Shown here: one piece after another, positions 1 to 64,000 of the stretch
Layout: each line of letters starts with the position of its first letter
How positions within the stretch are numbered: position 1 is the stretch's first letter
Assembly (NCBI GenBank): GCA_949358305.1
Contig: OX442314.1
Span: forward strand, 64,489,369-64,553,368
Source of the DNA: Strigamia acuminata
Lineage: Eukaryota; Arthropoda; Chilopoda; Geophilomorpha; Linotaeniidae
Direction: 5' to 3'
Length of the DNA stretch: 64,000 bases
Translations under genes and position numbers: made by a program
The notes under the pieces: generated by a model
What the model was told of the DNA's origin: nothing
The model's input: the letters and a program-made list of their open reading frames with translations, nothing else
Database searches by the model: none

Positions 1-28
1 GCCTAATTCGAATGAAGACGATTCGAAA

Positions 29-421
29 ATGGAAATGGCGGACGTACAGAAAAAGGAATTGTTTCAAGTGGAAACAAGGACGACTGTTCGCCAAGAGAGC
101 AATGCTGAGAAGCTGGCGGTAAGACGTAGCAAATATGAGAGAATTAATCGAGAAAAGGCACTGAAGATTGAGCATGCTGCACGCCTCGTGAAGTGGAAAA
201 TAGCCGCTCTTAATCGGAAGACGTTAGGCCTGAAGATTAAACTAACATTCGAATGTACCGTTAAGAAGTTTACAGCAAAGGGGGCCACATACGAAGACAC
301 AACGCAATGGAGATACGGATATGGTGTTGGAACGTCGGGACAACGCGAAAAAAGCTCAGTTCAAGACGGAGCCGACGATGAAGCGAGCATCGAGATGAGA
401 ATCCATTACAAAGAGACTTAA
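29..421 (+). CDS. Partial ORF of unknown function at left edge
   Basis: The frame is open from the first bases of the window to a TAA at 419-421, so the ATG at 29 (or the next one at 35) may be an internal methionine of a longer protein. The 130 residues visible are rich in Lys, Arg and Glu. The first 70 or so residues look helical, possibly coiled coil, and the acidic tail follows a KSSVQDGADDEAS stretch. I see no zinc knuckle, protease, RT or membrane segment and do not recognise a family. It could be the last exon of a host gene or the tail of a retroelement gag. That it codes for protein is inferred only from the open frame and its charged, non-repetitive composition. Confidence 0.35.
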   Translation: MEMADVQKKELFQVETRTTVRQESNAEKLAVRRSKYERINREKALKIEHAARLVKWKIAALNRKTLGLKIKLTFECTVKKFTAKGATYEDTTQWRYGYGVGTSGQREKSSVQDGADDEASIEMRIHYKET

Positions 422-3400
422 TTGAGAAGATCAAGACTTGTTGACTTGTTTTGTGTTATATTGAATTTTGTGTTCATTTGTGCAATAGTTTTAAGTGTTT
501 GATTTTTTGTTAGTCTGTAAGTTTTTGGATTCAACCACCGGTTACGAGAGATGGATTCACTGAATGAATACAAGGTTGGTGAACAACTTTTAGCATGTTT
601 TTTAGCATAAAGAGTTTTCATTTAAGTTTGAGAAATTTAACAGAGTTTGTCATGATTTGGTTTTTGCTTTAAGATAGCTTTAAGTTAGGCTAAGTGTGGC
701 TTTCTCTACCCCCCGGTAGTTGCAGAGAGAGAGTGGATCGCAAGTCGCTTTGTAAAAAAGGGTTTTTTGATTTTGCAAAATAAGGAGAAGTTATCGTGGG
801 GATTAGTTTCTTAAATTAAATGAATCTTTGGAGGAAAAACCGCTGCTATTAATGGATTGAGTCGCCGGTCTTATTCGGGGAATTCTTTTCTTAAAGCAAG
901 GGTCAACAGTGGCCTTGAATAGATCGAGTTGAGTTTAGTATTTCGTGTTTGTTTTCGAGTTTCGGAATTCCATATTTCTTTTGTTCTCGAGTATAAGTGT
1001 TCTTATTTTTATATAAAATAACGAATTAATTTACGGGACATATCAAGAAAACTTAAGAGAGTTTTAATGAAGTATGCGAGTTTTAATCGATCAGCTCCCA
1101 GTGATCGAAAGAGAAGGAAATTCGTCTTGAATTTCAAGTGACTGTATCGAAGACTATTGCTTGAATAGTGATACACCAAGAGGATTTCAGCTCAAGGAAA
1201 TCAATGGATAGTTTGAAAGTGAGGATCGAGTTTAGAGAATAAATAGATCGTTTCCTGCTAGGAAAAGCATGGAGGTTTTGTTTACTCGAGATATTCTTTT
1301 GAGAAGGAGTGTTAACTCGTAACAAGTCATCGATTTTCGTGGTTAGTTCAATTCGATTTTACGATTCGACGATATTTCGGTTTCTTTTTATGCGAGGTTT
1401 CTTGATTTTTGGACGCAATTATTCGAGGAATGCAGACGACACTTTAATTTAGTTGACTTTAAGATGATTAAGGACATAATTCTTTGCTTCAAGATTATCC
1501 GAAGGATTAGCTACCCGTTCGTTTAGTCGAGTTTGTTTTGAATTTGATACGTCATTCGTCTCGAAAAGTTTTCTTACCTTCGATTTAGATTTATTAAAGA
1601 GTTAGTCAATTCGTTCCGTCAAGAAAGGATGGGGTTAATTAAAAAATTAACAGAATTTTCTTTATAATCTGAGCGCTTTCGTGAACGATTCCGAGGTTAT
1701 ATTAGATTTTTCCCGACTTTGATCTGTCAGTCGGCCAATTACACAATTATAGAGAACAGTTCACATCCCAGTTAGTTAATTGTTTTTCAGAAAATAATTA
1801 AATGTTACAGCTTCCATTTGAGGGAAGTAAGAGAAGTGCACGGTTATCCTGTTTAACCAGCTGCATATAAACACACCTTCTACAGAATAGAGAAAAAGAA
1901 CTTAGTCTTTTTAGGGAATATTGAATTCCATTTAGCTGTAGAAAATAGAAGAAAAGGATTCACTTTCCTGAAGGAATCCAATCAGAGACAAGAGCTTTTT
2001 CAAAAGGAAATTTAACAAAAGGTTAATTTCAGTGATTAAGTTAAAAAAGCACATGTTTGAGAAAAAACAACAAGATGAATAGTTGTTGAAACAAAGAAGC
2101 ATGCACTATCGTGACTCTCTCTACAGAAAATTGCTACACATAAAGATTTTTTTTGATCAACTTTTAGAGTTGAAAAAATAGTGCAGTTCAGGAAGTTCAC
2201 GTTCCTGAAAGGAAGTGTTCTTCAGATATACTTACTCGCTTAATAGAAAAAGATACATAATAGGTGCTCAGTCACACACACATATAGAATAGATAATCTC
2301 CCATCTTAGCTTTTTCGTGATGTTCCTCCAATTGGTTTTGCTCTATCATTAGATTAGTAATCACATCACTTCATTAAACTTATCTTGTGATGTTTAGACA
2401 ACGCTCATGTTTTTGAGACAAGCAGAATGGTGGATGACAATTGAGTGCTCGAATCATATACCAATTGCATTTGGGTTGCAACGGTTGACAGATAGCTAGT
2501 ATCTATAGGCCAGGTACAAAGAGCTATATCAGCAAACACATACACGTCTTCATACTTAAAATACTAAATACTCTCTTTCATAAGCTACACTTACAAGGAT
2601 GATTGCTAGTTCTTAATCTTCTAACTACTAGTTGCTTTTACAAGCCAACACTACATAGATGTTTGAACGGATTTTACTCTAAGGGCAAAAGCATTGGCAG
2701 CCATATAGGACAGAAGAAAATCCGGTGATTTCACAACTACTTTTCAGAAAGTAATGGATTGTGATATCAGAAACAGAAATAATATCCAACAAGAAGCTTT
2801 AGACTTAGGTCAGAATACTGCAGAAATTTTTTGAATGAATATTTGAGGGACGAGAGTTGGGGCGATGGTTATTCTCCTTTTTGGTCAATCTCAGATAATA
2901 TACGGTTTTTTTTTTTAGTTAAGCAGTCTAAAATATCCAATGGAACCTACTCGGCTCGGATATAAGATAGTTTCTAATTAATTCCACTTCTATAGTCACT
3001 TAACTTTTTTATATCTTGGCAGTCAAGCGCTGTAGATCAAAGGATCACAGACAGGACGGGAGGTCCGAATGCGTTCGCCTCTCTCAGATTATGATGGTTG
3101 GGGGCTAGGAAACTTGGGATCTGGAGGATTGAACTTGGGAGATCCGTTGTTCTTGCTAATCAAGATTATTTTCTGTTGAATGAGCCAGTTCCCTTCAGGA
3201 GCGCTACTAGAAAAGGCGAAATGGGGGAATGGAGTTTGACAGGTCCACCTAGTTTTCATAGATAAAAATTTGTTCTGAATCGGTCTTTTAGCATAAAGTG
3301 GAAAATTGGAATTCTAGCAATTAATAGAACCATCTCAGATGATAGGTGAAAGTTAGATGAATTTTAAGTGGGTTTTCCTTGCAATATCGACACTGGGATT

Positions 3401-4470
3401 CGGAGCGCAACGTTTCATAACACCATTACTCAAAATATTACAGCACATGTATTTTAGTTTGAATTGAGGGAGGAATAAGTCAAATTTTGCTAAAACAATC
3501 AATTTTAAGATAGATTGTCGAGGCGGAATACTGTTGTCCAGGTCTTTTTTCTTGGGAAGGTAAAAGCTAGGATTTTCCACATAAAGATGCGGTCTATCTT
3601 GGTCGAATGAATTTTGCTTTCCTAGATGATTGGGGTCTCGTTCAAAGTAATCCCATTTGTCGACATCTTTTCAATAAACTAAACTCTTAACTCTTACAGT
3701 CAAATAATGTCTACCCATAACACACAATAACTTGAATGAGAATATAACATGCAGTTAACTTCAATAGTCTTTAGTTAAGTTAGAATTGCATCTATTTGAC
3801 TTCTTACCACGATAAATGATAGGATCTTTGTTCTTACTAATCAACTTCACTGATACAAGCATCAATTGTAGGTTTGACACTTAGGAAATTTTCTCAGTTA
3901 TCACAAGGATAATTGAGATTTCATGCTCAATTCGCAGACGGTTGAAACATAGACGGTTTTGTTTGACTATCTTTCATACTAAAACATTGTATAGGTCTCA
4001 AAATAATAGCTGTCCGGATACAAAGAACAGGAGAATCTTTTCCTTGACTTTTAAACCCTTCACTTTCTTGAATAATTGGTAGAGTGCAGTAATCTGCGCG
4101 TTTTCTGTTCAGTAACACCCTATTAACTTCGCAAAGGCGGATATGGGTACTAATTGATAATTAGGTAAATCAGTTTCTTTTAGTTTAACTCAGTTGATGG
4201 CATAACATAAAGATATTTGGCACTCAGGTCTCTTCACTTCCTTTTCTGTTTGCCGGGAAGACCTCCTGAGAGGAGGGGAAAGTCATCCCTTATAGGACAG
4301 TGGGTAAAGTGAATGGGAAAAGGAGTCCAAATAAGAGAGAGAGAGTCACATAGTCATTTGAGATAGAAAATTACACCCTTAGTGGACATTCACAGGAAAA
4401 GTTTGGAAAATTTGGCAAAAGTCGAATATTTGGATTTGAGTCACTGCATTTTTTCATTCCTCGTGAATTA
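422..4470. other. AT-rich region without a recognisable gene
   Basis: No ORF above about 75 codons with protein-like composition was found, and no transposon domain. A pyrimidine tract ending in CAG at 3003-3022 could be a plus-strand splice acceptor. The frame after it stays open to about 3095, but no partner exon could be placed. Sequence around 680-760 and 3040-3140 is more GC-rich than its surroundings and could hold short exons of a host gene. Confidence 0.4.
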
Positions 4471-4630
4471 GAAGGTCCAAGTTCGGACAAGAGTGCCGAC
4501 GCCTAGTCATTAGAGTAGAAAGGTCCAAGTTCGGACAAGAGTGCCGACGCCTAGTCTTTAGAATAGAAAAGGTCCAAGTTCGGACAAGAGTGCCGACGCC
4601 TAGTCATTAGAGTAGAAAGGTCCAAGTTCA
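4471..4630. repeat. Minisatellite, 48-49 bp unit, about 3.3 copies
   Basis: The phrase ggtccaagttcggacaagag recurs at 4474, 4522, 4571 and (partial) 4619, giving periods of 48, 49 and 48 bp. The rest of each unit, gtgccgacgcctagtc plus an attagagtagaa spacer, is nearly identical between copies, so the array is recently homogenised. No ORF runs through it. Confidence 0.93.
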
Positions 4631-4640
4631 GAAAAACAGA

Positions 4641-4973
4641 AAAATAATTAAGGGTAACACACGTTGCTTGAAACTCCCCTTATTATTTAGGGTTTTTTGA
4701 CACCTAGCATAATTGAAGAATGAGAATTGGAAAACCTTGTTGAAGACTTGAGGTTCATCTGCAGGTTGGATTGCATTCATGGTCAATGGGGGAAGACAGG
4801 TTCTTCTACTCACTCATTGTTTGAATTAACAAAAGCAGAGCAAAAATTAATCCAACTGTATTCTCTGGTTTCAAGGAGTAAACTCGAATCCTGGTCAACA
4901 GGTACCAAAAAATTCCAAACTGGAAAATAATTAAGGGTAACACACGTTATTTAAAACTCCCCTTATTAATTTA
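4641..4973. repeat. Two 50-bp direct repeats about 230 bp apart
   Basis: Bases 4641-4690 and 4924-4973 share aaaataattaagggtaacac acgtt followed by aaactccccttatta with only a few differences. The 233 bp between them carry no recognisable gene. The arrangement could be a segmental duplication, or the remains of a short inserted unit flanked by terminal repeats. No inverted termini or target duplications are visible. Confidence 0.7.
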
Positions 4974-5226
4974 AATCAAGTCAGATAGGAGAAAATGTGA
5001 TGAGACATTTTTAACATCTATATTTCCTTGTTAAATTACTTGAGAGGTTTTTAAGTTAAAGGAAATAATTAATATCGAGATCTGATTCATTTGAGAAATG
5101 ACAATGTGTCATTTAAAGTTAGAGTTTCCATAATTGGAAAAATTCTGGACTTAAGGGAAAAGCTAAAATTTCCACCAGTGGATACAGAAATTGTTCTGTC
5201 AATTTAATGAAAGGTTAACTTGAATT

Positions 5227-6495
5227 TTACTTAGCTTTGAAGTTCTCTTGATCCATGCCATGACGAAGAGGATATCCGCATGGGTTGTCGAAAATCGAGG
5301 AATACGGTCGATATTCGTCCCTGGGTATCAGATTCAAATAGTTAGTCGAGTCAAAAGAAAAATGTGAAGGAGAGAAATTGCATTTGAGAAAGGCAAGAAA
5401 TCCAAGACATTTTTGAGATTCAGAAAAAGAAGAATTTTTATTTCCCACAAAATTAAAATACAGTTCTTTAAGTGTAAATGAAAAAAGAAAAAAAAAAAAC
5501 TATTGTACAGTATAGTTTTAGACATGATGATTTGCTGTTCCTTTTGTTTCGGCGGGAGCGCTGTTGCGAATCAGTTCGAAACAGGAAATGCTTCTCAAAA
5601 TATAAAGGAAAGAAAAGATGGTGAAAGTTGAAATAAGTCCGAACTTTTCACTAAAGAAAGAACGAAAGGAAGAAATAAATTAGCTAAGTTTATTTACCTG
5701 TCAGAAGACAATCGGTTGTCACTCACATGGAAGTTCGAGGAGGTTCTGAAAAGGAGTTCGAGCTTTTAAATAATGGTTCATATCGGAAATTAATTGCTAC
5801 AACTTATCTGACTTTGAAGAACTCCCCGGGTCGTGATAAAATCTCTGGAGTCGAGTATGTCTGAAAGGAAAATACGTGTTGGTTAGAATCGAGGTTTACA
5901 GTTTTCATTTGCGTTGATTTATTTACTTACGGATAAATTAAGACGGTTCGCGGGATGGGGTCGAATTCACAAATCTGCCTCAGATGTGGGAATAACTGTA
6001 AATAAAGGAAGGTTTAAATTAAGAATAATTACGTTACTTGTTAAAGTTATGTTTGACTTTATATATGTGAAATTATTTACCTTAAGTTTGGCTGAATCCG
6101 GATGCAATTCGGTTCGGGAGTTGCACGAGGCTGTAAATAGATATTAAGTTTTATTTACACTTGTTATTCATTCAAATATTTATGTACCTTATAGTTATAT
6201 CGGTGAAGAACATCTCACGCGGTTGCAAAGTCGGGGAGGCGGAAATCGTACGGCTTGGTTCGGGTGATGGACGCTGAAATGGCCAAAAGAAACGCTCGTT
6301 TAAGCTCAAAGACACAAGCAATATGTTGGAAGGAAATACATATGTGCTTACTTACCTGAGCGGTAATTCATGGGATCGCGGGAGAGAAGTAATCCGCAGC
6401 AAAAGGCGATCGTGAGCGACGGCGTTGCATTAGGTCGGCCATTTTCAGTAGTAGAGACCCGGATGAAGCGTGCGGTTGAAGTTTTCCTCGATTAT
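5227..6495 (-). CDS. Candidate host gene of seven short exons, function unknown
   Basis: On the minus strand seven exons can be chained: 6356-6495, 6219-6273, 6081-6130, 5931-5995, 5804-5860, 5698-5745 and 5227-5320 (TAA at 5227-5229). All introns are GT-AG, and most donors are GTAAGT or GTAAAT with T-rich acceptors. Four introns are 58-88 bp. Exon phases agree at every junction and the chained frame stays open for about 120 codons to the stop. A well-placed ATG (gaaaATGG) lies at 6440-6442. One in-frame TGA at 6368-6370, 24 codons after that ATG, breaks the frame, so either the true start or first exon differs, the gene is broken, or the codon is read through. The weakest boundaries are the donors at 6217-6218 and 5802-5803. 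The protein is Ser/Pro/Arg-rich in its first half and resembles nothing I know. Confidence 0.5.
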
Positions 6496-7211
6496 CTGTT
6501 GAAATAAATAGTAATTAGGTTTGATTGTGTAATTTGATGAATTAGTTTAAGTAAATTGTTCACTTTCACTCCTGATTTAATTTCGATGTACGATTAGACG
6601 ATTTGCGAGAGATAACAAGACGTGATGGAGCAGTCATACTCGCAAATGACGTCATACACAGAGGAGTTGTATTTTTATCGCTGTTTATATAACTCAAGTT
6701 GTTGTTTGTTAGTTTAAAATATGTTTATATCTCGGATTGCTACTTTCTATGTGATCTGAGAAGTGTATTTAAGTTTGATCATTAGTATTCAATCATTTAC
6801 AATGTTAAATTATACACTTGTGTTAAAAGTGATGATTTTAGGCCAGAAAAGCGCCTGACAACTTCCCCCCTGTTATATTTAATTAGGAAACTTCATGTCT
6901 TCTATAAATGAAGTTTCTGAGGTATAAATAAGTCATTTAATCAATGTTAGGCTTAAAAAACATAAACCTTGTTTTGTGACACTTGATATTTAATTGTTGT
7001 GCATCTCGTGTCACGTCTCGTCTCATTGTTAAAAGGATTATATTAGACACTTGCGAATAAAAGCTCAAGTTGAATAGTCAACTCTTCTCTCTCTCTCCAT
7101 ATCTCCTTGCAAAACAACAAAAAATGCTGAAGACCAGGCATAACGACGAGAGTCGATGCGACTCAGATCGGGCGATTTGCACAAGGCAAATAAATGCTCC
7201 GTGCCCGAATC
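6496..7211. other. Spacer between host gene and Gyp1; possible solo LTR
   Basis: There is no ORF of note. Bases 6857-7080 begin TGAC and end GTCA, with a TATAAATA at about 6933 and an AATAAA at about 7057 in plus orientation, as a short LTR would. No second copy or target-site duplication was found, so this is only a possibility. A purine-rich run on the minus strand (complement of 7083-7105) could instead be a polypurine tract of Gyp1. Confidence 0.3.
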
Positions 7212-10200
7212 CTATCTTCGGATCGCTGGCGTCGAAATCGACAGGCGATACGAAAAAGTATACACTAATGGACTGACGACCTTCGTAATTACATACGGGC
7301 CTTCGAATCGTTCCTCCAGCGATGCGGAATAACGGAGCGCCTTGTTTGACAGCGGGTGAGTACGTAGCAATACCAAGTCATCCACGTCAAAATTATCGTC
7401 GCTCCGATGTCGATCGTAATTGGATTTCTGTTTCTGTTTAGCCAGCATCTTGTTCTTGAGCGCCGCCTTCAATAAAACGTCCATCCTGGCTACCAACATT
7501 CTCACAGTGTCGTACGGCTGCTCGGGATCGAAGGGCGCATCAAGTGCCACACCACGACCATCCCAAAACGGACGCAATTCACGGAGATATGCCAGCATCG
7601 CTGGTGACAATCCAGTCGTTGCAGAAGGAGCCGTGCGCAAAGCGAAATTAATTCCGTTAATGCATCGGTCCCACTGATCATGTTCGGACGTGAAAATCTG
7701 GAGCATAATTTTGATGTTCCGATTGACTCGTTCGGTGTAATTAGTTTGCGGGTGATATGGTGACGTCCTTAACGGAGTGACACCTGCCTCCCTGCACAAC
7801 TCATTGTATACCTCTGAAATAAATTGTTTACCATTATCGCTCACAATAAAGCGGGGGCACCCATGATTGTGAAAAAATGTCATCAATACTGGCACGACGC
7901 TTGAAATTTTCGCCGTCCTTAATGGTGTCGCCTCAAACCATCCTGTGGCGTAGTCTACAATCACCAGAATATACCTGTTCCTATTTTTTGTCATAGGTTT
8001 CGGACCCATGAAATCGATACCAATTCTTTCGAATCGTCCCACCAGTGGTGAAACTGGCATCAAGAGTCCGGCAGGTTTCCTTTGCACAGGTTTACAGCGC
8101 TGGCAACGGTCACACCTTGCTATGTATTCCTTCACACTGCGTCTAAAACCAGGCCAGAAAAAACTACGACGCAACCTGTCAGTTGTGACATCGACACCAC
8201 CATGTCCAGACAACGGGTGATCGTGCACAACCTCAAGACAGCGGTCGTATAACGAAGCAGGCACTACGATTTTTAAACCAGAGCCATACTCCGTGTTCTC
8301 CAAAAACATGTCGGCCTTCAACGGGGCGTTTACATACAACACTCCGTTTGAAGCTAACATAAAATCAGTCTTATACTGTAACATCAGCGGAGAGAGCTGG
8401 GAAAGTTGGGTATCATCCTCTTTCTCTGCTTCTAACCACTTAATGATTATTGCACAATCGGCATCAGCCAACTGACCCGCCCGAATCTCGTCAAGAGACA
8501 GGGTGAGGTCAATCGACTCAGCGGCCGAAAGTGTGTGTGAAAACATGGTCGCGCCCACTTCCTCGGGTCGGGTTTCTGATGTCGTTAAGTCGTCATCTAG
8601 ACCCACTCGAGAAAGTGCGTCTGCCACCTTGTTGTCTACACCTTTCCTATATTTTATAATGAAATTTTCTTGCTGGAGTTTCATAGCCCATCGAGCCAAA
8701 CGACCGGACGGACTCTCACACGACATAAGCCATTTAAGAGCCATATGATCAGTTTCGACTACGAACTCTGAATACTCAACATACGGTTTGAACTTGTTTA
8801 CGGCCCAAACCACTCCAAGGCATTCGAGCTCTGAAGCGCTGTAGTTAGCCTCTGCACCTTGAAGAGTGCGGCTAGCATAAGCGACAGGTCTCACCTTCTC
8901 TTCGTCATCAGCTTGCATGAGGACTGCACCGAGACCGCCTGCACTAGCATCAGTGTGAATGATGAAAGGGCGGGCAAAATCAGGCAAAGGTAGCACGATC
9001 CCATTAGCCAGCTGATCCTTCAGAGTCGTGAAAGCATCTTGGCACTCGCTCGACCAACTCCATGCGACATCCTTTTTGAGGAGCAGGAAGAATGGTTTCG
9101 AGGTGATGTTCAGATCTTTCAGTAATGGCGCGTAGAATCCAACCATACCGATGAAACGTTGCAACTGCTTCACGTTTTTCGATGGCGGATACTCCACGAT
9201 CGCTTGCACCTTGCTTCCGTTTGGACTGTATCCCACAGGCGTCATGGTGAAGCCTAGGAAATCCCAGTTAGCAGGGCAAACAAACGATTTAGATGGGCTA
9301 GCCGTCAGGTTTACCTTCTCCAATCGGGCCAGCACATCCGCCAGATGTATCAAGTGTTCATCAAATGACTTGCTGTAAATGACAATGTCATCCAGAAAAG
9401 CCAGAGCCCACTTGAACTTTGCTTCTCCCAAAACCTCGTCCATCATGCGTTGAAACGCACTGGGTGCATTACACAACCCGAACGGCATTCTAGTGAACTG
9501 AAACGTGCCCTCAGGGGTGGCAAAAGCCGTTTTGCACTTGTCGCTGGGCTTTAACTTGATCTGATAATAGCCCTTTGTCAAGTCTAGTGTCGTAAAATAA
9601 ACACTTCCCCCCAGACACGCCAAAATCATAGAGATCGACGGCATTTGATAGACGTCTTTCTCCGTGAGTTTGTTTAACTGCCTGAAATCGATACAAAGAC
9701 GATAGTTACCACACTTCTTCTTCACGATTACGGGCGGATTCTTGTAACTGCTTTCGCATTTCTCAACCTCGCCCTTACTAAGCGAGTCCTCCACCAGTTG
9801 GCGAAAAATTTCAGCTTTAGCTGGGTTCATCGGTCGATCTCTGCATTTGAATGGCAGGCTGTCACCGGTGGGGATCTTGTGTTCCGCATCCGGGTGGCAT
9901 CCTGGCGTGTCGCTAAAGGTACGGCTGTATTCGTTAATTAAATACGACAGCCTCACTTTTTGCGTTTCTGTTAAATCACATTTCGACATTAAACGTTCCG
10001 TAAGCGTGGGTTCAGCGGGGTCACCAGCGTTCCGAATGGATGCGGCGAGTTCCCACTGATCCACGACTGGGACCACTAAGTCTACTCTGTATGGTTGGGG
10101 GTCAAAAGGAAATGTCTCCTCCGGATTATCAAGGTGAAACCAATCATTCCGGGGCAATCTAATCACGATGTTGTTCCCTTTAATCCAGTTGCACCCGAGA

Positions 10201-10580
10201 AGGATGAAACACGAACTAGAGGGTAACACCGGGAAACGGATCTTTTGACTCCCAGTTCTCCAGCACATGAGTAATTCAAGTATTCCTACAGGACTCGTAA
10301 CTCTGTCACCCGTCATAACCCTAATAGGATTTCTACAGGGTTCAAGCAGGTGCATGAGACCAAACCTGTCGGCCATAGCACTACTGATATAAGGACCAGT
10401 TGCGCCGCAGTCAACCAAGGCTTTCGTCTCATGGCCATTAATGGTCACGTTAATGTAAGGTAGAGGGCAATTCCAATCCCGAACAGCAACGTGTACCGTA
10501 TCGAACACCTCGGCCTCGGGAACGCCCGAGAAAGGGTGTGGTTCTGAAGGTGAGTAATCTGCGAAGATTTCGTCATCCAA
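7212..10580 (-). CDS. pol: Gyp1 Pol: protease, RT, RNase H, integrase
   Basis: About 1120 residues, open throughout. Motifs in order: protease VDCGATG with the catalytic Asp at residue 57 (Cys replaces the usual Ser/Thr), RT with LDLTKGYYQ and FLDD (Asp 397-398), RNase H HTDASAGG (Asp 544) and ETDH, an integrase H-H-C-C zinc finger, and a catalytic triad Asp856, Asp915, Glu950. A C-terminal DLVLLRTHPLSNK segment is typical of gypsy integrases. The frame has no ATG at 10580 (TTG there) and stays open upstream into gag, in the -1 frame relative to gag, so Pol is probably made as a Gag-Pol fusion by -1 frameshifting. The last 20 residues after SPLVYTF look atypical, so the true C-terminus may be lost with the missing 3' end. 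Confidence 0.93.
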   Translation of the reverse strand: MDDEIFADYSPSEPHPFSGVPEAEVFDTVHVAVRDWNCPLPYINVTINGHETKALVDCGATGPYISSAMADRFGLMHLLEPCRNPIRVMTGDRVTSPVGILELLMCWRTGSQKIRFPVLPSSSCFILLGCNWIKGNNIVIRLPRNDWFHLDNPEETFPFDPQPYRVDLVVPVVDQWELAASIRNAGDPAEPTLTERLMSKCDLTETQKVRLSYLINEYSRTFSDTPGCHPDAEHKIPTGDSLPFKCRDRPMNPAKAEIFRQLVEDSLSKGEVEKCESSYKNPPVIVKKKCGNYRLCIDFRQLNKLTEKDVYQMPSISMILACLGGSVYFTTLDLTKGYYQIKLKPSDKCKTAFATPEGTFQFTRMPFGLCNAPSAFQRMMDEVLGEAKFKWALAFLDDIVIYSKSFDEHLIHLADVLARLEKVNLTASPSKSFVCPANWDFLGFTMTPVGYSPNGSKVQAIVEYPPSKNVKQLQRFIGMVGFYAPLLKDLNITSKPFFLLLKKDVAWSWSSECQDAFTTLKDQLANGIVLPLPDFARPFIIHTDASAGGLGAVLMQADDEEKVRPVAYASRTLQGAEANYSASELECLGVVWAVNKFKPYVEYSEFVVETDHMALKWLMSCESPSGRLARWAMKLQQENFIIKYRKGVDNKVADALSRVGLDDDLTTSETRPEEVGATMFSHTLSAAESIDLTLSLDEIRAGQLADADCAIIIKWLEAEKEDDTQLSQLSPLMLQYKTDFMLASNGVLYVNAPLKADMFLENTEYGSGLKIVVPASLYDRCLEVVHDHPLSGHGGVDVTTDRLRRSFFWPGFRRSVKEYIARCDRCQRCKPVQRKPAGLLMPVSPLVGRFERIGIDFMGPKPMTKNRNRYILVIVDYATGWFEATPLRTAKISSVVPVLMTFFHNHGCPRFIVSDNGKQFISEVYNELCREAGVTPLRTSPYHPQTNYTERVNRNIKIMLQIFTSEHDQWDRCINGINFALRTAPSATTGLSPAMLAYLRELRPFWDGRGVALDAPFDPEQPYDTVRMLVARMDVLLKAALKNKMLAKQKQKSNYDRHRSDDNFDVDDLVLLRTHPLSNKALRYSASLEERFEGPYVITKVVSPLVYTFSYRLSISTPAIRR

Positions 10581-10636
10581 ATCAGCTTCAGTTGGTGCTA
10601 AGACGGAGGCAACCTGATCGCAGGCCTCAGACGAAT

Positions 10637-12232
10637 CTAATCCTCCGCAGCCTGCTCCAGCTCGTTTTCCGACTCGGCTTTGTCTTCAGACAAGCTCTTC
10701 GTGAAAAACACTGCTTTCGCTAGTTCTTCAGTCAGATGGGCCACGCGTTCCGCAGCCTTACCAGCGAGTTTGTGTTTGATTGTGCATTGGCGCTCGAAAT
10801 GCGGTCCGCCACAATGCCAACAACCTGCGCCGGGGGGTGCAATAGCGTGATCTTTTAGGAGGTTAGACGCGGGGCGGCTTGCAGCAGCCTTCGGGGTCTC
10901 TGCCGGCTTCCCACTAAGGGTCGCTGCAGGTTTACCCGTTGGGGGCTTCAGCCAGCTCCGAGTTCTATCTCCGCTTTTTAGGTCTGTATATTTTGACTGT
11001 GTCGAGGTCTGCGGCGCATGCCAGTGTGGGATAATCACACTGCCTGGGTCACGGAACCTCTCCATCGCCAAAGCTGCTGGGGCGAAACGTGCGCAAGAGC
11101 GTTTGAGACCTAGCCAGGAGTGATCCCAGGCCAAAGTGTTCGCCGCCATGCTGCACGTCTCCTTCGTCATCGCCGCAAGGGCATAATTGATTTTATACTC
11201 ATCGGCAATCGGCACTTGCATCTGGTTGAACAGCGCGTCCAGGTCCGTCCAGATTTGCAGCGCCGTAACGTCTTTCGCCTGCTTGATGGATACTGCCTTC
11301 GCGAGCAGCTGGCTGTCCGACGGTGCAAAACGGGTCTGGAAAGCGACCTCGAATTCGTCCCACGTTTTCACCGGCATCGTCGACTGCCACCATGACAGCG
11401 CATCGCCTGAAAAGAAACGTGACAAGAACCTTCGGGCCACATAATCAAGCTGCAACTCGGCAAAGGACAGATTTGATCGTAACTGGATCAGAAAAGCCCT
11501 CGCCGCGGTGCGATCGCCCGAAAATGGGTCCATCCGGATCTGTGACACGTGCTTAGTCAGCTGCTCCACGTCCGGCAAGCCTTTCGACTTTGGGATAGTG
11601 GACTGCGTTATCAGTCTATCAGTAGGCACATCGACCCCGAGATGCATCAAAACGTCCGCGGCAAGGGGTGGAGTGGTCCACCTCCTCACCTTTTGGCCGG
11701 GCATCGCTTGCATCGATCGCGGATCGACAGGTTGGGGATCGGTTGGCGCGAACGAGTTCAATTCATCGGAAGCGGAGGCTACCGAACCAATGTCCGATTC
11801 CGCTGCCGAGTCGAGCACACTCGCGCCCCGACCCGAAGTGAATTTACACTTCATCTTGTAATATTTAGCTTCGAGGGCCTTTAACTCACTATTGTGGGTC
11901 AATAGCTCCTTCGAACGTGCATCTTTTATTGCTTCATTTTGTCTTTCGGCGTCATGAAATGCTTGACGCGCTTCGGACACCAAACGATCAGAATGTTGCG
12001 CCTCAGTACGCGCGGCGGCAGCGTCATCCAACGCCTGCTGTCGCGTCGCAAGAAGCTCCTGAAAAGCCTCAATGAGGTCGTGCTGAGAACCGAGGTCACT
12101 CGCATCAACCCCCATTACCTCGGCCAACTTCTCAGCCAAGTCAGGATTTACTTCAGGTTCCATCACAACTTTTTTTGTCAAAGATCTGGATCGGCGTTTC
12201 GGAGAGCGTGATTGAGACCGTGTCTTAACCAT
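10637..12232 (-). CDS. gag: Gyp1 Gag polyprotein
   Basis: The first ATG is at 12232; sequence upstream of it in frame starts only with a TTG. The 531-residue product opens with an Arg/Ser-rich segment (MVKTRSQSRSPKRRSRSL), followed by a long helical, Glu/Ala-rich region that may form a coiled coil. A retrotransposon gag core follows, around residues 230-370 (SWWQSTMPVKTWDEFEVAF). It ends with one zinc knuckle CWHCGGPHFERQC, spaced C-x2-C-x3-H-x4-C, one residue shorter than the usual CCHC box. It would form the particle that packages element RNA. The stop at 10637 lies inside the stretch where the pol frame is already open, consistent with frameshift expression of Pol. Confidence 0.88.
   Translation of the reverse strand: MVKTRSQSRSPKRRSRSLTKKVVMEPEVNPDLAEKLAEVMGVDASDLGSQHDLIEAFQELLATRQQALDDAAAARTEAQHSDRLVSEARQAFHDAERQNEAIKDARSKELLTHNSELKALEAKYYKMKCKFTSGRGASVLDSAAESDIGSVASASDELNSFAPTDPQPVDPRSMQAMPGQKVRRWTTPPLAADVLMHLGVDVPTDRLITQSTIPKSKGLPDVEQLTKHVSQIRMDPFSGDRTAARAFLIQLRSNLSFAELQLDYVARRFLSRFFSGDALSWWQSTMPVKTWDEFEVAFQTRFAPSDSQLLAKAVSIKQAKDVTALQIWTDLDALFNQMQVPIADEYKINYALAAMTKETCSMAANTLAWDHSWLGLKRSCARFAPAALAMERFRDPGSVIIPHWHAPQTSTQSKYTDLKSGDRTRSWLKPPTGKPAATLSGKPAETPKAAASRPASNLLKDHAIAPPGAGCWHCGGPHFERQCTIKHKLAGKAAERVAHLTEELAKAVFFTKSLSEDKAESENELEQAAED
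10664..10670 (-). promoter_or_regulatory. Possible -1 frameshift site at gag-pol overlap
   Basis: On the minus strand the heptamer is GGAAAAC, read G-GAA-AAC in the gag frame. It lies inside the short window where the pol (-1) frame is open and gag has not yet stopped. It is not a perfect X-XXY-YYZ site, and no downstream pseudoknot was modelled, so this is only the best candidate in the overlap. Confidence 0.25.
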
Positions 12233-12700
12233 GAGTGAAAAGTGAACTTTCGTTGACTCGCACTCCGCAAACCAAACCAACGTCAGATGATTAGCTGCAG
12301 CCAATCACAGTCGCCTACAACTAGGTCAACTTTAGACTTTAACTAATGCTAGCAGCATCACCCTCTGAGAGCAGTGACCAGTTGATGGTTTCCTGGCGGG
12401 CCTTGGGCAATCCCAGGTCCAATCCAGAGTATTTTTAGGTTATCCGGACAAAAGATCTCAACCCGGGGAACAAAAGGTGCCATAAAAGTCATCCTGTTCT
12501 CCCAGTTGCAAAATCTTTGCCTCTTCATAAAATTTAAATTACAATAGTGATAAAGTAGGGGTTGCAGATTTTGAAACTCAATCCCTATCAATAAAACCAT
12601 TGCCTTAGAGGTGCGCCTGCTCCTCTTTTTGCACCGCAATCTGTTCTAAATCTATAAAAATGTAGAGAAACTGGAAAATGCATTAAATTTTGGTTCATCT

Positions 12701-12925
12701 CTGCGCCCCAAAATATAAAATTAGCGGTTAAACTTTGGTATTTTTAATCCACGCCCCAAAAGTAAAAAATTAGCGAACACTTTTTGGTATTTTTAATCCA
12801 CGCCCCAAAAAATAAAAAATTAGCGAACACCTTTCTGGTATTTATCCACGCCCCAGAAGATAGAAACTGGCGAACACCTTTCCGGCATTTATCCACGCCC
12901 CAGAAGATAGAAATGGGCGACTGGA
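12701..12925. repeat. Minisatellite, about 48-bp unit, about 4.6 copies
   Basis: The core cgcccc recurs at 12704, 12752, 12801, 12849 and 12896 (periods 48, 49, 48, 47). Each unit runs atccacgccccaraagat, a(a/t)aaa..., then gcgaacacctttctggtattt. The right-hand copies are more alike than the left-hand ones, as in an array growing from one end. Confidence 0.92.
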
Positions 12926-15128
12926 AGTTTACTGACACTCCCAAACTAACAAACACAATGCACGGTTTGTCTTTCCCTTCGTGTTCTAAATTATTCACGC
13001 CAGAAACAAGTAGAAAAAACTGCGTATATCGATTTTTCGTGGCATTTTCCCATCGCGCCCCACAGCTTCGAATGCTAAGGTCGTACGTTTTCCTTTGCGC
13101 TGGTGTATACGTCTGCCACCAGGTTTAACCCCTGCTGAAAACGCTAAAATCGCGTATTTTAGGCTTCCTTTGGCATAGCTAGCTCAAGCACCAAAATCAC
13201 ACCCAAAACACCATCAAGGTCGCGATAACCCTGATGAGGCAAAAAATCGACCCAGTCGCCTCAGACAAAGAGTGAAGGGAAATTGGCGACTGGATCTGGA
13301 TTGGACCGGGCAGAGTACTGTTGAACACGGCCCAACGCCAGGATGTGTTAGGTCCACACCCCAGAAGTGTCACATTCCCAATCCAATCCGGACATGAAAA
13401 TAGAGTGGAGATAGGATAAAAGAAGGGTTTGAAGAAAAATGTGGCGTGTTTCACAAAGTGATCCGCACACAGCACATTGAAAACAAAGATAAAAAAGATG
13501 TTGGGCTGGATTCACGGTCTCTTTTCAAAGCCGTTAGCCACCCAATTCGTGTTTGCAAACATCCCACGCGCGGTCCGAGAGCAAACACCGTTAGGCTCGA
13601 CACCCAAGCAGTCCCCTGCAAGGGCCGCCCTCCCCGCTATCCGAGACCCAATTTCTGCGGCGAGGCAGTGAAATTGACAAAATGTGCCCTAAATGCGCAT
13701 ATAAAACACAAACGCCAAAATCACGCCAAACCGCGTCCACCAGTGCCCGGGACAGGGTTGGAAACCCAGTCTCCGTGTGCAGAAAGGAAAGTACGCGTGC
13801 TTGCAGTTCAAAAGATTACTCAAACCGCTGAAACCAGGAATGTACCTCTGTCCAGTAATGAACAGAGCTCCCCTAAATACACCGCATTAGTTTATCATCG
13901 TCCGGGCGAGGCACAGGGCTGAACTGGGATATACCGCACCCAGCAGCATGCCTGCCCACCACAACAACACCACAACCACGTTTCCCGCCAAAAAACACAC
14001 TCGGAAAAAGCACCAAATCGCCCGACCCAGGGAAAGAAATAAAAGACTAAATCTACCATCCATGCGGTGTGGTGCCGACCCTCTAAGACACTCAACAGCC
14101 ACTCCCAACCTGCTCCTAAAACGATGAAGCTGTACATCTCCAACGCCTCAGACCACAAATTTTGAGCACCCACAAATGGTTCCCTTCCCTATAGGTTGCA
14201 CACCAAGAAATAAATCATAAAAATAAAATAAAATGGTATTTAACTTGTGTGCTGGCTGGCCAGTGTCACCCCAAGATGCCTAAAGGAAACATCAAGGTCA
14301 GACCCAAGCCAAACCAGACACACAAGGAAGACACACCCAAAAAAAAATAAAAATGGCATTAGACTAATGTTTTGGCCGGCTGCTGTTATAACAAAATGGA
14401 CCTCAATTAGAACAAAAAAAAACAAGTCAATCAAACTCTAGCCTGACCAATAAAAAGAAAAAAATACCACAAAACAAAAGAAAATTGCACAAAGTCCCCA
14501 AAAATCTGAGCAATACCCAGCTCAAACTATGAGAAAAATGTGACAGAAGAAAAACAAATGTTTCTCAACCCGGCACCAAAAATAAACCAACAGTGCAATT
14601 GAAAAGTGAAAACAAAAGCACTGTGAGGTCAAGTCGGTGCAAGGGGAGAGAAACACAAAAGATTAGGCACAATGGCATGCACCCCTGTGAGCGCCTAAGG
14701 GATGAGCAAATTCCCCTCGAACCCCCAGAGAAACACATACCAAAGTGCTTTTGGTTGGTTGCAGTGCGTCTGAAAATAAATTTCAGAGCCCCAACCACAC
14801 CAGCACTGAGAAAAATACAATTTAAAAAACCCTCAGATGAGAAAAATATCCGGTCTCCCACAACTAAACCCACCAGGACCTAAAATGGTTGACAAAACAC
14901 TCCTCAAATCCCTCAGTCATAAAAAGCACTTAACCCCATGTCCAAAACAAAAGAAAAGCAAAACAATACAATTGAGCCCCCACCAAAGAGCAAAGCAAAA
15001 TGTAACAAAACCTGGGGCATAAAGTAGAACAAAATGCACCCAAAATCCGACACACAAAGCAAACAAAATGGCGGGAACACAAAAAAAAATTTTCCAAATT
15101 CAAATCTCGGACAGGGCCCTCAATTGTG

Positions 15129-15146
15129 ACTGGTATGGTCTCGCCA
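15129..15146 (-). other. Primer-binding-site-like sequence of Gyp1
   Basis: On the minus strand the probable LTR ends in ...CTAGTTACA and is followed by TTGGCGAGACCATACCAG. A TGG start a base after the LTR is the usual layout of a gypsy primer site. I could not match the 18 bases to a specific tRNA from memory. Confidence 0.35.
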
Positions 15147-15147
15147 A

Positions 15148-15702
15148 TGTAACTAGGGGACTAATAACACTGGGTAGGGACGCATACATCACGTAATAAT
15201 AACGAGACTCCCACAATATTGGTTGGTTGGCCTTTATTGTCGTTGTCTAGGGGTATGGGGAATCCCGCTACCCGTTGCAGGGGTGCTCGAAGGCACGCCG
15301 CACCGGCAACCGGCCCGTCACACACTGGGCATGAGTCCAATGTGTGACGTGGTCGGTTCAACATTACATTCATGCTGTACTTACCTACAGCCCGCAGTGA
15401 CCACTCATGGAGGCTGTATCGGGTGGAGAACCCAGATACTGAGCATCGCTGTGGTGAATGGGAAGGAGATGCAGAGTCCTCACAGCCGGGACAGACTTGT
15501 CCCCTCGATGACTACCACTGGAACTCTAACCACACGACCGTCCTGGTCGGTGTCCGCACACTCACTACATCTCCTCCCACACCACTCCGCTCCCTCCTTC
15601 CCCCGGGCTAGATCACTTTCCCCAATCAGGGGGTGATCTTGGGGCCGCACGGTGGTGTGTGGCAGTGACGTGGGTCACCCCAGGTGGCCAAACGGTCACA
15701 CA
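15148..15702 (-). repeat. Probable 5' LTR of Gyp1
   Basis: On the minus strand it begins TGTGTGACC and ends TAGTTACA (TG...CA). An AATAAA sits at about 15232-15237, roughly 85 bp before the end, as expected for an R/U5 region, and a primer-site-like stretch follows. The right border is chosen on the TG/CA rule alone. No partner LTR is present in the window, so the call rests on internal layout only. Confidence 0.4.
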
Positions 15703-16746
15703 TTAAAGGGTAATAATAAAAACAGGGATTAAGGTATCCTCATGCACAACCGGACCGGTTGCCACGGGAAAAATATCACAGGTAAATATTAGGAATGAAT
15801 GAAAATTGAATGAATATTATAATCAAATATCACAGATAATTATCACATTTAGGAGACTTATTCCAGGAAATTCAAATCATAATAATGATAACTAAAATTC
15901 AAACTTAATCATCTCAACTTTGAGGAATACTAAAAATTAGAATAATTTCTGGAATAAATCAGGATGTAATTCAAAAATTTCACAATATAATAAAATTATA
16001 ATAATGAAAAATAATAATAATGAAGAAAACACTATAGCAAATAAAAGTCTCGTAATTGTTCGGCTAACTGTTCATGCTAAAGTATTTAAAAATAAACATA
16101 ATAAAATAATAAAATTAACACTTCACTTTTGGAGCACTTATCCAGCGGTGATGAGGATCAGATAAATTTGCGCAATAAATGTTTCCAGCAGTCTGTGGAA
16201 TATTACACTTGTTGAAGAAAATTTAACACAAAATGATGATGAGAAACACAAACACAACGACCAAAACACAAAATCAGTTCCTCAACTCCGTAGAGAAATT
16301 TTAGGAGGACGCTATAAGAAATTGATGCTCTGGGGCGTGTGAGATGAATTTTGATGATGAAATACTTCATTCGCATCCGTAATGGTGGCGAGAAACAAAA
16401 CCAGTTCCGCAACTCCGTAGAGAAATTTTAGGCGGGCGCTATAAGGAGTTGCTCTCGTAGCACTAAACGAACAGCTGAGATGAAATACATTTTACTTCTA
16501 ACTCATATGTAGGGATGAGAATAAGACCAGTTCCGTAACTCAGATGAGAAATTTTACACGGGCGCTATAAGGAAATATTCTCACACCGTTTGATGAGCAG
16601 AAATGATGAAGTTCACTTTCCGGTGGTGATTTGTTGATTAAGTTGCGCAAAGAGAATGGTGGCGCAAGAATGGATAGTTCTACGGTTTTTCCGAGCGACG
16701 ATGTTGTTGTCCCGTAGAATATCTAATTTAAAGAAATTGTTATTGT
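15703..16746 (-). other. 3' untranslated region of Gyp2
   Basis: AT-rich sequence downstream of ORF3 without a gene. It is assigned to Gyp2 because it contains two more copies of the TTGCGCAA octamer (16168 and 16643) that marks Gyp2 and holds the 127-bp repeats. A 3' LTR is not evident, since no matching 5' LTR survives for comparison. Confidence 0.45.
16270..16640. repeat. Three tandem repeats of about 127 bp
   Basis: The phrase cagttcc(t/g)(c/t)aactc, followed by agagaaattttagg and the shared gcgctataagga, recurs at 16275, 16402 and 16528 (periods 127 and 126). The third copy is the most diverged. Position just 3' of the last ORF is where internal repeats occur in several large gypsy elements. 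Confidence 0.85.
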
Positions 16747-19566
16747 TTATTGAGAATTACCTGACAAGGTTCTACACGGGGCCGGCATCCGAAATGATTT
16801 TATCATATTGAGAGCCACGTTGACCACAACTCTCATTGCGTCCCGGTAGTTTGTGGCACCTTGCCTGTTAATTTCATTTTTGCAATGGTCCAAAAAGAGT
16901 TCTCCGTATCGGAGATACAGGGAATTGAGGAGGGGTTTGGCCTCTTCTGGACTCATACGTAGGTCTGCAGACGCGAGGGATTGGAAAAGTTGGCGAACCG
17001 ACGCAGCGGACATCCCAAACTGGAGGCACGGTCCATTGGCATTTGCGAAATTACATTCGATCGCAGCTGGTGGCAAAAGGCTGGGAAGCAGCTCCAGGGT
17101 GATGCGAGGTGGCGTGTCATCCCAAAATTGTGATCCTTGGACCGGTGGAATAGATGGTGCTGTCATTGGATAAAATCCGGAATCCGTCATCAAATTGCGC
17201 AATTCGTTTAAGCGCAAATCATCAGATCGTCTCTTTTCTTGTTCCTTTTCTGCTTGTTCTCGAGCTTCGCGGTCGGCTTCTTTGCGATGAGCTTCTGCCA
17301 CTCGAGTTTTCTCCAATTCGTGTTCCGCGTCTCGTTCCTGCCGTTTCTTTTCCTCCATCATATTGTGATAGTCCCTGGCGTCCTGGACTTTGTAAAGATA
17401 GACGGAGATTTCACGGTGTAGGGTCCAAATTAGGATCTCAATTGCTGTTTCGGAATCGTATGTGCTACACTCGGACATTCGTTTTTCAACTTGTCGCGCA
17501 ATGTAGGGCCGTCTGTCCATCATTTCTTTTTGGGTCGTGCGAAAGTCTCCTTGGTAGACGCTGAATTCTTCTACCATCATGAAGGTGATAAGTGTGTTCC
17601 AGGCCTTCCAGGGAATTTGGAAGCGGGTTTGGGAAACTCCGGGTCCCTTGATGGAGATCTGGACCTCGAATTTGCGCAAGAATTCCTCTACGACTTCCAA
17701 CGAGTTGACGGGCTTTTGGGTTACTCCATACTTATCATAGGCCAGCTCACATCGCGAAGCGACCTTTTTGAATGAAAGTCCAGGTCCGATATTTGGGATT
17801 GCGCAGTCGAGTCGGGATCGGTAAGGTGATGAGTCCGAAACGAGAGTCGACGTTACTGGAATCCTCGCGGTGGTAGCCGTTGTGGTGGACATGTTAAAGT
17901 TGGCGCCCGACGACGTTGTTGTGTTTACGTTGCGCCCAGGGAATTGCGCATAAGTAATCGGCGTCACTGGCAAAGTCGGAACTTTTGAAAGTTTTACCTG
18001 TTGACATGATGGAACTTCGATTGCTGGTGCAATTGGCGAGATCGTGTAAGTTTGTGAAAGTACATCAGCCGAAACAGTAGAGACGGTCGAAGCTGGAAAA
18101 AGATCGGCAGATAGATTAATATTTGAATTGTCAGTATCGGGGATAGGAATTGACAAATTCGGTGTTGATGCTAATAATTCAGCCTTTTGTGCTGGCGAAA
18201 GTCTAGCGCTCAATGGCGGTCCGCGTGGCTGGCTGGCAACGGGGCGAGAGTCACGTGGCCAAAGAAAGACAGGTTTGTTGGTTGGGATGTCGATATCTCG
18301 GATGTCAATCATCTTTCGTTCCAGTCTGCGTACGTCACTTATTTTGGCGGCGGGAACACTGCCGCAAATTTCGTTTGTGATGTCCAGAATCGACGGGGTC
18401 ACACTCATTGTGGATTGAACATCGGATTCTGGAAGTCTAGCGGCTGAAATGGATTGTTGAGAATCGTCCATTTTTTCTTTGCGCAATGTTTCTTGCGCAG
18501 AATTGTCCGCTAACACTGGTGATTCGGGAATGAACTGCAGTTGTGGCACTGGTCGTAGCGCCATTTCTGTTGGTGGAGTTGAAAATTCAACATTAGACAC
18601 AGTAGAATTAGAGTACAAACTTTCAGTGTCCTCTTTGGCGGTAATGGTGAGCGTCGCCATCTTTTCGGCTGCTTTGGCAATCGTCTCTGCCGAAGGTCTG
18701 GGAACGAATTGTTCCGTCTCCGTGTCTCGAGTAGGATCATGTGGAAGCGCTGATGATGAGGATGCCAAAGTGTTGCGCACCTTGATGGCTAGTTGTTGCT
18801 CTCGATTTGGATTTCGATTTATCGAGCATGGTGGCTTGCGCTGGTAGAAATATGGCAGCGCGGTGTCGGAATTGTCGTCGATAGTGTTGAGGTCTCCTAG
18901 CGATTCCAACGCAATGCTGATCTGCTCTTGAAGACTCGCATCGGTCCCAGGGAAACTGTGGAAGAATTGGGGCAACGTCGGTTGCGCTTCGTCAACTTCC
19001 CGCTGCTCCTGGTTCATTGGGTCCAAACCGGCGATTTCGTCGGCGAGCAAATTCGGCACTTGCGCAAATGTAACACGCATTAACTCGGCTGTTGGATAAA
19101 TCCAATTTCTGGGTACGATCCTCGCCTGTCGCGCCTCTCGCTGGAGCCGATGCCAATATTTAAAATGACTGGCACGGAATCTTTGTACCATGGCTGGTGT
19201 CCCGTTTGGTGGCCGGAATTTCGGAAACTCTACCCCGATTAGATATACTTTGTCCTGGACACGACGAAAAAGGCACCAGCCGTAAATCTGGCGCATCCAC
19301 ACACGATAAAATCCACGTCGAAGGTCACCCCGTCCGTCACACGCTCGGCAAGTCTTATCCACGCCTGAAACAACCAGTTCGTACCCGTATCCGGAACAAA
19401 CCGGGCATATCTCGAAGTTGGGAAAGCTTTGTTCACGTGGATCGTTTGGATGCCAGCATGGAAATTTGGGCGGTCCGACTGCGTGGAGCGGCGGTTCGGC
19501 ATAGTTTTTTGGATAGGGTTCGCCCGGGAAATCCTCTTTGCAACGGCACACATGTTTATCGGCCAT
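16747..19566 (-). CDS. Gyp2 ORF3: zinc-finger/coiled-coil protein, not an envelope
   Basis: The 939-residue ORF starts with ATG at 19566 and lies downstream of pol on the same strand, where errantiviruses carry env. There is no signal peptide, furin site or membrane helix. The N-terminus is Cys-rich and has a pair of CxxCxGxG motifs, CPVCSGYG and CRACDGRG, about 20 residues apart (around residues 54-81), like the zinc-binding region of DnaJ/Hsp40. A long Ser/Thr/Pro-rich disordered middle (roughly 200-590) follows. Then come a folded-looking segment (about 620-720), a strongly charged coiled coil (KKRQERDAEHELEKTR onwards, about 720-775) and a helical C-terminus. TTGCGCAA sites inside it link it to Gyp2. 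It could be an accessory nucleic-acid-binding or chaperone-like factor. Gene capture is possible, but the function is unknown. Confidence 0.75.
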   Translation of the reverse strand: MADKHVCRCKEDFPGEPYPKNYAEPPLHAVGPPKFPCWHPNDPREQSFPNFEICPVCSGYGYELVVSGVDKTCRACDGRGDLRRGFYRVWMRQIYGWCLFRRVQDKVYLIGVEFPKFRPPNGTPAMVQRFRASHFKYWHRLQREARQARIVPRNWIYPTAELMRVTFAQVPNLLADEIAGLDPMNQEQREVDEAQPTLPQFFHSFPGTDASLQEQISIALESLGDLNTIDDNSDTALPYFYQRKPPCSINRNPNREQQLAIKVRNTLASSSSALPHDPTRDTETEQFVPRPSAETIAKAAEKMATLTITAKEDTESLYSNSTVSNVEFSTPPTEMALRPVPQLQFIPESPVLADNSAQETLRKEKMDDSQQSISAARLPESDVQSTMSVTPSILDITNEICGSVPAAKISDVRRLERKMIDIRDIDIPTNKPVFLWPRDSRPVASQPRGPPLSARLSPAQKAELLASTPNLSIPIPDTDNSNINLSADLFPASTVSTVSADVLSQTYTISPIAPAIEVPSCQQVKLSKVPTLPVTPITYAQFPGRNVNTTTSSGANFNMSTTTATTARIPVTSTLVSDSSPYRSRLDCAIPNIGPGLSFKKVASRCELAYDKYGVTQKPVNSLEVVEEFLRKFEVQISIKGPGVSQTRFQIPWKAWNTLITFMMVEEFSVYQGDFRTTQKEMMDRRPYIARQVEKRMSECSTYDSETAIEILIWTLHREISVYLYKVQDARDYHNMMEEKKRQERDAEHELEKTRVAEAHRKEADREAREQAEKEQEKRRSDDLRLNELRNLMTDSGFYPMTAPSIPPVQGSQFWDDTPPRITLELLPSLLPPAAIECNFANANGPCLQFGMSAASVRQLFQSLASADLRMSPEEAKPLLNSLYLRYGELFLDHCKNEINRQGATNYRDAMRVVVNVALNMIKSFRMPAPCRTLSGNSQ

Positions 19567-20237
19567 ATTGTCTCAACTAGATGAAATTGTGCCTAATTGA
19601 TTTCAATCATTGGAGTTATATACACAAATTGGAACAATGAACATATCACAAATGTTACTTACAATTAGAATTGCGCAAATAATGAACGCGCACAAAACAT
19701 AACACACAAAATTCAACACATGATGTTAATCCAAGGGAGAAAAGTGCACAAGTGTTGAACGCTTCGAGAACTTTCTCTCACAGGTGTCATAAAAGCACAT
19801 GGGTATAAAGTGTGGGTGTTTGAGATTATAGTCATAACTGTTTCAATAGAAGGACAAACTCTAGTGTGGGAAATTTGAAGTTAACGAAAAGATCTTAAAT
19901 AAATGTTCTAGAAGAAATAATCAAATTTAACATTGATTTTCAATAAGAAAATTTAGCATATGCAAATCTAAATACATATAGACACATAAAACTAGATTAA
20001 AATAATAAATTGGGAAAATAAATAATCTAAACACGTGGTGTTTTGAAAAGTCAATTATAAGTGTCACACTCTAGTGGACAATTTTGTCCTCACTGGAAAT
20101 GGACTTAGTCAATTTTGAAATGAACAAATATGAAACGTAAAACGAATAACATAAAACATAAAATATTTAAGAATAAAGAAACATAAAACATAAATGAAAT
20201 TTTTCTTAAAGTAACGATGAAATTACACCGGATTACT

Positions 20238-20284
<47 letters not shown>

Positions 20285-20312
20285 CTTTTTTTTTTGAAAA
20301 TAGATAGAAAAA
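19567..20312 (-). other. Spacer between Gyp2 pol and ORF3, with long poly(A)
   Basis: About 750 bp, AT-rich, no ORF. Bases 20243-20295 on the plus strand are 42 T, one C and 10 T, so the element strand carries an A-tract of over 50 just 18 bp after the pol stop. TTGCGCAA occurs at 19671. No splice acceptor for ORF3 is obvious, though T-rich stretches are frequent. Confidence 0.7.
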
Positions 20313-23300
20313 TTATTTAAAAGAAAGAAAGTAAGCAGTGAAAATATCTAGTGTGTTAGCAGTATAATTTTCGACATGCTTGTCGATGATTCCGACATCT
20401 TGTAGGGTTAAGAAATTATTTTGCGCAAAGTACCAGTGGCGAAGTTCAACAACGTTATATGGTTGTGTTTTTCTGCCATTTTGGTCCATTAGAATAACAG
20501 TGTTGGGGCCCACCAATTTGTGAATGATATAGATCCCTTCAGTTCTTTGGCGTAAACCTGCAGCAAACTGTTTGTCGGCGGAAGAAGGTTGCCGATTGCG
20601 CAAAGTTACCCAGTCGCCAGGGCGAAAATCGTGTGCGCGGCGCTTTAAATCAAACCACTTCTTGTGGCGGATCTGGGATTCGCGCAAATTGTTCATCGCC
20701 CTTTCTCGCATGGTGCGCATTTGCTCATGAAGGTTTTCAGCCTCAGATGGTGGTAAGGGTTCCCCGTCATCTGTGTCACTATCAATATCACCAGGGAATC
20801 TGGCTTCTTGGCCTGTAACTAACTTAAATGGAGAATACTTTAACGAAATTTGGTACGCCGAATTGATTGCCAAAACAAAATAACCGATATTCACATCCCA
20901 CCTGTTGTGGTCGTCTATGTAGGCTAAAATGCAGTTCTTTAAGGATTGGTTCAAGCGTTCGGCAATATTGCCTTGGGGGTGGTATGCTGCAGTGTAACGA
21001 TTTACTGCGCCTAATTGCTGGATTTGGCTGCGAAACTCAGGTGACCGGAAAGCGGGGGCATTGTCGCTGATAATGATTTTGGGGAAACCCCAGCGTTTCG
21101 TAAATTTCTGAATTTGCGCAACTGAAGTTGCGATGGTGGAATCTTCCGTTAGTCTTACGTCTAACCAACGACTTGCTGAGTCGACCATTACGAAGGCGTA
21201 GCAATGGCCGCCCACTGAACGTGGTTTTTTACTGTAGTAATCAATGTATATTGCAGAGAACAAGTGGCGCGCTCTCGACATTATCATTTTGCCATAAGGC
21301 AAGCGATTTAATGGTTTCGCGCGCTGGCAAGCCTCGCAAACCTGGATCCATGTTTGGACATCTTCTCTCATTTTGGGCCAATATACACGCGTCTTTAAAC
21401 GATGGAGGGTTTTTTCTCTTCCCATGTGTCCCACTACTGGAGGGTAATGCATTGCGCGGAAATATCGTTCGCGCAACTCCAAAGGGAGATAAATTTGACG
21501 CCTTTTGCGTATTTCATTAATGTGGACTGGTGGAAATCGACATAATATATCTTTATGCATACCAAAATTTTGCGCGCCTTTTTGAATTTGCGCAGCCTCG
21601 ACTGGATCGACTGGCAGCATTTGAGCAGTTAAGTAGTATATCAACTCACGCGACCACGGATCTTGTCTCTGTGCGGCGTCTGGAAGCATTTCAAAGGGTG
21701 GATGTTCAATAAGTGGATCGTGTTCCAATTCAGCCTGTTGTTTCGCTTCGGTGAGCCTTCTGTCTGATTCTGTAAATGTTCGTTCAGGTCTCGGGCGCAG
21801 TCTTGTCGGAGTTCGAGGCATTCCACCTCTCGGTACTGGATACTCCACCGGCGAAGGAAAATCCCGAATCGGGCTAAAACTGTCTGTGTCGGATGACGAC
21901 ATGTCGGAGTCCGGCTCGGAAGGGTATCCATCGGGGCGTTGGTGTCCAGAAGGCCCTGGTCCGGGGTCAAACACTGGTGGCACAGTCGGTGCTGTATCAG
22001 TTGTCGTTGACGGCGAAGACGCAGGAGAGGTTGGAGGAATAGGAGATTGCGATATTGGAATGGATTGTGTGGGAGAAGGTGTAGGAAAATTGGGAATTTG
22101 GATAGGAGTTGATTTTGGTGTAGGTTTTGGTCGTGGTGGCAAGATATGAGAGGGGATTCCAGTCGACCTTCGGGGTCGTCCTTTAGGTCTAGGAATTGGT
22201 GGAGTTGGTATTTTGGAAATAGGAATTGGTGTGGAAATGGGTTTTTTACGAGGAGGCAAAATATGAGAAGGGATCCCAGATGACTTTCTGGGTGGTCCTT
22301 TCGGGGGTGGAGTAGGGAGAGTTGGTGCTAAAGGGATAGGAGTAGGAATGGGCAGAGGAACAGGACTAGGAGGTGTCGTGGGAATGGGTGAAACCACTAA
22401 ATGAGGCGTTTTTGGTGTCCTTTTACCTTTTCCAACTCTCTGTGCTTTTAATAATTTTGGTTGTTTCCATTTCTTTATATTAGCTCCATATCTCGGTAGT
22501 TTTGGAGATATTTTCGGAACTAAAGTGGGATCTCTTAATCTAGCCCGAGTTCTTGTCGCGATAGCACGTTTGGCGCGAGGGGAGAGCACTGGAATTATCA
22601 TAATTTTACGTGGTCGTCCTCTTTTCTTCGTCAATATCGGAATCAACGAATGTTGTCTGCGCGCACGAAGTGGCACTGAAACACGAACTGGTGGAGAATT
22701 GGGTGAAATTACTGGTAATGTAACTGGAGTTGTTTGTTGAGTTGGTTGCGCAACTGGAGTTGACGCAGCTGTTGAAGTGGGTTGCGCAATTTGAGTTGGC
22801 GCATTTGATGGTGTCGAAGTCCCCGTAATTCGACGAGGAATGAGGGATTTTCTTTTTCCTTTCTTTGGTTTAGTTGGAGAAATGGCTGAAATTAAAGTTG
22901 ATCTAATGAATTTATCTTTGAACATTTTCTTAAATTGTCTATTAATGTCTTTTGGCAACTCAGTAATTATGGATAATGCTGGCCACTGATTACAGTCATC
23001 GAAGTATGCTGTGTAGCAGGCTTCGTCGACAAGTGGGCTGTCATCTTCCTCGTCATATTCGGGTGGATCGACTGGTGCTCTGCTTAACGCGTCCGCCACT
23101 CGATTCTTGCATCCTGAGCAGTGCAGGAAAGTGAATTTGTACTCGCTTAATGAGAGTACCCAACGAGCAAGCCGGCCAGTTGGTTCTCTTTGTTGAAATA
23201 ACCACTTCAAAGAACGATGATCACTCTCTAAATAAAATGGCATCATTTCTAAATAAGCGCGGAAACGTTTCACCGCCCACACGGCTGCTAGGCACTCAAT

Positions 23301-25907
23301 TTCAGTCACATTATAGTTTTTCTCAGCACTGTTAAGTGCACGAGAAGCGAAAGCTATTGGTATCCTTTCCCCTGCGTCATTTAATTGCATTAAAGCCGAC
23401 CCCAAACCGGAGTAGCTTGCATCTGTTTGAAGGATGAATGGCTTTTTCCAGCTGGGAAAACGTCTCATTAGCGTTGGAGTCGCTATTTGATCTTTAAGAT
23501 AATCAAAAGCTTCTTGTTGCGCTTCGTTCCAATGCCAAACGGCATCTTTCTTTAGTAATGGTCGAAAAACCTCACTAGTCTTGGAAAAGTTCGCAATAAA
23601 AGATTGGTAATAACCCACCATACCTTTGAAACGTTGTAACTCGCGCAAATTTGTTGGCGCAGGATAATTTTGGATAGCTGACACTTTTTTTGGGTTTGGA
23701 GAAATTTGACCGGATTCCACGATGTGGCCCAAAACTTCGAGGCGCTGTTGACAGAGCTCGGTCTTGTTGGCGTTCATGGTGAAGCCGGCGTCAAATAATT
23801 CTTCCAAGACGAGGCGCAAATGTTGAACATGCTCCTCAAATGTTTTGCTAAAAATAATAACATCATCAATGTATACAAATACGAATTTATATAAATATTT
23901 GGCCAAAGTCTTATTCATCGCTCTTTGGAGTGTTGCAGGACCGTTGATGGGGCCAAAAGGCATACGAACGTATTCAAATAGTCCTCGGTGTGTTATGAAG
24001 GCCAAGAATCGCTCATCTCTCTTGCGCACTCCAATTTGGTGAAAGGCCTCGCGCCCGTCGATTATCGAGAACCAATGTGCACCACCTAAATACGCAAATA
24101 TATTGTCTATGTCCGGAAGTGGATACACATCCGGAATTGTTTGCGCATTAATGGGTCTGAAGTCCATTGCTGTCCTCCATTCCCCGGTCTTCTTGGGCAC
24201 GACCACTGGGGCGACGGCGCAATCACTTTGTGAACGGCGAATTATACCTTGTTGAAGTTTTTTGTTGATGTATTTGTCGATAATTGCCTTTTTCGCGGGG
24301 TTTACGGGTCGTACTGGGACATGAATCGGACGAAAATCCGGTTTCAGATTAACTTCATATTCCGTATTATTACATAAACCTATTTCCTCACGGAAAATCT
24401 GTGAAATTGGCTGCAAAGTTTCAATTAGTAATTTGATTTGCGTAACAGTCAAATGGTTCCATAGCTGGTGGTAAATCCAATCGAGATCGGTCGGATCCTC
24501 ACTGGGCCGGTACTGCAAAAAGTTGATGTTATAGGCAATTGAATTTGAGTCATTCTCACCATTGCTGAGTTGCGCAAACGCTTTGGCGTCGGTGTTGTTG
24601 ATTAACTTCTTTTTGTCGTTAATATCCTTGGCTCGTTGCGCAATCAATTGTTTGGCGATGGGACGAATAATGTTCAATTTATGACGAAGGCGGCGCAATC
24701 GACGGAATTTGCTTAAAGTTAACTTACGAGAGATTGTCTTTTTTACTTTACTCGAAGTCCTCGAAGTTTCCTTTCGTTTCGGCAACCAAACATTCGACCA
24801 CGTTGTTCGACTGCGATGCCTAATTGTTTTCACTTGTCGTTGTGAGTCGTCGTTTGGATACTCAAAAACCTCATTTTTTAATGGTTGGTGTAACAGCAGC
24901 ACACAGTTAATGTCACTGGGTGGCGCAGGCTTCTTGAGTATTTTATTTGGAACAATCTCACTTATTTTAGCTGGTGGAGTTGCTGATTTATCCAGTTCCT
25001 CCGGTGCCATTGGTAATACGAGGATTGACTCGGATTTTTTGGCGTCTTCGTAGGTCACGAATTTACGAATTTTGTCTGAGCCAGCCAAGCTCCACTGGCT
25101 CCTTCCATGATCGATGGTTGCTCCGACTGCTTGGTTAAAGTCTCGTCCGAGGATCAAGTCATTTTTGGCATCAGGCAGCACCAAGCATACAAACTTTACC
25201 ACTCCTAATGGCGCTCGCAACGCAAGCGTCACCGATTTTGAAGCAGTAACTACGTGTCCGGATGCGACCTGTACCTGTTCATGTAAATTAATAAATTCGA
25301 GTCCCATCTTTTCGTGAAGTTGTTGAAATAATTCTTCGCTCATGATACAAGTTTGAGCACCTGAATCTAAAAGCGCGGTAAACGATACATTTGCCCAAGA
25401 TATTTTTACGCATGGAGCTTCTCTGCGCAATCTATCGGCGCGTGTTATCTCAATAATCGGTTCTTGAGATTCTTTAAGTTCTTCCGATGTCAACATGACA
25501 AAAGATACCTTCATTGGAGCGATCACTTCCTTGGGCGCTTCCGCTGAATTGACACTGGAAGTAGTCTTGATAATGGGAATTTTAAAGTTTTTACTCACAT
25601 TCTTGGTGATTTGTTTCTGTGCAGTCGCAGCTTGCAAGGCTGTCGACTTCGAAACAGGTCCAGATACTAGTTGGAAAGCCACAGGTTGCAAAACTGAAGT
25701 TTTCCTTTGATTCGTCATTGTCGGTGATGAAGATGGGGGTGTGGTTGACACAACACTTATTCCTGGTTTAGACTCACAAGGAGTAATAGAAGAAGTGGTT
25801 GTTGTTGGAATAATCCTATCGGAAATGTTCTCGTCAAGGGTGATGTCGGGTGGAGCACGTCTTGTTGATTCCACACGTTTTACGCTTGTGGAGACCGGTT
25901 GGTTCAT
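20313..25907 (-). CDS. pol: Gyp2 Pol with AT-hook proline-rich linker
   Basis: 1864 residues, unusually long and fully open. The ATG at 25907 overlaps the gag stop (ATGA). In order: a disordered Thr/Ser-rich N-terminus, protease LLDSGAQT (Asp181), RT with FSIIDGREAFHQ and YIDD (Asp681-682), RNase H QTDASYSG (Asp829) and ESDH, then about 430 residues of Pro/Ser/Thr/Lys-rich linker (roughly 1000-1430). The linker holds AT-hook cores KKRGRPRK (about 1094-1101) and KGRPRRS (about 1242-1248), plus a degenerate KGPPRKS (about 1203-1209). The last two lie in a duplicated block sharing GIPSHILPPR. Next are the integrase zinc finger (H..H..C..C around 1485-1525) and the triad Asp1556, Asp1615, Glu1650, then a GDWVTLRNRQ C-terminal segment. 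The linker could tether integrase to AT-rich DNA. That role is inference. Confidence 0.93.
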   Translation of the reverse strand: MNQPVSTSVKRVESTRRAPPDITLDENISDRIIPTTTTSSITPCESKPGISVVSTTPPSSSPTMTNQRKTSVLQPVAFQLVSGPVSKSTALQAATAQKQITKNVSKNFKIPIIKTTSSVNSAEAPKEVIAPMKVSFVMLTSEELKESQEPIIEITRADRLRREAPCVKISWANVSFTALLDSGAQTCIMSEELFQQLHEKMGLEFINLHEQVQVASGHVVTASKSVTLALRAPLGVVKFVCLVLPDAKNDLILGRDFNQAVGATIDHGRSQWSLAGSDKIRKFVTYEDAKKSESILVLPMAPEELDKSATPPAKISEIVPNKILKKPAPPSDINCVLLLHQPLKNEVFEYPNDDSQRQVKTIRHRSRTTWSNVWLPKRKETSRTSSKVKKTISRKLTLSKFRRLRRLRHKLNIIRPIAKQLIAQRAKDINDKKKLINNTDAKAFAQLSNGENDSNSIAYNINFLQYRPSEDPTDLDWIYHQLWNHLTVTQIKLLIETLQPISQIFREEIGLCNNTEYEVNLKPDFRPIHVPVRPVNPAKKAIIDKYINKKLQQGIIRRSQSDCAVAPVVVPKKTGEWRTAMDFRPINAQTIPDVYPLPDIDNIFAYLGGAHWFSIIDGREAFHQIGVRKRDERFLAFITHRGLFEYVRMPFGPINGPATLQRAMNKTLAKYLYKFVFVYIDDVIIFSKTFEEHVQHLRLVLEELFDAGFTMNANKTELCQQRLEVLGHIVESGQISPNPKKVSAIQNYPAPTNLRELQRFKGMVGYYQSFIANFSKTSEVFRPLLKKDAVWHWNEAQQEAFDYLKDQIATPTLMRRFPSWKKPFILQTDASYSGLGSALMQLNDAGERIPIAFASRALNSAEKNYNVTEIECLAAVWAVKRFRAYLEMMPFYLESDHRSLKWLFQQREPTGRLARWVLSLSEYKFTFLHCSGCKNRVADALSRAPVDPPEYDEEDDSPLVDEACYTAYFDDCNQWPALSIITELPKDINRQFKKMFKDKFIRSTLISAISPTKPKKGKRKSLIPRRITGTSTPSNAPTQIAQPTSTAASTPVAQPTQQTTPVTLPVISPNSPPVRVSVPLRARRQHSLIPILTKKRGRPRKIMIIPVLSPRAKRAIATRTRARLRDPTLVPKISPKLPRYGANIKKWKQPKLLKAQRVGKGKRTPKTPHLVVSPIPTTPPSPVPLPIPTPIPLAPTLPTPPPKGPPRKSSGIPSHILPPRKKPISTPIPISKIPTPPIPRPKGRPRRSTGIPSHILPPRPKPTPKSTPIQIPNFPTPSPTQSIPISQSPIPPTSPASSPSTTTDTAPTVPPVFDPGPGPSGHQRPDGYPSEPDSDMSSSDTDSFSPIRDFPSPVEYPVPRGGMPRTPTRLRPRPERTFTESDRRLTEAKQQAELEHDPLIEHPPFEMLPDAAQRQDPWSRELIYYLTAQMLPVDPVEAAQIQKGAQNFGMHKDILCRFPPVHINEIRKRRQIYLPLELRERYFRAMHYPPVVGHMGREKTLHRLKTRVYWPKMREDVQTWIQVCEACQRAKPLNRLPYGKMIMSRARHLFSAIYIDYYSKKPRSVGGHCYAFVMVDSASRWLDVRLTEDSTIATSVAQIQKFTKRWGFPKIIISDNAPAFRSPEFRSQIQQLGAVNRYTAAYHPQGNIAERLNQSLKNCILAYIDDHNRWDVNIGYFVLAINSAYQISLKYSPFKLVTGQEARFPGDIDSDTDDGEPLPPSEAENLHEQMRTMRERAMNNLRESQIRHKKWFDLKRRAHDFRPGDWVTLRNRQPSSADKQFAAGLRQRTEGIYIIHKLVGPNTVILMDQNGRKTQPYNVVELRHWYFAQNNFLTLQDVGIIDKHVENYTANTLDIFTAYFLSFK
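25904..25907 (-). promoter_or_regulatory. ATGA stop-start overlap between Gyp2 gag and pol
   Basis: The gag frame ends in TGA (25906-25904), which overlaps the pol ATG (25907-25905) by two bases; pol is in the -1 frame. Such overlaps are used for termination-reinitiation in some other RNA-borne genes. In gypsy elements Pol is more often made by frameshifting, so either route is possible here. Confidence 0.6.
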
Positions 25908-26382
25908 TTGCGGCCTGGCTCCGCCGGTCGCAAGAACTTCAGGCCGTCGGAGTTTTCCTGCCTCTCAAAAACTTTGTAGCATACAGGGCAAATAGGGCGC
26001 CAAGTTGCGTTTTCAATCATAAACCACCAATCTTTTTTTGTTTTGCGCCAAGCTGCCCCTTTTTCGGGAAACTTGACACTTGTTGGAGGTTTTGGTGATG
26101 GCGCAAATGTAACAACTGAGGTAGAACAGACATGGTCCTTTGGGAGATCTGCGGGGGGCGCAATTGTGGTTGAATTCACTGAAATGTTCACCTTTTGCGC
26201 AGCTCCGGCGACAGAACTCTTTTTGGTATCCACTTCCGGTTCCGACTCACTGCTGCTACTTGAATTTGGTTCCTGTGGCGGCGGAGGTTGCTCGGGTCGG
26301 GCTTCCAGCGCAACTAGTTCTAACATAAGTTGTTGTTTACGATAACGCGTAAAACGTCTGGCGTCGTTGGACGTGGAGGTTT

Positions 26383-26866
26383 TGACGATGATAAGTGAAG
26401 TTGTCAACGCCGGGAAATAAACTGGAGACGAAACGAAAGTCATTTTGTGCCTGAAAACCGCACAAACGCGTCGGCCATCTTTATTCAGGCAAGAACAGGT
26501 GAGCAAGTGAATATGTACAGGTGTCGAGGCTATTTGCCCTCGATCTAAAAGTAGAACAAATCATCCTGATGGAAAGGTTGATTTGTTCTTTACATAACCA
26601 AAGTAAAGATAACTCAAAGCCAGCATTAACACTGGATAATGCACTGGGGGAAATAATAGATAAACTAAATCATAGCAGACGACAACTCGAAATCCATTGA
26701 TAAACATGAGCCAACTGTAGTATTTAACACGCATTGCGACAGTCAGATGCAGTTGGCTCTCGATTCCAGTACAGTAAACAATGCGACCCGAATTTCGCCT
26801 TTAACGCACTTAGCCAGAAAAGGTGCGCCGTTAATACGTGAAATGAAAAACTGCTTTGACCCAACA
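26383..26866 (-). repeat. CopA 3' LTR, 484 bp
   Basis: Bounded by TG/CA and matched base for base, as far as I could read, by 31415-31898. It contains a stem-loop-like pair (acaaatcatcc ... ggttgatttgt) around 26554-26585. The same type of structure recurs in the CopB LTR and at 34705-34738. Confidence 0.95.
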
Positions 26867-26880
26867 GAACCCCCTCTAAA
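26867..26880 (-). other. CopA polypurine tract
   Basis: On the minus strand tttagagggggttc lies directly before the TGTTGGG start of the 3' LTR. This is the position and composition expected for the plus-strand primer of an LTR element. Confidence 0.8.
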
Positions 26881-26892
26881 CAGTTATCCATT

Positions 26893-29800
26893 TCAATCAA
26901 AAATGTGATCGCATAATGCGTCAAGACGTGGGCGGGAAACCCACTTGGTCATAATGTCTGCGATGTTCAGCGCGGACTTTATTCCGATCGAAGATGTAAA
27001 TCCCCTTAACCATTTCCTTGCCCCAATCCTCATTGCTGAGACCAGTCATGGTATCTCCTAAGGTACCTTGTCTTAAGTAACAAAAACTCGCAAATGGTGG
27101 AGGAACTTGTGCCCGCGGTTTCGCTTTAAAATCGAATAACCCTGCATCATATTCGTAGTCCTCCTCCTCACACCACCTCACTACATCGATACGACTTCTA
27201 AATCGAGTGCCCGTTGGTGCAATGTAGTGAATGAAAACATGTCCGGCTTGTGCTCCGGATTTCCTAATGTATTCTACTCGTTTCCATTTCGTGATATCAA
27301 TTTGTTGTAATTCAACTCCCCCAACTGCCCCAGTATGCCTGCCCCTTACATTAGGAGACTGTGCCACTGCCTCTTCATATCTGGCATCATCGTCACTGCC
27401 TTCACTTGGAGTAGCATCTCCTGCAGTGTGAGCGACATCCTCTGGTAAATTAGGGTCTAATTGGGGTAATGGAGCAGGCTGAGACGTAGATGCCTCATCC
27501 TCTGGCTCCGTCGTCGTTGCAGGAATAGTCTGCTGCGTAGGAGGTTCAACAGTTTGTTGTGTTGTCGACACAGGGGGACTTTGAGGAACTTCCTCCTCTT
27601 CTGCTTCGGATTCGCTAATTAGATGAATATAATCATCAGATCCAAACCCCCTCTTAGCCTCAACACTTCCCAATCCTTTTGAAACTGTTTGTGTTCCCTC
27701 GTACCAATATTGATTCTCATCAATTTTCACATGTTTCGATGCAAAGACTTTGTTCTTGTGTGGGTCCCAGATCCTGTATCCAGCTGTGGTTATTGCATAA
27801 CCAATTAGGGCCCCCGACCAAGCTCTGCTGTCTAGTTTGCTTTTCCGAGTTTGCGCTGGGATGTGCACATACACTTTCGACCCAATACAGCGCAAATGTC
27901 GCACCGACATACGACGTCCGAAAAATACATTATAGGGAGTCCGTCCCTGTAAACTTGAGTGAGGGTATCTATTTTTCAAATACACAATGGTATTTGCCAA
28001 CTCAGCCCATAAAAAGTGTGGAAATCCATTTTCCAATTCCATAGCTCGCACCCCCTCTATGACGGTGCGATTCGATCGCTCCGCGACCGAATTCATCTCG
28101 GGGCTGTAGGCGTTGGTCCGTTCACACTTGATTCCGCAAGATTTAGTATAATTATCCCATTCTTTGGACACAAACTCACCCCCCCTATCTGTGCGGATCG
28201 TTTTAACCTTTCTAGAAGTCGCACGCTCGACTTCTGCTTGCCATGCTTTAAAATGGGCAAAAGTTTCACTTTTATGCTTTAGAAAACTGATCCACATATA
28301 TCTAGAGTGGTCGTCCACAATAATGAGATAATACTCAGCCCCCCCTAAGGATTTGCATGATGCGGCCCCCCAAAGATCCATATGAATTAAGTCTAAGATT
28401 CCCTTGGATTTGACCTCAGCTATTGGAGAAAAGGTTGCTCTAACCCGCTTGGCCCTATTGCACGCATCACAAGGAGAAGCCAATTCATTGCTTAATTTAA
28501 CGCCAAAAATTTCTGTGGATTTTTGCATCATCACAATGCCCTTTGAGTTTAGGTGGCCCATTCTGCCATGCCAAAAATCCATCGGTATTGCTTTATCATT
28601 GTCTAATCTCTTCCCATTAGTATTATTATTAGCCGTTAAAGCCGTTTTAATCGGTCCCATCACTGTAGGTTTAGTCTGTTTCACTCCCGTCTGATTAACC
28701 CCCTGTACCACATTACTAAACGTGCGCGCATTGTTCGCATTGCTCGCATTATTCGCTGCGCCATTTGTTGCAACAATCGTTTTCCCATTCGATTGCACAT
28801 TAGAAGTGGTTAGTTCACACTTAACTCTAGGCATGGTTAATACAGTTTGTTTTACACAATTAGTTATGCCAACTGCCTCCTTCTGCGCAGGGATGGCAGT
28901 TGCATTCACAGAGGTGACAGACACATGTCCGTTAACCTTATACAAGCGATTGCTGAGTCGTACAGCTGTTAACGATGGGTCTTCAATCTTTGCCCGAAAT
29001 AGAGTCATTTTGCCGTCTGCAACGTAAGTGCGTAAGCCAGCCTCATCAGTGCGCCCGAGAGAGATAAGATTCTTCCGAAAATTCGGAGCATAATAGACGT
29101 TGTTCAAAGTAACAACTCTACTCCTGTTGCCATATGTGGAAATTAACTCCACAGATCCAATCCCTTCTATTTTAGAGGTCCCTTCCCCTAACTGCACTGT
29201 GTAATTGAGAGGCTTAAAATTTGCAAACCACTCTTTGCAAAAGGCAAAATGGTCAGTAGCACCGGTATCCACGTACCAAGCGGTGTCTACTGGTCCATTT
29301 GACAAAAATGACGATACAGGAGGCGGTGGCTCCTCCACTTCCATGTAGAGTGAGTCCGGGTCGTCAATCCAATTGTCGACTAAGTTGGCTTTGCGCCCAC
29401 CACGTCCTCCTTTTCCACGATTTTTCCCACGTGGTTGTCCTCTAAATTGGGACGTTGGTCCAGCGTTGGGCGACTGAGGATTCTGTCCCGTTTTCTTTTG
29501 CGAGGGGCATTCTCTCGAGAAATGACCCGAACCGCCGCAATTATAACACATCACGTTAGGTGATTTGACAATTTTCCATTGCATTGCTGCGTAGTGTGCC
29601 AATGGTTGCTGCACACACGAAGCCCCCAATCCACGGTCCTCATCTCGTTCATCTCCACTTGAGAAATCTGTGTCCGATGAGGTGTCCATTAATTGGACAG
29701 GTGGGGGATGCAACCTGTCATATTCCATTAAGAATTCCTGGCGAATCCTTTCCAGATTAACGTCCTCCTGCGGCCAATCATCAATTCTCGCCTTCATAGG

Positions 29801-29998
29801 CTCGTATTCAGGCCCTACACCATCCATATACTGGAAAATGACGAAAATTGGAGTTAATTCCAGGCCTGCTGCGTTAACCTCGACTGCTTTCTGATCCACA
29901 CGGTCCAAAAACTGTCGCATTGTCTCGTTATCGTTCATTCTTAAGTCTAGAAACTGCCGTCGCAGTTGAGCTCTCTCAAATCTCGGAGCTACTGCCAT
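26893..29998 (-). pseudogene. CopA gag-pol with RT/RNase H deletion and MBD-like domain
   Basis: ATG at 29998. The gag part lacks about 110 N-terminal residues compared with CopB gag. Then follow a zinc knuckle CYNCGGSGHFSREC (151-164), protease VDTGATDH (Asp244), integrase zinc finger (WHGRMGH...CDAC) and integrase core (DLWGAA..., TDRGGEF). An MBD-like domain occupies about residues 905-956, with WKR, RKSG, HYIAPTG, RS and LFDF. Just past it, at the start of RT, the sequence jumps to the extreme C-terminus. The original end (ADIMTKW...) is present out of frame, with its stop at 26893-26895, while the open frame ends at 26921. So the whole RT and RNase H (about 1.3 kb compared with CopC) is missing and the junction is frameshifted. 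Confidence 0.88.
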
Positions 29999-31395
29999 TT
30001 TGCAGGAAATGTAGCACAAAACACAAAATTCACTAATTCGTAGCACTTTGCACACAAACAAATACACTTTCCCACCAAAATGAAGGCGAATAATATACAC
30101 TACTTCCCGGGGTACAGCTCAATAAGTGAGCACAACTAACTTGACCAGTCGCTACAAGGGCTTCCGTCCGACACACCTGGGGTCGCGGGATCGCCCCCTT
30201 GCTTCGAGCAAGCCTGGCCAAGAATAGGATGACACTACAGTCAGCGCACGGTATCTTGATGCTAAATTCGTACTGCGCATCGCATTCTGCGCAGACGATT
30301 TTCTAATTCCAGTTGTTATTTAGCAGTGTTAAGCCTATTATTAGGCCTAATAATGCTAAAATAAAGTAAATAAACAACAATAAACTCATCATTAAAAGTA
30401 ATTCACACAGTATGACCAAAATATTTGTTTTATTTTATCATTGATAGGCCTAATATTAGGCTTAATACTGCTAAATAACAACTGGAATTAGAAAATCGTC
30501 TGCGCAGAATGGGATGCGCAGTACGAATTTAGCATCAAGATACCGTGCGCTGACTGTAGGCGAATGCCTAAAGGGTGCCAAACAAACAAAAGGTCCCAAA
30601 AGCAAAAACTTAAATTTATACAAAGTAATTTCGACCCCGAAAATGCAATAAATAATACGTTGTGAAGGTGGCACGTTGTTTTCCGTTGTTGGCGGGACAA
30701 ATTCGTCGCCAAAATTCCAACGGCGATCCACCGACGACGTACGGTGCTCCAACGTTGCAAACGGGCGTGCGCGTATGCACTAACCCGCCCAGAATACGAA
30801 TTTAGCGTGTATTCTGGTTCCACCAACTTCCTGGTCTTCACTATTGCACTCGTACGTGCAAATAGTGGCTCTTGATCCCGACAATAAACGTCGTTTGCGC
30901 GTGCTCGTCTCGTACGATGCAGCGCACACGTAACTCGCTTCGAAAAATGTCCGTCCCGTTCGTTTCGCCAAAATTCCGCCTCGAAATAAATGCCTGCTTG
31001 TTCCAGACGATTCCCACGACGATAATTAGTCGCCACGTTGTGTTTTCCTTCGCTGGAAAACTCCACGACGTGAAGAAACGGCCCAAACTCTGCTTAAACT
31101 CGCATCGCACTGGGGGCCGCCATCTTGGAAATGGTCGGCAGCGAAGCTCGACGAATGGCCATTTTCGCTTGAAATGAGCCAAAAATACACGATTAATATT
31201 CGAAATAAATTCCTTACTGTTCGTAAATGTCCTTTCCAACGCCCAAACACTCGTTGGAACACAGAATCGGCGATGTGAACGTAAATACGACGTTCGCTCG
31301 TCGCGTCAAAGCGCGGATACGGTTCCGCCCAAATTGACGTGTCCGGCGTCGATTTCGTTATGAAATCCGCTGGAAAACTTCACGATTCGGCCATC
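29999..31395 (-). other. CopA leader between primer site and gag
   Basis: About 1.4 kb without a credible ORF. It resembles the CopB leader (33886-35421) in several blocks, for example around 30060-30200 versus 33990-34130, so long leaders are a shared feature of this copia group. It hosts the mariner-like MITE at 30238-30556. Confidence 0.6.
30238..30556. mobile_element. Tc1/mariner-like MITE with 113-bp inverted termini
   Basis: Both ends begin CAGTCAGCGCACGGTATCTT and pair over about 113 bp with a handful of mismatches (30238-30350 against 30444-30556). The element is flanked by TA at 30236-30237 and 30557-30558. Length is 319 bp and there is no ORF. A CAGT start and TA duplication are typical of Tc1/mariner, so it is probably moved by such a transposase supplied elsewhere. 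It lies inside CopA and so entered before or since CopA inserted into Gyp2. Confidence 0.88.
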
Positions 31396-31413
31396 AACCA
31401 TCCTCTGCTACCA
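31396..31413 (-). other. CopA primer-binding site for tRNA-iMet
   Basis: The plus strand reads aaccatcctctgctacca, the 3' end of initiator methionine tRNA including CCA. It lies one base from the 5' LTR end. Initiator tRNA priming is common in copia elements. Confidence 0.9.
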
Positions 31414-31414
31414 C

Positions 31415-31898
31415 TGACGATGATAAGTGAAGTTGTCAACGCCGGGAAATAAACTGGAGACGAAACGAAAGTCATTTTGTGCCTGAAAACCGCACAAACG
31501 CGTCGGCCATCTTTATTCAGGCAAGAACAGGTGAGCAAGTGAATATGTACAGGTGTCGAGGCTATTTGCCCTCGATCTAAAAGTAGAACAAATCATCCTG
31601 ATGGAAAGGTTGATTTGTTCTTTACATAACCAAAGTAAAGATAACTCAAAGCCAGCATTAACACTGGATAATGCACTGGGGGAAATAATAGATAAACTAA
31701 ATCATAGCAGACGACAACTCGAAATCCATTGATAAACATGAGCCAACTGTAGTATTTAACACGCATTGCGACAGTCAGATGCAGTTGGCTCTCGATTCCA
31801 GTACAGTAAACAATGCGACCCGAATTTCGCCTTTAACGCACTTAGCCAGAAAAGGTGCGCCGTTAATACGTGAAATGAAAAACTGCTTTGACCCAACA
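31415..31898 (-). repeat. CopA 5' LTR, 484 bp
   Basis: Same length and sequence as the 3' LTR. On the minus strand it starts TGTTGGG at 31898 and ends CGTCA at 31415, followed by the primer site. The GGTTT duplication follows at 31899-31903. Confidence 0.95.
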
Positions 31899-33156
31899 GG
31901 TTTTAGGTTCAGCTTCACCTCTGGACTTGTCCACGGATTTCAACACGGTGAGAGATGAGGGGTTTGCTTCTGAAAAAGGTGCAAACTGATCAACAAGACC
32001 CAAGTTTCTATACTCAGTTTTGCGGTGAGAGTCGAGCAGTAGTCGGTTGTCCACGTCGTTTCCCAGTTGAATCGCTTCGTCAATTGTTTTGACATGCATT
32101 GTTCTCAAAAGTTGGACGACGTCAGACAGTAGCATGTTCTGGGCCTTCTCCCATTGTAATCCAGGGTCTGTGTAGCCTGCAATTTCTAAATAATATATTA
32201 TTTCGCTGAGAAAAGTCATAGTGGACTCTCCACTGCGTTGCTTTCGATTTGCAATTTTCACATTGGCCGCCGCTGAATTCATGGAGAATGCTTTACGGAA
32301 CAATGCCTCGAACTCAATCCACGTTTTGGGTTTTGGTTTTAATGCGAGCCACCAACGTTGCGCCTTGTTGCGGGTTGCTTGAATTATATTTACTTTCAAA
32401 TATTCTTCCTCGGGCATGCGGGTGGAATACATGTGCGCATATAATTGCGCAAGAAACAAATTGACAGAATCAAGTGTGGCCTTCTCAGGGTCAAAATGTG
32501 GGAGTTTTTCCTTATAAGTGTTATATCCTCGGGAAGAGTCCTCTCGTCTTACCCGTATTGACGGTAGAGACAATTGGGCCCTTACTCCGGATGGGTGCCC
32601 AGTGTTGTTAATTTTGGCACATAATAAAGAATTCATCACCTGCTGATTGGCTTTTGTTGAATCCACAATTTGTGATGCCACAGACGGACATTGAGTAAAA
32701 GTAGTGGCATGCGTCATTACCGGTGGCGTCGTTGTTGTAGACGTCGGTTGCGCATTGATGGTGGTGGGCGCAAATTGTTGCTGGTGGCTTGCTCCTCCAC
32801 AATGAGGAACTTCCGTGGAAAGTTCATTTCCTGATGGTGCCGAATTGCCTTTTACCCTTATGGATCCATGAGAGGACCCACCATCCTCTGACGGAGGCGT
32901 CGTTGGATGTGGAGGGCTAGTGCCTTGTTGGTAAATGCTACGCATTTCTTTGAGTAATCCCTGTGCCTGAACGAGAAACTGATTACGAATATCACACATC
33001 AACAAAGCTTCGGAATGTAAAATTGCCGGATTCATTGATATTCCTGACACGCCAGGAGTGAAGAAAGCTGGAGGCACGAGCTGATACGCTGGTGTTGACG
33101 TGGCAACTGTCGTTGGCGCAGAAATATTTACGCCAGGTATTGGAGCCGACATGTTG

Positions 33157-33885
33157 TCACGAAATGTTTGCGGCATTGAATTCGCAATGGTTATCAACAA
33201 GTCCGCTTTTGCCGCGTTGGAATCGCCCTTTTCCAAAGAATGCGCCTGCATTATCGATGGAATCCTGTTTACGTATGCCATAGGAGTCTGAAGCTTCGAA
33301 TAAACGATTATACTCTCCTAATAATCGCTCTTTCACTTTTGCAGTGGTGAAGTCCAGATCATCCCAGTAGTACATTATCTGTTTGATTGTCTCATAAGTT
33401 GTTGGCAGAAAATCCATATATTGAAATGCAATTTCCTCATCCGTCGGTATAACTTTGACGTTCGCGAGTTCTGCGACTTTTCTGTCGACACGGGCCAGAA
33501 AACACATCATCTCCTCATTGTCCATTAGATGCATTTGCAGGAACTCGCGCCTCAATCTGCCTTTCCGGGCGCGTGTGGTGGGCTGGTAAGCATCTCGGAT
33601 CGCTTCCCACGCCCCCTTAGAGGTATCCTTGGCAACGGCCACGAGCTGTTGCGCTTCTTCGCAACTCAGGCATATCGTGGACCACGCCCGCTTCTCACAC
33701 ACTTTGAAATCCCGTTTCTCTTTCGCTGTGGCGGTTGCGGCGGGCGCAGTCTCGTCGCCCGTCACGTGGTCCCACACGCCTTGCTGGGATAACAATAATT
33801 TTACACCAATCGCCCATTGCGCATAATTTGTCCCATTTAGTTTTTTAATCGACTTATAATCGTCGTATTTTTCCTCTGACGCCAT
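33157..33885 (-). pseudogene. gag: CopB gag, truncated
   Basis: ATG at 33885. About 200 residues are clear copia-type gag: an N-terminal LNGTNYAQWAIGVKLLL, then AWEAIRDAYQPTTRARKGRLRREFLQMHL and a Val/Ile-rich YMDFLPTTYETI segment, ending near EYNRLFEA. From about 33283 to the stop at 33157 the frame runs out of phase through Gyp2 gag, adding about 40 unrelated residues. The homologous part of CopA gag (from FERAQLRRQF) starts about 110 residues in, which shows what CopA lost at its N-terminus. Confidence 0.82.
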
Positions 33886-35421
33886 ATTTAATCGATTCGT
33901 CGCGAAGATTGCACTTTCTCACAAAATAAATCGTCGCACGCACCAAATGAAGCACAAAACACACTTTTTACGCTTTTACAAATGGCGTAAACCCCCAAAA
34001 AGGTTTAGGCGAAAATTATACAGTCTCCCTTGGACAAATCTCACTAAATGAGACGAAAAACTTTACGTAGTATCTCCCGAGTTCCGACCGGACTCCTAGG
34101 ACCGCGGGACACTCGGTGGCCAGAGAAAGCCTACGCAAAAATACAATTCCATAACGCGACTGCGTAAAGGGTGGAAAGGATACTACAAGACCCCCGAACA
34201 AAACCTTAAGCTTATTAACAAGGAATTTCGACAACTTAAAACTAAATAATAGTTGGCAAGGTGAAAATCCGTTGTTTTGCGGGTTGGTTTGCGTCGCAAA
34301 TCTCCCGCGTTGATCCCACGTCGACTCAACGTGCTCGTCCGCACCTTCGTAGGATGTGCTCCGTGCACAAAACCTCGGGAAAAATACCAGCGCGTATGTT
34401 TAACCCGCTAACTGGTCTTTATTGATATGTAAAGTTTAGGGACAAGTGTTGTCACAGTCAGTTCCGATTTACGATGGAGAGATTACTTCGCGCTTTTCCG
34501 AATTAGCGCGATTGTTACGCGATTAATTTATCATTGTATTATGTCCTGGAATTGCAAATCAGTTGTTATTGCTTTTTATCTAATGCGTGTTTCATTACCA
34601 CAGCTGATTTACCTTTGTATAATGATCTATTTAATTGTCGTCTGCTCAGATGAGCATTTTCTATTAAGAACTTGTTCTGTTTTAAGTTGTTTATGTTTAA
34701 ACATTGTACAGGACAAATCAACCCACATATAATATTGATTTGTCCTTCTTATAGTTTGTGAGGTGAAATAACCTCAAACCATGTATCATTTACTCTGACA
34801 TGTTTTCCATGATATTAAAGATGGCGGCACAATTTGTGCTAGTGTTGCAAAACATTGAAAACTGCTTTGACTCACCTGATTTAAGATCCATAGGCCAACA
34901 GTCTTCTGGTCGAATGCCTGCGCGTATGTTTAACCCGCTAACAAGACTTCTCTCCTCAAATGGAAATAAACACGTCGTTTTTCGCCTACTTTGACGAAAA
35001 TGGCCGCCGTCGAAGAATTCGCTTCGTACGATGACTTCCGTGCTTTCCCACGACGAAACAATCCAAAAACGACGTCGATTCGACGTATTCTCGCGTCGAA
35101 ACACGATGAGAGCGTGTGTCAACCCGTACACACGATTCTCAGCTGGCTTCACGGCTGGTGGCGATGAAACCAAAACAAAATGGCGCCCGCAGAAGAAAAT
35201 CTTCTTTATATCGAGCAATGTGCTTATTTCGCACAGAATTTCGACAATTCTTACACTGTTCGATCCAGAAATGCCTCCGCAAACGTCCGCACACGTTGTC
35301 AGCTTTACAAACACCTCGAATCCGACGATACGTCTCTGCGACGATACTGGCGAGGATCCGCGATGTCCGTTTCTTCACGAAACTTGCTGCAAACGTATCA
35401 CAAACGGTTGGCCGCGTCGTC
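33886..35421 (-). other. CopB leader
   Basis: 1.5 kb upstream of CopB gag with no convincing gene; ORFs here are short and Arg-rich. It contains the duplicated 23-mer and inserted segment at 34390-34942. Confidence 0.55.
34390..34942. repeat. 23-bp direct repeat flanking a 507-bp LTR-like segment
   Basis: gcgcgtatgtttaacccgct plus aac occurs at 34390-34412 and 34920-34942. The segment between them begins TGGTCTTTATTG, contains the stem-loop ggacaaatcaa...ttgatttgtcc (about 34707-34741) and includes gaaaactgctttgactca near 34858-34876. The last phrase strongly resembles the outer end of the CopA LTR. It looks like a copia solo LTR of a third subfamily. A 23-bp flank is too long for a normal target duplication, so duplication of leader sequence is also involved. 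Confidence 0.5.
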
Positions 35422-35439
35422 AACCATCCTCTGCTACCA
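35422..35439 (-). other. CopB primer-binding site for tRNA-iMet
   Basis: The plus strand again reads aaccatcctctgctacca, two bases from the LTR border at 35442. It is the same 18-mer as at 31396-31413 in CopA. Confidence 0.9.
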
Positions 35440-35441
35440 TA

Positions 35442-35885
35442 TGATAGGTTTGTAGGCGCCGGACATCAATGAAAAGGAGCTGACACTCGATTTAAACGGT
35501 GCGGGAACTCGCATTATGCGACCGCCATCTTTATTCATCGTGATGAGAGAGAGAACATAAAAGCGCACCTCTTTCGAGGCTACAAAGCTTAAAGTAGAAT
35601 GAATCATTGTTAACAGGCAAAGATTCATTCTTTACATAACAAAGGCAAAACAACGGCATAGATAATCGATAATGTAAACAAAAGCCATGAGAAACGAAAA
35701 AATAAGTGCTCATATTCGAGCAGACGACATATCGGTATGTCATTGCTAATAAGCACATTGGTTGCGGCACTTAGCACAGGAATAAGGGTTTAAAAGTCAA
35801 TATCAACCAATGTAACACAAATACAGAATTGCAATGACACACACGTTGCATTTAACCGGAAACATGCAACCGAGAAGATCAAACA
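35442..35885 (-). repeat. CopB 5' LTR
   Basis: On the minus strand it ends CCTATCA at 35442. The outer end is TGTTTGATC at 35885 or TGTTAGAAA at 35903. It is very similar to 59209-59514 over the first 300 bp, with a handful of differences. A gaatcattgttaac...gattcattc stem-loop lies at about 35600-35632, matching the one in CopA in position. Confidence 0.8.
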
Positions 35886-35886
35886 G

Positions 35887-38800
35887 TTGGGCATTTTTCT
35901 AACAATGCTCCCCTTCAATGGACAGGAAACTGAGTTAGAATCGAATTGGGAGTTGGCAATGAATCAACTTGCAAATACGCTGAAAAGAATAGATGCAAAT
36001 GAGGACTATAAAAAACGTTACGACGACTCAATGTGGCAATACATTGAGGAAAATCACGCGGAGGAAGTCCCAAAGGAGGAACGTTTTCTCAAGAAGGGGA
36101 TATATAATATACTTCACCACCCAGTCATAAAAGAGGATCGGGATACTTCTAAATTTAGAATAGTGTTCAACGCGTCTTCATCCAAGAAGGGAAAACGTTC
36201 CCTCAATGACTGTTTATTTCCGGAACCTTCCCTCAACCCTGACTTAATTCTTGTTATTGTGAGATTTCGTTTCTATTGCATCCCCATAATAGCAGATATT
36301 AAACAAGCATTCCTGCAGGTTATGATCAACCCAACTCAAAGAAACTTTTTACGCTTTCTGTGGGTGGCTCGTGATTATTTTAAACAGCCTTATTCGTGGC
36401 AAAACCTATGGAACCACATTATGATCCTGAGGATGATCGTCGTGCCCTTTGGTGTTATTTCCTCACCATTCCTCCTATGCGCAACCATTCGAAAACATGC
36501 AAAACAATTCGAGAAAACACACCAAAGAAGTTGATGCGCTAGATGATGGAATTTTCATGGATGACTTAACATCTGGAGGAGATTTTCCAGCCGACACGAC
36601 GACACATTGCGAGAGATTAAAAATGATTTTAGACAGCGGAAAACTTCCCCTTGTGAAGTGGGCAACTTGCAGTAAAGACGTCTTCGACAACTTGAAGAAA
36701 GAGGGATTCCACATGCGGGGCGAAGAGTTTTCTAGTCTTGGAATCATTAAAATGCTTGGCATACTTTGGGACACAAAAAAGGACATGATAATGTTTAAAA
36801 TACCGAAAATTGAAAAAATTCCGATTACGAAGCGAGAAGTTGTCTCATTTTTAGCATCAATTTTCGACCCCATGAAACTCTTGGCTCCTGTGATTCTTCA
36901 AATGAAATTGCTCATTCAAGCGATCTGGGCTCGGACGAAAAAATGGGATGAAAAGATTCTTGACTCGGAGAAAAAAGAAATTGAAGAATGGAATTCCGAC
37001 ATCCAACAACTCAAGGAACTAAAAGTTCAACGTTGGTTAAATACTTATTCAGGTCGAGACATAACCCTAGAAGTTTTTTGTGACGCCAGCACAAAAGCAT
37101 TTGGCTGCACGATTTTTGTCGTCAACGTGGAGGGCAAAAGAACATTGTTGTTAAGTAAATGCCGTATTGCGCCAGCCAAAAAAGTAACTCTTCATCGACT
37201 CGAATTAACAGCAGCAGTGGTTGGAGTCAGAATGACAAAATATCTGCTCGAGAACTTTCTTCCTGGATACCCTGTCACTGAAGTTCGTTACTACTCGGAC
37301 TCCACTATCACACTCGCCTGGATTAATTCTGACAAAAACGTGTGGAAGCCTTATGTCTCGAACCGTGTTCAGGAAATTAGTTCCTTTTCCAAGCCTGAGC
37401 AATGGTCTCATGTGCCAACCGAATTCAACCCAGCTGACCTATTGACCCGTCCACACAACTCAAAAACATTGATGAACAATAAACTTTGGTGGGACGGAGT
37501 TGATGTATCAAAGCTGGAAAAGAAAGAAATTCTACAGGAAAACCCACCCGATGAAGAGAGAAAAATAATTGTTATGACTATTCAAGTTAAAGAGAACTTT
37601 GTCTACAAATTTTTCCGACGTTTTAGCAACTACAACCGACTTTTGAGAGTGTTTTCCTACATAATGAGATGGAAAAGTCAACTTGTTCGCGGTGAGCCCC
37701 TCTCGCCACTCGAGTTGGAGGCAAACCAATTGAAGATCCTAAAACTTTCGCAGAAATTACATTTTTTGGAGGAAGTTGAGGATGTGAAAAACAAAAGGGA
37801 ATTAAGCAAACATTCCACTTTAAGGAATTTCGAGCTCTTTATTGACGAAAACGGATTACTTAGACTTCATAGCCGTTTGAAAAAATCTTTGTTGACATTT
37901 GATGAAGTCTATCCAATTATTTTACATTACGATAGTTGGATAACCCGATTGTTGATTAGAAAAGCACATCTAGAATTACTTCACGGTGATATTAGTGAAA
38001 CCCTGTATCACTTACGTGAACAATTTTGGATCATAAGAGGAAGGAAAACAATTCAGACAGTGATTCGAGAATGTGCAATTTGCAGACGTGCTAAACTTGT
38101 GAGAAATAACCCTTCTACTGGTGACCTTCCCACTGAACGTGTAACTCCAGCGGCTCCATTCCAACACACTGGAATTGATCATCTTGGACCCATTTACGTT
38201 GGCAACAACAAAAAAGAACGGAAAAAGGTTTATATTCTTTTATTCACGTGCATGGTGACAAGAAGCCTGCACTTAGAAGTGTCCGAAGATCTTTCTGTTC
38301 CCAAGTTTTTGCTAGCAATGCGACGATTTGGAGCTCGTTTTGGCAATCCTGCCAAAATATTCTCGGATAATAGCAAAACATTTGAACGCGGTAGTGTGGA
38401 GTTACAATCATGGGGCAAGCTCATTGGTCACAAGGACATACAGACTTTCCTATCTGAAAAAAGAGTGTTATGGACTTTTATTCTACCACTGTCCCCCTGG
38501 ATGGGAGGGGCATGGGAACGCCTTGTCCGTTCAGTTAAGGATAAACTTCGAAAAACTTTGCTTCGATATATTGTTGATTTGGAAACTCTTCAAACCTTAG
38601 CTTTGGAAATTAGTTCCGTATTAAATTCCCGACCTTTATCCTACGTTCCCGACAGTGTACATGGAGGCAGAATTTTGGCGCCTGAAAATTTTTTAACCGG
38701 TGGTTTACCAAAATACCTTATAAACAAAAAATTGAGTGCCATCAAAAAGACAGATTTAAGAAAATTAGACATTAAACGCAGACAGTTCATTTGGGAATTT

Positions 38801-39064
38801 TGGAGAGTGTGGAGAAAAAGTTACCTTATGCAATTGCGAAATTTTTACGAGACCAAAGGCGATAAAAATTTCAAAAACCCCAAAGTGAATCAGATCGTGT
38901 TGTTAGAAAAAATAGGAACAAATTTTTATTTTTGGCCACTTGCCAGGATAAAGGAAATTTTTCCCGGTGAGGATGGTTTTACCCGAGTCATTAAAGTAGT
39001 GCTACCCGATGGACGTGAACTGAAAAGATCAGTTAAGCATGTGAGAGCTCTTGAACTGGACTGA
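35887..39064 (+). pseudogene. pol: Bel3: 5'-truncated BEL/Pao pol
   Basis: Only the pol part survives, starting at MLPFNGQETELESNWE (BEL RT N-terminus) and ending with the conserved tail RSVKHVRALELD at 39064. Gag and protease are missing, cut by the CopB LTR. The RT fingers and palm (VFNASSSKKGKRSLNDC, IADIKQAFLQ, VPFGVISSPF) are present here, unlike in Bel1 and Bel4. A frameshift at about 36520 separates them from the FMDDLTSGG motif. After that one ORF runs through RNase H (VFCDAS), the Pao-type middle region, the integrase zinc finger (HLELLHGD...CAICRR), the integrase core (IDHLGP, FSDNSK, GGAWERL) and the DUF5641-like C-terminus. It is the best copy in the window for seeing what Bel1 and Bel4 lack. 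Confidence 0.9.
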
Positions 39065-39791
39065 TTTGTTTGAGCTCGTTGTATTTTCTCTTCTCTGTTC
39101 TCTCGCCGGCAATTCGCTGTTGCAAGACAGCGTGGAAGAATTGTTGTGCTGAGATAGTGTCAATAAATATTACTAATTATTTTTCCTTTAGTGTTTTATT
39201 TTTCATAATTAACTGATATTTTTCACTTCACAGGAATTTTGACTTATTAAAATGTTTTTCACTGATTTTTATTGTCACTTTTCGATTTAAAGTAGTGTTT
39301 TTACCTTGATATTAATTATTTGCGTCTTATTGAGGGCCTTTATGAACCTTTCTATTAATTTTCTATGATATTGTGTTGATTGCGTGCAGTTCTAGTGTTT
39401 TCTTCGTTTTCTAGCATACATTTGCGATGCTAGTTACGTCAATTTTCAGATCCTAGTCGACATTCGCTTCCGTCTTTTAACCTTTCGTTTAGTGTTTTAA
39501 AACTCATTTGGAGTTTGTTTTATTATTGTTTCAGACTAATTCAAGTCTTATCTTTCATTCTAGATGCATTAGAACTGCCCAAAATGCTTCGTTTGGTTGT
39601 TTCGAACGTTCGTTGTTGGCTGCCGTAAAAGCGCAGCCGAGAATGTTCGGTTCGATCAACATTTTCTTATTTAATAAACTTTGTGTAATATTCTTGTGTT
39701 TAGTGTATGGAAATAATATTCTCTTTATTATTTTACCGATTCTTTATTGTTTTCAAGTAATACAAGTGTTTTTCTATTCAAATTTGTGTGT

Positions 39792-40991
39792 TGTTGCAGG
39801 TCAACAAACCAGAAAGAAAAGAACGGCGATGTGAATCCAAAACACTTGAGATCGCCCAAAATCGTATGTCGTGGTTAGTACGAAAACCGCACTGGAAAGC
39901 AATTAGTCCAAGAAGAAATGCATTGTTGATAAGCAGGAACACTGTTGAGAACACCTGCATCAAGTATCCAATAGGTGGCGGAGACATAAGTTGGCCTGAG
40001 AACTAATGTACTACTCAATACACATTGTATGTGTTTGAAATAAGCCTAACACGGAAGCTAAAAACACACAACTCTTTTATTCAGAGGTTGGTTGATAACT
40101 GATTAAAAATCACTGGGTTACATAGTATATGGCACGGGCAACAATGAAACAGCATGTGCTCAACAATTGAAATCTAAAAATACACATTACATCATCAATA
40201 GGTTGCTAGGCAATAAAAGAGAAATAAAACACAGCAAGATTGCCAATTCGCAGACCCTACATCAAAATTAGAATAAAATACATTAAAATGATCTCTGAGA
40301 TACAAAGAACACAAAATCCAATTGTAACTAAAGTGAATAATGCTTTAAATTAGATGAATTAGAACAAGAGTGCACAAATTAGGCCTAACTCATTGTTACA
40401 GACGAAATATGCAAAAATATGACATTTAGAGTCATCAATTCAATAAAACAACGTCAGAAATGAACTCAGCAGGCAAAATTACACTAGAAACATGAGATTT
40501 AACATTTTCAAGCATGGATTTTAACCAAAAACAACACACATTGAAAATCTTCGCAAAAGTGAACTGGAAACTGAAAATAGCATCATACTCATTGCACAAC
40601 TGAACTGGAAAATGAAAATTACTAGAAATATACCCAAAAATTACAGAATAAACAGACAAATGAATAGAAATAAGAATTCAACACAGAATAAGTACTAAAC
40701 ATGAATAAATTGAATAATTTCAAGTAATCAGTATAAAAAATCATGAGATTTGAAATAAAACACTGTACACACTTTATGTAAATAATAAAATGAACAAATC
40801 AACACGATCAAAATGACACTTGAATAAAATTACACCTTAAATTGTTTATTATGGCAAAATCTGAAAAGTATGGTTAGAATTTTAATTGCAGAAAATCAAT
40901 AAGCAAGTTTTATCAATATGAAGACAAAAATAAAACACTGAATAATAATTGCAATCAAGCAGTCACAATAAATTCCATTCTGTTCGCAACA
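39792..40991 (-). repeat. Solo BEL LTR of the Bel1 family, minus strand
   Basis: The 1200 bp run from TGTTGCAGGTCAACAAACC (plus strand) to CTGTTCGCAACA. They are the reverse complement of the Bel1 LTRs with about 1-2% visible differences. The flanks gtgt (39788-39791) and gtgt (40992-40995) are a 4-bp target duplication. No internal region remains, as expected after LTR-LTR recombination. Confidence 0.92.
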
Positions 40992-42012
40992 GTGTTTTGC
41001 CGCCGATGTGGTTTCCGCCGGGCGCCATGTTGGTTTATTTAGTTAATTTATTACGTAATCGTTCAATTCTGCATTTTGTATCGTATAATAAGTTTATACT
41101 ATTTCATTTCAATATAATTTAGCGTGTATTCTTTGCTATTTAAGCGCTTTTGTGTGATTTTAATTCAAATCGGTTGATTACCGAACTTTGCTGTGCCGTG
41201 ATTGGCTAGTCCAATCCTTTCGTTCCCGAAATCAGTTTATTACCTTTTTCACATTGTTAGACTGTTTTTTCATGATTGTTTCAATTGACTTTGTTAATCA
41301 CAAGATTGTTGTGATTCTTTTAGTGTTTAATATTCTGATTTTCATGCTGTTTTAACGATTTTTCAACATTGTTGCTAGCAACCGCGATGGAATCGTTAGC
41401 GGTTCAACTTTGGTTTTTGGACAGAAAGTGTCTTTAGATTTTGTAATAATCTTTTTGTCTTCATTTAGTATTTTCTAGCCTGATCGCCAGGAATTTGGAG
41501 CACTTACCTGCACTGATTTCTTGGTCTTGACCGTCTGGGACGAGCTGCGTTGCCATGCCAACTCGTCGCTGCATTAGATTTAAGTTTTAGTAGAGCCTAG
41601 AGCATTTTTCTCTTATGTTTGTATAAGTTTTCTGGTCTCCCGTGTTTGAGCGCCATCTCTTGATCTGCTTTGTAATTAGTGATTGTTGTTGATATGCCTT
41701 ATTGACAAGTGTAAAAGTGTTATTTGATTTAAGTGACACTGCTCATGTCTTTGCTAGAAGTTTGAGCTGTGTCTTATGTTAGGATTTAAGCCTTTTGGGC
41801 AGATTGTTCCTTGCCCTAGTGCATTTGTTATATTAAGTATTTATTTCCTATGTATTTGCTTTATTCCCATGTAACTTATGCATTTCTCCTCATTTTGTCT
41901 GTTTCCATAGTCACACATTCCAACAATGAGTGCGTGCTTCTTGTGTTGTTGAAACTTAACCCTAACGGTTGAGTTTTATTTTCCTCTCTCTCACTTTGGA
42001 ATAAAACTACTA

Positions 42013-42172
42013 GGTGCATTCAATAAGTTTAAAACGTATGCAAAACTCGTCTCGTGTTTCCACGTGACGTCATTCTCACACAACATAACATGTTATTCAA
42101 TGGGAATGGGAATGACGTCACGTGCAAACACGAAACGAGTTTTGCATACGTTTTAGACTTATTGAATGCACC
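42013..42172. mobile_element. Palindromic MITE, 160 bp, TA duplication
   Basis: The left end GGTGCATTCAATAAGTTTAA and right end pair over about 65 bp (42013-42077 with 42108-42172), leaving a loop of about 30 bp. TA lies on both sides (42011-42012, 42173-42174). The arms contain CACGTGACGTCA, which joins an E-box to a CRE-like site. No ORF. It is probably moved by a Tc1/mariner-type transposase encoded elsewhere. Confidence 0.85.
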
Positions 42173-42457
42173 TAGAGTTTTCTTCCCCAAACCAGTCTAT
42201 TTCTTCTGCCTACATGATGTGTAGTGAGTAGAGAACCGGGCGCGCTTTCTCCTCCTACTGGCCGCCACTTTGTGAGTTGATTCGAACGTTTATGCCTGAG
42301 ATCGTTAACCCTAAATTGCCGTGGTTGGGCCCGACCTTGTCTGGTTGCGCATGCGCACGTCCACACACCCACTATACTTTCACTTTTCTCCTGGGATTTC
42401 TTCCGCCATCGTCGCTGACCGTTTCCCCGTCCTGGTCTGTTGCCAGTGCTAGCAACA

Positions 42458-43173
42458 GAATTCACTTCGTGGTGCCGTTTTGCTTGACCAGGATAGATGA
42501 CCGTTTTCGCCAGTTGTGTGCGCCTGATCATCGCGTGCGACTGCAAGCTTCGACCGTCTGTTTCCTGCCTGTGGTTGCGCCAGTGTTTAGTCCAGTCGTC
42601 GCTGTCGTGTGTGTCCAGCGTGTGGTTCCTTGTAGACAATCGAGCTGCAGAGAAGCCGCATCCAGTTTACGCCGTCGTGTCGAGTGGATTGTCCAGTTGG
42701 CGTCCGAATTTCGTCGTGTGAACACAACGCAGCGTGCATTTGTGCTTTCCATTCTGGAAGATGACATTTTTAGTGTCTTTTCTTGGCTTTTTGGGGTTTT
42801 TTTCGAGTCAATTAGCTTAGTGTGTGTATCAGATTCGGGGAAAGAGTGTGTCTTTTCGTGTAAAGAGTATCTTATCGTGTTAGCTCCATATAACTGCTGG
42901 AAAAAGCAGGGGAGTTTAAGTCGCTTTAAGTAGAATAGTTCTAGACGTTGTATCGTCTCGTTAGTTAGCTAAAGAAAGTTTCTAGACGTCTGACCGTCTT
43001 GTTAGTTGTGTGTTTCTCAGTGAAGCTCACACGCCATTGGTTGCTATCAAACCGTGGTGTTGTTTTCTTGCTTACGCCAGTGGCAGTTGTGTCGCCTTGG
43101 TGTCTTGCCGTGTGTTACAAGTTACCGTGCTATCTAATTGTCTTTGCTTTCTTACTTGCAGAGGACAGTTGGC
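42458..43173 (+). other. Bel2 leader with degenerate tRNA-His-like primer site
   Basis: TGGTGCCGT at 42470-42478 and TGACCAGGAT at about 42483-42493 are the two halves of a tRNA-His primer site split by a few extra bases. A pyrimidine-rich tract ending in TTGCAG at 43161 precedes gag and could be a splice acceptor. ORFs here (such as 42277-42933) do not resemble proteins. Confidence 0.5.
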
Positions 43174-43582
43174 ATGGCAACGTCGACGGGAACGGGTTCC
43201 AGACCCACCACTCCGGGTGGAACGCTAATCTCTCCGCGAGCTCCTACGCCAGAGCAAATGGACTTGGTGGAGGCTTGCTACAATTCGCTGGTCCAAGCAT
43301 TGGATCAATTCCTGACGAGGTCGCGTATCTTGACCGATCCCGGGGAAGTGGAAGCAGCTCTCTTGTCTGCGGAGCAGCAAGAGCGTCGTCTTTTGAACGA
43401 TGCGAATACGTTGCAGGCTTATTGGACCCGTGCAACATATTTGCAAGGAATAGCTCAGATAGAGGAATTGTCTTCTCAGGTGGATCATCTGCGTAACAGA
43501 CATCAGGTGTCTCAGAGGATGGTCACGCATTGGTCAACGTCTCAGTTGAACCAAACAATTAACACGAGTATGTTGTCTGGCA
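43174..43582 (+). pseudogene. gag: Bel2 gag, N-terminal part, cut by Bel1
   Basis: ATG at 43174 (atggcaacg). The 136 residues are the helical N-terminus of BEL gag (DUF1759 type). They align in layout with Bel1 gag: a short N-terminal tail, then QMDLVEACYNSLVQALDQFL, DPGEVEAALLSAEQQERRLLND and QVDHLRNRHQVSQR. The frame is broken at 43582 by the Bel1 LTR; GGCA at 43579-43582 is repeated at 53124-53127, where gag resumes. Confidence 0.88.
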
Positions 43583-44781
43583 TGTTGCGAACAGAATGGA
43601 ATTTATTGTGACTGTTTAATTGCACTTATTATTCAGTGTTTTGTTTTTGTTTTCATATTGATAAAACTTGCTTATTGATTTTCTGCAATTAAAGTTCTAA
43701 CCATACTTTTCAGATTTTGCCATAATAAACAATTTAAAGTCTAATTTTATTCAAGTGTCATTTTGACTGTGTTGATTTGTTCATTTTATTATTTACATAA
43801 AGTGTTTACAGTGTTTTATTTCAAATCTCATGATTTTTATACTGATTACTTGAAATTATTCAATTTATTTATGTTTAGTACTTATTCTGTGTTGAATTCT
43901 TATTTCTATTCATTTGTCTGTTTATTCTGTAATTTTTGGGTATATTTCTAGTAATTTTCATTTTCCAGTTCAGTTGTGCAATGAGTATGATGCTATTTTC
44001 AGTTTCCAGTTGACTTTTGCGAAGATTTTCAATGTGTGTTGTTTTTGGTTAAAATCCATGCTTGAAAATGTTAAATCTCATGTTTCTCGTGTATTTTTGC
44101 CTGCTGAGTTCATTTCTGACGTTGTTTTATTGAATTGATGACTCTAAATGTCATATTTTTGCATATTTCGTCTGTAACAATGAGTTAGGCCTAGTTTGTG
44201 CACTCTTGTTCTAATTCATCTAATTTAAAGCGTTATTCACCTTAGTTACGATTGGATTTTGTGTTCTTTGTATCTCAGAGACCATTTTCATGTATTTTAT
44301 TCTAATTTTGATGTAGGGTCTGCGAATTGGCAATCTTGCTATGTTTTATTTCTCTTTCATTGCCTAGCAACCTATTGATGATGTAATGTGTATTTTTAGA
44401 TTTCAATTGTTGAGCACATGCTGTTTCATTGTTGCACGTGTCATATCCTATGTAACCCAGTGATTTTTAATCAGTTATCAACCAACCTCTGAATAAAAGA
44501 GTTGTGTGTTTTTAGCTCCCGTGTTAGGCTTATTTCAAACACATACAATGTGTATTGAGTAGTACATTAATTCCCAGGCCAACTTATGTCTCCGCCACCT
44601 ATTGGATACTTGGTGCAGGTGTTCTCAACAGTGTTCCTGCTTATCAACAATGCAATTCTTCTCGGACTAATTGCTTTCCAGTGCGGTTTTCGTACTAACC
44701 ACGACATACGATTTTGGGCGATCTCAAGTGTTTTGGATACACATCGCCGTTCTTTTCTTTCTGGTTTGTTGACCTGCAACA
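43583..44781 (+). repeat. Bel1 5' LTR, 1199 bp
   Basis: Starts TGTTGC and ends GCAACA, a 6-bp inverted terminal repeat. The AATAAA at about 44492 and the GTGTTTTTAGCTCCC region mark the end of R. A 65-codon ORF (MSPPPIGYL..., from 44586) near the 3' end is kept in all LTR copies in the window. Confidence 0.95.
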
Positions 44782-44796
44782 CAGAATACGAAGTTT

Positions 44797-44817
44797 TGGT
44801 AGCCGTGACCAGGATTC
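44797..44817 (+). other. Bel1 primer-binding site, tRNA-His-like
   Basis: TGGTAGCCGTGACCAGGATTC, 15 bases after the LTR. GCCGTGACCAGGATTC is complementary to what I remember of the 3' half of metazoan tRNA-His, with one extra base after the TGGT. The 15-base gap and the extra base are unusual for a working primer site. Confidence 0.6.
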
Positions 44818-44915
44818 CGACTGCAATTTGTGAGTTTTTCCGTTACGTCATTGATTCGTTACAACGCGTGTTTGGTGAGGCGGAGGAACAATTCGTTCGT
44901 CTGGCGTCGTCTGCT

Positions 44916-45005
44916 AGAGTCAACGTTCAACGTGACAACAGTCACAACGGGGACTACATTAGAGTCAACGTTCAACGTGGCAACAGCCACAACGGGGACT
45001 ACTTT
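44916..45005 (+). repeat. Two 45-bp tandem repeats in Bel1 leader
   Basis: agagtcaacgttcaacgtg(a/g)caacag(t/c)cacaacggggactac occurs at 44916 and 44961. The period of 45 keeps the frame of the ORF that starts at 44586. Confidence 0.9.
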
Positions 45006-45922
45006 GGCGTCGAGAGTGAACATTTGCATGCAGCTGGAACTTCAAGGTCACAATACAGGATAACACAACGCGCTGTGTTGGAAAGCGGTTTGACCCCTTG
45101 TTTTATTGCATTTTCTAGTGTTTTGCCTTTTGAAATTGAAATTTTGGAGATTTTGGTTGTTAAGGGGAACAGTATCAAGTGTCTTGTTGGGATTTTGGTT
45201 GTTACATTTGTTGGTTTTTGGGTTTATTTCGAAAAATTATCTATTTTACAAGTTTTGAAGTGTGTTTTCATTTTGTGCTTAGTTCTCCAGTATAACCGCC
45301 ATAAGCGGGGGAGATTTGATTTGTTTAGAGTAGAACTGATTAGTTTCACGTTGCATGAGCTGTCACTTAAAGGTCATGGGAAGAGAAATGAAAAATTTCT
45401 CTCAAGTGTTTGAAATAGCCTAAAAAAAGGTTATGTACCCACTTTAGTTGACAGACTTACGTGGTATTGTTTAAAACCGCTGTTTAAATTCGAACCGAGC
45501 AGTAATTGTTCCGCCATTACGATTTTCCAAAGTTTATACATACCGCCACTAGGCGGCATTATTTTTACGTCATCGACGACAAACAAGCACGGGAATTCCA
45601 GCACCAATTTGCGATTTCAGCATGTTTCTTAGTGAAAATTACCCAAAAAATAGAAAATTACAGCAAATAACAAAAAATCACAGCAAATAACAAAAAATCA
45701 CAGCAAATAATCAAAAATACCAGCAACCAAAAATTTTTAAAAAAATTTAAAAAAATAAAAATAGCCGAAAATTACCAAAATAACCAATGGTACCACCAAA
45801 TAACAACAAAAAATTACCGAAAATAACAGAAAATCATCAAAAATTACCAAAAAAATAGGAAAGAACAGCTAATAACAAAAAAATTAGGCACGTGCAATTC
45901 CAAATTGCAAAAATCCGATTTC

Positions 45923-45991
45923 AAAAACTTGATTACAGAATCGGTTTTTAACTTTGAACGAGTTAAAAACCGATTCTATAATCAAGTTTTT
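45923..45991. repeat. Perfect-looking 31-bp hairpin
   Basis: aaaaacttgattacagaatcggtttttaact pairs with agttaaaaaccgattctataatcaagttttt across an 7-base loop with a single mismatch. It lies inside the TTAA-flanked element. Confidence 0.85.
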
Positions 45992-46046
45992 GATTTTCTA
46001 TTGAAATTATTATTTATTTATTTATTTATTTAAGACTGAGAATTGA

Positions 46047-46226
46047 CCAAACACCGCCCGCATTTGTGCGATCGAATGCGGCGCGTGTTTGGCCGCATTC
46101 GATCGCGCAAATGCAGCCAAACACATGCCGCATTTGTGTGATCGAATGCAGCCAAACACCCGCCGTATTCGATCGCACAAATACGGCGGGTGTTTGGCTG
46201 TATTCGATCGCGCAAATGCGGCAGGT
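46047..46226. repeat. Cluster of inverted 30-40 bp repeats with GATCGCGCAAATGCGGC
   Basis: Phrases such as cgcatttgtgcgatcgaatgcggc and gccgcattcgatcgcgcaaatgc alternate orientation about seven times, so the segment can fold into a compound cruciform. It is GC-rich in an otherwise AT-rich element. Confidence 0.8.
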
Positions 46227-46840
46227 GTAAAAATCGTTCGGTACTGTTTTATATAAAAAAAATTTCCGAGGTTGGCACCTCTAAAAGCCATGTTTTTTTG
46301 CCAAAATATGCTGGTACCAGTTATTTTTTAAAGTTTCCCGGGGGTCAAAACTTCTAAAATAAATGTTTTTTGGCCTAAAACTGGCTGGTAACAATTGAAT
46401 CAATGTGCGTAACACTACTTCGAATGTATGCGTGGTGTTGTTGTTTTCAAATCATGTCGTCGATGACGTAGAAATCCCACAATGCATTGCACAAAATGGT
46501 TCCCTTTTTGAAATGGTAAAAACAAGATTTCATTGTTTAAAACAACAAATACTTTATTATTTCTTAAGTTTGTCAAGGAAAGTGGGTACATAACCTTTTT
46601 TTAGGCTATTTCAAACACTTGAGAGAAAATTTTCATTTCTCTTCCCATGACCTTTAAGTCAAAATTTTATGTTAGGGGTTATTGACGTGCTTTGTTGCAA
46701 AACAAACTGTCAATTATTTTCAAAGTGTGCAGGGTATTGTGTCACGTTTTACTTACGTACACAAAACCGCTCAAATTTTTGGTCATCCTCGATTGGCCAA
46801 ACATTTGATATTCTAAAATTTTTGCGTGTCAACAAGGACC

Positions 46841-46978
46841 GTGAAAATTGAGTGCTTTTTGGGGGATAAAATTACAAAGTTTATTCTCTCTAAAGTTAAG
46901 ACAAAAACTGTGAAAATTGAGTGCTTTTTGGGGGATAAAATTACAAGGTTTATTCTCTTAAAAGTTAAAACAAAGTTG
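46841..46978 (+). repeat. Two 69-bp tandem repeats before Bel1 gag
   Basis: gtgaaaattgagtgcttttt gggggataaaattacaa(a/g)gtttattctct is found at 46841 and 46910. The period of 69 is a multiple of three. It may be a recent duplication in the leader. Confidence 0.9.
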
Positions 46979-47051
46979 AATTGTCAAGCCAGTGTTTATT
47001 TGTTCTTTCCAAATTTCAAAGTCGAATTTTTTGAGAGAGAGGACAGAGAAA

Positions 47052-50000
47052 ATGGCGGAACCTACAATGAGAGATCTACTTACTGCAGATCAAATCGACA
47101 TATTTGAGCAAAGATGGGAAGCGCAGGTCACTGCAATGAATCATTTGTTGTCTATATCGGAGAAGACAGCAGATCCAGGAGAACTGGAAGCGCTAGTGCA
47201 AACTGCCAACCCAAAAGAGACACGGATAGTAGGTGCTTTGAATGAATTACAGAATTATTCCGACCACCAATATTATCTTGAATGCATTGACAAACTTGAG
47301 CTTATGCAAGCTAGAGTGGATCTTCTTCGCAAGAGATACGAAATTTCCAAGCGATCAACTCCAACTTTGGGAGGAAGATTAAATACATCTACAAGCTCCA
47401 ATGCAAACACATCTCAGAATACAACTTTGAACGCGACAGCTTCGTTTAGAAAAAATTCGAAACTGCCCAAACTGGAATCCGTAAAGTTCGACGGGGATAT
47501 TTTGAAGTACCGAACGTTCAAGAGCAACTTCGAGACCTCCGTACACAAGGATCCAGACCTAAGTAACGTTGAGAAACTACAATACTTGCAGACCATGTGC
47601 ATTGGCGAAGCAGCAACTCTCATCTCCACCTTCCCTTTGATCGAGGAATCATATGACTTAGCCAGAGAGAAACTCGAAAGGAACTATGGTGATGAGGATG
47701 CTCAACAGACTGCTTTAATAAAATCAATTAGAGAAATAAAATCAATTTCCAGTGTATATCCAACCAAAGCGATAAAAACAAATTTGACGAAAATTTCTGC
47801 GACAATAAGACTGCTCGAGCAATTAAAGATTCCAATTCAAACTTCCGGAGCTTTCTTATTACCCGACATAATTAGCAAGTTTCCAAATTCCATGGCATTG
47901 AGATTCTACCAGGTTCACGGAATGCAAAACAAGAATATCGTGACATTGCTCAATTTCTTTGTGAATGAAGTTGCAATGGCTGAAAGGACTGAAAACGTTT
48001 CTGAAAAATCGAAGAAAGACAAGAATGAAAAATCTGAGGTAGAGAAAACGAAAGTGAAAGGTTCAATGACCACATGTGCAGCCACTCAAGACGCCAAGCA
48101 GTCCACAAGTGCAAAGACAAAGAGTGAACCTAAATCGGACGACAAAAGTGCGCCTTCAAAGACTGTAAAGTGCATTTTTTGTGACGACAATCATCTGAAT
48201 GGATCGTGCAGAAAGGAGTACGAAATCAATGCAAAAATCGAAATAGTTAAGAAAAACAGACTTTGTTACAACTGTTTCAGAACTGGACATAGAGTTGGTG
48301 ATTGCAAAGTCAAATTTTCCTGCAAGCATTGCGGTGGGAGACATCAATCCACCATTTGCAAAAAACAAGAAGTGAAGAATTCTCCAAGCAATGTCGAGAA
48401 GCCGAAGGAGCCACAAGTGACGACCCACGTCTCGTGGGCCATCTCCACAACCCTTCAACTAATGATTTTCACCGCAGATTTAAAAACGAAGTCTGGTGGA
48501 TTTCATCATATTCGCGGAATGATTGATCCGGGCAGTCATCGGTCATTTATTACCACTGCATTGGTCAACCGTCTCAAATTGAAGAAATGTGGAAGTATAT
48601 CGGCGACTACTCAAAGATTTAATGATTCTACGCCAGCAGAAACGGATTACGATGTGTTCAACATAAATCTCAAGTCCAAACATGATGAACAAGATATCAA
48701 GTTGACCATGTTATCCGTTGAAAACCTCCCGAGAGTTCAAGTAATCTTGAATCCTTCAGTCATTGAAAAGGTGAAGAAACTGAACATGGAATTAGCAGAA
48801 GATTTGCCAGCAACAACTGCCAATGTTGACCTCCTGTTAGGAGTTGACGTTTGGTGGAAAATTCTGAAAGAAGGTCGCAAGAAGATTAATGAAGATCTTG
48901 GACTTATCAACACGTTGTTCGGATGGGTGCTTTCTGGCGCAGCTGGAAGTACCAGCCTGTTTGAAGAGGAAGCCGATCTTACATCGTGTTGCAATACCTG
49001 CCAGATCGATATTAATCAGAAGCTGGACAAGCTGTGGAATCTGGAAGCGATAGGAATAGATTCTGGAGAAAAAAAATCTGACTTCACCAGAGACAGATTT
49101 GAAAAGACAACCCAGCGAATGGATGACGGAAGATATGAAGTCTTGTTGCCATTCAACGGTTTAGAAGAGGATTTGGACTCTAATTGGGAAAAATCGATGA
49201 ACCAATTGGCAAATACTCTCAAACGAATAGACACGAATGAAGATCTCAAGAAGAGGTACGATGAGGCAATTATGCAATACGTTGTGGAGGAACACGCCGA
49301 AGAGGTTCCCGAAGAAAAAACTCATGCAAAAGAAGTAGATGCTTTAGATGGCAGAATCTTTATGGATGATTTGACTTCTGGAGGAAATTTCACCGCCGAT
49401 ACAACGACACACGCAGAGAATTTGAAGATGATTCTAGACGAAGGGAAACTTCCTCTTGTTAAATGGGCAACTGCTAACAAGACCGTCTTTGAAAATCTTC
49501 AATCTAGAAATTTTCACATGAGAGGTGAGAATTTTGAAGATCTTAAAATCATCAAAATGTTGGGAATCTTATGGGATACGCAAGACGACACGATGATGTT
49601 TAAAATCCCGAAGTTAGAAAAAATTCCCACATCGAAACGAGAAGTGGTCTCATTTATGACATCCATATTTGATCCGATGGGTCTCATCTCACCTGTCGTT
49701 CTTCGAATGAAACTGCTTGTTCAAGCCATCTGGGCTCGAACGAAAAATTGGGACGAAGTGATTCTTGACTCTGAGAAAAAAGAAGTCGGAGAATTTAATC
49801 TCGACATACAGAAGTTGAAGGAATTAAAAGATCAACGTTGGCTGCAGACTTACTCAGGTCAAGACATAACATTGGAAGTTTTCTGCAATGCCAGTATGAA
49901 AGCATTTGGCTGTTCAATTTTTGTCGTCAGTGTGGATGGCAAAAGAACTTTATTGTTGAGCAAGTGCCGTATTGCGCCAGCCAAGAAAATTACTCTTCCT

Positions 50001-51870
50001 CGACTTGAATTAACTGCAGCATTGGTAGGAGTAAGAATGACAAAGTATCTGCTTGAGAATTTTCTTCCTGGCTACCCAGTCACTGAAGTGCGATACTACT
50101 TGGACTCCACCATAGCCACCATAGCCTGGATCAATTCCGATAAAAATGTGTGGAAACCATACGTCTCGAACCGTGTCCAAGAAATTATTTCTTCTACCAA
50201 GCCCGAACAATGGTCTCATGTACCAACAGAATTTAACCCAGCTGATTTATTAACTCGACCACACAACTCAAAAACATTGATGAACAATAAACTTTGGTGG
50301 TTCGGAGTTGATGTTTCAAAACTAGAGAAAAAGGAAGTTATACAAGAAAATCTTTCAGAAGAGGAACGAAAAATCATTGTGATGACTATTCAAGTTAAAG
50401 AAAGCTTTATTGGTCAATTCTTCAAACGTTTCCGGAATTACAACAGACTTTTGAGAGTTTTTTCGTAGATTTTGAGATGGAAAAACAAACCTTTGCGCGG
50501 CGAGCCTCTCTCGCCACTCGAGATAGAGGTCAACCAATTGAAGATCCTGCAGTTTTCGCAGAAATTACATTTTTCTGAGGAAGTTGAGGATGTGAAAAAC
50601 AAAAGAGAACTTAGTAAACACTCCACCCTACGCAATTTCGAGCTCTTCATTGACGAGGACGGATTACTTCGACTTCGTATCCGCTTGAAAAAATCTTTAT
50701 TGACATTTGAGGAAGTTTATCCAATCATTTTGCATTATGACAGTTGGATAACAAGACTGTTAATTAAGAAAGTGCATTTGGAGTTGCTTCACGGTGACAT
50801 AAGCGAAACTTTGTATCATTTACGCGAACGATTTTGGATTATTAGAGGAAGAAGAACTATACAGACAGTTATTCGAGAATGTGAAATTTGCAGACGAGGA
50901 AAACTTGCTCGCAACAACCCTTCAACGGGTGACCTTTCTGCTGAACGTGTGACACCAGCGGCGCCATTCCAAAACACAGGAGTTGACCACCTGGGTCCAA
51001 TTTATGTCGGCAGTAACAAGAAGGAAAAGAAAAAAGTTTACATCTTGCTTTTCACCTGCATGGTGACCCGATCAATACATTTAGAAGTGTCAGAAGACCT
51101 TTCTGTGCCAAAGTTTTTGCTTGCGATGAGAAGATTTGGAGCACGTTATGGATACCCCGGAAAGATTTTCTCTGACAACAGTAAGACTTTTGAGCGCGGA
51201 AGCGTCGAATTACAATCGTGGGGAAAACTCATCGGTCATAAAGATGTGAAAACTTTCCTATCAGAAAAAAGGGTGCTTTGGACATTCATCCCACCGCTGT
51301 CCCCATGGATGGGCGGAGCATGGGAGCGTCTTGTCCGCTCCGTTAAAGATAAACTTTGAAAGACTATTGCGCAGCACCGTAGACTTGGAAACTCTCCAAA
51401 CCTTAGCCTTGGAAATTAGTTCAGTGTTAAATTCAAGACCCTTATCTTACGTCCCGGACAGTGTTGATGGTGGTAGAATTTTGGCACCTGAAAACTTTCT
51501 AACAGGAGGTATGCCCAAATACGTAATAAACAAACAATTGAGTGCAATTAAAAAATCAGATTTACGAAAACTGGATATTAAACAACGCCAATTTATTTGG
51601 GAATTTTGGAAAATTTGGAAAAAGAGTTACCTCATGCAATTGAGGAATTTTTACGAAACCAAAGGTGATAAGTTCTTCAAAAACCCTAAAGTGGACCAAA
51701 TAGTGCTACTAGAAAAAATAGGAACAAATCCCTATTTTTGGCCCCTTGCCAGGATAAAAGAAATTTTTCCCGGTGATGATGGTCTTATCCGAGTTGTCAA
51801 AGTAGTGTTACCCGATGGAAGAGAGTTAAAAAGGTCAGTGAAACATGTGAGAGCCCTTGAACTAGAGTGA
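47052..51870 (+). pseudogene. gag-pol: Bel1 gag-pol, RT core missing, several stops
   Basis: The likely start is ATG 47052 (aaaATGGCGGAACC). Gag has the DUF1759-type helical region (to about residue 330). Two zinc knuckles, CYNCFRTGHRVGDC and CKHCGGRHQSTIC, come next, then a protease with MIDPGSHRS and an RT start (LPFNGLEEDLDSNWE). At about 49315 the sequence jumps from EEVPEEK straight to the region before FMDDLTSGG. Compared with Bel3 about 140 residues are missing, including the first catalytic Asp and the VPFG motif. RNase H has CNAS where its relatives have CDAS. The integrase zinc finger and core follow. TAG at 50466, TGA at 51357 and a one-base shift just after it break the last third. 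The tail RSVKHVRALELE ends at 51870. Bel4 has the same RT deletion. Confidence 0.92.
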
Positions 51871-51925
51871 CTAATAAGATTTTGTGTGTGATTCTCTCTT
51901 CTCTGTCCTTTCGCCGGCAATTCTC

Positions 51926-53123
51926 TGTTGCGAACAGAATGGAATTTATTGTGACTGTTTAATTGCAATTATTATTCAGTGTTTTGTTTTTGTTTTTATA
52001 TTGATAAAACTTGCTTATTGATTTTCTGCAATTAAAGTTCTAATCATACTTTTCAGATTTTGCCATAATAAACAATTTAAAGTCTAATTTTATTCAAGTG
52101 TCATTTTGACTGTGTTGATTTGTTCATTTTTTTATTTACATAAAGTGTTTACAGTGTTTTATTTCAAATCTCATGATTTTTATACTGATTACTTGAAATT
52201 ATTCAATTTATTTATGTTTAGTACTTATTCTGTGTTGAATTCTTATTTCTATTCATTTGTCTGTTTATTCTGTAATTTTTGGGTATATTTCTAGTAATTT
52301 TCATTTTCCAGTTCAGTTGTGCAATGAGTATGATGCTATTTTCAGTTTCCAGTTGACTTTTGCGAAGATTTTCAATGTGTGTTGTTTTTGGTTAAAATCC
52401 ATGCTTGAAAATGTTAAATCTCATGTTTCTCGTGTATTTTTGCCTGCTGAGTTCATTTCTGACGTTGTTTTATTGAATTGATGACTCTAAATGTCATATT
52501 TTTGCATATTTCGTCTGTAACAATGAGTTAGGCCTAGTTTGTGCACTCTTGTTCTAATTCATCTAATTTAAAGCGTTATTCACCTTAGTTACGATTGGAT
52601 TTTGTGTTCTTTGTATCTCAGAGACCATTTTCATGTATTTTATTCTAATTTTGATGTAGGGTCTGCGAATTGGCAATCTTGCTATGTTTTATTTCTCTTT
52701 CATTGCCTAGCAACCTATTGATGATGTAATGTGTATTTTTAGATTTCAATTGTTGAGCACATGCTGTTTCATTGTTGCACGTGTCATATCCTATGTAACC
52801 CAGTGATTTTTAATCAGTTATCAACCAACCTCTGAATAAAAGAGTTGTGTGTTTTAGCTCCCGTGTTAGGCTTATTTCAAACACATACAATGTGTATTGA
52901 GTAGTACATTAATTCCCAGGCCAACTTATGTCTCCGCCACCTATTGGATACTTGGTGCAGGTGTTCTCAACAGTGTTCCTGCTTATCAACAATGCAATTC
53001 TTCTCGGACTAATTGCTTTCCAGTGCGGTTTTCGTACTAACCACGACATACGATTTTGGGCGATCTCAAGTGTTTTGGATACACATCGCCGTTCTTTTCT
53101 TTCTGGTTTGTTGACCTGCAACA
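51926..53123 (+). repeat. Bel1 3' LTR, 1198 bp
   Basis: Near-identical to 43583-44781. The sequence before it (tctctcttctctgtcctttc gccggcaattctc) is pyrimidine-rich rather than purine-rich, and is shared with Bel4 and, diverged, with Bel3. Confidence 0.95.
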
Positions 53124-54914
53124 GGCATTTCAGGGGCTGGAACGACGGTTAATACCCGCCGGCCTCCTAATACGAAATTGCCTACGCTGCAGACAGTGAA
53201 GTTCACTGGAGATGTGGTCAAATTCCGCTCTTTCTTGAGTAGTTTTGACACATCAGTGCACACAAACTCGGAGTTGTCCGAGACAGAAAAGTTGCAATAC
53301 TTACAGTCTATGTGTGAAGGTGATGCTGCAACGCTCATCTCTTCCTATCAGCTGGTTGATGGGTCATACATTCTTGCTAGAGAAGAGCTCATCCGCAGTT
53401 ACGGAGTTGATGAGGCTCAAAGAACGGCTCTCATGAAAAGTATAAAGGATATGAAGCCGATTCTTGACGTGCATCCTACCAAGGTTCTCAAGTCGTAGCT
53501 TGCCCGTGTCTCCACGACAGTTCGCATGCTGGAACAACTGCAAGTTCCGGTTCAGACTGCTGGGTACGTGCTGGCCGACGACGTTCTCAGGAAATTCCCG
53601 TACCGAATGGTTCTTCGATACTACGAGGTTAAGGGAACCAAGTCACAGAATTTGGTGAACATGTTGGACTTCTTTGCGGAAGAACTTAAGATTCTTGAGC
53701 GCATTGAAGAAGTTATCGGGTTCACGCACCTGCCGTCCGTGAAGCAGGTATCAGAAAAGGCTGACCGGTCTGAGAAAGAGCGTAAAGGTGCCATGGCGTC
53801 TTTGGTCGCTGCTCAGAGTCCGAAAGGGCCGTTAAGTCCAAGACAGGGGCCAACCAAGCCCGCTTGTCCGTTCTGTAAGGCTGATTATTTGGCTCAAGAT
53901 TGCATAAAGGTTGTAGAGGTAGAAGCGAGGACTGAAATAGTTCGCCGTGACAGGCTCTGTTTCAATTGTCTTCGCAGCGGTCACTCATTCAAGCAGTGTC
54001 CGAGTCGTTTTGCCTGCCGATCGTGCGGTGGTCGGCACCATACCGCAATTTGTCGGGGTGCTAAGGACAAATCTCCTGGTCTTCAAGACAGACCAAGGGA
54101 ATTGCAGGTTGTTACGAACGTTACATTGTCCGTTGCTTCATCTTTGCAGCTGATGATCTTTTCAGCAGAACTGACCACTAAGTCAGGTGGGTCGCATCGC
54201 ATTCGAGGCATGCTGGACCCAGGAAGCCATCGCTCATACATTCTGAAGAGCTTGGCCGATCGCATTAAGTTGCGACGATGTGGTGTCGTGCACGCTTCTA
54301 CTCAGCGCTTTAATGAGCGTGATCCAGTGCCGACAGATTACGACGTTTTCTCCATACGTCTGAAGTCTCGCCATAGTGCGAAAAACATCACAGTGTTCGC
54401 TCTGAGTGTGGAACATCTTCCACAGGTGTCGGGTATCGTTCATGCCGAGACCATTGAGAAGGTCAAAGCCCTAGGTCTTGAGTTGGCCGAGGACTTACCG
54501 TCGACCGCCCAGCACATTGACATCCTGTTAGGGGTTGATGTTTGGTGGCAGGTTTGTCTAAACGGTCGCAAGCGACTCGACCAGTCGTCCGGGTTGATTA
54601 ACATCATATTCGGATGGATCTTGTCGGGTGCAGCTGGGTCTGCGGATTTTCTTCTCGATGACACGTCTTCAGTAGCTTGCTGTGCAACGTGTGACGTCTC
54701 TCCTGACAAAGAGCTGGAACGCCTATGGTCACTTGAAGCTGTGGGTATTCGTGCAGGGGAGCGCGATTCTGATTTCGTTCGAGATCGATTCGAACAGTCC
54801 ACTGTTCGCCTCGAAGACGGTCGTTACCAGGTACGCTTACCTTTTAATGAGCATGTTACCGGGCTTGAGTCCAATTGGGAGCTGGCAGTCACGCAGCTTT
54901 CCAATACGCTCAAA
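53124..54914 (+). pseudogene. gag-pol: Bel2 gag (C-terminal part), zinc knuckles and protease
   Basis: Gag resumes after the GGCA duplication and runs through LPTLQTVKFTGDVVKFRSFLSSF to a TAG at 53496, then continues in the same frame. Zinc knuckles CFNCLRSGHSFKQC and CRSCGGRHHTAIC and a protease with MLDPGSHRSYI follow. The start of RT reaches LSNTLK at 54914, where BEL sequence stops abruptly and copia sequence begins in the same frame. Codon use is more GC-rich than in Bel1, and residues differ widely, so Bel2 is a separate family. Confidence 0.88.
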
Positions 54915-56702
54915 TGGCGTCCAGTGGGTGGTAATAACCCTTTCAGCAACTGGCGTAGAGAAGAACATCTTCGCAAAGACCAAGTCCCAGGCCAGATCAA
55001 GATCGATGTTTATTATTTTCCGAAGCCCGGTGTTCGCTTACGCTCCAAACCTGATATCCAAAAGTATTGCGATAAAGAGGGAATTCTTTACGACGATGAT
55101 CTATTCTACTTCGGAAACATCGAGCATCAATTACTCGTCATGCCGGCACTCCGTCCTCGAGCCCATTTTTGCCGTCGAGAACCAGGATCGTACGCAGAGG
55201 CTGTCAAGTTTCCGGATGCCCCTAAGTGGCAGGAAGCTATCGACGAAGAATTGGGAACCTTCAAGAAACGCGAGGTTTACCAAGAAGTTCCGAAGCCTCC
55301 GAACACGACAATCCTCGGCTGCAAATGGTTGTTCAAATTAAAAACCGACACCTCCGGACAAATTACTCGTTACCGCGCCAGATTGGTCGCACAAGGTTTC
55401 AGACAGACTCTCGGCGTGGACTACGATGAGGTCTTCAGCCCGGTTGTAAACTTCGTTCTCATCCGATTCTTCTTCTGTCTACTCGTCATTCTACAAGGGT
55501 GGAAAGACGCGCACCTGGATGTAAAGTGCGCGTATCTTTACGGAGAATTGGAGCATCGAGTTTACATGCGAATTCCAGCCGGCGCTCATTGTTCGAACCC
55601 CGATAACGTCTGGCTTCTCATTAAATCACTGTACGGTCTCCACCAATCTGGCCGTCAGTGGTATGAGAAGTTAGATGAAACACTACGAGGACTCGGATTT
55701 CGAAAACTTCCAGCGTGTAACTGCGTTTATATATTCGGGACATCGGCCGTGATGCTTGTCTACGTGGATGACATCGTTCTTTTCTACTCGACGGACAGCA
55801 TCTTGGATCGAATTATTCGGCTGATATCATCGAAATTCGAAATCGTTAACCTCGGGCCCATCTCCAGATTGCTTGGTGTCGAATTCATAAGAACCGCGGG
55901 GAGGGTGTTCATCATTCAGCGGTCTTATATCGACAAAATCATCAAGAAGTTCGAGGTTTCTGCCGACAGGATGATCAAAGTCCCCGTTACACCTGGAACG
56001 ACATTGAAGAAAGGATCCATCGAAAATCTCTCCGACTTCCCATATCGGTCATTAATCGGATCACTTTTATTTCTCGCCTCTCGAACTCGTCCGGACATTC
56101 TCTATTCCGTCATCGCGTTATCCCAGTATAACAATTGTTATAACAAGACACATATTCGCGCACTTCTTCAAGTTCTCCGCTATGTCGCGAATACGCCTGA
56201 TCTTGCGATTGAATTGTCCGGATGCACGACAAGCCAATTATGGGCATTTACCGACGCTTCTTGGGCCTCCGACACTGAAACATCTCTTAGCTTCGGGGGA
56301 TTCATCACGTACATCGGAAACGTCCCCATCGGTTGGTCGTGTAAGAAACAGTCTTCGGTTGCGTGCTCGACGATGGAAGCGGAGTTCATCGCCCTCGTCG
56401 AGTGCGTAAAGGAACTCTACTGGCTTGATCACGTCTTTTCGCAACTCCCGCATTTGAACCGCATTTCCCGTCCCATCGTCTATTCGGATGCGCTGGCGTC
56501 CATCCAGTTCACCTCCAACGACGTGGAAAACGCGAAGACCAAACACATTCGTGTGAAGTATCACTGGTTGCGGGAGTGGTATGTGGCAAAAGTATTCGAA
56601 TTACGGAAAATCCCGGGTGATGATAACGTAGCGGACATTTTCACCAAATGGCTACCATCTGATCGACTTCGGAAGCTCACTTCGGGAATCTTCTGCCAGT
56701 AA
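54915..56702 (+). CDS. CopC MBD-like domain, RT and RNase H, fused to Bel2 protease
   Basis: In frame with Bel2 gag-protease, the ORF continues for about 595 residues of copia Pol. An MBD-like domain lies at 54951-55117 (NWRREEHLRK, IDVYYFPKPGVRLRSKPDI, LFYFG). RT runs from WQEAIDEELGTFKKREVYQ and CKWLFKLK through HLDVKCAYLYGEL (first Asp) to YVDD at 55761-55772. RNase H includes WAFTDASWASD, STMEAEFIAL and YSDALASIQF, and the usual copia end ADIFTKWLPSDRLRKL precedes the TAA. All catalytic Asp residues are in place, so this is the only intact copia RT in the window. Upstream gag and integrase of copia are missing; the reading frame is instead supplied by Bel2. Confidence 0.9.
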   Translation, partial: WRPVGGNNPFSNWRREEHLRKDQVPGQIKIDVYYFPKPGVRLRSKPDIQKYCDKEGILYDDDLFYFGNIEHQLLVMPALRPRAHFCRREPGSYAEAVKFPDAPKWQEAIDEELGTFKKREVYQEVPKPPNTTILGCKWLFKLKTDTSGQITRYRARLVAQGFRQTLGVDYDEVFSPVVNFVLIRFFFCLLVILQGWKDAHLDVKCAYLYGELEHRVYMRIPAGAHCSNPDNVWLLIKSLYGLHQSGRQWYEKLDETLRGLGFRKLPACNCVYIFGTSAVMLVYVDDIVLFYSTDSILDRIIRLISSKFEIVNLGPISRLLGVEFIRTAGRVFIIQRSYIDKIIKKFEVSADRMIKVPVTPGTTLKKGSIENLSDFPYRSLIGSLLFLASRTRPDILYSVIALSQYNNCYNKTHIRALLQVLRYVANTPDLAIELSGCTTSQLWAFTDASWASDTETSLSFGGFITYIGNVPIGWSCKKQSSVACSTMEAEFIALVECVKELYWLDHVFSQLPHLNRISRPIVYSDALASIQFTSNDVENAKTKHIRVKYHWLREWYVAKVFELRKIPGDDNVADIFTKWLPSDRLRKLTSGIFCQ

Positions 56703-56939
56703 TCGACTATGACATCTTAATTTTCAAACGTTATTTTCGGACATTCCTTGTTTATTTTACCGGATTCGAGGTTTTATCGTGTAGTTAGATTGGGAATTAT
56801 GAGCTTAGTTAAGTGATGTAAACAAAAGTACCCGACACGATAATTCCGAAATATTATTATTTATTTTTCGTCAGACACCGTAAAGTGTCCGTGTTCTGCT
56901 TTATTTATTCCCAGATCAATTGTAAATCCATATTAGATC

Positions 56940-56950
56940 ATGGGGGGATT
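56940..56950 (+). other. CopC polypurine tract
   Basis: atggggggatt lies directly before TGTTGATGTG, the start of the LTR. Confidence 0.7.
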
Positions 56951-57496
56951 TGTTGATGTGTAAAACATCATTTGATCTGATATGGATCCTATTCTATTAA
57001 TTTATTAATATGTTTCTAGTTATATATTCTCGTATTATTGTTTTACAATGTTTATATCGATTAGTTATATCGTTATTCCATATTTCCTTTAATCCGTGCT
57101 TGAATGCACGATGCTATGTTCTTTTAGTTGTGTTTGACATTAAGCACGTTGCAGTTGCTATCTGTTTGTGCTTATAGTGTATTATTCCGCCACTAGTTGG
57201 CGTTACTGTTGTATTCTGTTATCCAAGATGGCGACGGCCATGACTTTCAGCCAGCCTCTTGTTTTTCATGCAATTATGGACTCCTACGTGAGTATTTTCG
57301 TTGATATTAAATTTATTTTATGCTTTTAAGCATTCAGTGTTCTTTGTTACGGCATATAAGTGCTTTGCACGGCCGTTTTTGGTCTGAATTATCGGTCTGG
57401 TTAATTCCGATAATCGTAGCCGCCATTTGCGATTTGACCACTCGTTTTTCCTTAGTTTGCACGATAATTCGTGCCAGTTTTTCGTCCTCTGCTACA
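56951..57496 (+). repeat. CopC 3' LTR
   Basis: It starts TGTTGATGTG after a G-rich polypurine tract and ends CTCTGCTACA where Bel2 pol resumes. No second copy exists in the window, so the borders rest on TG/CA, the tract and the BEL junction. Like CopA, its LTR starts TGTTG. Confidence 0.7.
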
Positions 57497-59208
57497 TCTT
57501 CATGGACGACCTCACGTCGGGCGCTGATTGTCCGCCAGCAGCTGTTGCTCATTGCTTGAATTTACGCAATATTCTCGACGCCGCGAAGTTACCGCTCGTT
57601 AAGTGGGCAGCGTCGAATGGTGAAGTCTTTGGTTCCCTGAAAGAGGAAGGGTTCCATATGCGTGCTGATTCGTTCGAGAATCTCGGTGTTATTAAAATGC
57701 TGGGCATTCTCTGGGACGTCCAGCAAGACGCGATTCTTTTTCGAGTTCCCGAGTTTGATGAGGTCCCTAGCACTAGGCGGGGAGTCCTCTCGCTCGTCGC
57801 GTCCCTGTTTGACCCGTTAAGTTTCCTGGCCGCGATCGTTTTGCCGATGAAGCTGCTGATGCAGAGCTTCTGGGGCCGAGCTTTCGCCTGGGACCAAGTG
57901 TTACCGGACAACGACCGAGTTCAGGTTGCTCGTTGGTACGCAGACCTTCAACATCTGAAGGGAGTCAAGGTGCAAAGATGGGTGGGCACGTATTCGGGTG
58001 AAGGTCTAAGTCTAGAAGTGTATTGCGATGCGAGTCCCCGAGCTTATGGCTGCGCTGTTTACATCCGGAATTCTTCCGGTGTAAGTAAGCTTCTCGTTGG
58101 AAAGAGCAGGATTGCTCCGTTAGACAAGCTTACGCTTCCGCGACTTGAGCTGACCGCCACAGTGATTGGTGTTCGCATGCTCGAATACATTCGGACCGAT
58201 TTTTTACCTGACTTCCCTATCACGAGTGTAAGGTTTTTCACCGACTCTATGGTTGCATTGGGATGGATCAGATCAGAGAAGAACCGTTGGAAGCCCTATG
58301 TTTCGAATCGAGTAGCTGAGGTCCTCGACAAGTCAAGGGTTGACCAATGGTCTTACGTCCCAACTGCAAAAAATCCTGCCGACATTTTGACACGTCCTTG
58401 CGACGTACCGACCTTGATTTCAAGTCACCTTTGGTGGAATGGTCCTGACCCTAAGGAGTTCGACCAGGTCGATACACCTCCGGTGGTCCTTCCCAAAGAA
58501 GAAGAGAAGTTAGTCTCTTCTGCAGTGACGTTGTACGATGACTTTCTCGATCAGTTTTTTAAGCGATTCCGCTCGTTCAATCGCTTGACTCGCGTACTCG
58601 CTTTCATTCGCCGGTGGCGCTTTCCCGCGCCCGGGAAGGAATTGTATGTGTATGAGTTGGAGGAGGCGGAACGGAAGCTGATCTACTGGTCACAGCGCAT
58701 GCATTTTTTAGAAGAATGTGTAGCCGTTGAACGCAAAGAGGATGTTGAGAAGTCATCCCCCCTCAGAAATTTCGACCTATTTCTGGACGAAACCGGTTTG
58801 CTACGGCTCAGAAGTCGCCTCGCCAAATCGTTTCTTCCGTTTGATGAGGTATATCCGATTTTGCTACACCCGAGTAGTTGGGTGACCCGGTTACTTATCC
58901 GTCGTGAGCACGTTTTGCTCCTACACGGCGACTTAAGTGAAACTCTCTACCATATGAGAAACCGTTTTTGGATAATACGCGGTCGCCGAACGGTGCAGTC
59001 GGTCTTGCGAAGCTGTCTCGTCTGCAGGAGAGGGAGGCTGATGCGCGAGGACCCGCCTACCGGTGATCCGCCGTCCGAGCGTGTTACACCTGCGGCTCCG
59101 TTCCAACACACCGGGATCGACCATTTGGGTCCGGTGGTGCTGGGGAGTGGGCGCAAGGCTTCTAAAGCCTACATACTGTTGTTTACCTGTTTAGTTACGC
59201 ATAGTGTC
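57497..59208 (+). pseudogene. pol: Bel2 pol, 3' portion, truncated in integrase
   Basis: It begins at the FMDDLTSGADCPP motif and runs open for about 570 residues through RNase H (VYCDASPRAYG, FTDSMVALGW, NPADILTRP). The Pao middle region and integrase zinc finger (LLHGDLSETLYHMRNRF, CLVCRRGRL) follow, reaching the first integrase core Asp (IDHLGPVVLG). It stops at LLFTCLVTHSV, where a copia LTR (59209) interrupts it; the rest of integrase is not in the window. Confidence 0.9.
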
Positions 59209-59514
59209 TGATAGGTTTGTAGGCGCCGGAGATCAATGAAAAGGAGCTGACACTCGATTTAAAAGGTGCGGGAACTTGCATTATGCGACCGCCATCTTTA
59301 TTCATTCGTGATGAGAGAGAGAACATAAAAGCACACCTCTTTCGAGGCTACAAAGCTTAAAGTAGAATGAATCATTGTTAACAAGCAAAGATTCATTCTT
59401 TACATAACAAAGGCAAAACAACGGCATAAATAATCGATAATGTAAACAAAGGCCATGAGAAACTAAAAGATAAGCGCTCATATTAGAGCAGACGACATAT
59501 GGGCATGTCATTGC
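59209..59514 (-). repeat. CopB-family LTR, interrupted by Bel4
   Basis: The 306 bp match 35442-35745 closely (TGATAGGTTTGTAGGCGCCG start). On the minus strand this is the end of an LTR, so it is the 3' LTR of a minus-strand copia or a solo LTR, inserted in Bel2 integrase. The Bel4 LTR begins at 59515; the remainder would lie beyond the right edge of the window. Confidence 0.85.
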
Positions 59515-60707
59515 TGTTGCAGGTCAACAAACCAGAAAGAAAAGAACGGCGATGTGAATCCAAAACACTTGAGATCGCCCAAAGTCGTATGTCGTGGTTA
59601 GTACGAAAACCGCACTGGAAAGCAATTAGTCCGAGAAGAAATGCATTGTTGATAAGCAGGAACACTGTTGAGAACACCTGCACCAAGTATCCAATAGGTG
59701 GCAGAGACATAAGTTGGCCTGAGAACTAATGTACTACTCAATACACATTGTATGTGTTTGAAATAAGCCTAACACGGGAGCTAAAAACACACAACTCTTT
59801 TATTCAGAGGTTGGTTGATAACTGATTAAAAATCACTGGGTTACATAGGATATGGCACGGGCAACAATGAAACAGCATGTGCTCAACAATTGAAATCTAA
59901 AAATACACATTACATCATCAATAGGTTGCTAGGCAATAAAAGAGAAATAAAACACAGCAAGATTGCCAATTCGCGGACCCTACATCAAAATTAGAATAAA
60001 ATACATGAAAATGGTCTCTGAGATACAAAGAACACAAAATCCAATCGTAACTAAGGTGAATAACGCTTTAAATTAGATGAATTAGAACAAGAGTGCACAA
60101 ATTAGGCCTAACTCATTGTTACAGACGAAATATGCAAAAATATGACATTTAGAGTCACCAATTCAATAAAACAACGTCAGAAATGAACTCAGCAGGCAAA
60201 ATTACACTAGAAACATGAGATTTAACATTTTCAAACATGGATTTTAACCAAAAACAACACACATTGAAAATCTTCGCAAAAGTCAACTGGAAACTGAAAA
60301 TAGCATCATACACAACTGAACTGGAAAATGAAAATTACCAGAAATATACCCAAAAATTACAGAATAAACAGACAAATGAATAGAAATAAGAATTCAACAC
60401 AGAATAAGTACTAAACATGAATAAATTGAATAATTTCAAGTAATCAGTATAAAAAATCATGAGATTTGAAATAAAACACTGTAAACACTTTATGTAAATA
60501 ATAAAATGAACAAATCAACACAATCAAAATGACACTTGAATAAAATTAGACTTTAAATTGTTTATTATGGCAAAATCTGAAAAGTATAGTTAGAACTTTA
60601 ATTGCAGAAAATCAATAAGCAAGTTTTATCAATATGAAAACAAAAATAAAACACTGAATAATAATTGCAATAAAACAGTCACAATAAATTCCATTCTGTT
60701 CGCAACA
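59515..60707 (-). repeat. Bel4 3' LTR
   Basis: From TGTTGCAGGTCAAC to CTGTTCGCAACA on the plus strand, about 1193 bp, the reverse complement of the Bel1 LTR with a few per cent differences, including a short deletion near 60309 (tcatacacaactg against tcatactcattgcacaactg). Confidence 0.94.
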
Positions 60708-60762
60708 GAGAATTGCCGGCGAAAGGACAGAGAAGAGAGAATCACACACAAAATCTTATTAG

Positions 60763-63700
60763 TCACTCTAGTTCAAGGGCTCTCACATGTTTCACCGATC
60801 TTTTTAACTCTCTTCCATCGGGTAACACTACTTTGACAACTCGGATAAGACCATCATCACCGGGAAAAATTTCTTTTATCTTGGCAAGGGGCCAAAAATA
60901 GGGATTTGTTCCTATTTTTTCTAGTAGCACTATTTGGTTCACTTTAGGGTTTTTGAAGAACTTGTCACCTTTGGATTCATAAAAATTTCTCAATTGCATA
61001 AGGTAACTCTGTTTCCAGATCTGCCAGAAATCCCATATAAATTGTCTTCGTTTTGAATCCAGTTTTCTCAAATCTGATTTTTTGATTGCACTAAGTTTTT
61101 TGTTTATTAAGTACTTTGGCATGCCTCCTGTTAGAAAGTTTTCAGGTGCCAAAATTCTACCTCCATCAACACTGTCTGGGACGTAAGACAAAGGTCTTGA
61201 ATTTATCACTGAACTAATTTCTAAAGCCAAAGTTTGGAGAGTTTCCAAGTCAACTGTGTATCGAAGTAATGTTTTTCGAAGTTTATCTTTAACGGAGCGG
61301 ACAAGACACTCCCATGCTCCGCCCATCCATGGGGACAGCGGTGGGATGAATGTCCAAAGCACCCTTTTTTCTGATAGGAAAGTTTTCACATCTTTATGAC
61401 CGATGAGTTTTCCCCACGATTGTAATTCGACGCTCCCGCGCTCAAAAGTCTTACTGTTGTCAGAGAAAATCTTTCCGGGGTATCCATAACGTGCTCCAAA
61501 TCTTCTCATCGCAAGCAAAAACTTTGGCACAGAAAGGTCTTCTGACACTTCTAAATGTATTGATCGGGTCACCATGCAGGTGAAAAGCAAGATGTAAACT
61601 TTTTTCTTTTCCTTCTTGTTACTGCCGACATAAATTGGACCCAGGTGGTCCACTCCTGTGTTTTAGAATGGCGCCGCTGGTGTCACACGTTCAGCAGGAA
61701 GGTCACCCGTTGAAGGGTTGTTGCGAGCAAGTTTTCCTCGTCTGCAAATTTCACATTCTCGAATAACTGTCTGTATAGTTCTTCTTCCTCTAATAATCCA
61801 AAATCGTTCGCGTAAATGATACAAAGTTTCGCTTATGTCACCGTGAAGCAACTCCAAATGCACTTTCTTAATTAACAGTCTTGTTATCCAACTTTCATAA
61901 TGCAAGATGATTGGATAAACTTCCTCAAATGTCAACAAAGATTTTTTCAATCGGCTACGAAGTCGAAGTAATCCGTCCTCGTCAATGAAGAGCTCGAAAT
62001 TGCGTAGGGTGGAGTGTTTAGACAGTTCTCTTTTGTTTTTCACATCCTCAACTTCCTCAGAAAAATGTAATTTCTGCGAAAACTGCAGGATCTTCAATTG
62101 GTTGGCCTCTATCTCGAGTGGCGAGAGAGGCTCGCCGCGCAAAGGTTTGTTTTTCCATCTCAAAATGTACGAAAAAACTCTCAAAAGTCTGTTGTAATTC
62201 CGGAAACGTTTGAAGAATTGACCAATAAAGCTTTCTTTAACTTGAATAGTCATCACAATGATTTTTCGTTCTTCTTCTGGAAGATTTTCTTGTATAATTT
62301 CCTTTTTCTCTAGTTTTGAAACATCAACTCCGAACCACCAAAGTTTATTGTTCATCAATGTTTTTGAGTTGTGTGGTCGAGTCAATAAATCAGCTGGGTT
62401 AAATTCTGTTGGTACATGAGACCATTGTTCGGGCTTGGTAGAAGAAATAATTTCTTGCACACGGTTTGAGACGTATGGTTTCCATACGTTCTTGTCCGAA
62501 GTTATCCAGGATAGAGTTATGGTGGAGTCCGAGTAGTAGCGTACTTCAGTGACTGGGTAGCCAGGAAGAAAGTTTTCTAACAGGTACTTTGTCATTCTTA
62601 CTCCTACTACTGCTGCAGTTAATTCAAGTCGAGGAAGTGTAATTTTCTTGGCTGGCGCAATACGGCATTTGCTCAACAGTAAAGTTCTTTTGCCCTCCAA
62701 GTTGACGACAAAAATTGAACAGCCAAATGCTTTCATACTGGCATCGCAGAAAACTTCCAGTGTTATGTCTTGACCGGAATAAGTCTGTAGCCAACGTTGA
62801 ACTTTTAATTCCTTCAACTTCTGTATGTCAAGATTAAATTCTTCGACTTCTTTTTTCTCGGAGTCAAGAATCACTTTGTCCCAATTTTTCGTTCGAGCCC
62901 AGATGGCTTGAACAAGCAGTTTCATTAGAAGAACGACAGGTGAGATGAGACCCATCGGATCAAATATGGATGCCATAAATGAGACCACTCCTCGTTTCGT
63001 TGTGGGAATTTTTTCTAACTTCGGGATTTTAAACATCATTGTGTCGTCTTGCGTATCCCATAAGATTCCCAACATCTTGATGATTTTAAGATCTTCAAAA
63101 TTCTCACCTCTCATGTGAAAATTTCTAGATTGAAGATTTTCAAAGACAGTCTTGTTAGCAGTTGCCCATTTAACAAGGAGAAGTTTCCCTTCGTCTAGAA
63201 TCATCTTCAAATTCTCTGCGTGTGTCGTTGTATCGGCGGTGAAATTTCCTCCAGAAGTCAAATCATCCATAAAGATTTCGCCATCTAAAGCATCTACTTC
63301 TTTTGCATGAGTTTTTTCTTCGGGAACCTCTTCGGCGTGTTCCTCCACAACGTATTGCATAATTGCCTCATCGTACCTCTTCTTGAGATCTTCATTCGTG
63401 TCTATTCGTTTGAGAGTATTTGCCAATTGGTTCATCGATTTTTCCCAATTAGAGTCCAAATCCTCGTCTAAACCGTTGAATGACAACAAGACTTCATATC
63501 TTCCGTCATCCATTCGCTGGGTTGTCTTTTCAAATCTGTCTCTGGTGAAGTCAGATTCTTTTTCTCCAGAATCTATTCCTATCGCTTCCAGATTCCACAG
63601 CTTGTCCAGCTTCTGATTAATATCGATCTGGCAGGTATTGCAACACGATGTAAGATCGGCTTCCTCTTCAAACAGGCTGGTACTTCCAGCTGCGCCAGAA

Positions 63701-64000
63701 AGCACCCATCCGAACAACGTGTTGATAAGTCCAAGATCTTCATTAATCTTCTTGCGACCTTCTTTCAGAATTTTCCACCAAACGTCAACTCCTAACAGGA
63801 GGTCAACATTGGCAGTTGTTGCTGGCAAATCTTCTGCTAATTCCATGTTCAGTTTCTTCACCTTTTCAATGACTGAATGATTCAAGATTCCTTGAACTCT
63901 CGGGAGGTTTTCAACGGATAACATGGTCAACTTGATATCTTGTTCATCATGTTTGGACTTGAGATTTATGTTGAACACGTCGTAATCCGTTTCTGCTGGC
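60763..64000 (-). pseudogene. pol: Bel4 pol (partial), RT core missing, one stop
   Basis: The frame is open from the window edge. It covers the protease C-terminal region (ENLPRVQGIL, VDLLLGVDVWW), the RT start (LSFNGLDEDLDSNWE), the same jump from EEVPEEK to the region before FMDDLTSGG as in Bel1, RNase H with an intact CDAS, the integrase zinc finger, integrase core and RSVKHVRALELE tail at 60763. A single premature TAA (61663-61665, a CAA-to-TAA change) lies in the integrase core just before the HLGPIYVG segment. Apart from that stop and the RT deletion the frame is clean, so this copy is less decayed than Bel1. Confidence 0.93.

Follow-up and report, generated by a model that had tools for sequence, protein, structure and literature searches.

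Chromatin readers are known to target retrotransposons in the case of histone marks, which are read by chromodomains. In the chromoviruses a chromodomain lies at the C-terminus of integrase, beyond the catalytic core, as a clade-defining chromatin reader whose reader residues have been lost in some groups (PMC3605345). The elements described here appear to share these features; however, chromoviruses are Ty3/gypsy elements with a reader of histone methylation, whereas ours are copia elements, with integrase (IN) encoded before reverse transcriptase (RT), and have the fold of a DNA-methylation reader, the methyl-CpG-binding domain (MBD). Ty5 is, like these MBD-copia elements, a copia element, and its integrase C-terminus sets target choice by binding Sir4, which targets it to silent chromatin (PMC5911963); Ty5 relies on this contact and is not known to have a folded DNA-reading domain, whereas MBD-copia has an MBD. 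Ty3/gypsy or DIRS elements have also captured epigenetic domains, namely a cytosine methyltransferase and an AlkB-like demethylase (PMC6338049, PMC9289625), although these are enzymes and the domain of MBD-copia is a reader; one of these accounts reports that plant copia elements have gained no domain (PMC9289625). The animal copia clades named to date include GalEa, Hydra, CoDpu, Copia, 1731, Mtanga, Tricopia, and Humnum (PMC3587641). We found no report of a copia element or other retrotransposon with an MBD in the titles and abstract openings of the open-licence papers listed, and no word starting with 'methyl' occurs in the main texts of two papers on animal LTR elements (PMC3587641, PMC8556966).

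The window analyzed here, a 64,000-nucleotide stretch of the Strigamia acuminata genome, contains a copia element on the minus strand at 26383–31898. Its 484 bp 5′ LTR (31415–31898) and 3′ LTR (26383–26866; TGTTGGG...CGTCA) match exactly, and the identity of the pair indicates a recent insertion. The element has the hallmarks of Ty1/copia, with LTRs of the form TG..CA, a 5-bp target-site duplication (GGTTT, at 26378–26382 on the left and 31899–31903 on the right), and, by inspection, a primer-binding site on the minus strand (TGGTAGCAGAGGATGG, 31398–31413) and a polypurine tract adjoining the 3′ LTR (AGAGGGGGTTC, 26867–26877, minus strand); we take the primer-binding site to resemble the complement of the 3′ end of initiator tRNA-Met. 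It has inserted into a gypsy element; models for protease, RVT_1, RNase H and integrase all match the pol frame of this gypsy element (20313–25907), in which inspection shows an extended proline-rich region separating RNase H from integrase. Another copy (L007) has also inserted into a member of this gypsy family, with the reverse orientation and approximately 208 bp from the site used in the window, and its flank contains the window's gypsy site without interruption, thus providing a natural empty site. The leader of the window copy contains an inverted repeat (30235–30559) with 138-nt arms that are 94% complementary and a 49-nt spacer; this may be a nested MITE-like sequence, and may explain in part why RT-less copies differ in size (~5.2 versus ~5.5 kb). 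An Rfam scan of positions 26300–32000 gave no match.

The CopA open reading frame (26921–30100, minus strand) begins with GTG and encodes 1059 amino acids in the order gag, protease, IN, MBD, with no RT. Pfam matches within it are the C-terminal half only of the Retrotran_gag_2 profile (29714–29977; E=6.7e-7), a CCHC zinc knuckle (29501–29548; E=6.8e-7), the Pol beta-barrel PF22936 (29036–29278; E=8.8e-20), with the protease region (DTGATDH) recognized by inspection, a GAG-pre-integrase domain (PF13976, 28448–28597) that at 27.9 bits falls slightly below the curated cut-off of 28.4, the integrase catalytic core (rve, 28100–28390; E=6.3e-12), the C-terminal SH3-like domain of integrase (PF25597, 27704–27922; E=5.3e-25), and the MBD (27116–27286), all on the minus strand. 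Protease is followed by IN in the frame, and the absence of an RVT_2 match marks the window copy as a non-autonomous derivative. There is no chromodomain among the Pfam matches of the frame, and the RVT_2 domain of its relatives is copia-type and follows the MBD.

A first-pass annotation had placed an MBD-like domain at 27130–27290, and to within about 15 bases we find it there, on the minus strand, where all of the residues it quoted (WKRVEYIRKSGAQAGHVFIH, YIAPTG, FRS and LFDF) are encoded inside the CopA frame; its residue numbers, 905–956, correspond to 939–995 of the listed frame, because a different start had been used. The resemblance to the MBD profile proves to be significant, with PF01429 matching the full frame at E=2.9e-9 (36.9 bits, against a curated cut-off of 21) and a 59-residue piece at E=5.6e-11, such that scores range from 36.9 to 42.4 bits. 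In a phmmer search of PDB sequences the nearest relatives of the window domain are MBD1 (1.7e-7) and MBD2 (6.2e-7). The predicted structure, a model of moderate confidence, has the MBD arrangement of a beta-sheet followed by a helix, and in a Foldseek search with it the top 43 rows are all MBD/TAM domains. The profile scores, together with the shuffled and reversed controls described below, rule out a chance or compositional artefact. An assembly artefact or a host MBD gene is likewise ruled out, since an identical MBD piece is present in eight copies that each have a site of their own, two being within one gypsy family, and all 150 PF01429 candidates scored (of 1092) exceed the cut-off. The domain is therefore a genuine MBD. 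It shares its profile, its fold, and two CpG-contacting arginines with MBD1, MBD2, MBD3, MBD4 and MeCP2, but these are host nuclear proteins whereas the copia MBD is encoded by the element.

The annotation had also located the MBD between integrase and RT, which holds for RT-bearing relatives but not for the window copy, where there is no RT downstream. The window frame ends 64 residues past the MBD, and Pfam finds no RVT_2 within it. In all eight copies whose MBD piece is identical (L001–L008, of which L002 is the window copy) the frame is open through the MBD and ends at the same stop point, and the 3′ LTR ends at a constant distance, so there is no room for an RT. By contrast with these copies, RVT_2 directly follows the MBD in all six RT-bearing host copies that we scanned from about the MBD onward (L009, L011, L012, L014, L016 and L020), with E values of 3.3e-11 to 2.6e-7 for the MBD and 1.2e-50 or better for RVT_2; the reading frame is single and open in four of them and split in L014 and L020. 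From 40 genome-wide matches to the LTR, including the two in the window, 15 same-strand pairs could be formed; ten of these (the window pair included) span 5.1–5.5 kb, L016 spans 6.5 kb, and four exceed 10 kb. In L016 the frame is open and encodes RT downstream of an MBD with 80% identity to that of the window, and the LTRs of L016 match the window LTR at 100% as rounded. Because the window copy lacks RT and its LTRs match those of the RT-bearing L016, the RT-less form was probably mobilized in trans, with IN and MBD kept. Searches of the genome with the MBD piece and with PF01429 gave at least 150 matches each; all 150 scored were matches, from 1335 and 1092 candidates respectively, so copy number is a lower bound, and the last of the 150 scored with PF01429 resembles a host exon.

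The window contains a second MBD, from a different copia lineage, at 54951–55112 on the plus strand (i-E 3e-14), with RVT_2 downstream at 55272–55988 (plus strand; E 2.8e-56). This MBD is not listed by Pfam's own model at E 0.001, and by inspection it keeps all four of the residues discussed below as important for CpG recognition. The frame at 53526–56702 (plus strand) is an in-frame chimera in which approximately 460 residues that are BEL/Pao gag-protease-like by inspection are joined to copia MBD-RT. There are 30 further matches for the left part and nine for the right part, and the join is seen only here, in one of the 40 matches scored (of 85 candidates); it is therefore probably a unique recombination. 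The window is crowded with LTR elements identified by Pfam, both gypsy-type and several BEL/Pao polyproteins, with frames at 7212–12304, 20313–25907 and 60763–63978 on the minus strand, and at 36449–39064, 46992–51359 and 57427–59211 on the plus strand.

The same arrangement recurs in other copia families and other species. Using the MBD and RT part of L009 as a protein query, we examined the best 120 of 565 relatives, 19 of which are already annotated with PF01429 in the database. An MBD profile HMM built from the host copies was iterated over these 120 proteins for five rounds. The initial model, to which no relative had yet been added, already detected the MBD in 37 of them, and iteration raised this to 47 (three of them partial; 46 with E<1e-3); over the five rounds, the best E values from shuffled and reversed controls made from these proteins were 0.31–2.5. 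A further 102 proteins, whose names are mostly those of plants and algae, came from a second protein search, and four of them have the MBD. The carriers with species names are two spiders, Araneus ventricosus and Stegodyphus mimosarum, and the others are mostly short environmental contigs; the database relatives carry rve, SH3_retrovirus and RVT_2 together. A search with residues 900–1059, a query without RT, gave 198 candidates, none of which reached a score, and no relative was found in a scan of viral contigs.

Phylogenetic comparison of RT sequences separates the elements with an MBD from those without. In a pruned tree of 81 rows, sampled by likeness to MBD and RT queries, with 29 of 162 MBD-negative proteins chosen and with a root that is not proven, a branch with support of 100/99 divides the 55 rows that have an MBD, three of which are partial, from the other 26, and the split is present in 100% of 200 bootstrap trees. 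Several rows had been dropped before the final tree: P0139, P0160 and P0039 for their long branches (P0039 has an MBD), P0010 and P0017 as fragments beginning near RT, P0122 as an MBD-less gene model that is a near-copy of the MBD-bearing P0121, and P0034 as near-identical to P0035; a length cut removed rows with a short RT match, P0053, P0054 and P0113 among them. The exceptions in larger, earlier trees are P0010, P0017 and P0113, all fragments that start near RT, together with P0122; there are two changes of MBD label when P0122 is included, and seven in the first tree, where fragments and partial rows are counted apart. The simplest account of this RT phylogeny would be a single old gain of the MBD.

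Recognition of CpG by MBDs involves two arginines, an aspartate that orients the first of them, and a tyrosine that confers methyl selectivity, which is strongly reduced by the Tyr-to-Phe change in MBD3 (PMC4176167, PMC9520026). We mapped these residues onto the MBD-copia alignment ourselves, using the alignments to the MBD1 and MBD2 matches in PDB. Both arginines are invariant in the 14 aligned host copies (alignment A1, 12 distinct sequences), whereas the aspartate is kept in eight and the tyrosine in none; the window subfamily has phenylalanine at the aspartate position and histidine at the tyrosine position, and so departs further than the single change in MBD3 (PMC9520026). All four residues are present in 28 of the 42 complete database copies (25 when the 39 distinct sequences are counted), and one more has phenylalanine for the tyrosine; among these 42, the second arginine is lost in 11, the first in two, and the aspartate and tyrosine together in eight. 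By inspection, the deeper host families L040, L042/L043 and L045 also keep all four. An environmental sub-clade (P0004, P0006, P0008, P0009, P0012, P0024, P0025 and P0026) has an MBD without the aspartate and tyrosine, and, except in P0009, without the second arginine, and retains W, Y/F and F.F; to judge from these residues, its MBD may be degenerate or repurposed. Given its phenylalanine and histidine, we would expect the window subfamily to bind CpG, or DNA in general, with little preference for the methylated form, and methyl-selective reading by the window copy seems unlikely.

The reading that the MBD steers integration strictly to methylated CpG across the whole clade, the window copy included, is thus one that we regard as unlikely. 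The host does have parts of the methylation machinery, with a DNMT1 at L032 (E 4e-58, with a PDB match), DNMT2 and an SRA domain, and an ADD_DNMT3 match of 43 positions that could belong to another ADD protein, and the four-residue set is kept both in most complete database copies and, as noted above, in several host lineages that include the second window copy. Against this stand the residues of the window subfamily and the absence of the tyrosine from all of the aligned host copies; there is also no sign of CpG depletion around insertions of the window subfamily, although this is a weak test, with a mean CpG observed/expected ratio of 1.26 in the 3′ flanks of eight copies and no random background. 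Sixteen other host loci have ratios of 0.8–1.79. Members of the clade with the canonical residues would fit guidance to methylated chromatin better than does the window copy. The longest open reading frames in the eight flanks include a sub-threshold gag match (L007) and one sub-threshold DUF, with no Pfam match in the other six. We note also that there are four DNMT1-like loci in the genome (L032, L033, L034 and L035, the last three by inspection), that an MBD2/3-like host exon has 81% identity to human MBD2 over 32 amino acids, and that TTAGG telomere repeats, which point to an arthropod, are present at one of ten contig ends examined.

Between families the MBD has pN values of 0.02–0.29, with pS mostly saturated; for L009 and L010, for example, pS and pN are 0.49 and 0.056 in the MBD, and 0.76 and 0.101 in RT. 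In 21 pairs, pN in the MBD is slightly above that of RT in 16 (by at most ~0.055), equal in one, and below in four, L009/L010 and L009/L020 among them. The MBD is under purifying selection similar to that on RT, and the low pN against a high pS excludes the domain being a passenger, a captured host exon without function; its retention in spider as well as host elements also speaks against this, and we consider it so improbable that it can be set aside. A different alternative is that the MBD is an interaction module for proteins or nucleic acids with no role in site choice, serving in NuRD-like recruitment or in packaging or holding the element's own cDNA or RNA. The retention of the hydrophobic W...Y...F.F residues in some lineages without CpG contacts speaks for such a module, but the pair of arginines that contact the CpG guanines is invariant in the aligned host copies and the position of the domain suits an integrase tail, and this explanation seems to us a rather poor prospect.

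The account we favor, with a probability of roughly 58%, is that the MBD is a clade-defining module for reading DNA or chromatin at the C-terminus of integrase, probably gained once, kept by selection, and serving to tether the integration complex to CpG DNA. A Ty1/copia clade, represented here by this genome and by spiders, would have gained the MBD, most simply once, between the SH3-like domain of integrase and RT. From the order SH3-like domain, linker, MBD, RT, and the fact that the RT-less copies keep IN and MBD, we infer that after proteolysis the MBD stays with the integrase tail rather than with RT. There it would most likely act as a C-terminal integrase module that binds DNA or chromatin, and the integration complex would most likely be tethered to CpG DNA through it; both the DNA binding and an effect on site choice are predictions. 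Members with the Arg-Asp-Tyr-Arg set would be expected to bind methyl-CpG, while the window subfamily would probably bind CpG DNA in the manner of MBD3, with little methyl selectivity. That integration might be guided to chromatin that is methylated or otherwise specific is plausible from the position of the domain and the precedents of Ty5 and the chromoviruses. A broader account is that MBD-copia is an old and widespread animal clade in which a captured methylation reader on integrase picks sites, with lineages retuned from methyl-CpG-selective to methylation-blind as host methylation changed; we offer this tentatively, as possible and somewhat doubtful.

Annotation pipelines can already detect the MBD-copia architecture, even though it may be undescribed, as the PF01429 tags on some of the database relatives indicate. 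It provides a defined and selected family of MBDs that lies outside of host genes and whose putative methyl-reading residues vary naturally. CpG methylation is sparse in arthropods, and MBD-copia elements would thus be natural probes of methylation sites, and of how transposons adapt as their hosts change or lose methylation. The recurrence of the domain across related elements suggests that marks on DNA or chromatin may be read when insertion sites are chosen; if a captured methylation reader does choose those sites, these elements would be the DNA-methylation counterpart of the chromoviruses.
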